This document shows positions 1 through 64,000 of a stretch of DNA of 64,000 nt, piece by piece; the stretch's first letter is position 1, and the number at the start of each line of letters is the position of its first letter. This DNA is from a virus. The notes under the pieces were generated by a model that saw only the letters and a program-made list of their open reading frames with translations, had not been told where the DNA came from and ran no database searches. The DNA lies in IMG/VR virus record IMGVR_UViG_3300043449_002204, positions 1 to 64,000 of that record, one strand, 5' to 3'. Position numbers and translations under genes: made by a program.

Positions 1-1
1 C

Positions 2-3000
2 AATCACGTCAACACCAAGGCAACTCCAAGTCCTTTCCCATCAAGAACTCCAAGTAATACACCAACCTCAACTATAACTCCCACAATTACCTTAACACCA
101 ACAAATAGTGGATTGTCTACTCAAACTCCAACATCAACTCAAACACCTACCAATACTCCTACGTTAACTGAAACCCCTACTAACACTGTAACACCAACTG
201 TAACCACAACTGAAACTCCTACTAACACTGTTACACAAACTGTTACACCTACTAATACTATTACTTCCACTTCAACTGAAACACCTACCAATACACCTAC
301 TCAAACATCAACTAACACCCCTACTAATACTATAACCTCAACTCCAACTAATACTATAAGCGAAACTCCAACTAATACTCCAACTAATACAGTTACACCA
401 ACTGAAACTCCAACTAATACTGTCACACCAACTGAAACTGTTACATCTACTCCTACAACAACTCAAACTGCCACACCAACTGAAACTGTTACATCTACTC
501 CTACAACAACTCAAACTGCCGGTTCAACAAGTACTCCAACTAATACCCCAACTTCAACAATAACTGAAACACCAACAAGTACTCCAACTCAAACAAATAC
601 AATAACCCCAACTTCAACAATAACTGAAACACCAACTAATACAGTTACTCCTACCGAAACAAAAACACCTACTCCGACAAAAACACCAATAAGTTGTAAT
701 TGTATTGAATTTTTAGCGGCTTCAGGTCTTGCAATTATTAGTTATACAAAATGTGATGGTACTATTGTAACTAATTTACCAATTCCTTTAGGTCAAACAT
801 TTAAAGATTGTATTACTAATAATGAATATACTGTTTCATTTGGTACAGTTGTTACAAATTTTGGTTCTTGTATTGATAATTCATGTCCGACACCAACTCC
901 GACCCCAACTACAACTGAGACTCCTACACCAACACCAACTATAACTGAGACTCCTACTAATACGGTAACCCCAACAGAAACCGTTACATCTACCCCAACT
1001 ACAACTGAGACTCCTACTAATACGGTAACGATAACCCCAACTGCAACTATTACCCCAACTAAAACAGAATATAAACCATCAAGTAAATGGTTTAGTGGAT
1101 GTTGTCAACCAAATCAAATTATTAGAATATATGAAATTCCAGGAGAACTCGCTTCATTCATTATTGAAGGTGATGTTTATTATATTGAATCTTCCGGTTT
1201 TGTTGGTTGTGCTACAAATATAATAGAAACTGAGACCTCTTTAGAATATCTATTTGTCAATATAGAATCTAAGACTAACTGTGTAGATTGCACCACGGAA
1301 AACCCTTGTCCCACTCAGACCCCTACCGCAACACCAACCTCTACCCCAACTGAAACTCCAACTGAAACACCAACCGCAACACCAACAACAACTAACACCC
1401 CTACATTAACTGAAACACCAACAAGTACTGAAACTCCAACAAGTACTGAAACTCCAACAAGTACCTTAACTGTAACACCAACAAATACTGTAACCACTAC
1501 AGAAACCCCAACAAGTACTGTGACTGTAACTAGTACCCCAACAAATACTGTAACAACAACACCAACTCAAACCGTTACTCAAACTGTTACTATTACAGAA
1601 ACATCAACTAGTACTCCAACTCAAACAAGTACACTTACAAATACACCAACTTCAACTGAAACTAATACTCCTACGGTTACTTCAACTGAAACACCAACAC
1701 CGACTGCAACCCCAACTCCAACTAACACGCCAACTGTAACTTCAACATCGACTCAAACTCCAACTGTTACTCCAACTAATACAGTTACCGTAACTCCTTC
1801 GACTATATTCTGTGTTGATTGTGTTGAGTCAGGGTACACCTATGTTTTCCAATGCGCTCCAACTCCGTCAATAACAAAAACACCAAGTGTAACTCCAACG
1901 AATACTTATACTCCAACCATAACACCAACAAATACCTCAACAACTACTAATACTCCGACAAATACTAATACCTCAACAACAACTCAAACCCCTACTACAA
2001 CTAATACCCCAACAACCACAGTAACTCCAACAAATACATCAACAGTCACCATAACAAATACTGTGACTGAAACACCAACTAATACCGTAACACAAACCCC
2101 AACAAATACTGTTACTGAAACACCAACTAATACCGTAACACAAACACCAACTAATACAGTAACCTCAACAGTAACTGAAACACCAACTAATACAGTAACA
2201 CAAACACCAACTAATACAGAAACACCAACATCCACGCCAACACCAACTCCAACTATAACAGAATTTAAACCATCATTCAAACATTTTAGTGCTTGTTGTT
2301 CCCCTAACGAAGTATTCAGAGTTTTTGAGATACCCGGATTAACAGCAAACACTATCGTTGAAAATAATGTTTACTATATTGAGACTGGTGTGTTTAGTGG
2401 TTGTGCGGTAAATATATCCGAAACATTCACATCCAACAATTATATATTCTTAGGTATCACCGCTCAAACTAGTTGTAGCGGTTGTACATCATCAAATCCT
2501 TGCCCAACACCAACTCCAACCGTAACTCCAACCTCAACATCGACCCCAACACCAACTCAAACACCTACTAGTACTCCGACAAATACTAATACCCCTACAA
2601 ATACAATCACATCTACTCCTACAGTAACTGTAACACCAACTGAAACTGTAACACAAACTCCAACAAATACTATAACCCCAACTCAAACTTCAACTATAAC
2701 TGCAACATTAACTTCAACACCAACTAAAACTTCAGCACCGGCTTGTGACATTCTGATTAGTTTAGTTGATTGTGGTGGTACCGTTTTAGCGAGTGCAACT
2801 CCTCCAACAAGTATAATCAACTTAGACCGCGTAAATGATTCATCATATACCATTAATGGTACTATATTCCACAGTCCGTTTAATTTAAATGGTACTAGCC
2901 CTGGAAATATATATTTGGCGGTTTCTACCACTCAACCTGTATGGAGAAATAGTTCATCAATTAATGGCCCTCTAAACAGAAGTGCAATATGGTCATTAAC

Positions 3001-4306
3001 AGATTTTCCAACTGACACATGGTTAGGGTTTAGTGTTTGTATAACAGTTCCTGAAACTAAAACATATTGGGTTGGTTTAGGAGCCGATAACAATTTTAGA
3101 TTTGTTTTAGATGGTGTTGAGCAAGTAAACACAGTTGGTGGTCCTTATGATTATGCAACTTGTAGTTGCAATCTCGCATTCATATATTGGCATGTATACC
3201 CTATAACAATAACTGCGGGTAATCACATAGTTGATTTATATGGTTTAAATAATGGCAGTATTGCTGGTTTTGGTTGTGAAATTTATAATAATACTATAGA
3301 AGAATTAACGGGAGCTACCCAAGTTTCTGATTTAAATATTATTTTCTCATCTGGAGACCAATTAAGCGCTACCACAATACAGAATTTATCAGGTCAGTAC
3401 TTATCGAGTGGTTATACTTGTCCTGAAGGATATATTTTCGACCCATGTAATTTAGCTTGTTACATGGAATTACCTGAGTGTTCTCCTACACCAACACCAA
3501 CTAAAACTACAACACCTACAATTACACCAACTAATACTTTAACTCAAACTAATACTCAAACTCCTACAATTACTCAAACATCAACTAATACTAAAACACC
3601 TACAATAACACCTACTACAACTCAAACACTAACTAATACTAACACTCCAACACCTACCCCAACTAGATTAATTGGTGGTAGCGCCTTATTTGCACCTAAT
3701 GAAGGTGATTTCATGAGTGTAACTGGTAGTACATCATTTGCGGTTGGTACTGGTGATTTTACAGTTGAGTGGTTCCAATATCAAAATAACCAAGGTAACG
3801 AAAACTACCTATTTAGTTATGGTGCAGATACAAATAACTTCGCCGTTTCAGTTCAATCGGGTGGTAATAGATTAAGATTCTACATGGGAGGTGCGTTACT
3901 AGATAATCCAATAGTAGCAAATGATGCAAATACTTGGTATCATATTGCGATATCAAGAAATTCTGGAGTTTATAATGGATATTTCAATGGTACTAGAGTA
4001 TTAACAATTGCCGATTCTACAAATATAACAGATACAACATCTTTATTCTACATTGGATATGACGGTTCAGGAAATACTGGTAGAATATTCCCTGGTAACA
4101 TAACAAACTTCAGATTTATTAAGGGAACCGCACTTTATACAAATTCTACATTGACTATTCCAACAGAACCTTTAACAAGTGTTACAGGTACTGAATTGTT
4201 GTTATGTGTTTTCTCAGAAGATAGACTTACCGAAGATACAAGTGGAACAAATAAAATTATATCGAATAATGGTGCGACATACAGCACATTCACACCATTT
4301 ATATAA
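2..4306 (+). CDS. Giant Thr/Pro-rich modular adhesin with PA14-like and C-terminal LamG-like domains (5' partial)
   Basis: The frame is open from base 2. The first possible start inside the window is a TTG at 113, but the same Thr/Pro pattern runs upstream of it, so the true start lies off the left edge. The protein alternates mucin-like Thr-Pro linkers (2-690, 890-1065, 1310-1800, 1860-2260, 2505-2735, 3484-3663) with globular modules: one small Cys module (694-886), two CC-type Cys modules (about 1067-1308 and 2261-2505), a short [13 protein letters not shown] element (about 1806-1860), a PA14-like region (2737-3480) and a C-terminal LamG/concanavalin-like domain (3664-4303). The architecture suggests a phage fibre or surface adhesin that binds glycans; that role is inferred. 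It stops with TAA 14 nt before the next giant gene, which is in another frame. Recognition of the whole protein is by composition and domains, not by a named family. Confidence 0.85.
2062..2157 (+). repeat. 48-bp in-frame tandem repeat in a Thr/Pro linker
   Basis: Two 48-bp units (2062-2109 and 2110-2157) encode [16 protein letters not shown] twice, with only scattered third-base differences. The unit is 16 codons, so copy-number change would keep the reading frame. Confidence 0.8.
2737..3480 (+). other. PA14-like/carbohydrate-binding-like region inside the first giant protein
   Basis: This stretch is a compact non-repetitive region between Thr/Pro linkers. It contains a pattern seen in PA14-type and related sugar-binding beta-sandwiches: [17 protein letters not shown], followed about 30 residues later by an aromatic [13 protein letters not shown] segment and then [13 protein letters not shown]. 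It ends with a Cys-rich tail ([21 protein letters not shown]-like). Sugar binding is inferred from family resemblance only. Confidence 0.5.
3664..4303 (+). other. LamG/concanavalin A-like lectin domain at the C-terminus
   Basis: The last 210 or so residues follow the LamG-like jelly-roll pattern: an [13 protein letters not shown] start, [12 protein letters not shown], a [19 protein letters not shown] strand pair, FYIGYDGSG and an [13 protein letters not shown] end. Such domains commonly close phage fibre and adhesin proteins and bind polysaccharide. The fit to the fold is good by eye; the ligand is unknown. Confidence 0.75.
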
Positions 4307-4320
4307 TTATTGAAAAAGAA

Positions 4321-7300
4321 ATGCAGACAGCACTAATAAACTCAGTTAATTTTACAGGACAGGTTGCAGTAATAACATTCTATCCTCAAACTGGTGGTAC
4401 TGTCAACATAGGTAGTCAAACAATTCCTTTTTATTATGCCGCTGATTACGTATGTGGTTTATATAATTTATATTTTCCATATTACAATACAACTTGTACT
4501 TATGAATTATTATGTCCAACCCCAACACCTACCGCGACAATCACCCAAACCCCAACAAATACTCAAACTCCAACCACAACATCCACTATTACTTTAACCC
4601 CAACAATAACTCCAACTAATACCTTAACACCAACTCCTTCAATTATATTTTGTGTTGATTGTGTCGAATCAGGTTATACGTATGTATTTGAGTGTGCTCC
4701 AACTCCTTCAATAACAAAAACACCAAGTGTAACTCCAACAATAACTTACACCCCAACTCAAACTTCTACAAATACCCCAACTATTACAAAAACTCCAACA
4801 TCAACACCTACCATAACTCAAACTCCAACTAATACAGTTACACAAACACCTACTAGAACAATTACTCCAACTCCTACCAAACTAATTAATGTACCAGAAT
4901 GTGCAGTAATATTTAATTCCGGACAAAATGTATATTTCTATGAAGTGGACACAAATACCACAACTCAATTAACTGTACCTGACGTTCCTTCATTTACAAC
5001 AAATGACATTGCACACACCACCACAAAATTATGGATGGCGGGTAGTAATAGTATTTATGAATGGAATATAACGTTAAGTCCATTTACTGCGGTATTTAAT
5101 ACGATAATTACAATACCAACTATATTTATTGGTCCTGGATTAGGGTCAATAAATAACACGACATTAATTGCGGTTGATGAAAGTATCAATCCGGCATCAG
5201 TAATAACTTTGGACGTATCTTCGTCGCCTGCAGTTATAACATATCAATTTGATATGTTACCAAATAGATATGTTTCAGGTGACATATTATTAACAACAAC
5301 AAATAAAGTTTTAATTACAAATTATAGTTACGTACCACCGTTTGAACAATATATAACACAATATAACTATTTAACAGGTGAACCTGAGGTTGACATTCAA
5401 ATTTCCCCAACTATAAGCGCCCCTTGGGGTATTTTTGAGGATAATAATGAAATTTACATTATGAACGGTAGTTCGTCAAATAATGTTTTTCATATTAACA
5501 GAAATTATCCATACACAATAACATTAACTGGTGATACTGGATATCCGGTATATGGTGCATCTCAAGTACCGAGTTGTTTAACAGTTGATTTTATACCTCA
5601 AATTACACCAACTCCAACTAATACACCTACTAGTACACCGACAAATACAATAACATCAACCCCTACTGTAACTTCAACAAAAACCCCAACCCCTACTAAA
5701 ACACCAGTTACATGTGAATGTTTTGTAATAGAAGCGGTTGGCGCAAATGCGGTGATTGAATATTTTAAATGTGGTAGTGGTGGTCAATTTGAAACAAAAT
5801 TAGTTGAACTAAACAGACCTTTTAGAGTTTGTTTAGAGAATAGTGGTGTTACGGCAACTGCCGGTATAATACAAGTATCTAATTTTGGTAACTGTGTTGA
5901 TGGTCAGTGCTCAAGTCCAACTCCAACTCCAACTGTTACTCAGACTCCAACTAACACTCAAACCCAAACTCAAACTCCTACTAATACTCAAACACAAACT
6001 ATAACCTCAACATTAACATTAACACCAACAACAACTGAAACCCCAACAAATACCACCACACCAACAACAACTGAAACCCCAACAAATACCACAACGGTTA
6101 CTCCTACCGCAACAACAACTATAACTGTAACTCCAACTAATACTGAAACTCAAACTCCAACAGCAACTGAAACTCCGACTCCAACTAATACACCTACCTT
6201 AACCGAAACTCCAACTAATACAGTTACACAAACACCTACTGAAACTCCAACTAACACACCTACAATAACCCCAACACCATTTTGTATTGACACATGTTCA
6301 ATTTTATATGTTGACGCGTCATCAATTATTTATGAGTATGATTATGTGACTGAAACCTCAATTCAGGTATTAGATACAAAACTTAGACTTGTCGACATAG
6401 CACATTCAAGTAGCAAACTTTTTGCAAATACTAGTAATATTATATACAGATACGATTTAACATTTTGTCCATTAACAATAACACCTATTGACTCAATAAA
6501 CAGAAGTTTCTTGGGGGACGGTTTATTCGCAATTGATGACGATACTTTAATAATAATTAACACTCAAAGCATTACTCAGCAAACGGTTCAACAATTAACC
6601 TACTCAACAAACACAATAACACCTAAATTTTCTTTACCCGAAACATTATCTATTAGGGGTGACTTTATCCTAACAACAACAAATAAGTTTATCATATCAA
6701 TGTTTAGTGGGATTAATAACTATATTTTACAATACGATTATACCACAGGTGAACAGGAAGTGTTTTTCCAAGTATCTCAACCTATATCAGGTTTCTTTGA
6801 GTATGGTAGTTCAATATACGCAGTTAATACCGCTGGTGTAATTTTTGAAGTTATTTTAGATTCTCCTTGGGGTTTATCTCCAACATCACTAGACCCATTT
6901 GTTTATTTAGGTATCGTAAAGGGTATTTCTCAAGTGCAGTCTTGTTTACCTATAAGCTTTTCAAAAGTAACCCCTACACCTACTTCAACCCCTACACCTA
7001 CTCCTACACCAACGACTACTGAAACACCAACTAATACTGTTACTCCTACAACTACTGAAAGTTCTACTCCAACACAAACACCTACCACAACTGAAACCCC
7101 AACAAATACTGTAACAACTACTGAAACCCCAACAAATACTGTAACAACTACTGAAACCCCAACAAATACTGCAACACCAACTCCAACACCAACCACAGAT
7201 TGTTTTTGTTATACGTTTGTAAATACCGACCCATCTGATAAACATAATGTTAGCGGTAAAGATTGTAACAATGTTAACTTCGCATATTCTTTACAACCCG

Positions 7301-10300
7301 CCGGCTCTGAAGGCGATACCGTAAGTTTATGTGCGTCTTCGAGTTTAGTTTTTGACCCAGAAGTTGCAATATTTAATAATGGTATTTGCGAAGGTTTCTG
7401 CGGTACTCCAACCCCTACACCTACTAGCACTGAAACACCTACCCCAACAATTACGGAAACTCCAACACAAACTCCAACTGAAACTCCTACTAGCACTGTA
7501 ACTCCAACTGAAACTCCTACTAGCACTGTAACTCCAACTGAAACTCCTACAAATACAGTGACAGTGACACCAACTAGTACAGTAACTATGACACCAACTG
7601 TAACTTCAACTCCTACACCAACAATAACAGAATATAAGCCAGCAATAAGAACATTTAGCGGATGTTGTTTCCCATACGAAATTTTTAAACTTTACGAAAT
7701 ACCAGGATTAACTGCAGATACAATTGTTGAAAATACTGTTTACTATGTTGAATCTCCCGTATTTAGTGGATGTGCTACTAATATCTCAGATACATTTACA
7801 CAAAATAATTACTTATTTAATGGTATAACTGCTCAAACTAGTTGTAGTGGTTGTACATCATCTGTTCCTTGTCCAAGTTCAACTCCGACACCTACCGTTA
7901 CATCAACTCCGACACCTACACCAACTGTAACTGAGACTCCAACAAATACTGTAACTCCAACTGTAACTGAGACTCCAACAAATACCACAACGGTTACTAC
8001 TACCGTAACACCAACAGAAACTCCGACATCAACTCAAACTCCAACCCAAACTCCAACTAATACAAGAACATTAACACCAACAAGAACGCCAATAATTTGT
8101 GTATGTTACTCGGTAACTAATTTATCCCCATTTTTTAGTAGTTATACAGGATTACTTTGTAATGGTTCGCCCGCAGGTGGTATACCTATTGGTCCAAATG
8201 CAACTATCACCAATTGTTATGCAAAAGATTCACTTATAGACCTTAGCGGTTCTGGTAATATAATATTTATCGAAAACGGAGAATGTGATGGTAGTATAGT
8301 TTGCCCAACTAGAACTCCGACCCCAACAAGAACTTCCACACCAACTCCAACTCCAACAAATACTGAAACTCCAACAGTAACTCCAACTCCAACAAATACT
8401 GAAACTCCAACAAATACCGTAACGACAACTGAAACACCTACAAATACTACAACACCCACAAATACTGAAACCCAAACTCCAACAATGACTCCAACTCCAA
8501 CAGAAACACTTTGTTGCACATCTTGGACATTATATGGTGATTATGGTAATTTAGTTGATTCGGGGTTTGTTTTTTCAAAACCTCCAATTGTTGCGGGGTC
8601 TACTTCAATAGTTATACCTCAAGGTACACTTTCCCCATCAACCAATTTGGTTGGAATGATATTACAACTAACAAGTGTGAATCCACCATTACCTGTTGAA
8701 TTTGTAACAATTCAAACATCAACATACAATTCACTTAATTTTACTTTTAATTTAACATTTACACCACCATTAAATAACACTTTAGGTGGTAGTGTTAATA
8801 GCGTATCATATGTAATTTACGAATCTCAAACTGAATTTTTAATTAATAATTGTGATGGTAGTAATTCAACAATTTATTTAGGTATAAACCAAACGTATGT
8901 TGCACTTTGTGCTTATAATGTTCAAGTAATTGGTGGTTTAGGATATTCTGAATCAGACCCAAGTTGTATATGTTTAACTCAAACTCCAACTAACACTCCT
9001 ACGCCAACTCAAACTCCAACTAATACTGTAACTTCAACACCTACACAAACACTACCAATATGTATTGAAGGTTGTAATCCAATATTTCGTAATAACCTTA
9101 ATGGTAACCTTTACTTATACAATATGTTAACGGATACCTCTACAATTTTACCAGGGTCTTCAACTACAGGTAGTATTGCAACAGGTAATCCTAATTTTTA
9201 CTGGACATTAAACGGACTAACAATAACTCAATATGACTTAACTTTATGTCCATTTACAGGAATAACACAAACGAATCAATTTGACATTAATGTCAATTTG
9301 AATGCAATGACATCAAGTGGAAATACCATATTAATCGGAGCAATTAACACAGTACCGGTATCAATCTACCAATATGATATTAGTGGTCCAACTCCGATAA
9401 CCACATTAATGTTTACATTACCTTTAGGTAATCCGCAATATTCGGTATCGTCAATTTATTTAACTAATACAGGTAAATTAATTGTCGCATTGGGTCAACA
9501 AAATTTTGCTTTAGGAGTTTTCACATATTCATTGATACAATTAAGTTACCCTGATGGTACTCCTGAACTAACAATAAGTTTACCTTCACTAAACTCATCA
9601 GGTCCTAATGGGATTACAAGTATATTCACATATAATAATCAAATTTACATAACTAGAGGTGTAACAGGTGAAATATATTCAATATCATTAAGTAGTCCTT
9701 ATAATTTAAATCTATACAACGATACCGGATTATCCGCATCCAATTTATTACAATCTATGGATTGTAGAAATGTTAATTTTATACCAGAAACCCCCACCCC
9801 AACTCCTACTAAAACAAGTACTCAGACTCCAACAAAAACTCCAACAAATAGTCCTACTAATACCGTAACTCAAACTAAAACTCCTACTAACACAAGAACT
9901 CAAACTCCTACTAATACCCCAACAACAACTGAAACTCCAACAAATACCCCAACAACAACTGAAACTCCAACTAGTACAGTGACAATAACACCTACCAGTA
10001 CATTAACTATAACACCAACTAAAACACCACCACCATGTTTTTCAAGTTGTGATGTGGTATTACTAGATAATGTTGGTAGGGTTTATTTTTATAATAACAT
10101 AACTAATACAATTTTCTTTACAGGTATAGACGCACCTGCCGGTTCCGACATTGCTCACACTAACAACAGAATTTGGATTAATAACGGAACTAATCTTTTC
10201 CAATACGATATAACACTATGTCCATTTAGTGTAATATCCGCAACGACTATCTCAGTTAGTCCAACGACATTAGGGGCTGGTTTATTCGCAATTAATGATA

Positions 10301-13300
10301 CAACATTAATCGCAAACACAGGTATTATCCCTACTAACTCAATTATTGAAATTGATGTTTCAGACCCACTATCCCCTGTAATAACCACCAAATTTCCTTT
10401 GATAAGTGGAAGAAGGGTTGCTGGTGATTATGTGTTAACTAATACAGGTAAATTAATTGTATCTAATTTTAATAGTAGTAATACTCAATACATAACCCAA
10501 TATAACTACATAACAAGTGTAACTCCTCCTATAGATAACAATATTGATATTGTTATATCACCAACTATAACAACACCTTATGGTTTATACCAATATGGTA
10601 GTGATTTTTATATTCTTAACTCTACCGGAACTCAATACATTATTGGTTTAACAGAACCTTACACATTAACTCAAGTGCAAACAATTCCTTTACCAAGCGG
10701 TGTAATAAATCCATCCTATTTTGGAGCTTCCCAATTATATGGTTGTATTACAGACTCTATTGTTGCGGTAACCCCGACTCCAACACAAACTCCAACTCAA
10801 ACCGCAACACCTACTCTTACATCAACACCGACAGTTACAATAACACCAACAACAACTGAAACACCAACCTCAACACAAACACCAACAAATACTGAAACTC
10901 CAACCTCAACACAAACACCAACAAATACTGAAACTACAACTAACACTCCAACAAATACTGAAACTCCAACTAACACTCCAACAAATACTGAAACTCCAAC
11001 TAACACTCCAACGGTAACTCCAACAAAAACTTATTATCCACCTTCAAGATTATGGTTTAGTGCATGTTGTAGCAATGAAATATTTGAAATATACAATATT
11101 CCTGGTATAATTGCAGCAGGAATAAATATAGGTGATACTTTATATGTAAATTCTGAATCAGGGACTCCTCAATATGTTGATAATGGTAATTATAGTATTA
11201 ATACCCCTACGGGTAGCATATTCTTAAATATAAGTGATTTTGTTGGTGCTGATAGTAGTTATTTTACTGTTGGTACAATACTGACCGGTCCTGGTAGTGG
11301 ATTAGTTACCACTGCAACTATTATTAGTTTTGATATTGAGACCGGAGTTATTACAACTAATGTTGGTTTAGATTATAGTAATTTAATACCAATACCTGTA
11401 ACTATTTTAATTAACGTATCAACTTATTACAGTAGTGGAATAGGATTTACAGGTTGTGCAACAGTAATAAATCAAACTGAAACAAATAACGTTTATCATT
11501 ATATAGTATTTGTACCACAAACAGATTGCCCAACTTGTTTTAATTCATATCCTTGTCCAAGTTCAACACCAACACCTACCGTAACATCAACTCCAACTGT
11601 GACACCTACACCAACACAAACTGAAACTCCAACTCAAACTCCCACATCAACCATTACTTCAACACCTACAATAACCTCAACACCTACAATAACCTCAACT
11701 AGTACACCAACCGTAACATCTACAGGTACATTAACACCAACCGTAACATCTACAGGTACATTAACACCAACCGTAACTCCGTCACCATTTACTTGTAATT
11801 GTTTTACATTCTTTAATACCTCGAATTCTCAAAATGGTACAGTAAATTATACCGGTTGTACCGGAATAGCCGGTGTTACAACAGTTGCTGCCGGTGATTA
11901 TACTCAATTATGTGTTAGAGCAAGTGCATATACGCTTTCCGCTCCAATAACAATAGTTTACCTAAATGGTGATTGTTCAACAGGAATTTGTCCTGAAATA
12001 ACTATTAATCCATGTTACCCATACATACTTCATGGTGTAAATAGACTTGTTTATACTTATGACCCAGTTACAAATACTCAAATACCTTTACCTATTAGTA
12101 TTTTATCCACAAATTTATTTGATATTGCAACTAACGATAATTATTTATGGATTTTTGGTGAATTCCAAATTGGGGGTATTGGTATCAAAGAATACACTAT
12201 AAGTACATCACCCTTTACCGCATCTCTAAATAGATTTATAACCACAACATCTCCTCTTTTCACCGCACAAGGTGTGTTAGCGGCAATTAATAATGGAACT
12301 CTATTATCAACAAGTGGTAACTCTAATAGTTTAGTTACATTAGATATCTCAAATCCGCTAACTACTTCAGTAACTCCTCAATTTTTATTTAACACCGCAC
12401 CTAATAGAGTGGTAAGAGGTGATTTAATTTATACTAATACAAATAAAATTATCGCGTCAACTTATACCGCCAGTACACCAGCTCAATCATTTATAACTCA
12501 ATATGATTTTAACGGTAATGTTGAATTAGAAATACAATTTGGTAATGTTTCTAACGGATTTAGTTACTACATATTTGGTTCTCAATTTTATTTAATTAGT
12601 AATTCAACAACTGTAAATTCTCAAAGATTTTTGAGGAATTTAACGGAGCCTTACGCTCAAACAAGTTTAAGTTCTTTAACAATTCCAATAATTGGTATAG
12701 CACAATCAGTAAATTGTTTAGATGAAAACTTTATACCTCCGTCGCCAACGCCTACAAAAACACCTACACCAACTCCGACACCAACAAGAACTTCAACTCA
12801 AACACCAACAAAAACTTCAACTCAAACATCTACACCAACAATTACTCAGACTCCAACAACTACTCAGACTCCAACAATTACCGTTACTAATACTCAAACT
12901 CCAACTAATACTCAGACCCCAACTAACACTGTCACAATAACATCAACATCAACTCAAACTCCAACAATTACAAGAACATCAACCCAAACTCCAACAATTA
13001 CAAGAACATCAACCCAAACTAACACACCAACTCAAACGCAAACCGCAACAGTTACCATAACTTTGACGACCACACCAACACCTACAAATACACCTAATTT
13101 ATTATCATGTACTTGTTATAATTTCTTTAACAACACAACCACAAATGGTTCAGTTCAATATTACGATTGTAATGGGATTTATAATAATATAACAATAACC
13201 GGAGCGTCTTATGCTCAACTTTGTGTATCAGGTAATCCAACCAATCCACAATACACCGCAACAACTCAAATTGGTATAATATATCAATTAGGAGATTGCA

Positions 13301-16300
13301 CCGTAAGTTGTCCTACAATTAATTTAGATAATTGTGTCATATTTAACGCACAAGATGGTGGTATTGGCGTAACCGATACTTTATATTCTTATGATTTTTC
13401 AACAAACACATCTATACCAATACCATTAATTAACGGTCAAAATATATTTAACGCAGTTGCAAATACATCACAAAAACTATGGATTTATGGTTCTTATCCA
13501 GGAGTTGGTACTACTATTAGAGAATGGGATATCACTTTATCACCATTTACCTCAACATTCAATAGGTCTATTATAGGTGTTTCATCTATATATGGTAACA
13601 GTACTAATGGATTAGTCGCAATTGATAACTTTACATTACTAAGTGTTACCGGCTCAACCGCCGGTTCTCAGAGTGTTGTATCTTTGAATATTTCAAACTA
13701 CACAACAAATATACCAACATATACTAAGCTTTTTGATTTACCGTCAAATAGAACTATTCATAGTGATTTAATATTTACTCAAACTAATAAGATTATTATT
13801 ACCACAACTCAATCAACCCCAACTTCGGAAAGATATATAACACAATATGATTTATTTGGTAACATTGAGGTTGATGTTCTAATACCTCAGGGTACTTTAT
13901 CAAGTAATCCACAAGGGTATTCAATGTTTGTGGTTTCTAACAATTTATACTTAGTGGTTTCAAATGGTGCTCCGGCATTTATCAGACAAATTAATTTAAA
14001 CTCACCATATAATATCACGCCAAGTGGTCAATTACCAGCTATTTCATTTGATATTTCACAATCACCAGAATGTATAACAGTTGAATTTATCCCGATTACA
14101 AAAACTCCAACTCCTACGTCGACTCAAACCCCAACTCCGACGCAAACCATAACCATAACACCAACATCAGGCAATACATTAACTCAAACACCAACATCTA
14201 CCCCAACAAATACTATTACACAAACTCCAACAACAACTAAAACCCCAACAAATACCACAACGGTTACTCCTACCGTAACACCAACTATAACTGTAACTCC
14301 AACTAATACAAATACCCCAACTGTTACAGTAACTCAAACTTCACAAACTTGTTTTTGTTATACTTTTTATAATATATCACAGGCCACAACAGGTTTAGTT
14401 AATTATACAGGTTGTAACTTAACAACAGGAACTCTTACCATTCCGGCCCAAAGTTTCGAAAGACTATGTGTTCTTGAAAATGCATTTTCTGCAAATACCG
14501 CAATACGAGAATACGTTGATTCAGTTTGTTCCGCATCAATTTGTCCTAATTTAGAACTACAACAATGTAGCATTTTAACAGTACCAACGGGAGGAAATTA
14601 TTCCGGAGTATGGACTGAAATAAATAAAGAAGGAGACTTTGTTGAATACTACCCTTCTTCTGGTAGAACAACCGTAGTTTATGGAATGGCCAAAACAAAT
14701 TCTTTAGTTTGGGTTTATGGTACTTTTGGTGGATTAGTTAGATTAAGAGAATGGACAATAACTGAAAATCCTTACTCGTCTGTGGTTAATAGGACGTTAG
14801 TCATAACCACATTATGGGCAGATACCGAAAATGGTTTAGCGGCAGTAAATAATAATGCATTAATATCCACAACCGGAACTTCGACAAATTCAACAGTCGT
14901 TCAAGTAGTTGTTACACCGTCAATAACAATAACCAGATTATTTGATTTGGAACCTAATGTTAGAATCTCAGGAGATATATTATTTACCACAACAGGCAAA
15001 ATAATAATTGCAGTATTAAATACAACCAATAATCAAAGGTTTATTCGTCAATATGACGTTACAGGTTATTTAGAATCTTCAACTTCCGACGTTTCATCAT
15101 TATTACCTAATCCTATTTTATTGTTTGTATCATCAGGAAGATTATACGCCACAAGACAAAATATCACTAATAGTGTAATATATGAAGTTTCTTTAGATTC
15201 TCCTTTTGGTCTTACATTGTCAACAGGTAATTTGTTCAATAGTTTTAATGATTTAGCACAAAGTCCAAGTTGTATAAGTATTGAAATGGTTCCTTTAACA
15301 AGAACTCCAACTCCTACAATATCATTGACACCAACAATTACTCCTACATCACAAACTCCGACTGCAACACCTACAAGAACTGCAACACCTACAAGAACTT
15401 CAACTATAACTCCAACAAGAAGTGTTACACCTACAAGAACTCCAACTATAACTCCAACAAGAAGTGTCACACCTACTAGAACTCCAACTAGAACAGTTAC
15501 ACCTACTAGAACTCCAACTATAACTATAACAAGAAGTGTCACACCTACTAGAACTCCAACTAGAACAGTTACTCCAACTAGAACAGTTACTCCAACTAGA
15601 ACAACAACAATTACTCCTACCATATCATTTACTCCAAGTATGACTTTAACACCTAGTCCTACTTCATTAGGTGTTGCCGCACTACCGATGATGATTGGTA
15701 CTTCTAGCGATAGTTTAACCACATATTTATTAAGATATGATGTGTCAACAAACACTTTTGAAACATTAATTTCGGCAGGTGTAGGGATATTACCATCTAG
15801 AGACATCGCTTGTACAACAACTAAATTCTGGTTATCAAACACAGGTACCGGTAATATAATTAAAGAATATAGTTATACCGCATCTCCATTTAATTACGTT
15901 GAATTAAGGACGATAAATGTTCCGGTTACAATAGGGGAAGGTATGTCAGTTAGAACTTCAAATGGTGTTGATTATTTAATAGTTAACACAGGTACCACGA
16001 CACCGACTATCGTAGAATTGAACATAACCTCATCTACCGCCACTGCAACTGCTAAATTTGATTTACCGTCCGATAGGACTATTTTAGTGGATATGATGTA
16101 TACCAATACAGATAAATTAATAATTTCAAACTACTCAGGCGCAAATTCTAATGATGGTTTTTTAACACAATATAATTATACCACAGGGAACAAAGAAATA
16201 GATTTATTTTATAATACGTCATTAGGTTATGACTCACCAAGGTCTTATTTTGTTTCAGGTGGCACAATTTTTAGTATCAACAATTCAATTACACCAATTA

Positions 16301-16422
16301 TTTATCAATGGAATTCTAATAGTAATATATTCCCATCAAGTACTTTTAATTTCGCTCCTCAATCAGTATTTATACGTGGTGCGGCCCAACCTCAACAAGT
16401 TATTGACACCAATTTCACATAA
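4321..16422 (+). CDS. 4033-residue modular Thr/Pro-linker protein with eight propeller-like modules
   Basis: An independent start at 4321 opens a complete N-terminal domain (to about 4510). Thr/Pro linkers then alternate with three kinds of module. Propeller-like modules of about 240 residues lie at about 4897-5593, 6283-6960, 9061-9783, 10036-10755, 12011-12733, 13330-14085, 14564-15289 and 15670-16419. They share YxYD, DIA, LW, a 'EW.ITLSPF' motif, 'GDxxxTxTxK', 'ITQY' and a closing SQ...C. Small Cys modules starting CxC(F/Y) lie at 5713-5910, 7201-7404, 8098-8306, 11794-11992, 13108-13313 and 14347-14545. CC-type modules lie at 7630-7875 and 11026-11557. No signal peptide or membrane segment is visible. 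A very long virion fibre or surface decoration is the likeliest role; this is inference. It could also be a decoy or a secreted adhesin. The family is not one I can name. Confidence 0.85.
7081..7170 (+). repeat. 30-bp in-frame tandem repeat (three copies)
   Basis: Copies at 7081-7110, 7111-7140 and 7141-7170 encode the [10 protein letters not shown]-type decapeptide. The last two copies are identical at the DNA level, which points to recent duplication. Confidence 0.85.
7471..7550 (+). repeat. 30-bp in-frame tandem repeat (two and two-thirds copies)
   Basis: Units at 7471-7500 and 7501-7530 are identical and a partial third follows to 7550. They encode [10 protein letters not shown]-type decapeptides in the linker before a CC-type Cys module. 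Confidence 0.85.
10921..11010 (+). repeat. 30-bp in-frame tandem repeat (three copies)
   Basis: Units at 10921-10950, 10951-10980 and 10981-11010 encode [10 protein letters not shown]-type decapeptides. The first differs from the others by one base. A related duplication ([12 protein letters not shown] type) lies immediately upstream at about 10860-10920. Confidence 0.85.
11701..11776 (+). repeat. 30-bp in-frame tandem repeat
   Basis: Units at 11701-11730 and 11731-11760 and a partial unit to 11776 encode [10 protein letters not shown]-type decapeptides. It is the only linker seen here with regularly spaced glycine. Confidence 0.8.
12961..13020 (+). repeat. 30-bp in-frame tandem repeat (two identical copies)
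   Basis: Positions 12961-12990 and 12991-13020 are identical and encode a [10 protein letters not shown]-type decapeptide. Arg replaces the Glu found in linkers further upstream. Confidence 0.85.
15361..15620 (+). repeat. Arg-rich Thr/Pro linker (TPTRT repeats)
   Basis: This linker is built from TPTRT, SVTPTR and TRTV units, giving about one Arg every five or six residues and no acidic residue. It separates the seventh and eighth propeller-like modules. The repeated use of the same codons shows tandem expansion of short units. Confidence 0.8.
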
Positions 16423-16436
16423 ACCAAACTAAAAAG

Positions 16437-16444
16437 TATTTATA
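16437..16444 (+). promoter_or_regulatory. TATTTATA element upstream of the 109-residue gene
   Basis: TATTTATA lies 15 nt before the ATG at 16460, in the short gap after the 4033-residue gene. The same octamer, or a one-base variant, precedes several other starts in this window on the coding strand (near 22006, 41421, 43787, 44422, 49277 and 53919). It could be a promoter or a translation-initiation element; which one cannot be told from sequence alone. Confidence 0.35.
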
Positions 16445-16459
16445 ATAAAATAAAACAAT

Positions 16460-16789
16460 ATGACATTTTCAGCACTAACATGTATGACCGTTACGGGAAC
16501 TTCATTGTCACCTAATGCGACTATTCAAGTTTTTTCTGATTATGATAATTTTTCAGTACCGTTTGATTCGGTTCCACTGTCAGCAATAACAGGTAATCAA
16601 TGCCCGTTTACTTTAACAGGAATACCTGAATTTACAACTGTTATACTATTACGAGACCCTGCAACGGCATGCTGTTTATATATCACAATCGTATGTTGTG
16701 ATTATAAACAATTCCAACACGGTTTATGCTTTGAATTCCAAGATTATCAATCATACTATTTCCAAGACCAATTCCAAGGTGGAGGATAA
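16460..16789 (+). CDS. Small Cys-containing phage protein of unknown function
   Basis: This 109-residue protein lies 37 nt after the 4033-residue gene and 20 nt before the first of two paralogous fibre-like genes. The N-terminal part is beta-rich, with a motif of the type 'NQCPFTLTGIPEFTTVILLRDPATACCLYITIVCC'; the C-terminal part is aromatic and Gln-rich (QDYQSYYFQDQFQGGG). No signal peptide or membrane segment is convincing, although the Cys-rich ILLRD...ITIVCC stretch is hydrophobic. Its position suggests a fibre accessory or adaptor, which is inference. I do not recognise the family. Confidence 0.7.
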   Translation: MTFSALTCMTVTGTSLSPNATIQVFSDYDNFSVPFDSVPLSAITGNQCPFTLTGIPEFTTVILLRDPATACCLYITIVCCDYKQFQHGLCFEFQDYQSYYFQDQFQGGG

Positions 16790-16809
16790 AAAAAAATATA
16801 ATATAAAAG

Positions 16810-17859
16810 ATGTTTTTAACAGATAGACAACAAGCGGTAAGTGTTAATCCAACGGATTTTATTCACATTGTTAACACCGCATCGACATTAACAAACGCGG
16901 CTGGCGATTCATTTAAAGCCCAAATATCTCAAATTTTTGAGTTAACTGCAGGATGTTGTTTGACCGCAGCAACTTTTAATAATGGTACAATAACTTTTAA
17001 TAATGCCACTGGTGGTACCGCATTTACCGTAACAGGATTAAGTTTTACGGGAGGTTCAGGTAGTTGTATTAATGAATTATACGTTAACAATATTTTTCCT
17101 TGTTCTTTAAATATTAATATTCAACCTCAAAGTCAAGGTAAAGTATTTTTTGGGTCAATGAGCGGGGCCAGTGGTTTCACAGTTGACCATGTATCTGAAA
17201 CTGAACAAGTGGCAACTAGATTAGGATTAAATACAAATACTCCCGAATACACATTGGATTTTTATAGTTACGACAGGAGAAGTAGATTATTTTATGATGA
17301 TAGTAATCCAACTTTACCATCTCTACATAGTTTAACATTTTCAGGAGATTCATCTTTGTCTATTCAGTTTGGAGCATTTTCTTCCGGAAGTTGGGGTATC
17401 GCTCTAGCCGCCAGAGGTGACCTTAATACAACTTACGACTATATTGGTGCTCAAGGTGAAACTTCATTATTTTCATCAACTTATGCTAATGGAATAAATA
17501 TTATTAGTCAAGTAACTAATAACTCATCAATAAGACCTACAGAAGATTATATAAGATTTTATGCCGGAACTAGTCCTGGTGCTGCAAACTATCAACCTCA
17601 TATACATATACAAGGTAGTGGAGCAACTAGAGGATTTATGGGTATTGGTCAAGGTAACACAAGTCCAACTTCATTAGTAGATATTAGTGGTACTACAGGA
17701 TATGACCAATTAAGATTACGTACTCAATATAATCCAACATCAAGTGCAGATGCCAATGGAAATGTTGGTGACATTTGTTGGGGTTTAAATGGTGCAACAC
17801 CTTACATATATTTGAAAACTGCGGGTGGTTGGATTAGAAGTATATTAACAGGATTCTAA
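16810..17859 (+). CDS. Fibre-like structural protein, paralogue of the next gene
   Basis: This 349-residue protein and its 373-residue neighbour are paralogues. They share an N-terminal 'DFIHI...SFKAQISQ' segment ending in CC, a central GGSGSCIN...NNIFPC block, a GASGFTV motif, QPHIHI and a C-terminal GFMGIGQGN..PTSLVDISG motif. The last resembles the 'GNVGIGTTSP..LDVNG' motif common near the ends of phage tail fibres and before chaperone domains. It ends with GGWIRSIL. A receptor-binding or distal fibre role is inferred from this motif and from position after the giant adhesins. It has no Thr/Pro linkers. The enzyme class, if any, cannot be told. Confidence 0.75.
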   Translation: MFLTDRQQAVSVNPTDFIHIVNTASTLTNAAGDSFKAQISQIFELTAGCCLTAATFNNGTITFNNATGGTAFTVTGLSFTGGSGSCINELYVNNIFPCSLNINIQPQSQGKVFFGSMSGASGFTVDHVSETEQVATRLGLNTNTPEYTLDFYSYDRRSRLFYDDSNPTLPSLHSLTFSGDSSLSIQFGAFSSGSWGIALAARGDLNTTYDYIGAQGETSLFSSTYANGINIISQVTNNSSIRPTEDYIRFYAGTSPGAANYQPHIHIQGSGATRGFMGIGQGNTSPTSLVDISGTTGYDQLRLRTQYNPTSSADANGNVGDICWGLNGATPYIYLKTAGGWIRSILTGF

Positions 17860-17870
17860 AATATTATATC

Positions 17871-18992
17871 ATGGCAATATTAACAGAACAAATTAAGGCA
17901 AGTGCCGTTACATTGAACGATTTTGTACACATCGCAAGAGCCGATAATGTTCAAAGTGATAACGGGTCTTCATATAAAGCAACAATTTCTCAACTTATTG
18001 ATGCCGAATCTTGTTGTTTGGATAGTGGTGAATATATACAATCCGCAAATACCATAAACTTATATGGTTTATCAGATACATTATCTCTACAAATACAAAA
18101 TGTCAACATATTCAGTGGGGGCTCAGCTAGCTGTATTAACAATTTTTATTTAAATCAAATAATTCCATGTATTGACAATATTAATATCCATCCGGTTTCG
18201 GTAAATAATAGAAGGACTTATTTTGGTAGTAATAATGGCGCTTCCGGTTTCACTGTGTTTCATACAATTGTTCAGAATAACCCAGCCAGCGGAGGTATAC
18301 CTTTCACTTATACAAAACTAATGTTAAATACAAACACAATAATTGATTCTACAAGTTTTTCTTTATTAAGTAAAGACAAAAAGTCAGGATGGTATTTTTA
18401 CGATAACTTTAATAGTTCTAGTCTTTCTAATTTTATAGATATTCAAGAACCAATAATTAATAGCCCTAGCGATAGTAATTCAACCGCAATGGCGATTATT
18501 ACACCTGGTAGTGATAGTAATAACAAAGTAGGTGGTGTTATGGGTATTGTTGGTCAATTTGATAATACTTTAGGTTATTATGGTCAACCTTCAGATTCTT
18601 TCTTATCCACAACAACCCATTCAAATGGGTTAAATATTGTCTCTACAGATGTAGAAACTGATGATAGCGGATTTATTAGATTTTATTTAGGTTGTGATTA
18701 TACTTTATGTGATGAACAACCTCATATACATATAGATGGAGATACAGGTACAAAAGGGTTTATTGGTTTTGGTAGAAACAATATTAACCCAACTTCATTA
18801 GTTGATATTAACGGAGCAAATGCTAATAATAATGTTGTGGGTTTTAGAAATTTTAGACTTAGAACCTCATATACACCACCAAACCAATTCGATATCACTA
18901 TTCCACCTGGAACAATATCATGGGATGATACCGGAATTTATATAAAAGTAAACTCAGCGGCTTGGAGAAAATTACCAATGTCTACATTCTAA
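17871..18992 (+). CDS. Fibre-like structural protein, paralogue of the preceding gene
   Basis: This 373-residue protein starts 11 nt after its paralogue. It shares the N-terminal 'DFVHIARADN...SYKATISQL' segment with CC, the GGSASCIN..LNQIIPC block, NGASGFTV, QPHIHIDGDTGTKGFIGFG and NPTSLVDING. It differs by a longer centre and a different C-terminus (AAWRKLPM). The pair looks like a tandem duplication that has diverged mostly in the middle, which would fit alternative receptor binding; this is inference. Its TAA stop directly abuts the stop codon of the convergent gene on the other strand. Confidence 0.75.
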   Translation: MAILTEQIKASAVTLNDFVHIARADNVQSDNGSSYKATISQLIDAESCCLDSGEYIQSANTINLYGLSDTLSLQIQNVNIFSGGSASCINNFYLNQIIPCIDNINIHPVSVNNRRTYFGSNNGASGFTVFHTIVQNNPASGGIPFTYTKLMLNTNTIIDSTSFSLLSKDKKSGWYFYDNFNSSSLSNFIDIQEPIINSPSDSNSTAMAIITPGSDSNNKVGGVMGIVGQFDNTLGYYGQPSDSFLSTTTHSNGLNIVSTDVETDDSGFIRFYLGCDYTLCDEQPHIHIDGDTGTKGFIGFGRNNINPTSLVDINGANANNNVVGFRNFRLRTSYTPPNQFDITIPPGTISWDDTGIYIKVNSAAWRKLPMSTF

Positions 18993-19592
18993 CTACCAAA
19001 TCTTTTCTTGTTTCATATATCCAAGAACACAACAATAAGCATCAGATTGGTCAAAGTTTTCCTTTTTTAGAGTGTTGTTACGTGTGTATTGCCACTGAAT
19101 TTGTGGTTCTTTTTTAGCAACCAAATCCCAAATTATTTGTTTCTTATCACAATCTTTTGGATACCCTCCAAATAATACGAATTTGTTTTTATCGTTTTGT
19201 TTTACTAATTCAGGAAATGCCCATTTACGAGAATTATATGTTGATATAAATTCAGGAACAATACCCAAGACATCGTATATTTCTTTGGTGATTAGTGTAT
19301 TGTATCTCAATAAGGTTTGAATGGTATAAACATTATTAGAATTTAACAAAGGTTCTTCAATTATAACATTCGTTATACCTAATCCTTTGTATTTTTCCAA
19401 TTTAGTTCTAAAAATCTCACTTTTTAAAAGTAGTTCTTTAATTTTGTTATCCTCCTTTGGTTTTGGTATCGGAGATATGTGAGTTAACTCTAAAAGTTGT
19501 TTTGTTTGTATATCGAATAACGCCCACCCGATGGTTTTTGTGCTCACATCTAATCCAAGAACTTTTGGACTTTCTTTTAAAGTTTGTTTCAT
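18993..19592 (-). CDS. RuvC-like Holliday junction resolvase/RNase H-fold nuclease
   Basis: This 199-residue protein carries the signature of the RuvC/RNase H fold: GLDVSTKTIGWALFD at residues 13-27 with catalytic-type Asp15, an acidic pair in the strand IIEEPL (Glu79/Glu80), and a C-terminal DQSDAY motif with Asp181 and Asp184. Such enzymes cut branched DNA, here probably clearing recombination and replication junctions before packaging, the job done in T4 by the unrelated endonuclease VII. It starts 3 nt after the 801-residue fibre gene, at the very end of the minus-strand tail operon, and its TAG stop abuts the plus-strand stop at 18992. Specificity (Holliday junction versus other branched DNA) is inferred. 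Confidence 0.8.
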   Translation of the reverse strand: MKQTLKESPKVLGLDVSTKTIGWALFDIQTKQLLELTHISPIPKPKEDNKIKELLLKSEIFRTKLEKYKGLGITNVIIEEPLLNSNNVYTIQTLLRYNTLITKEIYDVLGIVPEFISTYNSRKWAFPELVKQNDKNKFVLFGGYPKDCDKKQIIWDLVAKKEPQIQWQYTRNNTLKKENFDQSDAYCCVLGYMKQEKIW

Positions 19593-19595
19593 AAA

Positions 19596-22001
19596 TTAAA
19601 AATCAAATTTTACCAAAAATTGCTGAATACCCTGCCTTAATACAGGTGACTGCATTTTCGATATAATCATAAGATTTTTTTCATTATCGTAAAGACCAAT
19701 GTCGGTTATGTAGCTTTGTCCTCCCCTCCATGTCGGGTTTGATGGTGATAAAAATTCAGAGAAACTTAAATTTATCTTGTATCTCATTTCATAAATTGTT
19801 GCCTGAATATCAGTTTCTATATTACCATAAAAATAATATTCATCACCAAAATTAAGTGTCTGACCTGAAGGATTTAAACTTACCATAGGAATATAATCAT
19901 TAAGATTATAGTATTCTGCGGCGTCGTATAATTCTTGAGTAACAACAAATGTTGATGCAGTAATTCCACTTTGAACAATACATCCGTCAACTATTGTATT
20001 ACTTATTTGTGATGTAAAATCAATAATTTTCCATTCGTCGGGTACAGGCCTTTGTCCTGTTTCAACTAATTGACATATCACTTGAATATTTTCGGCAAAA
20101 AATCCTGACGTAATCGCACATCCTCCTCCACAACCAACACAAGATAAGCAAGGAAACTCGGGTCCAAATCTAACACTAACATTTTGGGGTATAGGATTAC
20201 CACAATCTAAATTAGGGCCTTGTTGTTTTGTGTAATAATTACAATGTAATGAATTTGTAAATCCATTTTCGTTAGAAAATCTGTAAGTAATATACATTGT
20301 TTGATTACTACCTGATAAAATTCCTGTTGTCGACGCATTATCATCACCACAGGTGTTTGGTGTTACTAATGAAACCCTTGGAGCTGGTAATGTCCAGTTT
20401 CTATTTGACTTATAGGACATTGCCGCAATTATCTCATCATCATCAATAATTATAAGTTTGTGGTCAGGAAATACTTTACCTACTCTACTTGGATATCCAT
20501 CATCATTTGCATTAGTATCCCATAAATGATAGTATCTCATACCAGGGTCATTCATGTCCTCATTTTTCTTTGAGGTCATATATTGTACTTGGAAAAGATT
20601 TAAGGTATCAAACCCTGGTGGGTCAACGTAAAATGTTTGTCCTTGACAACAGTTAGGATTTTTGTGCCACATTAACCAAGGTAAATGTACTTTGAAGTTT
20701 CTTCCTTGTCCTGTTGTATCTGCGGGTTGGTCTGGGTCATATGGTTCCATTGCAAATTTTTCACCATAAAACAAATCTATAGTTTGATTTGTATAGTGAA
20801 TGATGGCAATCGCCTTTTGTTCCTCAGGTGTTACAGTAATTCTATCATCAAATGAATTATTATAAAATACCAAACTACTATCGGTCTGTCCACTATCTGA
20901 CATATAACCAAAAAATTCTTTAGAACCAATATAACTTCTAGAATTAAAGTATGAATAACCTTGATATAAAGATGGTATTAGTCCAGCCGGGTCTTCCGAC
21001 CAAGGAATATTCATATTCCAAATCTTAACATCAAATTGGTCATAACCACAAATAGATTCAAAATTTATAACATCATCATTCCAATGTGCTTGTGGTGTAT
21101 AACTGTCATAAATCTCGGTCATATTTGGTGGGTAAATCAATAATCTCGCATAACAAGAACTATTAAATACCGTAAAATCAGGCGCCGGTCTATCTAAAAC
21201 TATCTCATCACCACAAACATCAACAATTCTATATGTAAGAATGTGATAACAACTAGACATCGTCATAGAACAATTAGGTACAGGTTCAGGTGGGCATAAA
21301 GGTACAGGAGTTGGTTCAGGACAAGGTGGGTTTGATGGTGTAGGTGTTGGAGTTACTAAACATGGGAATGGGTCTGGTACTTGTGCGGATGCCGATGGTG
21401 ATGGTGGTGGAGTTGCCGATGGTGGATATTGAATAGGAAAACATTCACAATTAGAAAATCCCGCTCCGTCATAATATATTGTCACCAAATCACCAGCTTG
21501 CGGTAGTCTTGTTGTATTTGCATTACATCCTCTATACGATATGGTAATTCTATCCGTACCATTTACGGTTGACATATTGGTAACATAATTAGAGTTAACA
21601 ACATATTGTCCATTAGTTAATACTGACCAAGATGTAGGTAATGATGATGTATTAGCATCAAAGAAACCCCTCATTACCGCAGTGTTAAACACAGGACTTA
21701 CAATCGAATCCATATATGGTATACCGTAAGTATTACCATTATTACCATCAACAAAATAAGGATACTTTACATATTGCTTATTAGATTGAGGGACACCTGA
21801 ATTGTTTTGGTCATTAAAACCCGCCTCTAAAATATTTGTATCAAACTGATTGTAAAAATCCGCCAAACCATTATATGAAACTTCACTATCACCTATTTGG
21901 AAATAAGCAATATTAAATTTACCTTGTGATAGTTTTTTTCGTCCAGCGTCGGTTAGTTTTGTATTAATTAATCCTGCCGTATTTTTGAGTATATATCCCA
22001 T
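19596..22001 (-). CDS. Baseplate/tail-fibre type structural protein
   Basis: This 801-residue protein begins MGYILKNTAGLINTKLTDAG, followed by RKKLSQGKFNIAYFQIGDSE. This pattern resembles N-terminal attachment domains of phage tail-collar fibre proteins, where an 'LT..G...LA...I.....G' motif is typical. A Pro/Ser/Thr/Cys-rich hinge lies near residues 195-245. The C-terminus (YITDIGLYDNEKNLMIISKM, then a QFLVKFDF end) matches a pattern I associate with T4-like virion proteins ('TIGLYND..LLAVAKLS..' and a '..KxDF' end). The centre carries many Cys residues (for example PCLSCVGCGGGCAI). It starts 26 nt after the preceding operon gene, with a TATTTATA element in the gap. The role is inferred as a fibre or fibre-anchoring protein. 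Confidence 0.7.
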   Translation of the reverse strand: MGYILKNTAGLINTKLTDAGRKKLSQGKFNIAYFQIGDSEVSYNGLADFYNQFDTNILEAGFNDQNNSGVPQSNKQYVKYPYFVDGNNGNTYGIPYMDSIVSPVFNTAVMRGFFDANTSSLPTSWSVLTNGQYVVNSNYVTNMSTVNGTDRITISYRGCNANTTRLPQAGDLVTIYYDGAGFSNCECFPIQYPPSATPPPSPSASAQVPDPFPCLVTPTPTPSNPPCPEPTPVPLCPPEPVPNCSMTMSSCYHILTYRIVDVCGDEIVLDRPAPDFTVFNSSCYARLLIYPPNMTEIYDSYTPQAHWNDDVINFESICGYDQFDVKIWNMNIPWSEDPAGLIPSLYQGYSYFNSRSYIGSKEFFGYMSDSGQTDSSLVFYNNSFDDRITVTPEEQKAIAIIHYTNQTIDLFYGEKFAMEPYDPDQPADTTGQGRNFKVHLPWLMWHKNPNCCQGQTFYVDPPGFDTLNLFQVQYMTSKKNEDMNDPGMRYYHLWDTNANDDGYPSRVGKVFPDHKLIIIDDDEIIAAMSYKSNRNWTLPAPRVSLVTPNTCGDDNASTTGILSGSNQTMYITYRFSNENGFTNSLHCNYYTKQQGPNLDCGNPIPQNVSVRFGPEFPCLSCVGCGGGCAITSGFFAENIQVICQLVETGQRPVPDEWKIIDFTSQISNTIVDGCIVQSGITASTFVVTQELYDAAEYYNLNDYIPMVSLNPSGQTLNFGDEYYFYGNIETDIQATIYEMRYKINLSFSEFLSPSNPTWRGGQSYITDIGLYDNEKNLMIISKMQSPVLRQGIQQFLVKFDF

Positions 22002-22005
22002 TGTC

Positions 22006-22013
22006 TATAAATA
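22006..22013 (-). promoter_or_regulatory. TATTTATA element 4 nt before the 801-residue gene
   Basis: On the coding strand the sequence reads TATTTATAGACAATG. It matches the octamer found at 43787 with the same 4-nt spacing to ATG. Promoter or translation-initiation element; function inferred from recurrence only. Confidence 0.35.
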
Positions 22014-22027
22014 TAGAAAAACTTTTT

Positions 22028-24997
22028 TTATACTGAAATATTGGACACACCACAATTTGTGCATCCACTTATTGTCAAATTGGTTAATATAAAGTCATCA
22101 ATTGCGTCTCCAACATAACACTTATCAATGCTATTTTTAGTTATAGTAGTACTAGTATTTAATGAAAGTGTGTCTCTATTAGTGTAACTAATCGATGACC
22201 ACGTTTCGGTTCTACCAGTCGTATATATTATTTTTTGTTGACAACCCGAATTTGTATTTAATGTAGTTCCTGTTTCAGACACTACAGTATTTGCACTGTA
22301 ATTAACAGAATTTTTCTTTAATAGTGTATTGTTATTAAATGTTGCAGCAGTTGTTGCCGGTGATGATTTAAAGTTACTAGTATGAATTAAATCAAATAAT
22401 ATTACAACCCCATCAGGTAAACTTGGTGTCACGTTTATTGTTGAAGTAAATTGTCTTGTTGTTACATTTTGTCCACTTCTAGGTGTGGTACTTGTTGTTT
22501 GAAGTGACACTTGGTAGATGGTTGGTCTTGCTGGTGCAATTAAAACTACTGATTGTGTATAAGTGCTTCCTGAAGAATCTTTTATTACCGTATTATACGT
22601 ACCAGGTCCTAACTTACTAAATAATGGTATACTTTTAAAAGTTAAACCCCCATCTATTGAATATTGATAAGGTGGGAATCCTCCCGAAGCCCTTAATGTA
22701 ATGTTCCCGTTATTAATAATTCCGTTATTTTCTGCGGTTGTAGTGGCACTTCTTGTTGATGAACCTGTTACATTAGAAACACAACTATCCCCTAAAATAT
22801 CCAAACAATTATTTGTTATGGTTCCACCTCCACTTGAACCTTGTAATGATTGACATGGTTCTTCGTAAACACCACCACTAACAGTTGTTCCAACCAGTCT
22901 ACAAATACATGCTCTTGAATTTATTCCAGTACCTCCCGGTACCGCAATTTGGGCCGGATTACCATCACAATCGGTATAAAACGCAGTACCAGGATAAGAT
23001 GATATTGTTCTCACCGCAATACATTCACATTGATTGGGTTCCGCCTCGATTCGTTCTGAATTATCCACAGGAGCATCTGTAAAGGGCACATTACCCGTTG
23101 AGGGATTATTAACAACAACTCCTCCAACTACCGGTTCACTTGTACAACAATTACCCAATAATTGTATAAAAGCAGTTCCCTCTGTTAAGGTAGGAGCGGT
23201 TTCGGAACATATTTCTAAAGAATTACCTCTGAAGTTTGTCCATCCGTAAGCCGCGGCTCTAATAGTTTCTAATAATCCAGTATCACAATTTATTATATTT
23301 AAAAACGTTAATGGTACCGTATCTTGGAAATTTGTTAAACTCCAATTAAAACATCCGCACCCAGCTGCGGGTCCTGAACTTGTTCCAGTATTAGTATTTC
23401 CACCCAAATTTGCATTTGCAGTTGTTGTAGGAGTACAATTACCGTTATATACAACTATATAATCACCAGGTTGTGAGCCAGGTTGTTGCCATCCTGAAAT
23501 AGGTGGAACTGCCGGATTTGTATTAATTACATTATAATAATAAGGATTAGTAGTAAAATTAACAGTCCATCTATTGTAAGTTGAATTCCAAGATAAAATA
23601 TATGACCCATTAGATGATTGCCATGATGGTTGACCATTTACCATTCCACTATAAAATAATGTTACAGTATTTTGTCTGACCTCATTACCTTCTTTACTTT
23701 GGGAATATGTTAGACATAAATTACCGTAAGAGGGGCATTCTCCCAAATTACCAGTAACATTACCATCCAAAATTTGTGTATTTGTAAATACCCAATCATC
23801 TATTGGTGGTATTGCAATATTGTAATTTTCAATTTTTCCTCCCACAACCGGTCCTCCAATTACCCACCCATTTGGTAAAATTGAAGTGCTCCAATTTATA
23901 TTGTAAGCACCTCCAACATATTGAGGCATACTATTAATAATAACTCCAGAATAAGTGAAATATTGTTGTATTGTTTGAGTTGGAGTACCAACTGACATAG
24001 TTAAACAAAATGATGGGTAATTTTCATCGGGAGTTGGTGTTATTGTCGGTGTAACAGTTGGTGTATTTGTTATTCTTGTTTCTGTAGGTATTGGAGTTGG
24101 AGCAGTTAATGTACATTGGGTATATGCCGTAAAATCACCATAAAAATCTACTACAGTAGAGCTATAAGTTCCAACCCCTAAGTTAGTTAAAAACATACCG
24201 TTGCCTCCCGTACTCCATGTTATTGAATATGGGGGTGTTCCTCCTGTAATTATCAAAGATAGAGTACCATCAGGAATTGTAGTTAAAGTAGGATTAGTAC
24301 CCGTACACTGTACTCCCATCGGGAATATCACGATTGGGTCACATTCATTTCTTTTTAAGATATTATCACCACATCTTGTATCTGAACTATAGTAAATGGT
24401 TGGTGTTGGAGTTGGAGTTACATAACATCCTTTAGTTGATGCAGTACATGATGTACAGTTTTGATAATTTTCATAGGTATATGGTATATCTTGATAGAGT
24501 ATGATACCACTAGGTAATCCTACTGAACTTACAACTGTAGTACAGGCAGAAACAGAACCAATACCAACATAATAAATTCCACCTAACTGAAAAATATTTG
24601 ATTCAGTTAAAATTCCAAAATAATCATCTTCGGGTCTATCTTGTTGTGGACAACAGTATTTAAAATATACATATTCTTGTTGTACAGGACATGGGTGAGC
24701 ATCTAAACATCCAGAAGTCGTAGGATAAATACCCGATATTGGGTTCAAACTAAAACTTGTGTACACCGGATATACCGGGGTCGTACCTGAGGATATAAAT
24801 TTAAAACATCCTGATATTTCTGATGGAGTTCCATTGCAGTTTGTAACACAATTTGTTATTTGAGTAAAATAAAAAGAATAACCTATAGAACTAGGTGCGA
24901 GACTTATGTTACCTTGAGCACCTGAAACTCCAATATAATTAGAATTAACACATTCTGCTGAAAAATTATAATATATTGTTGGTGTGGGTATTGCCAT
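22028..24997 (-). CDS. Modular Cys-rich tail protein with SprB-like repeats and Thr/Pro linkers
   Basis: This 989-residue protein is a minus-strand relative, by modules, of the plus-strand giants. Near residues 105-195 it has the CC-type Cys module (YVYFKYCCPQ ... GGIYYVGIG ... CTSCTASTKGC). Two CxC modules start CGCFNWSLTN and CECIAVRTIS. Two SprB-like repeats carry GGTPPYSITWS ... LGVGTY and GGFPPYQYSIDGG ... LGPGTYNTVIKDSSGS. Short Thr/Pro linkers ([23 protein letters not shown]) join them. It is 12 nt from the SprB-repeat gene and 26 nt from the 801-residue gene in one operon. A distal adhesin or fibre role is inferred; no enzymatic motif is visible. SprB repeats suggest a Bacteroidota host. 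Confidence 0.75.
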   Translation of the reverse strand: MAIPTPTIYYNFSAECVNSNYIGVSGAQGNISLAPSSIGYSFYFTQITNCVTNCNGTPSEISGCFKFISSGTTPVYPVYTSFSLNPISGIYPTTSGCLDAHPCPVQQEYVYFKYCCPQQDRPEDDYFGILTESNIFQLGGIYYVGIGSVSACTTVVSSVGLPSGIILYQDIPYTYENYQNCTSCTASTKGCYVTPTPTPTIYYSSDTRCGDNILKRNECDPIVIFPMGVQCTGTNPTLTTIPDGTLSLIITGGTPPYSITWSTGGNGMFLTNLGVGTYSSTVVDFYGDFTAYTQCTLTAPTPIPTETRITNTPTVTPTITPTPDENYPSFCLTMSVGTPTQTIQQYFTYSGVIINSMPQYVGGAYNINWSTSILPNGWVIGGPVVGGKIENYNIAIPPIDDWVFTNTQILDGNVTGNLGECPSYGNLCLTYSQSKEGNEVRQNTVTLFYSGMVNGQPSWQSSNGSYILSWNSTYNRWTVNFTTNPYYYNVINTNPAVPPISGWQQPGSQPGDYIVVYNGNCTPTTTANANLGGNTNTGTSSGPAAGCGCFNWSLTNFQDTVPLTFLNIINCDTGLLETIRAAAYGWTNFRGNSLEICSETAPTLTEGTAFIQLLGNCCTSEPVVGGVVVNNPSTGNVPFTDAPVDNSERIEAEPNQCECIAVRTISSYPGTAFYTDCDGNPAQIAVPGGTGINSRACICRLVGTTVSGGVYEEPCQSLQGSSGGGTITNNCLDILGDSCVSNVTGSSTRSATTTAENNGIINNGNITLRASGGFPPYQYSIDGGLTFKSIPLFSKLGPGTYNTVIKDSSGSTYTQSVVLIAPARPTIYQVSLQTTSTTPRSGQNVTTRQFTSTINVTPSLPDGVVILFDLIHTSNFKSSPATTAATFNNNTLLKKNSVNYSANTVVSETGTTLNTNSGCQQKIIYTTGRTETWSSISYTNRDTLSLNTSTTITKNSIDKCYVGDAIDDFILTNLTISGCTNCGVSNISV

Positions 24998-25009
24998 TTT
25001 TTTATTTTA

Positions 25010-28000
25010 TTATATTTGATTTATACAACCCATGTTTAAATCCCCTCCTCCACCAACTGGTGTTGCAACATATATAATGATATCAACATACGTTGGTGAT
25101 GATAATGTTTTTGTGAATTGTAATTGGATATCAGTACTACATGCCTTAGCAGCTGGTGAAGGATAATTAGGTACAACACCTAATTGATTACCAACTGAAC
25201 CAAAAAGTCTTTGCGGGGTTAAAGGAGCCACATCGTTAGCGGTGAAGTTTAATTCTATCAATCCATTAGTAGTCCAGTTATTATTAGGGAACGCTGTTGT
25301 TGCATTTCCGGTTCCAGGTGTATAAATAAAACTATTCCACTGAGTAAATCCAATTATTTGATTAATTGATGCGTCTAAAGCCGCTTGTGTTTCATCACCA
25401 GTTAAGAATAATGAATCTGCAACTATATTATTGTTCCAAACTATTTGATATCTAGTGTTAATGCCTCCATTTATTGTTAATAATGCGTTACCAGTTCCAG
25501 AACCTAATTCTACTCTTTGTGTGAAATACCCTCCTACTTCAGGTGTAGAAATGTTTACATAATTAGTACTGTCATCAATTCCGCATGGTAAGTTTGGCAG
25601 TTCAAATACAGGTTCAAAACAAGTATTAACTTGATATAAACTTAAAACTATTGATGCACCTCCTATTGAGCCAAACGGAATAACACCAAACGGTGATGAT
25701 AAGGTAATCTGATAAATATTAGCCGAAGAATCAACCAAATATACTAAACCACTAAACACTTCGGGGTTGAAGAATAATCCTGATGGGGTACCAACAACAA
25801 CAGGAGTTAAATTAAAAATATAGAAGGTCGTATAATCAACCGAATTTACTAACTTTAAATAATATTCAACGAATGGGGCATTCAAAGTATTTTGAATTAA
25901 AACATACAATGTTCCGTTATTGTCATTAACAATACTTCCAATAACCTCATCAAATAAGCTCAAATAAGACTTATTTGTTATCACCGGTGTTAGTGTTGAA
26001 ATGTCAATTTCAACAAACCTATGTGGTGTTACTTCAGTATTTGTTGTTATAAGTACGTTACCTGTTTTGACTCCAATCGCGGCTCCGATTGCAAAATTTA
26101 AATTATAAACTCTATTAAATACTGCGGTAAATGGGTTCAAAGTTATACTCCATTCTCTAATTGTTGTTGACCCTGCCGATGTTGTATAACCCCACATTTT
26201 ATCATTAGTAAATGCAATACTTAAAGAATCAAAATTATAACCATCAACACTAAGTACCGTACTAGTATCGGATGAATAAACGTAATTATACATCTGCAGG
26301 GATGAATCTATGTAAATCATATCACAACTATTAAATGATGGTCCAGGTATAGGTTCAATCTTACAAACACAAGAAATATCATAAGATATTTTAAAATCAA
26401 CTCTAATTTCTGCGTTACTTAATGATAATGCTTGGTCATTACAACTACTCTGAACTGTTATACTATTTTCGGTTGGGTTAATTATAACATTACCAATAAC
26501 TGAAAATGATTCTAACATGGATTCTATGGTGTCAAACCAAAGATTATCCGAAGGGTAATTACCCAAACTATTTGTTGTATAAAATTCTTGTTCTACCTCA
26601 TTACCATCTACCGTAACTACTGCAGTAAATATAGCTTCATTTAAAATACAGTTAGTCTCACCTGATGTTAAATCATAAAAACCCTCCAAAAACATTTGTT
26701 GAGGTTTTTTAAGTATTGTTAAACCTTCTGAAATAAATTCAGATTGACAATAGTTATAAATCTCATATCCTCCCTTATTATTATATCCTAATAATGTTAT
26801 TTCTCTACCTAATTGACATCCGTTTGCATCAGTTACTAAAACGGTATAAGTTCCGGCAGATAAATTAGTTAAATTAGTACCTGTTTGGCCATTAACATTA
26901 CTACTCCACATAATTTCATAAGGAGCAGGCCCTTCAGTAATATAAAGTTGTATAGTACCATTATTAAAACCTGTTAAATTTGTTCCAACTAATGAAAAAT
27001 CAACACTGTCAGTCGCATTAACAGTCACCGTTTGTATTTGAGAACAAGATTGAGCATCTGTAACCGTAACTTGATAAATCCCTGCAAATAAATTATTAAA
27101 CGTAACAGCAGTTTGAGTTGTGTTACTAATCGTTGGTTGTCCTGTAACTTGGTATGTAACAGGGTATGTGGCCCCGCTAGAGATTCTTAATGAGATTGAC
27201 CCATTACTTCCTTGACAGGTTGTTCCTGTTGTTGAAGTGGTTAATGTATATTTTTCAATATTATTAATCGTATATGTATTTGTAAAAATACAAGGTCCAT
27301 TGGCTATTGTTAGGGTATAGGTACCGGCGGATAACCCTTGGAATTGATTTGAAAAACCGTTAACCGTCTGTTGTATTGAGTTACCTGAAGGGTATGTTAG
27401 AGTATAAACAAATGGGGGTGAACCGCCTAATAAAGTTATCGGACTTAAAGCCCCTGATGAATTATTACAGGTAGAATTTACAACACCAACATTAAGAATT
27501 GTAAAACCATTAGGAGGTGTTAAAGCCTGTGATACTGTTGCAGTACATAATGCCGCATCGGTTACTGTTATTATATAATTATTTGAAGATAGGCCAGTTA
27601 GTGTAAATGTTTCACTAAATGTAATAAGGCTTTGTCCATTACTTCCTTGGTAGTAGTATGGTGCGGTTCCTCCAGTAACCACTACCGTAATTTGTCCATC
27701 GGCACCAAAGCAACTTGGCGTTACAGTAATAACTTCCGCAAATCCAACCTGTGGTACAGTTCCAACTATAACATTTTTAGATACTTGACATCCTGTTGAA
27801 TCTATAACCGTAACTGAGTAAATTCCACTAGTTAATCCAGATATTGATGACTGCAAACTCCCTGTATTCCAAGAATAACTATACGGTGCATAACCTGTTA
27901 ATCCTGTTATAAATACCTTACCAGCTCCATTTGTACACGTAGAATCATCAACAACATAGAATCCATAATCAAATTGTGTTGAGGGTTTAATAATACAACT

Positions 28001-28507
28001 TTCAGACCTACCCGTACACCCTCCGCCATCATTTACCGTAACATAATACGTCCCCGCAGATAAGTTATTAAACACAAAATCATCCTGAGTTGACGAACCC
28101 GAATTTATTAATCCTCTTGTAGTTTCATATAAGAAAAAATCAGTACTCTGTAAATTATTATCAGTTCTAGCGGTTAACGAACCGTTCGCCAAACCACATG
28201 TTGTGTTTATATGACTAGGTAATGACACACAAACTCCATCAGATATGATAACATTAACAACACTCTGTAAAGGTGTGGCACAACTATCAAAAAGAATAAA
28301 TGTATATGTATTAGGTGTTAAATTTGTTCTTGTAAACGCAGTGACACCGGCACCCAACGCAACCGGAATTGGGTCGTCAAATGGTGATAAAAATTGATAA
28401 TAATATGGTGGGGTGGTTCCGCTAATATTAATAGTAAAAGCACCCAATCCACTATTGGTACAATCACCACTTATCGATAAACCATATCTTAAAGAACAAA
28501 CTGCCAT
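25010..28507 (-). CDS. SprB-repeat adhesin-like tail protein with a propeller-like module
   Basis: Roughly the first 575 of 1165 residues are seven tandem SprB-like repeats of 70-85 residues. Each has a 'C....G.i...i.GG..PY.Y.W' first half and an 'L.aGtYtVtVtD..GC' second half, clearest in GYAPYSYSWNTG ... TSGIYSVTVIDSTGC. SprB repeats are known from the gliding-motility adhesin of Flavobacterium. Next comes a Cys module (about 26340-26760) shared with the end of the upstream 1000-residue protein. Then follows one copy of the propeller-like module otherwise found eight times in the plus-strand 4033-residue protein (about 25600-26336, with IREWSITLNPFTAVFNR). A unique C-terminal domain ends the protein. 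It overlaps the upstream gene by one base (TAATG), suggesting coupled translation. The likely role is adhesion at the tail tip or fibres; this is inferred. Confidence 0.8.
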   Translation of the reverse strand: MAVCSLRYGLSISGDCTNSGLGAFTINISGTTPPYYYQFLSPFDDPIPVALGAGVTAFTRTNLTPNTYTFILFDSCATPLQSVVNVIISDGVCVSLPSHINTTCGLANGSLTARTDNNLQSTDFFLYETTRGLINSGSSTQDDFVFNNLSAGTYYVTVNDGGGCTGRSESCIIKPSTQFDYGFYVVDDSTCTNGAGKVFITGLTGYAPYSYSWNTGSLQSSISGLTSGIYSVTVIDSTGCQVSKNVIVGTVPQVGFAEVITVTPSCFGADGQITVVVTGGTAPYYYQGSNGQSLITFSETFTLTGLSSNNYIITVTDAALCTATVSQALTPPNGFTILNVGVVNSTCNNSSGALSPITLLGGSPPFVYTLTYPSGNSIQQTVNGFSNQFQGLSAGTYTLTIANGPCIFTNTYTINNIEKYTLTTSTTGTTCQGSNGSISLRISSGATYPVTYQVTGQPTISNTTQTAVTFNNLFAGIYQVTVTDAQSCSQIQTVTVNATDSVDFSLVGTNLTGFNNGTIQLYITEGPAPYEIMWSSNVNGQTGTNLTNLSAGTYTVLVTDANGCQLGREITLLGYNNKGGYEIYNYCQSEFISEGLTILKKPQQMFLEGFYDLTSGETNCILNEAIFTAVVTVDGNEVEQEFYTTNSLGNYPSDNLWFDTIESMLESFSVIGNVIINPTENSITVQSSCNDQALSLSNAEIRVDFKISYDISCVCKIEPIPGPSFNSCDMIYIDSSLQMYNYVYSSDTSTVLSVDGYNFDSLSIAFTNDKMWGYTTSAGSTTIREWSITLNPFTAVFNRVYNLNFAIGAAIGVKTGNVLITTNTEVTPHRFVEIDISTLTPVITNKSYLSLFDEVIGSIVNDNNGTLYVLIQNTLNAPFVEYYLKLVNSVDYTTFYIFNLTPVVVGTPSGLFFNPEVFSGLVYLVDSSANIYQITLSSPFGVIPFGSIGGASIVLSLYQVNTCFEPVFELPNLPCGIDDSTNYVNISTPEVGGYFTQRVELGSGTGNALLTINGGINTRYQIVWNNNIVADSLFLTGDETQAALDASINQIIGFTQWNSFIYTPGTGNATTAFPNNNWTTNGLIELNFTANDVAPLTPQRLFGSVGNQLGVVPNYPSPAAKACSTDIQLQFTKTLSSPTYVDIIIYVATPVGGGGDLNMGCINQI

Positions 28508-31500
28508 TAACTACAACTTATAGTAAAATCAATACCAACGTTTATTTCAAATATTATCCCACTACTATTTAAGGAACATACATTGTTTATTACAACAACT
28601 TTATCGTCATCTGTTAAATAGTAACCATATCCATAATTAGATAAAGATAACATAGCTTCATTTATTGCATTGTACCATTCAGAGTTAGATGGATAGCTTA
28701 AACCATCTAAATTATAACCAACACCAGTGTAAAATGGATATTGGATTAATAAAAGTCCGTTTAATCTAATATCCACATACCAAGTAGAATTTATACTATC
28801 CGAAATACAAGTATTAAAACTTAAATTATTATCACTTAAATACTTATTAACCAAATTTCCTAAAATAGCCGCAAAACTTTGTATTGTCGATGTTGGACTC
28901 CAAGGATATAAATTACAGGTGGCTGTTTGAACAGGGCAATCATCACTAAATATATTATCAGTTACCGTACAAGGTTTACAAGGTACCGCAACTAATTGAC
29001 AACCAGCTTGTCGTCTCCAAACATATTTCTGTCTGTGGAAAATTGAGTTTTCATATTTGACGCCAGTGTTCCACAATGTAGTTGCTGGTATCATTTGCTC
29101 AACTAATCTAATCCAATAATCACCCATACCCTGAACATACTCCATCATACTTTGATAGTTGTAATTATTGTTAGATATTCCAGCGATTTCTTCGGATTGT
29201 AGATATCTCCAGTAAATTGATTCTAAGGTTGGGTAGGACCCAAAGTATTGTCTGTTTCTAACATTGATTGTATTTTGCCAAAATGTTTGAGCAAACTCAA
29301 AAAATGTTTTTTGTCTAGGTTGTGGATTAATCTCAGTCCAGTCAACTCCATCTCTACTTGGATACATTGAATAAGGGTCCGGATTACATCTTGTGGGTTG
29401 TACCCAATTTAATCCTTGGTTTGGTATAGGATAATTATACTGACGAGACATCTCCCAGACATCGTATAATAAACCTTGACCCGGATTCATAAATAAATCA
29501 ATATTCTTGGCATTAAGTACTAATTTTTCATTGTCCGCATAATAACGGGCATTAAAATTACCATCCAAGTTTTCTCTTAATCCAATCTCCGTATCTGTCC
29601 AACTTTTGTTATTATCAGGTGTTTGAGTTAATTTGAATCCCATATCCATGTACGGGAATTTTCTATACCTATCCAAATAAATTTGACCGTATGTGTAAGG
29701 TATCAAACTAGTTTGATAATTTGGATTACTACCTGTAAAAACACTTGTATTTAAATTAGGTTGAGCCGGTGACCTATGTTTTGGTGTTGATTCAAACCAA
29801 CCACTACCTATTTGGAAGAAATAATTTTCGGTGTCGTCAGGTGAAACAGGATACCCTTCATCGTCAACTGGGTAGGCTCCAGCACCAATATTAACATCAT
29901 CAATTATAAAATTAGTTGTAAACCCTGTGTATTGTACACCAAATATGGAAAATATATCAGTTGGGTCTAATACCGCCGATGATTCTAAATACGTACCACC
30001 TGATATATTAGCAAACTTTGTATTAAACTGACTTAACTTAATTTTTTGGTCTGCAACATACACATATTCATTAAAGTCAACCAAAGCATCAGGCGCTCCA
30101 ATTAATCTCATTAATACCTCAATCGCCTTTCTAGTCCCTTTAGATTTGAATAAAAAGGCGGCATTTAAACATAAATTCCTATAGTATTGATAATTTAATT
30201 GGTCCGGTGTTTGTTGTGTTGCAACACCCGTAAAGTTTGATTGGTCTGAATTTTTTTGTCCGAAAACAGAATCTAAAAATCCTGATTCTGTTATTGGTGA
30301 TATATCTGTATTAAATCCTAGTGTTTGGGCTAAATTCTTTAAAAGTTGTGATGGTATATCGTTTCCGATGTTATAGTTAACGGAATTCATAAAACCAAGT
30401 GCCGTAATATATTTCTTGGTTTCATCAAAACTCCTACCGTATATCTGTAAAATTTTTTCAACTTTGTGGCTATCCGTGTCAAAATCTTTAAATGCACCAG
30501 TAACCAAAAATCTACTTACCAAATTAGTTAGATACCCATCAAAATTACTACTCGCTTCGCCAATAGTTTCTATGTAGTTTGTGAAGTTAGGAGTTCTAAT
30601 ATCTAAATTCCATTTACCATCTAAAGTCCATGTTATATTCTGTGTTGCAACATAAAATCTTCCGTCATTTGCTTCGAGCGGTACTTTAAAGGCTGCGGTA
30701 TAAATAGGACTAATGTTTCTATTTAATAAAAAGTTTTCTACCTCATCTAAATCTTCGTTAAATACTTTTTCAACTTGTTGGTCATTTGGTCGAATAATTA
30801 AAGAACTAAATGTTTCGGTTAAACCAGTAAATGGTTCTCCCTCTACATAAACTTTTAATACACCTGTGGATAAACTATCTGTAGGTATTATTCTTTTAAC
30901 GTTATACCCAACTCCGTTAACATATAGTGAATAATTCGCATATTCAACTGTCATATTTCTCAACTGTGAAACCTGCATTTCTTTTAATTGCAAATTTCTG
31001 GTAGCGTTTACGGTAAAATCAACCCCAAATGGGTTTCTCATTTTAGGAATTGATATTTCAAAACTTGTTTGATTATCAATTGGGTAATAAACTATATTAT
31101 ATGCGGTCGCACTATCCGTATAATCTAACCCTAATTTAGTAACTTCAATAGCCGCAGGAAACTTACTGATAATTGTTGTAATCGATGTTGACATTCTTTT
31201 TGACATCGAACCATACTGAACAAAATTAGTAATCTGAGATAAATCAAAATTTGGATATACTTTAAAATTATTTTCAAAAATTAATTTTGATTGGTCTACC
31301 GAACCTACACCTAACGAATCTAAACTTATCGGGTCTGAAAAAGTACCAGTATTAAAAGTTCTATTAACCTTTTCAACAACACCTGTGGTAAATTCAAAGT
31401 TTCCTTGCGTAAGTCCTCCACCCGAGGTTAATTGAAACCCTACGAGATTGTCGGAAAAACTACCTTGAGCGGATGCCTGTGGTGGACAAGTAAACTTTTT

Positions 31501-31509
31501 TATCGCCAT
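28507..31509 (-). CDS. Large baseplate/tail structural protein of unknown detailed function
   Basis: This 1000-residue protein has no Thr/Pro linkers. The body is rich in Asn, Tyr and Phe, as is usual for phage baseplate proteins, and includes an alpha-helical stretch (KGTRKAIEVLMRLIGAPDALVDF). The C-terminal 130 residues (about 28510-28900) form a Cys-containing module that recurs in the next protein. It shares a one-base TAATG overlap with both neighbours, so the three genes are probably translationally coupled. The position downstream of the gp25/gp6-like genes suggests a baseplate wedge or fibre-connector role. I do not recognise a named family. Confidence 0.65.
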   Translation of the reverse strand: MAIKKFTCPPQASAQGSFSDNLVGFQLTSGGGLTQGNFEFTTGVVEKVNRTFNTGTFSDPISLDSLGVGSVDQSKLIFENNFKVYPNFDLSQITNFVQYGSMSKRMSTSITTIISKFPAAIEVTKLGLDYTDSATAYNIVYYPIDNQTSFEISIPKMRNPFGVDFTVNATRNLQLKEMQVSQLRNMTVEYANYSLYVNGVGYNVKRIIPTDSLSTGVLKVYVEGEPFTGLTETFSSLIIRPNDQQVEKVFNEDLDEVENFLLNRNISPIYTAAFKVPLEANDGRFYVATQNITWTLDGKWNLDIRTPNFTNYIETIGEASSNFDGYLTNLVSRFLVTGAFKDFDTDSHKVEKILQIYGRSFDETKKYITALGFMNSVNYNIGNDIPSQLLKNLAQTLGFNTDISPITESGFLDSVFGQKNSDQSNFTGVATQQTPDQLNYQYYRNLCLNAAFLFKSKGTRKAIEVLMRLIGAPDALVDFNEYVYVADQKIKLSQFNTKFANISGGTYLESSAVLDPTDIFSIFGVQYTGFTTNFIIDDVNIGAGAYPVDDEGYPVSPDDTENYFFQIGSGWFESTPKHRSPAQPNLNTSVFTGSNPNYQTSLIPYTYGQIYLDRYRKFPYMDMGFKLTQTPDNNKSWTDTEIGLRENLDGNFNARYYADNEKLVLNAKNIDLFMNPGQGLLYDVWEMSRQYNYPIPNQGLNWVQPTRCNPDPYSMYPSRDGVDWTEINPQPRQKTFFEFAQTFWQNTINVRNRQYFGSYPTLESIYWRYLQSEEIAGISNNNYNYQSMMEYVQGMGDYWIRLVEQMIPATTLWNTGVKYENSIFHRQKYVWRRQAGCQLVAVPCKPCTVTDNIFSDDCPVQTATCNLYPWSPTSTIQSFAAILGNLVNKYLSDNNLSFNTCISDSINSTWYVDIRLNGLLLIQYPFYTGVGYNLDGLSYPSNSEWYNAINEAMLSLSNYGYGYYLTDDDKVVVINNVCSLNSSGIIFEINVGIDFTISCS

Positions 31510-32417
31510 TAAGATGTTATATTTGAGAAGTTTTTACTAAAATCAATATTATTACCTCTATCTTCCCTAACCTCAAACAACAACTCATTGAATTGGTCTC
31601 TAACTTCATATAAGTTGTATTGTTTGTAGATGTTATTGGATGTGTCATACATTGTGTATATACCATCATCGATAGATTTAGTTTGATTACCAAATAGAGC
31701 AATTGCAAGTGTTGAAAAGTCGTGTTCAGCAACTTCAACATCTAAGGTAATCGGATTAAAAAATGTATTTGTTACAATTATGTTTTGATTTGGTTGACCT
31801 ATATAAGGAACCGCATTTGGTTTGTTGGTTGGTGAAGATGATGGTGTTAGTGTACAGAATATCAAATTTGTATTCGTGTCTGTATACCTATATCTAATAG
31901 CCTTTTGTGATGAGTTTGTAAGATTTTGTATTACAGGTTCACAAAAGAACGATGAAGTAATAATTCTAAAAAAGTTTGGTATTTTTGTTCCGTCAGAGTT
32001 TAAATATTCAACCCTAAATCCAACTAAACCTTGATTAACAAATTTGTTTCTATATTGTGAAGGTACAGAATTTAAATCAATTATTAAACCCCTAACATTA
32101 GGTAGAGCGGATAAAACACCACAATCTAAAATAGTAGTCCTTATTTGGACCGGTCTGATATAAATTGTGTATATCCCTATTTTATTAAATGTATCTGAAG
32201 GTAGAGTTAGATTATACATACCTCCTAAGACTTCAATACCCGAATTACCACCTGTTTCATCATTACAAAAATACGGTTTTAAAATCGCAGCCGAGTCTAA
32301 TTTAGTTAATGTAAAATTATCTGTGTCGTCTCTCGAGGGTGTGTAATTTAGTATTATTTCCACATCTTCGGGGCTAACATCTGCTGGTCGTATAGTTCCG
32401 TAAGTTCCTGTTGCCAT
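31509..32417 (-). CDS. Hypothetical tail operon protein
   Basis: This 302-residue protein is predicted to be beta-rich, with no signal peptide or membrane segment. Visible features are an N-terminal 'RPADVSPEDVEIILNYTPS' segment and a C-terminal 'FNELLFEVREDRGNNIDFSK' end. It shares a one-base overlap with the next gene and is separated by one base from the PKD-domain gene before it, so it is certainly part of the tail operon. The family is not recognised; a virion component is inferred from position. Confidence 0.6.
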   Translation of the reverse strand: MATGTYGTIRPADVSPEDVEIILNYTPSRDDTDNFTLTKLDSAAILKPYFCNDETGGNSGIEVLGGMYNLTLPSDTFNKIGIYTIYIRPVQIRTTILDCGVLSALPNVRGLIIDLNSVPSQYRNKFVNQGLVGFRVEYLNSDGTKIPNFFRIITSSFFCEPVIQNLTNSSQKAIRYRYTDTNTNLIFCTLTPSSSPTNKPNAVPYIGQPNQNIIVTNTFFNPITLDVEVAEHDFSTLAIALFGNQTKSIDDGIYTMYDTSNNIYKQYNLYEVRDQFNELLFEVREDRGNNIDFSKNFSNITS

Positions 32418-32418
32418 A

Positions 32419-33567
32419 TTATTGAGTTTTTATCGTAAAATACTTATATCCATAATTTTTTAAGTCACCAAAAGTAGCCACCTCTCCCAATCTTTGTATT
32501 TGTTCGAGAGCGGTATTCTTACCTCTCTCTATAAATACATTAGATACAATTTCTGGCTCACTTATCACATTAATTAATGCCTCATCTTTTGTGGTTGCAG
32601 AACAAACCAATGAATCTGTACAACCTGATGAATAAACAGTAAATATTGTTTTACCATCAGGGTAATCTCGATATTCAATATCATTAATTGTATATGCAGT
32701 AAAAGCGTTATTTGCCGCAACCCCTCTGTAAACCGCAACGGTGCCTGAAGCACCAGTTATTTTTTGGTCAATTCTATATTTTGTAGGACCGTATAATTCA
32801 ACTTGAGATAAAGAAGATGTTGTATATCCTGTAACAACAAATGGTATACTTATAAATTCACAGCAAGGATTTTCTGTTTCGCAATATTCGTCATAATGAT
32901 AAATGTAATCATATGATATTGGTGTCGCCGACCAATTGCCTCCCGCCGGTATAAAAAACGCCTCACCATTTGGATTATCAATTGTTACGTTTGTAAAAGG
33001 TGTGTATACTTTTTTCTTAACTATATTAACACCCCAAGGACTAAGTCCTGACATACTAATCTCAAACACACCATTTGAAGCGTAAGTGTGAGTATATGGT
33101 GTTGGTGCGGTTGAATTAACTACCTCTGAAGGGGAACCATCTCCCCAATCAATTCTATAATCAGCAAATTTTAAATATCTTTTAAATTCTTTATCAGACG
33201 TATTATAAAAACTGTAAGTATATGGTGCGGCCAAACTAGATGTAAAAAGAAAATTCACCATAGTGTCCTGTTGGGTCGCCAACCCATCAAATGCAGTATA
33301 ATATCCAAAATCAACTGTATTTTCACTTAAAAATATTGGTACCGTAATATTCAAAATTGAATTTCCGCTATCTCCTGATACTATCTCAGTCATTGATGAA
33401 TAAACATATACGGTCCCTGATGTCGCCCCTGTTAATGGTAGAGGGTCATCACAGCAAGAATCTTTTGGCCTTGGAAAACTATAACCACCTGAAGTAAAAT
33501 TTTTTGGAAATATTTTATGACTTATTACTTCGGGTGATATTCTAATATTATAAATCCTATCTTGCAT
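32419..33567 (-). CDS. Tail operon protein with a PKD-like domain
   Basis: Residues about 130-190 of 382 carry a PKD-type immunoglobulin-like domain: DYRIDWGDGSP followed by THTYASNGVFEISMSG, matching the 'DFGDGS...HTY...G.Y.V' signature. The rest is beta-rich, with a CC motif near residue 39 and a 'CETENPCCEF' segment that resembles the Cys patterns of the modular proteins nearby. Its ATG overlaps the stop of the upstream gene (TAATG). PKD domains act as adhesion or spacer modules in surface proteins; here a fibre or baseplate decoration is inferred. Confidence 0.65.
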   Translation of the reverse strand: MQDRIYNIRISPEVISHKIFPKNFTSGGYSFPRPKDSCCDDPLPLTGATSGTVYVYSSMTEIVSGDSGNSILNITVPIFLSENTVDFGYYTAFDGLATQQDTMVNFLFTSSLAAPYTYSFYNTSDKEFKRYLKFADYRIDWGDGSPSEVVNSTAPTPYTHTYASNGVFEISMSGLSPWGVNIVKKKVYTPFTNVTIDNPNGEAFFIPAGGNWSATPISYDYIYHYDEYCETENPCCEFISIPFVVTGYTTSSLSQVELYGPTKYRIDQKITGASGTVAVYRGVAANNAFTAYTINDIEYRDYPDGKTIFTVYSSGCTDSLVCSATTKDEALINVISEPEIVSNVFIERGKNTALEQIQRLGEVATFGDLKNYGYKYFTIKTQ

Positions 33568-34349
33568 TATGATGGGTTAATATATTCATACCAGTTGATG
33601 GGTGTCCCCGTGCCAATTCTTGTACCTCCGTAATTGTATATTTTATAGGTATAAGTATTATAATCCAATACGACTTTGTGATAAAAATATCTTGCAGTAT
33701 CAAATGAAGTTGGGTCTGGTAATGTACTTGGATTAGCATTCATCATTCTTACAAAAATTCCCAATTTTGCATCGAAGAATTTGACTGTCATATAAAAAGT
33801 ATCCAAATTCAAAAACTTCTTATCTCTCATCCAATACATAAAAAATCCTTCTCTATTTTTTGTATAATCCAATATAAATTCAGGTCTTTCTACTGACACG
33901 TTTGGTAAATAAGGACTAATAGAAACAGAATCTTCTTCTCCTGTTTGTAAAGGTAAAATCACCGTAAAATAAATTGTTTGATTTTGATTCTCCGTTGAAT
34001 TATAAAAATCTAATTTGAAAAAAGATTTTTCAAAACTATTACTTATATAATAATTTTCTTCGGTTGTAAACCCTTCAGCTTGGTAATTATTTTCCCATGT
34101 TGTGGTATTTTCATCATAAAAGTAAAATTTGTAATTAACTCTTGTTTGTTGGTCGGTTCCATACTCATCGTGAGCAAATCTTAAAATATCAAAATCTTTT
34201 GCAAGTCCAATGACTTCCACTATCGCATTTTCCTCCCATAACTCAATACTTTCGCTCTGACCGTAGTTGTCCCAATTTATTTCAATTGGCAACTCAATGG
34301 CTTTGGTTCCAGTAGGTATTGTAAAATAATATTTATTATTCGCAGCCAT
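33567..34349 (-). CDS. Hypothetical tail operon protein
   Basis: This 260-residue protein is rich in aromatic and acidic residues, with no recognisable motif beyond an N-terminal beta-type segment (KAIELPIEINWDNYGQSESI). It overlaps the upstream 593-residue gene by 14 nt and the downstream PKD gene by one base, so it belongs to the same coupled transcription unit. A structural role is inferred from the operon only. Confidence 0.6.
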   Translation of the reverse strand: MAANNKYYFTIPTGTKAIELPIEINWDNYGQSESIELWEENAIVEVIGLAKDFDILRFAHDEYGTDQQTRVNYKFYFYDENTTTWENNYQAEGFTTEENYYISNSFEKSFFKLDFYNSTENQNQTIYFTVILPLQTGEEDSVSISPYLPNVSVERPEFILDYTKNREGFFMYWMRDKKFLNLDTFYMTVKFFDAKLGIFVRMMNANPSTLPDPTSFDTARYFYHKVVLDYNTYTYKIYNYGGTRIGTGTPINWYEYINPS

Positions 34350-36117
34350 CTATAATCATTGTTTGAGTTGTTGCATTATTAAAACTATACTCCTTATAAT
34401 TACTACCTTCAGGTATTATTCTAAATATGATGTTTCTAAATGTGTGATGTCTCCCGTTCATAAATGGCCAATTGGTCCCAATATTTTCACTATCAATATA
34501 TCCATAGTCATATAAATCTCTCCAAATGAAAACATTTCTATTTTCAGAAAAATATGCGTAATCAGGAATACCAACAGTATTTTTTGGTCCGGCCTCTTCT
34601 AAATAATCTGAATAATCTCTTAAATTAATTCCAAAATGAGGTTGATAATAATAACCAAACGGATTGTTAGGTTGTCCCGCCGAAGTATTAAATGTTAATT
34701 CATTAAATCTTATTTTATGATAATGTGTTGCAACTTCATATTCTTTTTGTTCATAATCATTCCATTCACATAAATCACCATCTAAAACATCTCCAACATT
34801 TGGTGTATTTGTATATATAAAATTGTATGGTCCTCCTAATGGATTTGTACCAAAAGGTGGAGGTACATTATATGTACTAGTTGGTAATCCTGTGTTTGAT
34901 GCCGAATTACTATCTTGCCACCAATTTGTTGGTAATCCTGTAAACGGGTCCAATGGTAAATTAAATTCCCAACCTTGTTTTAAACTCTTAGTCCAACCAA
35001 AATACCCTCTCCAAATTGTAGTATAGTACAATTTAGTCACAGGTCGTCTTTGATTATCAACCAAATTATTTATATCAACATCAGAATTAAATGATAAAGT
35101 ATAACTTTGGGAACCCTCCTTTGTTGATATTCTTTCAAATTGATTTGGGGTATAAGGTTCCCTTTCTAATTTTGCTGTTGTTTTGAAAATATTTTGTTCA
35201 TATCCCGAGTTAACTAAAACAGATGCTGATGGTGGTGTTAAAACCTTATGTTTTCTAACGTAATATTCTGAAGTGGTTTCATTTTGATTATTTTGTAATA
35301 CAACACGTTTAAATGTTGATTTTAATCCAGTTGAAATTGTTGTAAACCCAGGGTCTTGTATGTTTACCACATACTCATCACTACCAACTGTTTCATTACC
35401 TAGTGAATATACCGAGAAAAAATCAATATTATTAAAATTAAATGGTGATTTAAATTTTACAAATTCACCAGGAGACATTCCATGTTTTATAGGACACCAT
35501 AACTGTATTACTTTTAAACCTCGTAATGTTGTTAACTTTACCACAAACGGTATTCCGTCAGAAACTGTCCAACTTATGTTTTGAGTTCCTGATACACCAG
35601 GAATTAAAAATGTTGCGCTCATGTTTTGTGTTGTATCGTTTTCATATGCGTAAGTCATACAAAAACTCCAATTATATTTTGCAACATCTTTTGGTCTAAA
35701 TATTAAATGTTGGTCAGGTGGTTGAGTATAATATGGTTGATTAAAATCATTACGAATAAAATCAAATTCATTATATTGTGGTAATCCAATCCAAGTTGCG
35801 GGGTCACCAGCACAGGCTGCCGCTGCCGCAACATCAGCATTTAAATAATAAAGATTATTAATAAAAGGAGTATAAGTAGAATAACCAGAATAAGCGTTTT
35901 GAAATAACAGGGTGTATTTAGCAACCGGTCTAATTAATGTGGATTTTTGTCTTTCATCATCAAACACCTGTTGTAAACTAATATCCGCACTCCTATCAAA
36001 TTCAATTAGTAATTTTTGACTTTGAACGAAAGGTACTTTTAATCCTATATCAGTGTCAGGAGCTGACTGATATCTTAAAGAACCTAATATTACTCGCGTA
36101 TCATTAATATTTCCCAT
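34336..36117 (-). CDS. Hypothetical tail/baseplate structural protein
   Basis: This 593-residue protein lies between the 1760-residue protein (2-nt gap) and the 260-residue protein (14-nt overlap). It begins MGNINDTRVILGSLRYQSAP, is rich in Tyr, Asn, Phe and Trp, and has Pro/Gly loops (PPPFGTNPLGGP), all typical of baseplate proteins. Its C-terminus (GRHHTFRNIIFRIIPEGSNY ... MIIDGCE) has no family I can name. A virion role is inferred from composition and operon. Confidence 0.6.
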   Translation of the reverse strand: MGNINDTRVILGSLRYQSAPDTDIGLKVPFVQSQKLLIEFDRSADISLQQVFDDERQKSTLIRPVAKYTLLFQNAYSGYSTYTPFINNLYYLNADVAAAAACAGDPATWIGLPQYNEFDFIRNDFNQPYYTQPPDQHLIFRPKDVAKYNWSFCMTYAYENDTTQNMSATFLIPGVSGTQNISWTVSDGIPFVVKLTTLRGLKVIQLWCPIKHGMSPGEFVKFKSPFNFNNIDFFSVYSLGNETVGSDEYVVNIQDPGFTTISTGLKSTFKRVVLQNNQNETTSEYYVRKHKVLTPPSASVLVNSGYEQNIFKTTAKLEREPYTPNQFERISTKEGSQSYTLSFNSDVDINNLVDNQRRPVTKLYYTTIWRGYFGWTKSLKQGWEFNLPLDPFTGLPTNWWQDSNSASNTGLPTSTYNVPPPFGTNPLGGPYNFIYTNTPNVGDVLDGDLCEWNDYEQKEYEVATHYHKIRFNELTFNTSAGQPNNPFGYYYQPHFGINLRDYSDYLEEAGPKNTVGIPDYAYFSENRNVFIWRDLYDYGYIDSENIGTNWPFMNGRHHTFRNIIFRIIPEGSNYKEYSFNNATTQTMIIDGCE

Positions 36118-36119
36118 TT

Positions 36120-39100
36120 TTAAAATACGATAGTATCAGTTTGTACCCATTTTACCAAGAATCTATCAAAGGCACTAGCTCCTTTGGTTAACCCAAAATA
36201 AAAATAAAATGGTGCAGTATTGTTTATTTTTCTATCGATTGGTCCAGATGGTGGTGGTGTATAATTAGGATATGAAAAGTCAACTTGTCCTCCAACTACA
36301 TTATATATGTATCCTTTAAAATTTGATTCTGATGATGGGTCATTAGGTATCATGGTTCTAGAACCAATCGGCATTGAATCATCAATTCTATCTATACTTT
36401 GATACCTAATATGGTTAAATTCTCCGGAAATCGGTATAGTATACCATTCATTTTTTTGGTCTCCAAAAATACTATCTTCTGCAGCCCCTTCCGAATTTTG
36501 TTTTATATTCCATAAATACATAGGTATGTCCTGTGAAAACACTGGAAATTCATCAAAAGTACAAGTAAAATTTGGGTCAGAACCTGGAGAAACTATTGTT
36601 CTTTTTGGTGATAACCAATCTCTGATTTGTGTGTTTGCAGAAAAAGCAACTCCGAATACGTTACTGTCAGATTCTGCACTATTAAAGAAAATATCATTTG
36701 GGTCCTCATATACAGTACTATCGTAAGGTATTACCCCTATTTGAGAATTTATGGCCCCCATTTGAGCATAATCGGCATCAATTTTATTATTATCTCGTGA
36801 GAAAAATCTTTTAACAGGGTCATTAGCCAATCCTAAACGAGCCGCATCTTTTATAGTATCTCGAATACTTCCACTGACCATTCTTGATGTTATAAATAAA
36901 TTCAATAATTCGTCAGTATCTTGGAATGAAGTTGCCGCGAGTCTATTTACTACATACCCTTGAAACTCATCGCTGTAAGATAATTCGTCCATATAATCAT
37001 TTCTTGGTCCCAAATCCATTATTGTTGTGGGAAACATTAAATCTTTTTGGTTGCCTTTAAGATTTGTATTTAAAATTCCTCTTGGGTTATCTCTACCAAT
37101 ATATCCAAATGATTCTGAATATGGCGCAACTCTATAGTAGAAAGTATTAGTTTTAGGGTCTAAGAAAATTAAATGTTTACATGAACATGAATATGGTTGA
37201 TTTGGCCCTAAACTGTTCGGGTTATTAGGGTCAATACCTGGACTTGTATATCTTGTCTCGTTTTGGAATGGGAATGCATATAATGTACCATTAATCCATT
37301 GATTTGTAAAAATATGTCCGAAAACATTTCTACAAGCGGCAAAACTAATTTTCATTCGTAACATCCACTCAAACATTAAATACAAATCGACTTTTAATGA
37401 TTTTAAAGGTTTTGTAACCAATTTATAACATCCATTTACTAATATTTTTTCACCTGATACATAATTAAAATTACCCCAACCTCCATTTGTATAACAATTA
37501 TCTCCAGATGGTCTAACGTACACAAATCCACTGGTTGGGTCTACATAATAACACTCAAGTGGTACTAGTCCTTCACAAGAATATGTACTTGCAATACCAC
37601 CATTCGATACTGCCGGATTTGTATTTAAAGAATCTTGATTGTCCTGTCCATTACCCTCACCTATAGTTAATGTCGCAGTTCCTGCAGTAACATTAGTAGT
37701 TAAACCGTCATCTGGTATTGGATAGAATGATAATAGTGTGTTACTCATTAAAGGTAAACTATAATCGATGGGGTTATTTGTATTCGTTTGTCCGTCTTTT
37801 GGAGTGTTTGACATTGGAAGTCTATCTGACCTCATTATAATTTGTCTATCATCATCACCTAACACCATGCTCATAGCTGTTTCTGGGTATCTTTGTGAGA
37901 AAAACCAATTTACAGGTACGGAATTAAATTGTGGTGCGGCTGTTAATGGATTAGGATTAATAAGTCCTAAAACAGATACCGATACCTCATATCTTTGGCC
38001 AGCGGCTCCCGCCTCTATTCCAAAAACAGAACCTCCCTCAACTATTTCATTTTTAAAATAACCTCTATTTCTTCCATTTAGTGGTGTATTATATCTATTT
38101 TCATCACCGGTTAATGCCCCTCCACTTAATGTGGGATTATAATACACCACAGAATCAAGGGGTAATAAAGGTGCGGTTAAAATCGTGGAATTGGTATTAT
38201 ACCATAATTCCCTTGAATAGTCGTTGTTATTATTAATTGTCACAGTGGAGTCTCCTCCTCCGCCTCCATTAATTACTTGGTTAATAGTTAAATCAGGAAT
38301 ACCATTAGACCCGTTTAAGTTTAATGCGTCTAAACTAGAATAAAAAGAAGGTTTGGTGCTGGTAAATGGTATAAATATTGTAGGGTCTGGTTTGAAAGCA
38401 AAAGATTTATGATATAACTTTTGTGATGAATAAACAGTATCAGTGGCATCACTTGATGATAAATTATGTCTAACACATCTAATTCCAGGTTGTATTGGTA
38501 TATTTAATTTAGCCTTGTTAATTGTGACTGTTTTACCGGGTTCTCCAAAATTATATCCAAATATACGACTTAAATCATAGGTACATCTTGTTCTTGTTGA
38601 GTTAGGGTCAACTCCTCTAACCATGAAAATAACTTTAAAATCACTGAATCCTGAAATACATTCAATTGGGGTTAAAATTTCATTATTATATTGTTGGAGT
38701 ATGTCTGGATTATTAGGTATATCAACTCTATTGGTTATTACTCTTACTCCTCCATTTAAGTATCTATGAGCAAAACAATTAGGTGCCAATGAAACCGAAT
38801 TACTTTCCGCGATAACATCGGCAACGGTTCCTGAATAAATCACTTGGAAATATTCTTGGTCCATAGGAAATTTAGCATATTTACCGTCATCTCCTGATGT
38901 CCTTATTTGGTAATTAGCAGATAATGAAGAAGGTTGACCCGGAGTTATATCAGGGTTAGCATACTCTAATGTGACAAAAGATTGATAAACTACATTAACA
39001 ACTCCATCAGGTCCAACAAAAGATATAGGCGAACCTACTGGAGTGCCAGTTATTGATTCTGTTCCATATTGATTTATAGTAGATGTAAATGCGGTTAAAT

Positions 39101-41402
39101 TAGGGTCACTATTATCAAATCTTTTTGTAAATGTAAAAAGAGAACCACCACTTATTGGAAAATCGGTTGCAGAGTCAAGTACAAGTGCAACAATATTATC
39201 ATAGTGAAATTCATTAGGATTATTATCAATATTGAATGTTACTTTTATTCTATTTACGCCGCCACCAGGATTTGTGCTACCATATTGGTCAAAATATTTT
39301 GCCTTAGTATTAAATAAATTAATTTTTTCAGAAAAAGGTAAACTAAATGAAAAACTTTTACAATCATTTTCTATTAATCCTGATGGTCCGACATTAGCAG
39401 ATTCTGATTGTGGTACTGTTGTTAAACCACTAAAATTTAAAGTACTTCCTGTATATCTCAAATTTTGATACTCAACAGTTTGTGTGAATGAACCGTCTTG
39501 AATATTTAAAGTATTTAGTCCTGACTGTCCTGGAAAACTACCAGGGTCAACAGGTGTTGTTGTTGGGGTCGCACAATCACATAATTCACAGTCAGGATAT
39601 GTGAGTGCGGGTAAATTCATAACTTGATTTTCACATTTATCTTCCCATTCATTACAAACTCCCTTCATTTTATCACAAAAATCAGAATTAGGGAAAAATT
39701 TACATACGAATCTTTTAATACTACATAAAAAATCCGCTAATAAACAGACTATCTTCGCAACAATATGTTTTATAAAAATGACCGCAATTAAAATTGGTAT
39801 GGCAATGAGTGATAATATTTTAAATAAAAGATATAATATATCAAATTGAAACTGCCCATCATTAAAAGGAAATGGATTTGTAGTACTTTCGCAAGTATCA
39901 TCTAAAATATCTCTAATTGCCAAAAATTTCTTATTACCACTACTTGCACGATATTCTGTCAAAAGTTGTGAAACAGTATAAACTTTATTATACTTCATTT
40001 CATAAAACCTATCTTCGCAATTAACCGCCTCTTGTACCATACGTTGACCTAATGTTGTTAAAACACCCGCATTTGTCTGTCCATAGTCTTTCCAATCTAA
40101 ACTAAACGCATATGATGCGGCAACTGCCTTAAAATTAATGTCATTCCAATCATTCGGATTAGGAGCGATGCAATTTACATAGTCTGTTGTGTTAAAATAA
40201 GAAGGGTCATCGGTTGTACTTGACCATCCCCATTCTTTTATATTAGGTACCAAAAAGGTTGCTCTTTTAACAGGTCCACTTAGAGTTGCCGGTTGCTCCC
40301 ATTTTATTTTAAATCGATATTTTGCCTTTGTTGGTACACCAATTTTTGGGTCATTAGAAAATGTTCTTTCTCCAAATTCATTAGTATAAACAAAATCTAA
40401 ATTCATCGGAACATCAATAAGCCAAGTTCCATTATCATCAATAACCTTACCTCCTTCGTCTAATTGATATACCTCTAATACAGGATATCCGAGGGAGTCA
40501 ATCGCAATTGTTTGTCTAATTGCTAATATCTCACCAGGACCTGAAGTAAGTGTACATAAGTTACCTAATTTTCTATTTACCTTACATTTTTTCTTAACCG
40601 CTCTTTTATCTTCATTTGATATCAAAGAACCCATAAAAATAGCAGCAGGTTGTATCGTAATACCTGCCTCTTTAACTAAGTCAAAATCAGTTCTTGTGAT
40701 TCCTAATTCACAAACCTCTGGTTGACCCCACAATGGATAAACCTCAATAACCCTATTAAAACTTAATAACTGTGGTAAACTATCAAGATTTGATGATGAA
40801 TTAAATAATAAACCAGAAACCTGATTTTCTGTCGCAACACCAATTCTAACTAAATCTTGCGGTGACATTGAAAATTCTCCAATATCAGACAAATCTATAT
40901 CGACATGTACTGTTTGACTACCAAGTGGTACTCCAAAAAGCATGAAGTCTCCGCTATCATTTGTTTTGGCAGTGAATTTAAAATACCTATCATAAATCTC
41001 TATTAAAGTAGGATTGGTTAATACATCTTTTCTAGATGGAAATGTTCCTGTAGGAGTGTGCCCTCCGTGAGATTTAGTATATGGTAATAAATTATATCTA
41101 TAACCTTCATCATTAACATCATCTAATGTTTTATAAGGATATAATTCCGAAATAACGGGATTCAATTCGTCCTCATCAGTTAGAGGTACAAAAATAGAAA
41201 CCTTGCAGTTTGGTAATCCTAATCCATTATTTGCAGTTATTCTACCTACAACAACTCCATAGTCAGCACAAATTCGACTATATATGTCACTTTGTAGTAT
41301 TTTTAACGACAATATTTCGAGAGATTCGAAGTCCTGTTCTAATTGTACTTTAATAGCTTTATCTTTACCGACTTCAGTCCTAACTCTATATGATTTTGGC
41401 AT
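36120..41402 (-). CDS. 1760-residue baseplate-region protein with internal membrane segment and Cys-rich patch
   Basis: This gene follows the gp6-like gene and could be the positional counterpart of a large wedge protein such as T4 gp7, though I see no direct motif for that. Residues 45-180 look like a carboxypeptidase-regulatory-like beta domain (VVGRITANNGLGLPNCKVSI ... DSGDFMLFGVPLGSQTVHVD). At about residues 520-560 there is a strongly hydrophobic stretch (LYLLFKILSLIAIPILIAVI), followed by basic, Cys-rich sequence (SIKRFVCKFFP, then CDKM...CNEWEDKC...CELCDC). The C-terminal third is aromatic-rich and contains CSCKHLIFLDP. The 76-nt upstream gap holds a TATTTATT element. A membrane segment inside a phage tail protein is unusual. 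Function is unknown. Confidence 0.7.
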   Translation of the reverse strand: MPKSYRVRTEVGKDKAIKVQLEQDFESLEILSLKILQSDIYSRICADYGVVVGRITANNGLGLPNCKVSIFVPLTDEDELNPVISELYPYKTLDDVNDEGYRYNLLPYTKSHGGHTPTGTFPSRKDVLTNPTLIEIYDRYFKFTAKTNDSGDFMLFGVPLGSQTVHVDIDLSDIGEFSMSPQDLVRIGVATENQVSGLLFNSSSNLDSLPQLLSFNRVIEVYPLWGQPEVCELGITRTDFDLVKEAGITIQPAAIFMGSLISNEDKRAVKKKCKVNRKLGNLCTLTSGPGEILAIRQTIAIDSLGYPVLEVYQLDEGGKVIDDNGTWLIDVPMNLDFVYTNEFGERTFSNDPKIGVPTKAKYRFKIKWEQPATLSGPVKRATFLVPNIKEWGWSSTTDDPSYFNTTDYVNCIAPNPNDWNDINFKAVAASYAFSLDWKDYGQTNAGVLTTLGQRMVQEAVNCEDRFYEMKYNKVYTVSQLLTEYRASSGNKKFLAIRDILDDTCESTTNPFPFNDGQFQFDILYLLFKILSLIAIPILIAVIFIKHIVAKIVCLLADFLCSIKRFVCKFFPNSDFCDKMKGVCNEWEDKCENQVMNLPALTYPDCELCDCATPTTTPVDPGSFPGQSGLNTLNIQDGSFTQTVEYQNLRYTGSTLNFSGLTTVPQSESANVGPSGLIENDCKSFSFSLPFSEKINLFNTKAKYFDQYGSTNPGGGVNRIKVTFNIDNNPNEFHYDNIVALVLDSATDFPISGGSLFTFTKRFDNSDPNLTAFTSTINQYGTESITGTPVGSPISFVGPDGVVNVVYQSFVTLEYANPDITPGQPSSLSANYQIRTSGDDGKYAKFPMDQEYFQVIYSGTVADVIAESNSVSLAPNCFAHRYLNGGVRVITNRVDIPNNPDILQQYNNEILTPIECISGFSDFKVIFMVRGVDPNSTRTRCTYDLSRIFGYNFGEPGKTVTINKAKLNIPIQPGIRCVRHNLSSSDATDTVYSSQKLYHKSFAFKPDPTIFIPFTSTKPSFYSSLDALNLNGSNGIPDLTINQVINGGGGGDSTVTINNNNDYSRELWYNTNSTILTAPLLPLDSVVYYNPTLSGGALTGDENRYNTPLNGRNRGYFKNEIVEGGSVFGIEAGAAGQRYEVSVSVLGLINPNPLTAAPQFNSVPVNWFFSQRYPETAMSMVLGDDDRQIIMRSDRLPMSNTPKDGQTNTNNPIDYSLPLMSNTLLSFYPIPDDGLTTNVTAGTATLTIGEGNGQDNQDSLNTNPAVSNGGIASTYSCEGLVPLECYYVDPTSGFVYVRPSGDNCYTNGGWGNFNYVSGEKILVNGCYKLVTKPLKSLKVDLYLMFEWMLRMKISFAACRNVFGHIFTNQWINGTLYAFPFQNETRYTSPGIDPNNPNSLGPNQPYSCSCKHLIFLDPKTNTFYYRVAPYSESFGYIGRDNPRGILNTNLKGNQKDLMFPTTIMDLGPRNDYMDELSYSDEFQGYVVNRLAATSFQDTDELLNLFITSRMVSGSIRDTIKDAARLGLANDPVKRFFSRDNNKIDADYAQMGAINSQIGVIPYDSTVYEDPNDIFFNSAESDSNVFGVAFSANTQIRDWLSPKRTIVSPGSDPNFTCTFDEFPVFSQDIPMYLWNIKQNSEGAAEDSIFGDQKNEWYTIPISGEFNHIRYQSIDRIDDSMPIGSRTMIPNDPSSESNFKGYIYNVVGGQVDFSYPNYTPPPSGPIDRKINNTAPFYFYFGLTKGASAFDRFLVKWVQTDTIVF

Positions 41403-41420
41403 TACTTGCTCTATTTTTTA

Positions 41421-41428
41421 AATAAATA
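41421..41428 (-). promoter_or_regulatory. TATTTATT element before the 1760-residue gene
   Basis: On the coding strand this octamer lies 18 nt before the ATG, in a 76-nt gap. The same gap has a short inverted repeat (CTCTAT ... ATAGAG) flanking it. It is a variant of the recurrent TATTTATA element. Confidence 0.3.
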
Positions 41429-41478
41429 GTTTATTGTCTATTTTCAAAAGATAGAGTAAATCTGATTAAAATAAATTA

Positions 41479-43317
41479 TCACGAAAAATTGACTGATTTA
41501 AAGTTCTTAACTCTAACTGTAATATCTTTACCAGGAAATCTAACCTGATATGTTTGATTTGGTTCGGCAAAAATTGTATCATCAATTAACTCAATTTCAC
41601 GAGTTTCAGCGTTAGAATATCTCTGTGAAGTTTGAGATGATGAATATTGACCACCGACCAAATTATAAAATGTAATATTTGCCAAGGTAATAACACCGTT
41701 TTCATTTTGTATTTGTCTACGTAACTCAGAGATATACACATTCTCACCCATTTGTCGGTTTAATGGACTGAAAAAATCTGTGACAATATTAATAACTTGC
41801 GAAATCAAAGCTCCTTGGTTTTGACTACTATCTAAAACAACTTCAATAACTGTAGATAAATCAATAACATTTGCTGACATTATTGATATATAGTCATTTA
41901 ACATTCTATAATTTGATAGATAATTTGCAACATTACTTTTCAATGTATTAGATACAACCTCTGTTAGTTTTCCTGTTTCATCGTAAGCCAACATTTGTAT
42001 CTTAATCTTATTATTTTCTTCCGTGATTGCAACTTTTGCCGGCGCTCCGAATTGTGATGGCATCGTTCTAATAATTGAATCGTAATCATTCACAGTTACC
42101 GCTCTATTTTGAGCGGCGAAATTAAATGACACCAGGTTTCTAACTTCTTCAGTTGTTGGTATGTTTGCCCCTCCAATTGCCGCAGTAACATTGTTACACT
42201 TTAGTGAATTAATAACACTAGTATTAATAGAAGATGAAGGTCCATTTACATAAAAGGATATCGTACCTATTTGTGTTATAACATTAACACCTACATTACT
42301 ACTTAAACCACCACCCACTCTGTATTGTACAAATAAAGTAGTGTTCGCTTTTAAAGTACTACCCAAAGCAAAGTTATTTGAATACTTATATAAATCTAAT
42401 TTATACCCGTTTCTCGCAAACTCTTTTAATTGTTCGTCGGCAGATTGACTACCTCCACCAAAAGTTATCTTCATATAACCTTCAGGTGTAAATTCAGTTA
42501 TAAACTTATTTGATGTTGTTATATATTTTCCTACTTTAATACCTGGCGAATCAGAGGTTTTAGTTGGGTCTTCAACAAATACCCTATCTTGTGCAAGTGC
42601 CTGAACTTCATACCATCTGTTATCTAATCCTAAAAATTCTTGGGTTGATGGTACATTTGCATATTGAGTACCGTCCTTTAATAAAACACTTGTAACACCT
42701 AGTACATTTTTTTCAGGTAAGAATAATTCAAAAAATGGTTTTACATCATTAGGAGTTATTACCCTTTTGAATACTTTTGTAACCCCGTTAACTACAGTCT
42801 CCCTCTTAACTATTGTGTAATTTATTAAGATATTATTTGAATCAAAATTAGGTATCACTAATCTATTTGGAGCACCTTCGGCATTAACTGCGGAAGAAAA
42901 ATCAATATCGTATACTGTCTCAAAAATTTGTCCTGCTCCGTTAACCTGAGAACCTCGTCTTAAAATACCACAATATCTTAAATCCTCCTTATCACCAAAC
43001 GCAGGAACTGTAATTGCCAAATCGACTAATGCTACCGAAGGTCTTTGACCTGGAACTTTTAATCCGTAAGTTCTCGCAATATTATATATTGATGACCTTT
43101 GTTGTGCATATTGTAATACTGTTTCTTGGATACTCCTATCAATGTTGAATTGTAGGTTATCAGTAACCGCGGCATTTAAATCTAATAACACCGAGAAAAC
43201 CGAAGCGTCATTAACATTGTCAATTAAATCAGGATAATACGTTCTTGTAAAATTTACTAGTTCAGCCCTTATCGCTTCAAAATCTCGGGTGGTATATGAT
43301 ATCTTTTTGTTTGCCAT
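41479..43317 (-). CDS. Baseplate wedge protein, T4 gp6-like (baseplate J family)
   Basis: This 612-residue protein opens ISYTTRDFEAIRAELVNFTR, then YYPD and NDASVFSVLLDLNAAVTDNLQF, the N-terminal signature of gp6/J-like wedge subunits. The family shares a 'D+..i...l..y.......' start and a 'L.d..A.....q..id....E..L..A' helix. T4 gp6 forms the inner iris of the baseplate wedge and controls the change that triggers sheath contraction. The length is close to T4 gp6 (about 660 residues). It lies 6 nt after the gp25-like gene, the same partnership seen in T4-like phages. Assignment is by motif and gene order. Confidence 0.85.
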   Translation of the reverse strand: MANKKISYTTRDFEAIRAELVNFTRTYYPDLIDNVNDASVFSVLLDLNAAVTDNLQFNIDRSIQETVLQYAQQRSSIYNIARTYGLKVPGQRPSVALVDLAITVPAFGDKEDLRYCGILRRGSQVNGAGQIFETVYDIDFSSAVNAEGAPNRLVIPNFDSNNILINYTIVKRETVVNGVTKVFKRVITPNDVKPFFELFLPEKNVLGVTSVLLKDGTQYANVPSTQEFLGLDNRWYEVQALAQDRVFVEDPTKTSDSPGIKVGKYITTSNKFITEFTPEGYMKITFGGGSQSADEQLKEFARNGYKLDLYKYSNNFALGSTLKANTTLFVQYRVGGGLSSNVGVNVITQIGTISFYVNGPSSSINTSVINSLKCNNVTAAIGGANIPTTEEVRNLVSFNFAAQNRAVTVNDYDSIIRTMPSQFGAPAKVAITEENNKIKIQMLAYDETGKLTEVVSNTLKSNVANYLSNYRMLNDYISIMSANVIDLSTVIEVVLDSSQNQGALISQVINIVTDFFSPLNRQMGENVYISELRRQIQNENGVITLANITFYNLVGGQYSSSQTSQRYSNAETREIELIDDTIFAEPNQTYQVRFPGKDITVRVKNFKSVNFS

Positions 43318-43323
43318 GTATTA

Positions 43324-43782
43324 TTAAATATTAATTATAACAAAATCACTACTATTAAAAACACTATCTGTAATTACATAGTCGATTCTTACAACTGCCG
43401 TATGTTCCATTTGTCCAATACCAGGTACTCTATAAACTTTTTCACCATCGTCATTAACATACTCACCTTTACCTTCCTCACCTTCAGATGCCGCTTTAAC
43501 AGAAATACTTGTTAAAGTTAGGTTAGGTAGATACTGTTGTACAGACTCTCGTATTTCCGCTTCTATTTCAGAAAAAGTTGGTCCATCTAATGGTTCGAAA
43601 ATAAATTCATATAACCTTGTTCCAAAATCAGGTAAAAAATACCTTGAGCCCTTTCTAGTTAATAAAAGATGAATTAAATCTGTTCTTATTTCTTCATCCG
43701 CAGTTTGAGATAATGACAAATATTTACCCGTTTTAGAATCAACGAATGGGAAATTTATACCGTATGTATTACCTAATGCCAT
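43324..43782 (-). CDS. Baseplate wedge protein, T4 gp25-like (GPW/gp25 family)
   Basis: This 152-residue protein shows the gp25 family core: DEEIRTDLIHLLLTRKGSRY, FLPDFGTRLYEFIFEPLD and a following helix ending in a '..YLPNLTLTSISV' strand. gp25 is the wedge component that contacts the sheath initiator ring. The family's conserved 'G.R...PdfG..l...lf.p' motif is fully present. An insertion of charged residues (SEGEEGKGEYVNDDGEKVY) lies in the C-terminal half. It is followed directly by the gp6-like gene and preceded by a TATTTATA element abutting the stop of the upstream gene. Confidence 0.9.
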   Translation of the reverse strand: MALGNTYGINFPFVDSKTGKYLSLSQTADEEIRTDLIHLLLTRKGSRYFLPDFGTRLYEFIFEPLDGPTFSEIEAEIRESVQQYLPNLTLTSISVKAASEGEEGKGEYVNDDGEKVYRVPGIGQMEHTAVVRIDYVITDSVFNSSDFVIINI

Positions 43783-43786
43783 TTGT

Positions 43787-43794
43787 TATAAATA
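43787..43794 (-). promoter_or_regulatory. TATTTATA element 4 nt before the gp25-like gene
   Basis: On the coding strand the sequence is TAATATTTATAACAAATG: the upstream gene's TAA stop, the octamer, then the ATG. The octamer and its spacing match those before the 801-residue gene. A late promoter or translation signal is possible. Confidence 0.35.
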
Positions 43795-44418
43795 TTACTC
43801 TATCTCATTTATATTATAATAGTAGCAATCACCGTCCTCAGCGACCCACCTATCAGATAAAGTTTCAACCGAAGGTAAATCAGTATCCACTTTTATTTCT
43901 TTTGGTTCTATTGGAAACTTATTTGTTACCCAATTTGAGTCCTTCCAAAATATTCTATTATTTGGTTGACATAATAGATATCCATCATCAGCAATTAATA
44001 TATGACCACACTTATAATCTGATGGTTCGTCAGAATATGAATTTCTATACCAATCAACAGTCATTAAATATGTTGCCCAAATTTTTGACCCATCTCTTAA
44101 AACAACCTGACATCTTTTTTCATATAGATATTCATAAGTTGTAACTGCAACGTTTTCAGAAAAACAATCCCAAAGTTGTTTAAAATGAAAAGGTATATCA
44201 TTATCAGGTTCTTTGATGAATATTTCAGAAATAGGAACCCTTGACCTTAACATACCGTAATCGGTCATTATATGAAATGTCAAAATTTTACCGGCAATGG
44301 ATTGAATTGCAAAAGCGTACGCTTTATGAAATTTATTATCATCTTCAGGATTTTTTGTAAAATGTGAGACTCTAACCAAACACTTAAACAATTCAATGTT
44401 TTCATTATATACTGCCAT
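43795..44418 (-). CDS. Hypothetical phage protein (207 residues)
   Basis: The frame is open to 44499, but I start it at the ATG at 44416-44418 (MAVYNENIELF). The longer version would translate through the terminator hairpin at 44441-44464 and overlap the end of the nrdA-like gene. The protein has an N-terminal helical part and a C-terminal 'CGHILIADDGYLLCQPNNRI' segment followed by FWKDSNW and an acidic end. I do not recognise a named family. It sits between the nucleotide-metabolism genes and the baseplate operon and may be the first gene of the latter. Confidence 0.7.
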   Translation of the reverse strand: MAVYNENIELFKCLVRVSHFTKNPEDDNKFHKAYAFAIQSIAGKILTFHIMTDYGMLRSRVPISEIFIKEPDNDIPFHFKQLWDCFSENVAVTTYEYLYEKRCQVVLRDGSKIWATYLMTVDWYRNSYSDEPSDYKCGHILIADDGYLLCQPNNRIFWKDSNWVTNKFPIEPKEIKVDTDLPSVETLSDRWVAEDGDCYYYNINEIE

Positions 44419-44421
44419 ATT

Positions 44422-44429
44422 AATAAATA
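44422..44429 (-). promoter_or_regulatory. TATTTATT element 3 nt before the 207-residue gene
   Basis: On the coding strand GATATTTATTAATATG places the octamer between the U-tract of the nrdA-like terminator and the ATG. It is a one-base variant of the element seen at 43787. Because it follows a terminator, a promoter role is more plausible here than elsewhere. Confidence 0.35.
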
Positions 44430-44430
44430 T

Positions 44431-44464
44431 CTTAAACAAAAAAATCCCGATTTCTCGGGATTTT
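44431..44464 (-). terminator. Intrinsic terminator after the nrdA-like gene
   Basis: A perfect 10-bp stem (44441-44450 with 44455-44464, sequence AAAATCCCGA/TCGGGATTTT) closes a 4-nt loop. On the minus strand it is followed by a T-rich run. It lies 3 nt after the stop codon of the NrdA-like gene and ends the replication/nucleotide transcription unit. Confidence 0.9.
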
Positions 44465-44467
44465 ATT

Positions 44468-46900
44468 TTATGAGGAACATCCAAAACAATCAAATTCACT
44501 ATTTGCCGGTTTTGGTGGTAAATTCATATGACTATAATCAACCTTTGGTGGTTCAGGTGTTACATTTGGTTTTGATGTTTTTGATATATCTACCGCCAAG
44601 TGTTTTGCCCCTGTTGAAATCGCCTTTGTTCTAACATAATAACAAAGTGTTTTCAATCCTTTTTCCCAACCATAAAAGTGTGATGATGAAATCTTTGATA
44701 GAGTTGGATTAGACATATAGATATTCATTGACTGTGATTGGTCAATAAACGGAGCTCTATCGGCCGCCATCTCAATTAATTCCTTTTGTGAAATTTCCCA
44801 AATTGTTTTGTACTTAGGAATTAAGTGTTCGATTCTTTTAACTTTTTTATTGTATTGTTTATCTTCCGCGTCGAGATAATTGTTAAAATTAATTCCTTGT
44901 ACCGAACCTTCATTAAGAATGATTTCATTCTTTAAGTCCTCACACCAGATTCCAATCTTTTCAAAGTCATTAATCAAATACTTGTTAACAATCATAATCT
45001 CACCTCCAACCACACGTCGATTAAATATAGCCGAGTGAGCCGGTTCTGTCATTTCATATGAACCTGTAATTTTGGCTGATGAAGCGACAGGCATTTGAGC
45101 AGTGAATAAAGAGTTACAAACACCATAATCTTTAACTTCTTCCTTTAATGAGTTCCAATCCCATCTTCCTGATAAATCACCTTCATTGAGTCCCCACATA
45201 TCAAATTGGAATATTCCTTCTGACATTGGCGAGCCATTAAAGAAATCATATGGTTTATATTCTTCTGACTTACATAAACGACAACTTTCAGTAATTGCCG
45301 CAAAATAAATTGTTTCAAATATTTCTTTATTCAGTTTCTTAGCCTCTTCTGATGTGAATATATAATCCATCAAATAGAAAACATCGGCAAGTCCTTGAGT
45401 TCCAATGGCAATTGCTCTTTGTTCACGACCACCCTTGTTTCCTTTTTCAGTTGAGTAGTTGTTAATGTCTACAACTTTGTTGAGGGCTCTAACAACTTTA
45501 CGAGTTTCTTCATATAACAACTGGTGGTCAAATGTTCCATCTTTAATGAAGTTCTTTAATACCATAGATGACAACGTACAAATCGCAGTTGTGTTCTCAT
45601 CTGTATATTGGTAAATCTCATTACAAAGATTTGACTGTTTGATTACACCAATATTTTGGTGGTTTGTCTTTTTGTTTGCATTGTCCTTTGAGCAAAGATA
45701 TGGGACGCCAGTTTCAATTTGTGACTCAATAATCTTTGACCAAATTTCTTGTGCCTTAACTTTTTTACCAAGTCCTAATTGAACTGCTTTATTATAGTTT
45801 TCTTCGTATTCATCACCGTAACATTCTTGGAGAGGTTTGACACCAGCTTTCTTAATATCATTAGGACAGAACAAATACCAATCACCGTTGTTTTTAACAG
45901 CTCTCATAAAGTTATCAGGAATCCAAAGTGCGGTAAATAAGTCACGGGCTCTTAACTCTTCTGCCCCTGTATTCTTTTTAATATCCAAAAGGTCAAAAAT
46001 ATCTTTGTGCCAAGGTTCCAAATAAATTGCGGCTGAACCTGGTCTGCGTCCTTGTTGATTAAAGAATCGAAGTGATTCATTAACAATTTTTAAATATTTT
46101 AAAAGTCCACCAGCATATCCACCTGAAGATGAAATACGACTTTCTTTACTGCGAATATTCGACATAGAAAGACCAATACCCGCAGCATCTGATGAGTAGG
46201 TTGAAATATCCCTCATCGTATTCAATAGTCCTTCTCGTGAATCTGAATCATTATAATGAAGAACACAAGATGCAAGTTGTGGAACTTTTGTGCCGGCATT
46301 AATCATAATCGGTGTTGCCGGTGAAATAAGCTGACTTGATAATGACTTATAATATTCAACCGCCTCATCAAATGATTTAGTAACCCAAATCGCAACACGC
46401 ATATACATATGTTGTGGACGTTCAACTGTTTTACCATCTGGTAATTTTAAAAGATACATCTCTTGTAATGACCTCCAAGCAAAGTAATCAAAATTATAAT
46501 CATTGTCATGATTAATAACCTCATCGATGTTTGATGGGCCGTAACTCTCAATCATTTCCATAAATTTATCATTTACAATACCATCCACATGTAACGCGTG
46601 CATTGTGTTTGAAAAACTTGGGTTGGTTTCTTTATGGTATGATGATATTGCAACCGATGAAGCAAGACGAGAATAATCGTGATGACTACCTGTATAAGCC
46701 GCAGCTATCTCATAGACTAATTTGTCCAATTCTTTTGTGGTAATTTCTCCTTCAGTCGGTACCGAAGTAATCACCTTAATAAAGATTTCATCTGAATTTA
46801 CATTCAGACCTTTTGCCGCCCTTTTAATACGGTGATATATTTTCTGTGGGTTAAAAGACGCATCTTCCCCACCTCTTTTTTTAATTTTTAGTGACATCAT
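44468..46900 (-). CDS. nrdA: Class I ribonucleoside-diphosphate reductase, large (alpha) subunit
   Basis: This 810-residue protein makes deoxyribonucleotides from ribonucleoside diphosphates together with the beta subunit encoded just upstream. It has an N-terminal ATP-cone (residues about 3-95). Active-site residues are visible: Cys212 in LASCVLHY and Cys441 in AICTLSS (the redox pair), and Asn424, Cys426 and Glu428 in SNLCNEIY (thiyl radical and acid/base site). Tyr754-Tyr755 in CYYVRT serve the radical relay, and a C-terminal Cys805-x-x-Cys808 pair recharges the enzyme. All key residues are intact, so it should be active. The retained ATP-cone suggests allosteric activity control. A terminator follows directly. 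No thioredoxin or glutaredoxin gene is in the window. Confidence 0.95.
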   Translation of the reverse strand: MMSLKIKKRGGEDASFNPQKIYHRIKRAAKGLNVNSDEIFIKVITSVPTEGEITTKELDKLVYEIAAAYTGSHHDYSRLASSVAISSYHKETNPSFSNTMHALHVDGIVNDKFMEMIESYGPSNIDEVINHDNDYNFDYFAWRSLQEMYLLKLPDGKTVERPQHMYMRVAIWVTKSFDEAVEYYKSLSSQLISPATPIMINAGTKVPQLASCVLHYNDSDSREGLLNTMRDISTYSSDAAGIGLSMSNIRSKESRISSSGGYAGGLLKYLKIVNESLRFFNQQGRRPGSAAIYLEPWHKDIFDLLDIKKNTGAEELRARDLFTALWIPDNFMRAVKNNGDWYLFCPNDIKKAGVKPLQECYGDEYEENYNKAVQLGLGKKVKAQEIWSKIIESQIETGVPYLCSKDNANKKTNHQNIGVIKQSNLCNEIYQYTDENTTAICTLSSMVLKNFIKDGTFDHQLLYEETRKVVRALNKVVDINNYSTEKGNKGGREQRAIAIGTQGLADVFYLMDYIFTSEEAKKLNKEIFETIYFAAITESCRLCKSEEYKPYDFFNGSPMSEGIFQFDMWGLNEGDLSGRWDWNSLKEEVKDYGVCNSLFTAQMPVASSAKITGSYEMTEPAHSAIFNRRVVGGEIMIVNKYLINDFEKIGIWCEDLKNEIILNEGSVQGINFNNYLDAEDKQYNKKVKRIEHLIPKYKTIWEISQKELIEMAADRAPFIDQSQSMNIYMSNPTLSKISSSHFYGWEKGLKTLCYYVRTKAISTGAKHLAVDISKTSKPNVTPEPPKVDYSHMNLPPKPANSEFDCFGCSS

Positions 46901-46919
46901 AGTTTATAAAAATAACAAA

Positions 46920-47867
46920 TTAAAAGTCATCGGTAAAGGACAAAGTTTCATTCAACTTTGCTTTTTGATATTCAACTGTTCTTGATTCAAAGAAATTACC
47001 TTTGGTCTCAACGGCAATTTGTTCCATGAATTTAAATGGTTGCTCAACATTAAATTGTTTCTTACAACCCAACTTAACTAATAATCCATCAACAACAAAT
47101 TCAAGGTATTGTTTCATTAAGTTTGAATTCATTCCAATTAGTGAAACAGGAAGTGACTCTGTGATAAATTCCTTCTCGATTTCAAGGGCCGACAATAGAA
47201 TTTCTTTGATTCTCTTTTCACTTGGTTTGTCCTCACAGTGATTATTCAAAAGGTGAATTGCGAAATCACAGTGAAGGTTCTCATCTTTAAAGATAAGTGA
47301 ATTAGCATTACACAAACCTTGCATAAGTCCTCGTGATTTTAACCAAAATATCGAACAAAATGACCCTGAAAAGAATATTCCTTCAACCGCGGCAAATGCC
47401 ACAAGTCTTTCTTGGAATGATGCATTGGTAATCCAATCAAGTGCCCACTTTGCTTTTTTCTGAACTGCGGGAAGTCTATCAATTGCATTGAAACATTCGT
47501 CTTTTTCTTTTGGATTTGACACATATGTATCAATCAAAAGTGAATACATTAAACTGTGAATGTTCTCCATCGCTAGTTGCATTCCGTAAAAGAATTTAGC
47601 TTCGGGATATTGTACTTCTCGGTAGAAATTTTCTGCCAAGTTTTCATTAACAATACCGTCCGATGCGGCGAAGAATGATAAAACATTCTTTACAAAGAAT
47701 TGTTCGTTTTCAGATAAGTTTTCCCAATCTCGGATATCTCCCGACAAATCAACTTCCTCAGCTGTCCAAAATGCCGCTTGGTGCATTTTATAATATTCCC
47801 ATATATCGTTATGTTCGATAGGAAATATCACAAACCTATTAGGGTTCTCTACTAAAATCTTTTCCAT
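46920..47867 (-). CDS. nrdB: Class I ribonucleotide reductase, small (beta) subunit
   Basis: This 315-residue protein is the radical-generating partner of the NrdA-like protein and lies 19 nt upstream of it. The di-metal ligands of the ferritin-like fold are visible: Asp70 ([10 protein letters not shown]), Glu101 and His104 in MENIHSLMY, Glu162 (AVEGIFF), and Glu196 and His199 in KDENLHCDF. Tyr108 sits at the position of the E. coli radical tyrosine (E-x-x-H-x-x-x-Y), so this is a tyrosyl-radical type enzyme rather than a Tyr-less subclass. The order nrdB then nrdA follows the helicase gene, so the genes are probably co-transcribed. Confidence 0.95.
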
Positions 47868-47872
47868 ATTAA

Positions 47873-49255
47873 TTAATTATTTTGTTGTTCTCTTTGTTTT
47901 CTTTTTTCGAGCAAATCTTTGATTCGCTGTCTGTTGTTTTCCTCTTTTTGTTCTTCAAGTCCCAAGAATGTTACGGAACTTTCGGTATCAATCTCTAACA
48001 TACCGTTATCGAACTTACAATTTTCAAACACAATACCATCGTCACCAATTCTTGATTTGGTTATTGCAATTGTGGCGAGTTTCATCTCTTTTTGTTGTAG
48101 TGTTTTTGCAACAGAGATAATAACGTGACCAACTTGGGCTTTTTTAATTGACCCACCCATTTGGTCTGTTGTTACAACCTCTGATGATATAGAACTTCTA
48201 TTACCCTGTGTTGCCGTCCACCCAACTAGATTCAACTCGTGACACATCGCCTCAAACCCTCTCATAACTGAACCTTCACTTTTCCACTCATCACCCAAAT
48301 TCTTATCGGGAACTATACAATCAATGTAATCCAAAACTATCATGTCTAATTTAACTCCATCTGCAATCATCTTACGAATTTGGTTTTTGATTTGCAGTAT
48401 TGTTAAAGTATCAGATGGTAGTTTCTTTAAAATGAGACGGTTTTCCATCTTACTCTGTACCTCTCTAACCTTATCCATTACCTCATCTTTCTTATTTGAT
48501 AACTCATCAGGGTGGACTTTTGTCCAAAGTGTGATGTGTTTACGTTGGATAATTTTTGGATTATCCTCAAAGAATATTTGAAGTACATTGTATCCCAAAT
48601 TAAATGCGTGGTTTGATATTTTGGTTAAGAATGTAGACTTACCTACTCCTGTGGGGGCTAAGATAACACCTAATTCTCCTTTTGCCAAACCTCCCTTTAA
48701 CAATCTGTCAATACCAGGTATTCCCATTGGGATTGGATGACGATAGTCTTCGTTAAGTACATCGTCCAAATTAGAAAATACATCTGACATACCATCTTCA
48801 CGTTCTCCAACTTGTAGCGCTTCTCTAACTAGTTCTTCGAGTTTATCGTAACTCTCAAACTCACCCCCATCAATAACTTTTTGAGCCTTTGTAATTGCTT
48901 TTTGAAGTTCTTGTTGTTTGCAGAATTTAAGTGCCTTTTCTTGTACAAATTGAGAACCTTCAATTGGACATTCTTTAATTTTTGTAATTGTATCTAATAC
49001 AATTTTGGATGCTAGTTCTTGCTGTAATTCTGATTTGGTTATTTGCTCTAACGTATCGAATGTTGGTACGTGTTCGTATTTTGAATGGTACTCCTTAATC
49101 ATTTGCAAGATGATTTTGAAGTACTTATTTTCAAAATATTGTTGTTCTATAACGTCAATTATTGACCTTCCAAAATCCTTGTCAACGATGATTTGGTTTA
49201 TTAGTTGTACCTGAAATGAAGAACCCAAATAATCGAAATTTTTGTTTGACGCCAT
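47873..49255 (-). CDS. Replicative DNA helicase, DnaB/T4 gp41 type
   Basis: This 460-residue protein is a RecA-fold ring helicase that unwinds the replication fork. Walker A is APTGVGKST at residues 200-208 (Lys206) and Walker B is [10 protein letters not shown] at 303-312 (Asp309). They are followed by a DnaB-type '[13 protein letters not shown]' motif and a C-terminal KSRIGDDG segment. The N-terminal domain (residues 1-160) has the helical DnaB-like pattern. The order 5' nuclease, small gene, helicase, nrdB, nrdA suggests one early/middle operon. Primase, polymerase and clamp genes are outside the window. Confidence 0.92.
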
Positions 49256-49276
49256 AAGAAATAAATTGTTGTGTTA

Positions 49277-49284
49277 GATAAATA
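49277..49284 (-). promoter_or_regulatory. TATTTATC element before the helicase gene
   Basis: On the coding strand the octamer directly follows the TAA stop of the upstream gene and lies 21 nt before the helicase ATG. It is a one-base variant of the recurrent TATTTATA element. Confidence 0.25.
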
Positions 49285-49737
49285 TTAGGGTTTCAGAGTA
49301 ATTCCAGCGTACTCGTAAGTTAAATTTTTCGACGAAAAAATGTCAGTCAAAGTCGAAAGCAAACTTTTTATGTGAGGACGGATGTCTACGGTGTATCTTA
49401 TTTTAGGTGGGAAAATTTTAGCGTCGATATGATGCTGACAAATTGTCATATCGCCTTGTCTAATAAAGATGTTGAAATGCTCTGGACCGTCAGTATATGA
49501 CGTGTCGAGGAGTGAAGGATTACTTTGAATCTCATAAGAATTTTCAAGCATGTAATCAATTGTTTTCATCTTCAACTGATTAAGGAACATACCTTTAAAC
49601 TCGTTGAGATACTCCAACAATTCCGCCGAATACTTCGCGTCATAATTGTAATCTCTAACATTAAAAAATCTCTGAACGATGATGTTATCATTAACCATCA
49701 TCAAAAACTCCAACTTGGTTGAATCTTGCTCTTTCAT
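49285..49737 (-). CDS. Hypothetical protein between 5' nuclease and helicase genes
   Basis: This 150-residue acidic protein starts MKEQDSTKLEFLMMVNDNII and contains VQRFFNVRDYN and a C-terminal IRYTVDIRPHIKSLLSTL segment. It lies 6 nt after the nuclease gene and 29 nt before the helicase gene. It has no membrane segment or known motif. A replication-accessory role is suggested only by its neighbours. Confidence 0.65.
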   Translation of the reverse strand: MKEQDSTKLEFLMMVNDNIIVQRFFNVRDYNYDAKYSAELLEYLNEFKGMFLNQLKMKTIDYMLENSYEIQSNPSLLDTSYTDGPEHFNIFIRQGDMTICQHHIDAKIFPPKIRYTVDIRPHIKSLLSTLTDIFSSKNLTYEYAGITLKP

Positions 49738-49743
49738 AAAAAT

Positions 49744-50748
49744 TTACTTTTTGGTTTTAAATTGCTTTTTTTCTTTTCTTGTTAATTTCATAAACGGTTT
49801 TACGAAGTTTACCCACGCTTCGTCGTGTTTTGGGAGAAATTTAAAGAACCCATCATCCATCATCATTCGGATTAGGTTTCTGTGTCCTCTTCCCTCAGGG
49901 TCTAATGTTTCACTATAATATAATTTAACGATTTCCTTACCTTCCTCTGTGATTAACGGATTAGACAAATCCACGATTTTGTTGTTAATCTCAAAAAATT
50001 CATTTCCATAGATACCTGATTTTGTTTTACCTGAAAGTAAGTTTTGTAAAATTTTGTTTTCTTTGTCCTCGGTTAATAATACCTCGGCTCTTGTTAAAAT
50101 ATCGTTAAAAGAAACCTCACGGTCAAGTATCTCAGGAAATAATTTAACTAAAGTTTTTTCACCCAAATAATAGATACCATCAATGTTATCTGATTTATCA
50201 CCTGATATTATCTTATACGTTTTAACATTATAGTGGGGTATCTCAACCTCGTGTAGTTTGATAAAATCACCTTTTTTATAGGTTAATCTTTTACTAGGTG
50301 AGTATATAGACACGTTTTGTGATATAAGCTGTGTTAGGTCTTTATCACTCGAGAAAATGGTTATAATCTCGTCGTTTGCAATCTGACAATAATACGCAAT
50401 AAGGTCATCCGCCTCATTGTTATTAATATCAACCTGACGAACAAACATCTCTTCAAGATATTGTTTTACTCTATGCTTTTGTTCGTAAAACGATTCTTCT
50501 TTAAAGTCATAACCAGGTTTTCTGTTCTCCTTGTATTGGGGGTAAATTATTTTTCTTGTGAGGGAACTACCTTCACCATCCCAAAACACAACTACTTTAT
50601 CAAAGTTTTCTTCTTCGATAAATCGTCGGGTAGTATTTAGAAAATGCCAAATACCCCCAACGTGTTTACCTTCGTGAAATAAATCTTTCACACCGTGAAA
50701 TCCAATTTTTAATAAATTGTTTCCGTCAATTAATAATGTTTTGGTCAC
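49744..50748 (-). CDS. 5'-3' exonuclease/RNase H, FEN-PIN family (T4 rnh type)
   Basis: This 334-residue protein has the metal-binding acidic residues of the FEN/PIN fold: Asp8 (LLIDGNNLL), Asp57 (VVFWDGEG), Glu112/Asp114/Asp115 (NNNEADDLIAYY), Asp135/Asp137 (FSSDKDLTQ) and Asp184/Asp187 in the helix-hairpin-helix entry SGDKSDNIDG. In T4 the relative removes RNA primers from lagging-strand fragments and acts with gp32. The basic tail (KLTRKEKKQFKTKK) may aid DNA binding. It lies 11 nt after the recombinase gene, consistent with a replication/recombination operon. Confidence 0.9.
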   Translation of the reverse strand: MTKTLLIDGNNLLKIGFHGVKDLFHEGKHVGGIWHFLNTTRRFIEEENFDKVVVFWDGEGSSLTRKIIYPQYKENRKPGYDFKEESFYEQKHRVKQYLEEMFVRQVDINNNEADDLIAYYCQIANDEIITIFSSDKDLTQLISQNVSIYSPSKRLTYKKGDFIKLHEVEIPHYNVKTYKIISGDKSDNIDGIYYLGEKTLVKLFPEILDREVSFNDILTRAEVLLTEDKENKILQNLLSGKTKSGIYGNEFFEINNKIVDLSNPLITEEGKEIVKLYYSETLDPEGRGHRNLIRMMMDDGFFKFLPKHDEAWVNFVKPFMKLTRKEKKQFKTKK

Positions 50749-50759
50749 CTTTTATTTGG

Positions 50760-51770
50760 TTAAGGTTCTACTTCTTCTTTCAAATCAAAATCTAAGTCAG
50801 ACACGCCCAAAATATCTTTCCAATATTCAGCATGTTCTTTTTTGTAATTTTCAATGGATGCCTTTTCTTCGGCAGGTTCTTTACCTGCCATAAATCCATG
50901 TGGTGTTACAATAATTTTACCATCCTCATACCCCAAACCATTGATGTGGTTTTTTAGTACAGATATTTTAGTACGAGTTGCAAACTTAACAGTTCTCTTA
51001 TCTTTTGTGGCGGTAATCTTTGTGGTACCAGCACCTTTTTGATTACCAAACAAAAACACCAAAGATGAGTTCAACCAAATTGCTTCACCACCTTTTGCCT
51101 TAATTTTTGGTTGACCAAAAGGATTATCAGGTAATTCAACCCAAGGCTGATTAACAATTACAAGTGTATTCTCAAATTTCGAGTCCGCTTTACGACTACC
51201 TGAGATTCGTTGGTTAATACCCATACCAATCTTGTCGGCAAGAACCGAAGCGTTGTGTTGTTTACCACCTTTACCTTCAAAAGTCATCTTACAAGGAACT
51301 GAACCAACTGAATCCCAAAGGAAAAGCAAACTGTAATCCAATTCACCTTTTTCCTGAGCGTCCAACAAGTTGTTGATATATTCTGTAATTTGTTCGATAT
51401 AATCGAAGTTATTGTTAAATAGATAAAATCCATCCCAATCAATTTCACCTGTTGATTCATCAACAACTTCTTCACACTGAAACCCCATAATACGAGCGTG
51501 TTCAAATGACCACTTTTGTTCGGTAATAATGAACACAGGAAGAATTCCTTTTTTCTGAGCATCAACTGCCGCCTTTACAAGTGCAGTAGTTTTACCCGTA
51601 TCAGAGTGACCCAAGAACATATTAATATGTCCTATTGCCGGCCCTGGTATTCCAACCGCATCCAAAAATTCTGTACCCAAGTCAAAATATCTTTGAGGTT
51701 TATATTTTGCCGAAGTAGAGAATTTAGATTTGATTGAATCTAAACCTAATTCTTTTTTCTTAATTGCCAT
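50760..51770 (-). CDS. uvsX: RecA-fold recombinase, T4 UvsX type
   Basis: This 336-residue protein has a RecA core: Walker A GHSDTGKT (residues 54-61, Lys60), a strand-turn FIITEQKWSFEHARIMGF with the catalytic-type Glu, and Walker B LLFLWDS (Asp153). An 'NQPWVELPDNPFGQPKIKAK' segment matches the L2/NQ region, and the acidic C-terminus (DFDLKEEVEP) resembles RecA/UvsX tails. UvsX catalyses strand exchange for repair and recombination-dependent replication. The gene overlaps the preceding small gene by 11 nt. It is closer to the UvsX group than to bacterial RecA by its Walker A variant and neighbours. Confidence 0.9.
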   Translation of the reverse strand: MAIKKKELGLDSIKSKFSTSAKYKPQRYFDLGTEFLDAVGIPGPAIGHINMFLGHSDTGKTTALVKAAVDAQKKGILPVFIITEQKWSFEHARIMGFQCEEVVDESTGEIDWDGFYLFNNNFDYIEQITEYINNLLDAQEKGELDYSLLFLWDSVGSVPCKMTFEGKGGKQHNASVLADKIGMGINQRISGSRKADSKFENTLVIVNQPWVELPDNPFGQPKIKAKGGEAIWLNSSLVFLFGNQKGAGTTKITATKDKRTVKFATRTKISVLKNHINGLGYEDGKIIVTPHGFMAGKEPAEEKASIENYKKEHAEYWKDILGVSDLDFDLKEEVEP

Positions 51771-51984
51771 TGTTATCGATTTTAATTAGTGCTTGGATGA
51801 TTTCCAATTTGTCTTTTGCATTGGCATACTTATCCAAAAATTTATCCATTTCTTCCAAGTGTTGTGGATGTTCTCCGATACCAACAGGATTGTTAAAATA
51901 GATTAATAATGTTGCTTCCGCCTCTGCGATTTCAGCCTCATATTTTTTTACGAGAGCTTTAAACATACTTTCCGCAATTTTCAT
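51760..51984 (-). CDS. Small helical protein overlapping the recombinase gene
   Basis: This 74-residue protein (MKIAESMFKALVKKYEAEIA...) is almost wholly helical and charged, with a coiled-coil character in the first 30 residues and again near the end. Its 3' end overlaps the UvsX-type start by 11 nt, so translation is probably coupled. It begins after the SSB terminator, so it is probably the first gene of the recombination operon. It could be a recombination mediator-like accessory, but there is no motif evidence. Confidence 0.65.
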   Translation of the reverse strand: MKIAESMFKALVKKYEAEIAEAEATLLIYFNNPVGIGEHPQHLEEMDKFLDKYANAKDKLEIIQALIKIDNNGN

Positions 51985-51990
51985 AAAATA

Positions 51991-52037
51991 AAAGTTTTAA
52001 AAAAGCGTGGACACTATGTCTTTTCTAGTGTCCACGC
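51991..52037 (-). terminator. Strong intrinsic terminator after the SSB gene
   Basis: A 12-bp perfect stem (52005-52016 with 52026-52037, GCGTGGACACTA/TAGTGTCCACGC) closes a 9-nt loop. On the minus strand a T-rich run (complement of 51991-52004) follows. It lies 9 nt after the stop of the gp32-like gene and separates it from the UvsX operon. Confidence 0.9.
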
Positions 52038-52046
52038 CAAAGTTTA

Positions 52047-52892
52047 TTAGAATGGTAAATCACCATCGGGTTCGTCTTCGGATTGTGGGTCAGAAATTCC
52101 ACCACCAACAGACATAGTTTCTTCAACTGAATTGCCGTAAACATATTTTCCAGCGTCTGAATCCCAACGTGGAGTTTCACCACGAGCGATTGCTTCCAAA
52201 TAATCTACCGGCTTTTTAGAATATACATCAGCCCAAGTAAGTTCATCATTAACCCAAGAATCAGAAATCTTCTTATCTTCATGTACCGCACTTGGGTCAT
52301 CATACATAATCGTTTGGATTACTGTATAAGTCGCACCCTTTGGGGTTTTTGCTTTGGTCATTTCAAGAATAATGTCACGACCTTTATCAGGGTCAGTAAT
52401 ATCACCTTTTGCTCTCCAAATCGGAATGATTTTGTCGAGAATACCCTCGTTCTTGTAATTGTGTTTGAAACGCCAGAACTTAACACCATCCTGTTCGTTA
52501 TCACGGTCAATAACTTTTACAATATAAAACTTACGTGGCTTATATTGTTTTGCAAGTTCTTTGTCCGCTTCTTTACCAGTTGACATAAGTTCTTCATAAA
52601 CTTCAGTCAAAGGAGAACGCTCGTTATCGTTTTTTCCAGGGTCGTAGATTTTATTCCACTTACCATCAACTTGAACTTCATGATACCATACTTCTTTGAA
52701 TGGTGAGCTTCCGTCTTTTGTTGGAAGAATTCGGAGTCGTTTTTGACCTTGTTTTTCGCTGTCTTTGAGAATCGCAGCGAAATACTTTTTCATTCTTTCA
52801 TCTTGTGACATTTTTGAGGTGTTAGATGAACCACCTTGACTTGCTTTTTCATACTGTGCAAGTACAGCATCTAAGGAATTGTTTGTCGCCAT
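52047..52892 (-). CDS. Single-stranded DNA-binding protein, T4 gp32-like
   Basis: This 281-residue protein coats single-stranded DNA at forks and recombination intermediates. The N-terminal region is basic and Ser-rich. The core has the aromatic/basic pattern of gp32-like OB folds (LRILPTKDGSSPFKEVWYHE, RKFYIVKVIDRD, GVKFWRFKHN). The C-terminus is acidic and ends in DGDLPF. The Cys/His residues that bind zinc in T4 gp32 are not evident: there is no Cys cluster. It stands alone between two hairpins and has its own promoter, suggesting strong separate expression. The DLPF tip recalls the 'DDDIPF' tip of bacterial SSB. Confidence 0.88.
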   Translation of the reverse strand: MATNNSLDAVLAQYEKASQGGSSNTSKMSQDERMKKYFAAILKDSEKQGQKRLRILPTKDGSSPFKEVWYHEVQVDGKWNKIYDPGKNDNERSPLTEVYEELMSTGKEADKELAKQYKPRKFYIVKVIDRDNEQDGVKFWRFKHNYKNEGILDKIIPIWRAKGDITDPDKGRDIILEMTKAKTPKGATYTVIQTIMYDDPSAVHEDKKISDSWVNDELTWADVYSKKPVDYLEAIARGETPRWDSDAGKYVYGNSVEETMSVGGGISDPQSEDEPDGDLPF

Positions 52893-52916
52893 AATATAAA
52901 AATTTAAATTGTTTAC

Positions 52917-52948
52917 TAAATATAAGTGTCAGCCGTAGTGTAGTCAAA
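52917..52948 (-). promoter_or_regulatory. Bacteroidota-type promoter of the SSB gene
   Basis: On the coding strand TTTG (complement of 52945-52948) is separated by exactly 20 nt from TATATTTA (complement of 52917-52924). This matches the Bacteroidota primary sigma consensus (TTTG, 19-21 nt, TAnnTTTG) with one mismatch at the last base. Transcription would begin near 52909, leaving a leader of about 17 nt before the ATG at 52892. The TTTGAC/TATATT pair is also acceptable to sigma-70 of other bacteria. Confidence 0.6.
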
Positions 52949-52951
52949 TGT

Positions 52952-52976
52952 AAAAGGGGTCTTTTAAACCCCTTTT
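52952..52976 (-). terminator. Hairpin terminator after the Ala/Pro-rich gene
   Basis: A 9-bp stem (AAAAGGGGT/ACCCCTTTT, 52952-52960 with 52968-52976) has a 7-nt loop. It lies just after the stop codon at 52979. T-runs are present on both sides, so it could act in either direction. It directly precedes the SSB promoter, insulating that gene. Confidence 0.75.
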
Positions 52977-52978
52977 TA

Positions 52979-53677
52979 TTATCTAATTTGTTTAAAATCT
53001 TGTATGCCATTTTCATTCTCATCATCAAAGTTTCTAAAACTTTTTTTGATTTCATTTGGGGAATACCCTTCAACTTCATCCGAAGTTAGAACATAGTCAT
53101 TTTTCCCTGTTTTTTCAAGCTCCTCTTGTTTGTCATCAAAAAACTGCGATAGCTTTTGATTGAATGGACCTGAATCTAAACTTCTAAGTTCCAATTTTTC
53201 TTCAGGAGTTTTTGGTCTATACTTTTCAACTTTCATCTCCAAGTCATTCAATTTACTAACAATTGAATCCATATTACCAAGTTTTGATTCTAAGTCTTCA
53301 AGATGTTTGAATAGGTTATCAAAATATTCTTCTTGTTTTTTCTCAACGTTTTGTTGTGACTTAACAAGGTCTGTTATTTCGAGTTCTTTACTACCTTTAT
53401 CTTTCTCACCACCAACTTTTTCAACATCAGGGTCTGCCTCAACATCTACAGGTTGTGGTTCAGCCGCGGCTGCCGGTGGTGCTGGTGGAGCTCCTGCAGC
53501 TGCAGGGTCACCAGGAGGTGGAGGTAATGCCGCCCCCGCCGCTGGGTCGCCGGGAGGGGGTGGTAATGCCGCGGCCGGGTCTTCCGCCGGAGGTGGTGGA
53601 ACATCTTGTTCCATTATATATCGATTGATATTATTATACCTTTTAATTTCTTCTAAAATTTTATTATCGATTGACAT
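52979..53677 (-). CDS. Ala/Pro-rich protein with coiled coil (possible internal virion or scaffold protein)
   Basis: This 232-residue protein has three parts. The N-terminal segment (ILEEIKRYNNINRYIMEQ) is helical. A low-complexity region (about residues 25-77) repeats PPPPGDPAA-type units. The charged helical part (about 90-165) looks like a coiled coil (EKKQEEYFDNLFKHLEDLES). The acidic end contains DDENENGIQDF, an EF-hand-like acidic loop that may be coincidental. The Ala/Pro part is strongly GC-rich in an AT-rich genome. It lies between a 74-residue gene and a terminator. No family is recognised; scaffold or internal head protein is a guess. Confidence 0.65.
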   Translation of the reverse strand: MSIDNKILEEIKRYNNINRYIMEQDVPPPPAEDPAAALPPPPGDPAAGAALPPPPGDPAAAGAPPAPPAAAAEPQPVDVEADPDVEKVGGEKDKGSKELEITDLVKSQQNVEKKQEEYFDNLFKHLEDLESKLGNMDSIVSKLNDLEMKVEKYRPKTPEEKLELRSLDSGPFNQKLSQFFDDKQEELEKTGKNDYVLTSDEVEGYSPNEIKKSFRNFDDENENGIQDFKQIR

Positions 53678-53681
53678 GTTA

Positions 53682-53906
53682 TTAACCGTTTAAAAGTTGT
53701 TTAACTCCGGTCATAGTTTCGACCTGAATTTTTTTATTTTGTTTCATTGTGTTGTCGACTCTTTCAATCAAACCATCTTTCATTCTTAAAGTGTAACACT
53801 CACCAGTGTCCAAATCACAAACTTCTTTATAACCATTACCGGTTTCTTTTTCTGTGATACGAGTATTTTTACCCAAATATCTGTCTAATACTTCTTTTGT
53901 GCTCAT
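53682..53906 (-). CDS. Small hypothetical protein
   Basis: This 74-residue basic/acidic mixed protein contains KEVCDLDTGECYTLRMKDGLIE, a beta-hairpin-like segment with two Cys residues five codons apart on either side of DLDTG. It lies 4 nt before the Ala/Pro-rich gene and 28 nt after the giant hub-like gene. No motif points to a function. The start is supported by a nearby TATTTATA element. Confidence 0.6.
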   Translation of the reverse strand: MSTKEVLDRYLGKNTRITEKETGNGYKEVCDLDTGECYTLRMKDGLIERVDNTMKQNKKIQVETMTGVKQLLNG

Positions 53907-53918
53907 AGTATTTTTATT

Positions 53919-53926
53919 TATAAATA
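53919..53926 (-). promoter_or_regulatory. TATTTATA element before the 74-residue gene
   Basis: On the coding strand GATATTTATAAATAAAAATACTATG contains TATTTATA 12 nt before ATG. It overlaps TATAAATA, the T4 late promoter consensus, in the same orientation as the gene. This is the only one of these sites where both forms occur on the coding strand. Confidence 0.35.
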
Positions 53927-53934
53927 TCTAATTG

Positions 53935-56900
53935 TTAAATAAAAACAGTACTTGTTACTAATTCAGTTTTTCCTGTTCTTGAGGTGTCGGGACTTCCATC
54001 AGCAAATACCGGTACCAAATCAATGTTAAACCTAATTTTTTCTACCAAATCATCACAATCTATGTCAAACTGAATTTCTTCAAGTGATATGAATGTTTCT
54101 TGTACATTACTACCAATTGGTGGGTCAAATATTCTAAGATTGGATTCTGTAGGCCCGAAAGCACAACTTGCCGGGGCGAGGACTCTATATGTAATTAAAT
54201 ATATTGCCCATTTCTGTCCTGTTGTATCGTTAATCCTTACATCCCATCCTCTTTCGCCAGTAGTTCTTTGTGTTAATGTTACTATAGATGGTGGTTGAGT
54301 TGGTGCCTGTGGATTTAATTGACCAATTACTTGCTTGTATTGAGATATCGCGTCTTTAATTTTTACTTCCAAGTTACTTAAATCAGCTGGTGGGTAAGAA
54401 TTATACACACTTTCTCTACCCGAAGTGTTACTAGCAAAATTAATAATCCAAAACTTAGCAATTTCTTTTTCAGTAGAGTTGTCAGGTAAACTCACCATTC
54501 TATTTTTCCATCTTTCAACTAAAAATAAAATACTATTATCAATATTATCAAAAGTTGCATATGGTTTATTTTCCGATGTACAGAAAAACGATTTTCTAAA
54601 ATATGGACTATCACCCCAATTTTCTTCGATATTTAAACCTATAAAATTATTATTGTTTGACTTAAATCCTGTTCCATTATATGATGTTAGATATATTGAT
54701 GAGAATACAGTCAATGACAAATTAACTTGTTGTGTACTGGTTATGTTAGTTGTCTTAACGTATGAATTAATTTTATCAATAATAGTTCTAAGTGTTTCTG
54801 AAGTACTCCTAACATCCTCCTTAACAAATGTTGAATAGTTAGTATTTGCGGTACATGATTGATTTGCAGATGCGGTACTTGCAGTTTTATCTTTTGAATC
54901 TGAATTTGTTTGGTTTTGTTGTGATTTAACATTTTCTGCCTCTTTTTGAGCTTTGTCAACCGCCTCTTTTTGTCTTTTACTTTCCTCAATTATTGAATTT
55001 AATAAATTAGTTTTCAGTATCTGTAAAAAATTATCAATCTTTGGTAACGATGCCGTTGGTTGTCTAATACCCTCAATAATTGTTTCAAAACTACCAGGAT
55101 TTATTGTATGATTTACTTTTAAAATCATATACGGACCACTAAACATAGGTACGTGTCTCAAATTAAAATACATTGTAGGTTGTATCATAGCATTACCCAT
55201 CATACTTATCGTACAAGCATAACTTCTATTTTTATACAAATTATATAAAGATAGATTTTGTGTTGCAACCGCTCTATTACCCGCCTGATTTGCCATTTGA
55301 TTTAAAATCTCTAAAGACTCAGCAGTACTTTGACTATTACCTTGGTTGACATTAAATCCATAAAATATGGATTGATTTTGTGGACCTATATCAACACTAA
55401 AACCAACGACTTTATTTGACTTATCCCAATCTTCCTTACCTATTTGATTTTCCGACAAAGGATTACTCGATGATTTGGTAATCTCAAATGCATCATCCCT
55501 AAATCTAAAATCAACATTATCTTTAATGTCAACAATTTCACTAGGTTTACCCCCATAAAAACAAACCATTTTTGCCGATGAATCACGATAATCGACATTC
55601 ATAAATGTACCGAACAAATTATTTGCAAAATCTGAAGTACTATCTAATCTTGGTTTAGCGTTCTTTTGAGCATCTTGAATATTATAGAAATTAACGTAAG
55701 ATGGTATGTTCATTACCACAAAATTATTTTCAACCAATATAGAGCTTACAAAATCAAGCATATTTTTGGTGGGGTCTATTGTCATAAGTCTATTTCTTAG
55801 TTTGTAAATGTCACATAAAACAACATCTCCAATATTTCTACTTGCTCTGTCTAATAATAGGACATCCTCGAACAATGTTTTTTGTTTAAAGTCATTACCA
55901 GCAATCCACTTATCATTAATTGCCTTAAATGTTTCCCAAAGGTCCACTTTACTTTGTGGTCCCTCAAGCGCAGAATCTACTACTACTTCAGATTTAATAC
56001 TAACATCAGGTAATTTATTTCGTAACTTAATAAATAAACTATCAAGTATTTTATTTTGGAATTCATCTATCGTTCTTGTATATGCGTCAAATGAAGTTGA
56101 TAATTTAGTCTTACTCCACTTACCTTGTGGATTAGGTGTTGACGGATATTGAGGTACTGGTGCGGTATATCTATCTATGATTGGGGGGTCCTCAAGTCCT
56201 TGAGTTGTATATATCTCAAATAAAGCCTCATTTACTAGTCCTATATTACCCGCAGTTTTACTTATTTTTTCTCCTGTCCAAATATTTTCGTTATTTTCAT
56301 TTACAAAAACTGCAAATTTTCTTGGCCCTGGTGGACCATAAATAATAACTTTACTTCCACCTGAAAAAGTAAATATTTCTAGTATATTTTCATTAACTGG
56401 TTGTGTTGATGGTAATACAGGAGGTATCGGGTCAACTTGGAATTGATTTAATTTTTGTGTTACATAAATTTTAATTACGGTTGCTAAATTCTTAATATTG
56501 TTCTCGGTAAACGCAACATCAAAATCTATAAAAAAATCTGTTATATAAGAACCATTGTCTGAATAAGATACGCTAGATATATCCGAGAATCCAACATACG
56601 TTTCCAAGGCTTTCCAAGCATCAGGATAATTTGCCTTGGATTCTGTTACGGTAACGTCTCCACCACTAGACGGTAATGCGTTTGGTGTTTTTTCTTTATA
56701 ACTTTCCCAAGTATATGGGTCTTGAATTTTTGTAGATGTAAATGAATAAAAAAGTTTTTTATCATAGTTTGTTGGATTACCAAATTTGAATGCCGTGTCG
56801 TAAGTTAAAAATTTAGTTAGTACATTACCAATATTTGATGTTTGTCTATTTTGTACCTCAACAATAATTTGGTCTCCTGTAAATCCAGTTACTTTTGGTA

Positions 56901-59900
56901 CTGTCATTAAACTAGTAAACAACGTTTGGAAGTTTTTAAAATTTGAATTAAGTGCTCCGTCAATGTTAGTTTGTTGGGTGGTTGAGGTGGTCGCAGTAGT
57001 TGCAGTTGAGGTACTTTGATTAGCTTGTTGACTAAAATTATCCGTCATTGCCATTGGTTTAATTAAACCACTATCAACATAATCGTATTTACAAACTGAA
57101 AAATTTAAAAACTCTTCTTCAAATTTATCTAAAACTTCTTTTTCAAAAACTGAAAAAATATCGCTAATTTTTGTATATGTTGGTGTCGCATTTAACGTAA
57201 AATGATTTTGTTCTTCTTGATTTATAAAGATTGTTTTTAAATATTCTTCAGGTGAAGGTTTTATTAAATTATCTAAATCAAAATACCCATAATTAGGTGC
57301 CGCCCAAAACATTCTAACGGAGCCATTATACATTGCGGTATTATTATTAACTTCCTTGACAATCTTCCCATTTTTAAAACATTCATCCTGTGTTTGATTA
57401 TAAGTCGAACCCTGTGATGGAAATACAAATTGATTAACTCTATTTTTATCCTCAACTAAAATACTCCAAGGTATAATTCTCAAATCACGTAAAAGATTTG
57501 TATCATCAAAACCTTCAGCATAATCAATTAAAGATTCTTGTGAATAATTTAAACTAAGCCCTTTTAATAAGGCATCTTGTACTGATTGGTCACTATATGG
57601 AACATTATTTGCGTTAGAGATTGTAAATGAAACGTTACTAACATTTTGATTTGTTGTAATTAAATAAGTACCAGGTCCACCAGGTAATCCACTAGTTTGT
57701 GATAAAATTTGAGTTCCACCATTAATACCGTTTCCTAAAAATTCATAACCTGTTTGTAACGAGTTATGATTTACTGTTAATACTGTCAAAACATTATCAA
57801 CAATACTACAAGTACCATTAATAGTTTCACTTGTATCAATAATATTATATCCTTGGAAAAACACATTAAAATCATTAATCAATTTTGGATAAAATCCTGT
57901 ATTAATTAACGACGATGTTTCTGCTCCAAATACTGTATCTTTTTGAAGTGTAATATCGAATGGGGCCCCGTTTAAAATTAATCCGTAATTTCTTGCAGGA
58001 TTTGAATTCAATGGGTCAAAGTTTTGGCTAGAATTAAAATTTGCCCAAGATACGGATAATATATCGGTTCCTTTATCAACGTACTCTTTATATCTATGCC
58101 ATATTGACCCTATTTTTAAAATCCAAGGATATGGTACTCTATGTAATGCCCCAAATTTCTTTAATGATGCGAATATATAATTTAACGATGTACTAAAAAC
58201 TCCTTCATCATTTGATGTTTCAAATGTTTGATATTTTTCTCGTAGTGTTGGTAATGGTAGTGAATTTAAAAATAAATAAGCCGGTACTTTATATGGATGT
58301 TTATCAAAATTCCTAAATTTATCAACCCCCTCAACTATTGAATTGACAAAAAACGGAGTATTAAATATTGAGGTGGTTTGAGCACTTAACACCAATCCAT
58401 TATAGTCAGTATAGTTAACATTACCTTCAGTAACTAATTGTTTTTTTGGTGTTCTTCCACCATAAAATGTAACAATATTTTCACCATTTACAGTTGGTAC
58501 TTTATTATTCTTGTAAATAAAGTTAGTAACTAATCTTTTTTGGTCTTGAGTTGTCGCGTCTAAAAAATTTGTAATTATTTTTTTAGTAGTATTAAATGTT
58601 AATACTTTACCTGTTGAAAAAGCCTGTTTTGCATCTGAAGCTGATTGTCCATTTGCCAAACCTTGTTTACACCAAACATTACTTGTAAATGGATATATAT
58701 CAGTTAAATCAAAAACATTTGATAAAGATTGACTAGATATAAAATCAACCATATCTTGTTCTTTTTCTAAACTTAATAATGGTTCTGATATTGGTGCTAA
58801 TAATGTTCCTAAATCTAAAAATTCAAATTCAGAATTTGTAGTTAAATTCTTAATATAACTAGTATTGAATATTGCTCTTAAATAATTTTGCCAGCTTTGT
58901 CCTGTACCATCATTAGAAAAATGTCTCAATGTCTGTAAATAATTTGCAGAGTTAAACCCGTAGTTTTTTAATTTTTCTAACAAAAATGGATTATTCGTTC
59001 CTAAACTTTTTGTGATATTTTCAGTTTCAGCATCTGCAATTAAATCTACTATCTTGTCTAACTCTGATAAAGAGTCGATACTTCTTGATAACTTTGAATA
59101 ATTTGAAGTGAGGAATACTCTTTCATAAATTTCAAAAAAGAATTTTATCTCTTCTTTATTAAAGAAAACTCCATTGTTGATTGGGAATTCAATCGCATTA
59201 AATGATATTCTTTTTGGTTCAGTTAATTCATTAAAATTAGTTACCTGATTTTGCGGTGGTTGAGTTCTTTCAACGTATCCTTTAATAAATTCTTCCTCGA
59301 ATTCTATTTCAGGCCACACATCGTATAAGAAACCTTGTGTTCTTTGTATCACATCTCCATCACCAGGATATTTGATTTGATATTGTTCTTGACCTTTATC
59401 TCCTGTTGTTGCAATCAAAAATTGTGGCCAAGGGTAAACAGGTGTTTCGTTATCTACACCAGGATTTAACGCGTCTTGTGAAGCGCTTTCAACCTGTTTA
59501 TCAAATATGGCGTTTTTTCTTGCGGGGTGATTCCTTTGATTCCAAGCTTCTCTATGAGTATCATCCATTAATCTAATAAACGCCTCACCATTCGCAAAAA
59601 CAACCGCTAAAACATTCCTAATTGTTGGTACAAATCCAATACCGTTATTTGAATTTTGTAATAAATTAGATAAAGCCTTAGTTAGTTCTTCCTCTATTTG
59701 AATTTTAAAGGCCTTTAGTTTTTTTTCTAACTGGTCTATTTCTCCAAAAAAAGTTGGGTCCAAAAAATTAGAAACATTATTTATAATTTCATTGGTATTA
59801 TTTTCAAATGCAAAATATTGATAAACTATTTTAGGTTGTCCATCTTTTAATGTCGTATCCGAAGCGTTAAATAAGTTTCTTTTTGCAAAATCGGCCTTTA

Positions 59901-61320
59901 GTTCATTAATTTGGGTCGCCCCTGTTGCGGGAAAACCTTTTATTGTTCTAAACGTTTCTTCGAAATCTATCTCATTTTCACTTTGGAATGTTCTTAAAAA
60001 AGTTTTATCATATGTTATTTTAACGGGTATAGCCGAGCGTACTTCATTATTATCTATCTTATACGAACCCTTTTCACCTAATGTTTCATTTGCCTTTAAT
60101 TTACCATTGTATTTATCAATAAGGCTTTTAAGTTCCGCAATTGCGTTTTGTTTTTGTTCTGCGTTTAAATTAGATTTAAACGAATATATTTTAGTTTTAA
60201 ATCCGTTAGCTAATATAAATGGAGCGGTGGTATCCATGTATTTATTAAACCATGAAACCGATTGAGCATTATAAACATCTCTAGTATAATCATTAATTGT
60301 TCTTTGATATGTTTCGATGTCAGTTAACGGATTTAAATTTTGTTTTGTAAAATTATCTAAAACATTTTTAACAAAATTTTCAATTCTATATTGTAGTTGT
60401 ATTAATGTTATTTCAGGAAAATCATCTGAAATTAATCCTTTTGATTTATATTCGGAATATAGTTCTTTAACTTTTTCATACCCTATTTCGGCAAAACTTT
60501 GTTTGACTGGTGAGGTTGACGAACCACCACTTTCCAATGTTTTAACTTGTACACTAGATTTAAACATATGGGGAGTTGCCAATAACATACCCATTGATAT
60601 TTCAGTTAACATAGTGTATTTGTATGTGTAAAATACCAATGAAACTTCAAAATTACTAGTACTTGTATCGTATCGAGTGTTAAAGTTTTGAAGCATTAAT
60701 TCTAACCTAACCGCTTTACCATAATATCCTTTTAGGGTTAAGGTAAACTTTGGATATGGCAAATTAAAAAACGCGGCGTATGGTGAGTTATTACCTGATT
60801 CAAACATCGCTCGTCCTTTAATATCAACAAGCTGAACCGATATTACAGGTAAAAATGATGTATCTAACTTAACTGTTATATTTGTAATCCCAAGTAATCC
60901 GTTATCAACCGAGCCAGGTTTTCCTCCTGAACTTATTGTCTGTCTTACATAAAAATCATTACTTTTATTCGGATTAGATATTGCATTTTTCTTTGGTTGA
61001 TTAACTCCTTCACCTTTTACGGTATCTTTTCCTGTTATCTCATCTGTATATGAATTATCTAAAAATGTTTTGTCACCAGGTTTTAAAAAGTTGATTGATG
61101 CAATCGATACTGTCTGTATACTATCATTGTTTGCAACCCCTAAAGCGAGTTTTGTTCTTGGTAACATTTTACATTCCAAGTTGGCATAAAATACCAAGTC
61201 CTCTTGATTTACATATCTTTCTTTAACTTTACCTTCTTCGTCAACAACTTTATTTGGGTCAACTATGGTAATATTATTATAATCAAATTCCGTTAAAATA
61301 TTTTCTGGTTTACCTACCAT
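53935..61320 (-). CDS. 2461-residue baseplate hub-like protein with possible lysozyme-like C-terminal domain
   Basis: This giant structural protein starts inside the end of the LysM/gp53-like gene (11-nt overlap). Residues about 150-260 (FNLPYPKFTLTLKGYYGKAV ... LMLQNFNTRYD) and 1890-2050 (GFSVDIGPQNQSIFYGF ... MYFNLRHVPMFSGPYMILKVNH) resemble halves of gp27/gpD-type hub domains; the match is by pattern only. Residues about 1160-1235 hold a small Gly-rich repeat domain common in phage fibres. A charged Lys/Gln/Ser linker (about 2105-2150) precedes residues 2174-2320. That stretch has a peptidoglycan-hydrolase-like FKSNNNNFIGLNIEENWGD ... PYATFDNIDNSILFLVERW pattern. A fusion of hub and wall-cutting activity would parallel T4 gp27-gp5. 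Identification is tentative. Confidence 0.65.
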   Translation of the reverse strand: MVGKPENILTEFDYNNITIVDPNKVVDEEGKVKERYVNQEDLVFYANLECKMLPRTKLALGVANNDSIQTVSIASINFLKPGDKTFLDNSYTDEITGKDTVKGEGVNQPKKNAISNPNKSNDFYVRQTISSGGKPGSVDNGLLGITNITVKLDTSFLPVISVQLVDIKGRAMFESGNNSPYAAFFNLPYPKFTLTLKGYYGKAVRLELMLQNFNTRYDTSTSNFEVSLVFYTYKYTMLTEISMGMLLATPHMFKSSVQVKTLESGGSSTSPVKQSFAEIGYEKVKELYSEYKSKGLISDDFPEITLIQLQYRIENFVKNVLDNFTKQNLNPLTDIETYQRTINDYTRDVYNAQSVSWFNKYMDTTAPFILANGFKTKIYSFKSNLNAEQKQNAIAELKSLIDKYNGKLKANETLGEKGSYKIDNNEVRSAIPVKITYDKTFLRTFQSENEIDFEETFRTIKGFPATGATQINELKADFAKRNLFNASDTTLKDGQPKIVYQYFAFENNTNEIINNVSNFLDPTFFGEIDQLEKKLKAFKIQIEEELTKALSNLLQNSNNGIGFVPTIRNVLAVVFANGEAFIRLMDDTHREAWNQRNHPARKNAIFDKQVESASQDALNPGVDNETPVYPWPQFLIATTGDKGQEQYQIKYPGDGDVIQRTQGFLYDVWPEIEFEEEFIKGYVERTQPPQNQVTNFNELTEPKRISFNAIEFPINNGVFFNKEEIKFFFEIYERVFLTSNYSKLSRSIDSLSELDKIVDLIADAETENITKSLGTNNPFLLEKLKNYGFNSANYLQTLRHFSNDGTGQSWQNYLRAIFNTSYIKNLTTNSEFEFLDLGTLLAPISEPLLSLEKEQDMVDFISSQSLSNVFDLTDIYPFTSNVWCKQGLANGQSASDAKQAFSTGKVLTFNTTKKIITNFLDATTQDQKRLVTNFIYKNNKVPTVNGENIVTFYGGRTPKKQLVTEGNVNYTDYNGLVLSAQTTSIFNTPFFVNSIVEGVDKFRNFDKHPYKVPAYLFLNSLPLPTLREKYQTFETSNDEGVFSTSLNYIFASLKKFGALHRVPYPWILKIGSIWHRYKEYVDKGTDILSVSWANFNSSQNFDPLNSNPARNYGLILNGAPFDITLQKDTVFGAETSSLINTGFYPKLINDFNVFFQGYNIIDTSETINGTCSIVDNVLTVLTVNHNSLQTGYEFLGNGINGGTQILSQTSGLPGGPGTYLITTNQNVSNVSFTISNANNVPYSDQSVQDALLKGLSLNYSQESLIDYAEGFDDTNLLRDLRIIPWSILVEDKNRVNQFVFPSQGSTYNQTQDECFKNGKIVKEVNNNTAMYNGSVRMFWAAPNYGYFDLDNLIKPSPEEYLKTIFINQEEQNHFTLNATPTYTKISDIFSVFEKEVLDKFEEEFLNFSVCKYDYVDSGLIKPMAMTDNFSQQANQSTSTATTATTSTTQQTNIDGALNSNFKNFQTLFTSLMTVPKVTGFTGDQIIVEVQNRQTSNIGNVLTKFLTYDTAFKFGNPTNYDKKLFYSFTSTKIQDPYTWESYKEKTPNALPSSGGDVTVTESKANYPDAWKALETYVGFSDISSVSYSDNGSYITDFFIDFDVAFTENNIKNLATVIKIYVTQKLNQFQVDPIPPVLPSTQPVNENILEIFTFSGGSKVIIYGPPGPRKFAVFVNENNENIWTGEKISKTAGNIGLVNEALFEIYTTQGLEDPPIIDRYTAPVPQYPSTPNPQGKWSKTKLSTSFDAYTRTIDEFQNKILDSLFIKLRNKLPDVSIKSEVVVDSALEGPQSKVDLWETFKAINDKWIAGNDFKQKTLFEDVLLLDRASRNIGDVVLCDIYKLRNRLMTIDPTKNMLDFVSSILVENNFVVMNIPSYVNFYNIQDAQKNAKPRLDSTSDFANNLFGTFMNVDYRDSSAKMVCFYGGKPSEIVDIKDNVDFRFRDDAFEITKSSSNPLSENQIGKEDWDKSNKVVGFSVDIGPQNQSIFYGFNVNQGNSQSTAESLEILNQMANQAGNRAVATQNLSLYNLYKNRSYACTISMMGNAMIQPTMYFNLRHVPMFSGPYMILKVNHTINPGSFETIIEGIRQPTASLPKIDNFLQILKTNLLNSIIEESKRQKEAVDKAQKEAENVKSQQNQTNSDSKDKTASTASANQSCTANTNYSTFVKEDVRSTSETLRTIIDKINSYVKTTNITSTQQVNLSLTVFSSIYLTSYNGTGFKSNNNNFIGLNIEENWGDSPYFRKSFFCTSENKPYATFDNIDNSILFLVERWKNRMVSLPDNSTEKEIAKFWIINFASNTSGRESVYNSYPPADLSNLEVKIKDAISQYKQVIGQLNPQAPTQPPSIVTLTQRTTGERGWDVRINDTTGQKWAIYLITYRVLAPASCAFGPTESNLRIFDPPIGSNVQETFISLEEIQFDIDCDDLVEKIRFNIDLVPVFADGSPDTSRTGKTELVTSTVFI
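54360..54800 (-). other. Lysozyme/glucosaminidase-like domain of the hub-like protein
   Basis: Residues about 2174-2320 of the 2461-residue protein have a helix (VNLSLTVFSSIYLTSYNGTG), the NNNNFIGLNIEENWG turn and a 'PYATFDNIDNSILFLVERW' helix. This is the layout of phage and bacterial muramidase/glucosaminidase domains that have 'NNfFGi' and 'Y.sf.dsi..l' signatures. A catalytic Glu cannot be fixed by eye. Treat it as a structural hypothesis. Confidence 0.4.
57620..57840 (-). other. Small Gly-rich beta domain of phage-fibre type inside the hub-like protein
   Basis: The segment encodes NGTCSIVDNVLTVLTVNHNS, then GYEFLGNGINGGTQILSQTSGLPGGPGTYLITTNQNVSN. It fits a widely seen phage and bacterial repeat of the form 'a.i.gtvLtVt.v..G.i..G..isG.Gv..gT.I....tGtGG.GtY.v..sq.v'. 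It is inserted between aromatic-rich baseplate sequence on both sides, suggesting domain insertion. Confidence 0.65.
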
Positions 61321-61636
61321 AGTAGAAGAAATGGTTTTCTAATGCGTTTTTATAGTCTTGTAATGAAGCTACTAAAGGAAAAGGAATTGTCAATATAGAA
61401 CCATCGGCAATATTCCATTCTTGTCCTCCGTATATTGGGTTGGCCATCAATATTAACCATCCAAAATATGGAGCGCCATAGTACTGTTGTGATATTTTAT
61501 CCAATCTAGTCTGACCTATTTTATATATAAATCTTTTATCGGTAGATTTACTAGGTAAATTAACATAAGGTACAACAGTCTGTTGTCCATTAATAACAAA
61601 ATTGTTATATCTATTATAATATTGTCTGCCGGCCAT
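61310..61636 (-). CDS. LysM-like/gp53-like baseplate protein
   Basis: This 108-residue protein has the pattern of LysM-type tail proteins and T4 gp53: FIYKIGQTRLDKISQQYYGAPYFGWLILMANP, then DGSILTIPFP. The general form is 'G.trld.Ia..yYG.....w.il.aN.......l..G..L.IP'. In contractile tails and related injection systems such a protein links the inner tube or hub to the wedges. It overlaps the giant hub-like gene by 11 nt and follows the OmpA-domain gene by 2 nt, which fits a central baseplate cluster. Confidence 0.75.
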   Translation of the reverse strand: MAGRQYYNRYNNFVINGQQTVVPYVNLPSKSTDKRFIYKIGQTRLDKISQQYYGAPYFGWLILMANPIYGGQEWNIADGSILTIPFPLVASLQDYKNALENHFFYYGR

Positions 61637-61638
61637 CT

Positions 61639-63999
61639 TTATTTAAATTTAAATGGATTTAAATATAAGTCTTTAATTTTTTCACCATTTGCCTGAACAT
61701 CGGCATTTGGTGTTGTATTATAATCACATTTTCTTAACTTACCTTTGACATATAATTTTTCATCTAAACCATCAACAAAACCTTTATATTCAGAATCTCT
61801 TTTTAAATCTTTAAAGTATTTTTCTTCATCCCTCTTTTCTTTTTTATACCTATCGCCAACATCGTCAACAATTCTTCTAACCCTTCTTGCTAATTGATTG
61901 TCTCCTTCAACACCCTTTAAAAGGGCGGTGTTAAATTCATCTAGTTTTGTATTATTTGTCAATATATCGGCTATTACAATATAAAAATATTTATCATACT
62001 CATCAATTAATTCACTATTAGAGAATGGTTGTTCAAAATCACCATCATAATAAGTATTAGTAAATACCGCATATGTTACCGTCATTAAATCATCAAAATC
62101 AGGTAATAAATCTATGAAGCTTTGAAAATCTTCTCTTAACTCATCTAAGGTATCGGCTGGTGCGGTTTCGCTAGCCGCTGAAACCTCACTAGTTCCTGAA
62201 ATATTATATACTCTTGGTACATTACCTGATAATAATTTACCATCGATTGCTTGTGAAACTAAACTAACTTTTCTAACTGTTTGATAAAAATCTTGTTGGA
62301 AAATTGTAATTCCTTGTACTATCGTAGATACGTTATTAGAAAATGTAGGTTGTAATGCCTTTAAATAATTATTTAAATTATTTTTAAGATTATCTAAAAT
62401 AATACCGCTATACGAACTTCCGTGTTTAACAACAAACTCACTAATAATTGGATTGTATTCTTCATTAACTGATTCAATGTTTGATTGAAATAATGAATTT
62501 ATACTTGTTTCATAGTCAGATGGGTTACCGTATATTTTTACAACATTATCGTCTCCTCCATTTTTAGTTGGTAAATCAGTGCTTGATGAATTAATATCTC
62601 TTCTATCATTAAGTAATGTTAATAATCCATAGTTATTTTGTAGTACTACTTTTTCTAATTGATTAACTATTGTTGTAAAATAATCTTTGGTATTATCATA
62701 CAATTTATCCATAATATCTTTATATCCAATCTCACCTGTTTGCCCACTAGCAACAGGAATATTAGTTATAATAGTACCAATAGTAGAACCACCATCATTT
62801 GGTTGTTGGTTATTAACGTCTGCGGCTGTTGCCGGTTGTTCTCCGTCTAATACACCTTGTACTAATGTTTTGTCTAAAGCTGAAGTATCTTCAGTAAATA
62901 CCGCTCTTTCATCATAAACTTCAGTATTACCATAATAGTTAAATGATAATGCGTTTTGTAATTGCTCAACAGGTTTAGCAATACCTTGTCCTCCAATTAT
63001 ATTAAAGGACATTGATATGTTTGCTAACATAGGTTGTACTCCAATTCCCTCAGGATTTAAGTCAAACACTAAAGGTTCATAACCAATCTGCAAACTTGTC
63101 GGTATTATCTTGGTATGAAAAAAGTCACCAATTCTTAATATAAGAACAGGTGGAGCACCAAATGAAGTATTAACCGCATCATTATATTTTGGATTACCGT
63201 CAGTGCCAATTACAGGTATTGTTTCACCAGGTCTAACACATTGATTTAAAAATGTTAATCGAGCATTTAATCCTTCAGGTGTCATCGAGTGAAATGCCGG
63301 ATTAAAGTATTTTACTTTTTCCTGTATTGAATCGTACACAAACGGGTTAGTCTCTTTAATAACCTCAAAATAATCACATTCAGAAAATAATTGTCTTAAT
63401 ATTTTTTTACCAATACCATCTTTTAATTTTTTAACAATATCTACAGTTGGTTGTGGTTGTGGCGGATATTGGGTTATTGTGGTCGCGGAAGTTCTAGTTT
63501 CAGTAGTCTTTACAGGAGTTGGGTCAGGTTTAGGTGGTGGTGGGGGTGGTGGTGATGGTACAACATTTATATTAGATATTCTAACTCTTCTGCAAGCCAT
63601 TGCACTAACAGAGTATGTTTGTGAATTAGTAGTTACTTTATTATTTTTATCTTTGATATCCTCAGTACAATTTACAGACCCTTGAGTTCCTGAATCCCTG
63701 CTTTGTTCAGTTGTTGTTCCGGTTGTTACTTCACTGGAATATTGAGGTATCGTGATTGATTCGCCAGCACCTTGTTCAGATATTATTTTAAAAGTTTGGT
63801 CATCTAAGTATTGTCCAAATCGATTATTTCTAAAATAATTTTTTATAGAATCAATTCGTCTTTTTGATAATGCTTCGTTATATTGAGGACTCGCCGTTGC
63901 TGAGGCCGAACCAACCATAGTAATACTAATAGTTCCTTTTTTATTTTCTAAAATATCTAAAGCTTCAGGTATAAATCCTGTTTGTATTGTTCTATAATT
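61639..63999 (-). CDS. Baseplate/tail protein with N-terminal OmpA-like domain (5' partial)
   Basis: The frame stays open to the right edge. An internal ATG at 63918 is not the start, because the upstream codons complete an OmpA-like strand (KGTISITMVGSASATASPQY). The OmpA-like region continues YNEALSKRRIDSIKNYF and ends at ACRRVRISNI (about 63580). A Pro-rich hinge (PPPPPPPKPDPTP) follows, then a domain with LILRIGDFFHTKIIPTSLQI, LNPEGIGVQPML and LQNALSFNYYGNTEVYDER. I associate that part with T4-like baseplate or tube-terminator proteins, though no name can be fixed. OmpA-like domains bind peptidoglycan, so contact with the cell wall on injection is inferred. Confidence 0.7.
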   Translation of the reverse strand, partial: NYRTIQTGFIPEALDILENKKGTISITMVGSASATASPQYNEALSKRRIDSIKNYFRNNRFGQYLDDQTFKIISEQGAGESITIPQYSSEVTTGTTTEQSRDSGTQGSVNCTEDIKDKNNKVTTNSQTYSVSAMACRRVRISNINVVPSPPPPPPPKPDPTPVKTTETRTSATTITQYPPQPQPTVDIVKKLKDGIGKKILRQLFSECDYFEVIKETNPFVYDSIQEKVKYFNPAFHSMTPEGLNARLTFLNQCVRPGETIPVIGTDGNPKYNDAVNTSFGAPPVLILRIGDFFHTKIIPTSLQIGYEPLVFDLNPEGIGVQPMLANISMSFNIIGGQGIAKPVEQLQNALSFNYYGNTEVYDERAVFTEDTSALDKTLVQGVLDGEQPATAADVNNQQPNDGGSTIGTIITNIPVASGQTGEIGYKDIMDKLYDNTKDYFTTIVNQLEKVVLQNNYGLLTLLNDRRDINSSSTDLPTKNGGDDNVVKIYGNPSDYETSINSLFQSNIESVNEEYNPIISEFVVKHGSSYSGIILDNLKNNLNNYLKALQPTFSNNVSTIVQGITIFQQDFYQTVRKVSLVSQAIDGKLLSGNVPRVYNISGTSEVSAASETAPADTLDELREDFQSFIDLLPDFDDLMTVTYAVFTNTYYDGDFEQPFSNSELIDEYDKYFYIVIADILTNNTKLDEFNTALLKGVEGDNQLARRVRRIVDDVGDRYKKEKRDEEKYFKDLKRDSEYKGFVDGLDEKLYVKGKLRKCDYNTTPNADVQANGEKIKDLYLNPFKFK
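63580..63999 (-). other. OmpA/MotB-like peptidoglycan-binding domain (partial)
   Basis: The visible part has the typical end of an OmpA-like domain: ISITMVGSASATASPQYNEA, LSKRRIDSIKNYF, a variable loop, then ACRRVRISNINV. The 'G.A.......YN..LS.RRa..v..+f' pattern is well kept, but the usual Asp of the DxxG site is replaced (MVGSAS), so peptidoglycan binding may be altered. The start of the domain is outside the window. Confidence 0.65.
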
Positions 64000-64000
64000 G

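What the first reader, a model, noticed from the sequence alone, without database searches (positions are those of the whole stretch)
26780..28507. Seven tandem SprB-type repeats in a phage tail gene
SprB repeats are known from a cell-surface adhesin used in gliding by Flavobacterium. Seven units in a tail protein, and two more in the next gene, suggest that the phage took up host adhesin sequence. Possible uses are mimicry, attachment to the moving host surface, or binding the same polysaccharides. It also points to a gliding Bacteroidota host.
Basis: partly seen in the sequence, partly recalled or inferred. Interest (0 to 1): 0.65.

Follow-up and report, generated by a model that had tools for sequence, protein, structure and literature searches.

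The report
Seven-plus-two SprB-type phage tail repeats
A large family of aquatic tailed viruses, very probably infecting Bacteroidota, carries in its tail-gene block one protein built on exactly seven SprB-type (immunoglobulin-like) domains followed by a second with two; the count has stayed fixed while the rest of the protein changed, so it looks like an old, built-in part of the tail rather than a piece recently taken from the host.

Summary
Observation confirmed. Gene 25010-28507(-), 1165 aa, holds seven ~80-residue units at 26780-28489, and the next gene (22028-24997) holds two. Both score as Pfam SprB repeats (E 4e-11, 5e-12); all nine units beat 2000 shuffles in leave-one-out profiles. 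'Tail gene' is supported by context (T4-like baseplate block), not by proteomics. A Bacteroidota host is well supported: closest bacterial units are nearly all Bacteroidota, Shine-Dalgarno sites are absent, NrdB is 64% identical to Tenacibaculum phages. Recent capture from the host is not supported: the orthologous gene has exactly seven units in 86 of 88 distinct complete relatives, partner genes carry two units in 84 of 86 loci, and each position forms its own clade, so the array was fixed before this phage lineage diversified. Behind the array come a conserved ~140-aa domain and a variable C-terminal tail. Best reading: a fixed-length Ig-like arm on the baseplate carrying a variable outer end. 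Mimicry, polysaccharide binding and a gliding-specific role are untested. Closest precedent: crAssphage's stable eight-BACON tail array. A new variant of a known kind.

The parts
28232..28489 (-). SprB-type unit 1 (aa 7-92)
   Evidence: leave-one-out profile 19.5 bits vs best shuffle 11.3; model strands
27986..28231 (-). SprB-type unit 2 (aa 93-174)
   Evidence: 27.1 bits vs 10.9
27758..27985 (-). SprB-type unit 3 (aa 175-250), most conserved position
   Evidence: 39.1 bits vs 13.3; 56% mean identity between phages
27512..27757 (-). SprB-type unit 4 (aa 251-332), best Pfam SprB stretch
   Evidence: (262-292), 38.8 bits, 38.6 bits over cut-off
27260..27511 (-). SprB-type unit 5 (aa 333-416)
   Evidence: 27.4 bits vs 10.6
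27014..27259 (-). SprB-type unit 6 (aa 417-498)
   Evidence: 48.7 bits vs 9.7
26780..27013 (-). SprB-type unit 7 (aa 499-576)
   Evidence: 48.8 bits vs 19.2
26360..26779 (-). Conserved ~140-aa domain after the array (aa 577-716), called 'cap' here
   Evidence: column occupancy 0.98 in 81 orthologs; mostly confidently modelled alpha/beta domain; related to the C-terminus of the 1000-aa neighbour (hmmsearch 1.7e-5; hhalign 95.7%, E 9.5e-9)
25010..26359 (-). Variable C-terminal tail (aa 717-1165); part resembles beta-propeller blades
   Evidence: occupancy 0.24-0.44; tail less identical than array in 275 of 280 ortholog pairs; aa ~752-850 aligns to propeller blades (Z ~9); mostly low pLDDT
24086..24394 (-). 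SprB-type unit in the second gene (22028-24997, 989 aa)
   Evidence: 33.1 bits vs 14.2; partner genes hold two units in 84 of 86 relatives
22523..22822 (-). Second SprB-type unit in the same second gene
   Evidence: 34.4 bits vs 10.5; 31.4 bits Pfam, over cut-off
28507..31509 (-). Upstream partner gene, 1000 aa, conserved neighbour; shares one base with the array gene
   Evidence: 53-87% identical in relatives and next to the array; weakly collinear with the 1265-aa protein of Flavobacterium phage immuto
19596..22001 (-). Downstream partner gene, 801 aa, closing the cassette
   Evidence: conserved in relatives; ends related to immuto 219/337/357-aa proteins
41479..43782 (-). gp6-like (Baseplate_J) and gp25-like baseplate wedge genes of the same block
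   Evidence: PF04865 2.8e-6 and PF04965 1.3e-12; phrog_219 and phrog_261

Best explanation
The gene encodes a structural tail protein of a T4-like phage of Bacteroidota. Seven tandem Ig-like SprB-type domains form a fixed-length arm, a conserved ~140-aa domain follows, and a C-terminal tail that differs between phages forms the outer end. A second protein with two more units belongs to the same cassette. Proposed mechanism: the array acts as a spacer of set length between the baseplate and the variable part, which contacts the host. Shown here: domain identity, fixed count of seven and two, position orthology, linkage to baseplate genes, variable C-terminus. Inferred: that it is in the virion, that it sits on the baseplate, which end points outward, and that the tail is the receptor-binding part.
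For: Exactly seven units in 86 of 88 distinct complete orthologs, with the array ending near residue 566-593 while total length runs 713-1199 aa, once 1326. Of the two exceptions, L122 has seven once its non-ATG start is allowed for. A separate scan by unit gave 72 of 73 frames with seven, the other seven plus one remote. Partner genes carrying two units (2, or 1+1) follow in 84 of 86 loci. Each position is its own clade (support 0.88-0.997; one bacterial unit inside u7, one u6 outside), and the nearest unit from phages below 45% array identity is the same position in 647 of 665 cases. Conservation falls from the 1000-aa neighbour (78%) to array (66%), cap (60%) and tail (48%), as expected from a baseplate-to-tip gradient. 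The array is modelled as beta-sandwiches at pLDDT mostly 80-92; best solved matches are tandem Ig/FN3-like chains. The gene lies in a baseplate block and in the interval that precedes annotated tail fibre and spike genes in Flavobacterium phage immuto.
Against: No virion proteomics or micrograph. The 1000-aa neighbour has no recognisable fold or family, so placement on the baseplate rests on gene order. The link to immuto is weak (13.6 bits). The C-terminal tail is poorly modelled, and about a third of orthologs (32 of 95) have under 20 aa after the cap, so a receptor-binding tip is not universal in this gene. The array itself, not the tail, might bind the host.
Confidence: 0.6

Rival explanations
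1. The SprB-type units themselves are the binding element: they attach the tail to surface polysaccharide or to the gliding adhesin layer of the host, with seven copies giving avidity.
For: The closest bacterial units are in Bacteroidota proteins with long arrays; SprB repeats co-occur with GldJ-type genes; F. columnare phage resistance goes with loss of gliding, and its phage receptors are thought likely to be part of the gliding machinery (PMC7345892). PMC6949934 proposes host-surface binding for phage BACON arrays.
Against: No binding data. A strictly fixed count and position-specific sequences fit a spacer better than an avidity array, whose number should drift; bacterial frames carry anything from 1 to 36 units (some cut by locus ends).
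Confidence: 0.2
2. Recent capture of a host adhesin segment by this phage.
For: Units u3 and u7 score 52-54 bits against Bacteroidota units, more than against other units of the same phage (but 889 bacterial units were compared with 6).
Against: Same seven positions in all relatives down to 34% array identity, each its own clade.
Confidence: 0.04
3. Ig-like decoration or whisker protein of the head or neck rather than of the baseplate.
For: Weak profile hits to T5-type decoration proteins and a neck-whisker protein and to phrog_3945, Hoc-like.
Against: The gene sits in a baseplate gene order, shares one base with the 1000-aa neighbour and shares that neighbour's C-terminal domain; the hits may reflect only a common Ig fold.
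Confidence: 0.12

Closest known systems
BACON-domain tandem arrays in tail-region proteins of crAss-like phages (PMC6949934)
   Same: Ig-like domain family known from Bacteroidota surface proteins, in a stable tandem array (eight) in the tail region, each position its own clade, poorly conserved C-terminus.
   Different: Different domain family (SprB, PF13573), T4-like contractile-tail phages instead of crAss-like ones, seven units plus a two-unit partner, distinct flanking genes.
SprB adhesin of Flavobacterium johnsoniae
   Same: Shares the SprB repeat domain (PF13573).
   Different: The phage protein is 1165 aa, has no C-terminal T9SS sorting domain, sits in a phage baseplate block and has a fixed repeat number.
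UniProt A0A6J5LD72, 'SprB repeat' protein of an uncultured Caudovirales phage
   Same: 714 aa, 34% identical across 730 aligned columns; evidently the short form of the same protein.
   Different: Automatic annotation only; no paper discussing it was found.
1670-aa protein of the 642-kb uncultured huge phage LR756502
   Same: About 15 SprB-type units in tandem; [quoted passage not shown]
   Different: Different count; its units resemble each other and bacterial units more than they resemble the seven positions; no cap domain.
Aureispira grappling hook protein GhpA (9flp, 9fly, 9flw)
   Same: Best Foldseek matches: long tandem Ig-like chains from a Bacteroidota bacterium.
   Different: 13-19% identity, not found by sequence profile; fold resemblance only.

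Membership tests
SprB repeat domain (PF13573) | Profile match over Pfam's gathering score | tested here: met
   42.8 and 45.7 bits against 28; met by 7 of 8 orthologs tested, the eighth at 23.3 bits
SprB repeat domain (PF13573) | Tandem arrangement in a long protein | tested here: met
   seven and two units
SprB gliding adhesin | C-terminal T9SS sorting domain | tested here: not met
   no C-terminal match in Pfam or NCBIfam; Por_Secre_tail hits lie inside units 3 and 7
SprB gliding adhesin | Export signal and cell-surface location | not testable with these tools
   the protein begins almost directly with unit 1; no signal-peptide predictor was run
Phage tail-associated Ig-like tandem array (as crAss BACON) | Encoded within a tail gene block | tested here: met
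   gp25/gp6 upstream; sheath in the record
Phage tail-associated Ig-like tandem array (as crAss BACON) | Stable count and position-specific clades | tested here: met
Phage tail-associated Ig-like tandem array (as crAss BACON) | Presence in the virion tail | not testable with these tools
   needs proteomics or cryo-EM
T4-like contractile-tail phage | gp18-like sheath, gp25 and gp6-like baseplate proteins | tested here: met

The most novel reading that the evidence does not exclude
The fixed seven-plus-two SprB-type arm evolved to engage the moving adhesin layer of gliding Bacteroidota (the adhesin itself or its shared ligand), so that the phage rides the host's surface conveyor before injecting its DNA.
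Probability: 0.07. Interest if true: 0.75.

Novelty: new variant of a known kind. Interest (0 to 1): 0.42.

Why it matters
It gives a widespread, uncultured group of large phages a likely host phylum and a defined candidate adsorption component. It is a second case, in other phages and with another domain family, of a Bacteroidota surface Ig-like domain kept as a constant-number tail array, which suggests that such arrays serve as length-set structural arms. The seven-plus-two signature is also a usable marker for finding this lineage.

Tried and rejected
Single-protein scan of viral contigs with the 1165-aa protein found nothing; the neighbours found the family instead. The first genome scan with unit 3 fell on phage-specific stretches and found no bacterial or prophage relative; the unit alignment A1 was too diverse to search with. 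Apparent exceptions L133, L128 and L122 came from my ATG-only ORF calling; stop-codon recoding there was considered and rejected because the frame is open. Designed armadillo proteins are chance. Por_Secre_tail, Y_Y_Y and Hoc-like hits are cross-hits on Ig-like strands. Fold search of the 1000-aa neighbour gave nothing usable. Hosts could not be checked by CRISPR spacers here.

Full report
What is there. On the minus strand, gene 25010-28507 encodes 1165 aa and gene 22028-24997 encodes 989 aa. Residues 7-576 of the first are seven units of 76-86 aa; their DNA runs 26780-28489, which is the finding's interval. The second gene holds two units at 24086-24394 and 22523-22822. Pfam SprB (PF13573) matches both proteins over its cut-off, and within the 77.7-kb virus record it matches only these two genes. 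Pfam alone flags only some units, so each unit was tested against a profile made from the other eight: all nine score 19.5-48.8 bits and beat every one of 2000 shuffles.

Context. The record has a T4-like contractile tail: gp25-like and gp6-like baseplate wedge proteins, a gp18-like sheath, and UvsX-like, DnaB-type helicase, SSB and ribonucleotide reductase genes. The array gene shares one base with the upstream 1000-aa gene. In Flavobacterium phage immuto the same block runs gp25, gp6, then a 1265-aa protein weakly like the 1000-aa gene, 219-357-aa proteins like the ends of the 801-aa gene, then annotated tail fibre and spike genes; no SprB-type unit was found in that stretch of immuto. A tail location is therefore likely but is inferred from gene order.

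Comparison across relatives. Searches with the 1000-aa and 801-aa neighbours brought in 160 loci on IMG/VR contigs of up to 322 kb. They give 98 distinct orthologs of the array gene, 88 complete: 86 have exactly seven units, one was scored as six and one as eight. The six is an artefact of a non-ATG start; L122, L128 and L133 all have seven in an open frame. A third scan with the unit itself gave 72 frames with seven and one with seven plus a remote eighth; its contigs overlap the earlier ones, so it is a check of method more than new data. In 84 of 86 loci the genes between the array and the 801-aa gene carry two more units, in one protein or split over two.

Evolution of the array. Across phages, units at the same position are 41-56% identical and at different positions 20-37%; among phages whose arrays are less than 45% identical the nearest unit is the same position in 647 of 665 cases. 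In a tree with 211 bacterial units, positions 1-5 are clean clades, 6 loses one member and 7 includes one bacterial unit, with supports 0.88-0.997; the phage units as a whole do not separate from the bacterial ones, and the deep branches are unresolved. So the array was complete before this family diversified. Whether its units came from bacteria once, several times, or went the other way cannot be told from 76 columns.

Anatomy. AlphaFold2 models the array confidently as beta-sandwiches, then a ~140-aa alpha/beta domain; beyond residue 717 confidence is mostly poor. The ~140-aa domain is in nearly all orthologs (occupancy 0.98), whereas the tail columns are filled in 24-44%, and the domain is related to the C-terminus of the 1000-aa neighbour. 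In 280 ortholog pairs mean identity falls in the order neighbour 78%, array 66%, cap 60%, tail 48%, and the tail is less identical than the array in 275. Part of the tail resembles beta-propeller blades, and one ortholog carries a phosphatidylethanolamine-binding-protein domain there. The best solved folds for the array are Aureispira GhpA and other tandem Ig/FN3 chains, which show a common fold, not a function.

Host. Of the 80 best bacterial loci found with the phage units, 77 bear Bacteroidota names by my count of the titles; the others are one Lysobacterales MAG and two labelled only 'bacterium'. Shine-Dalgarno sites precede 1 of 27 window genes and 3 of 71 ORFs in relatives, against 0 of 39 in a Flavobacterium phage, 15 of 19 in Aeromonas phage Aeh1 and 9 of 27 in Microcystis phage Mel-JY01. 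NrdB is 61-65% identical to Tenacibaculum phages and to two huge phages, with the next phages near 29%; [quoted passage not shown] Against this, the gp6 and helicase searches also rank a Microcystis phage high, at 25-29% identity. A gliding host is plausible: 23 of 23 sampled genomes with SprB repeats also match GldJ at E <= 1e-20, against 5 of 95 without (Fisher 6e-20), but only 12 of the 23 pass GldJ's curated cut-off. That is a property of bacteria with such repeats, not a demonstration about this phage's host.

Mechanism and rivals. I favour a fixed-length arm with a variable outer end (0.6). Binding by the units themselves (0.2), a head or neck decoration (0.12) and recent host capture (0.04) are less likely. 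No step of adsorption has been shown here.

Novelty. Tail-linked, position-stable Ig-like arrays are known from crAss-like phages with BACON domains (PMC6949934), and an ortholog is already labelled 'SprB repeat' in UniProt. No paper that discusses SprB repeats in phages was found in the open library, which lacks most subscription journals. The strict seven-plus-two architecture in a large phage family is, to my knowledge, not described.

Noticed in passing
window 113-4306 (+): 1397-aa protein with a C-terminal ConA-like/Laminin_G_3 domain (PF13385, 4.7e-13) and a phrog_15511 match; possibly another adhesion protein.
   Followed up: no
window 4321-16422 (+): A single 4033-aa open reading frame, not searched.
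   Followed up: no
L008:8219-11785 (-) (own record, beyond the window): Tail sheath of 1188 aa, much longer than T4 gp18; most known sheaths match only its last ~350 residues.
   Followed up: no
window 19596-24997 (-) and L133:5004-6809: PT-rich linkers (TPTPTNT-like) in the neighbouring genes and in C-terminal tails of some orthologs.
   Followed up: no
L071:13114-16668: Ortholog whose C-terminal tail carries a phosphatidylethanolamine-binding protein domain (PF01161, 5.7e-10), suggesting domain exchange at the tail.
   Followed up: no
L007:18684-23696 (LR756502): Another huge phage with about 15 SprB-type units, many of them alike, in one 1670-aa protein.
   Followed up: partly
L166:4194-6605: The one ortholog scored with eight units; the first hit is weak (10.8 bits) and overlaps the second, so the count there is uncertain.
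   Followed up: partly
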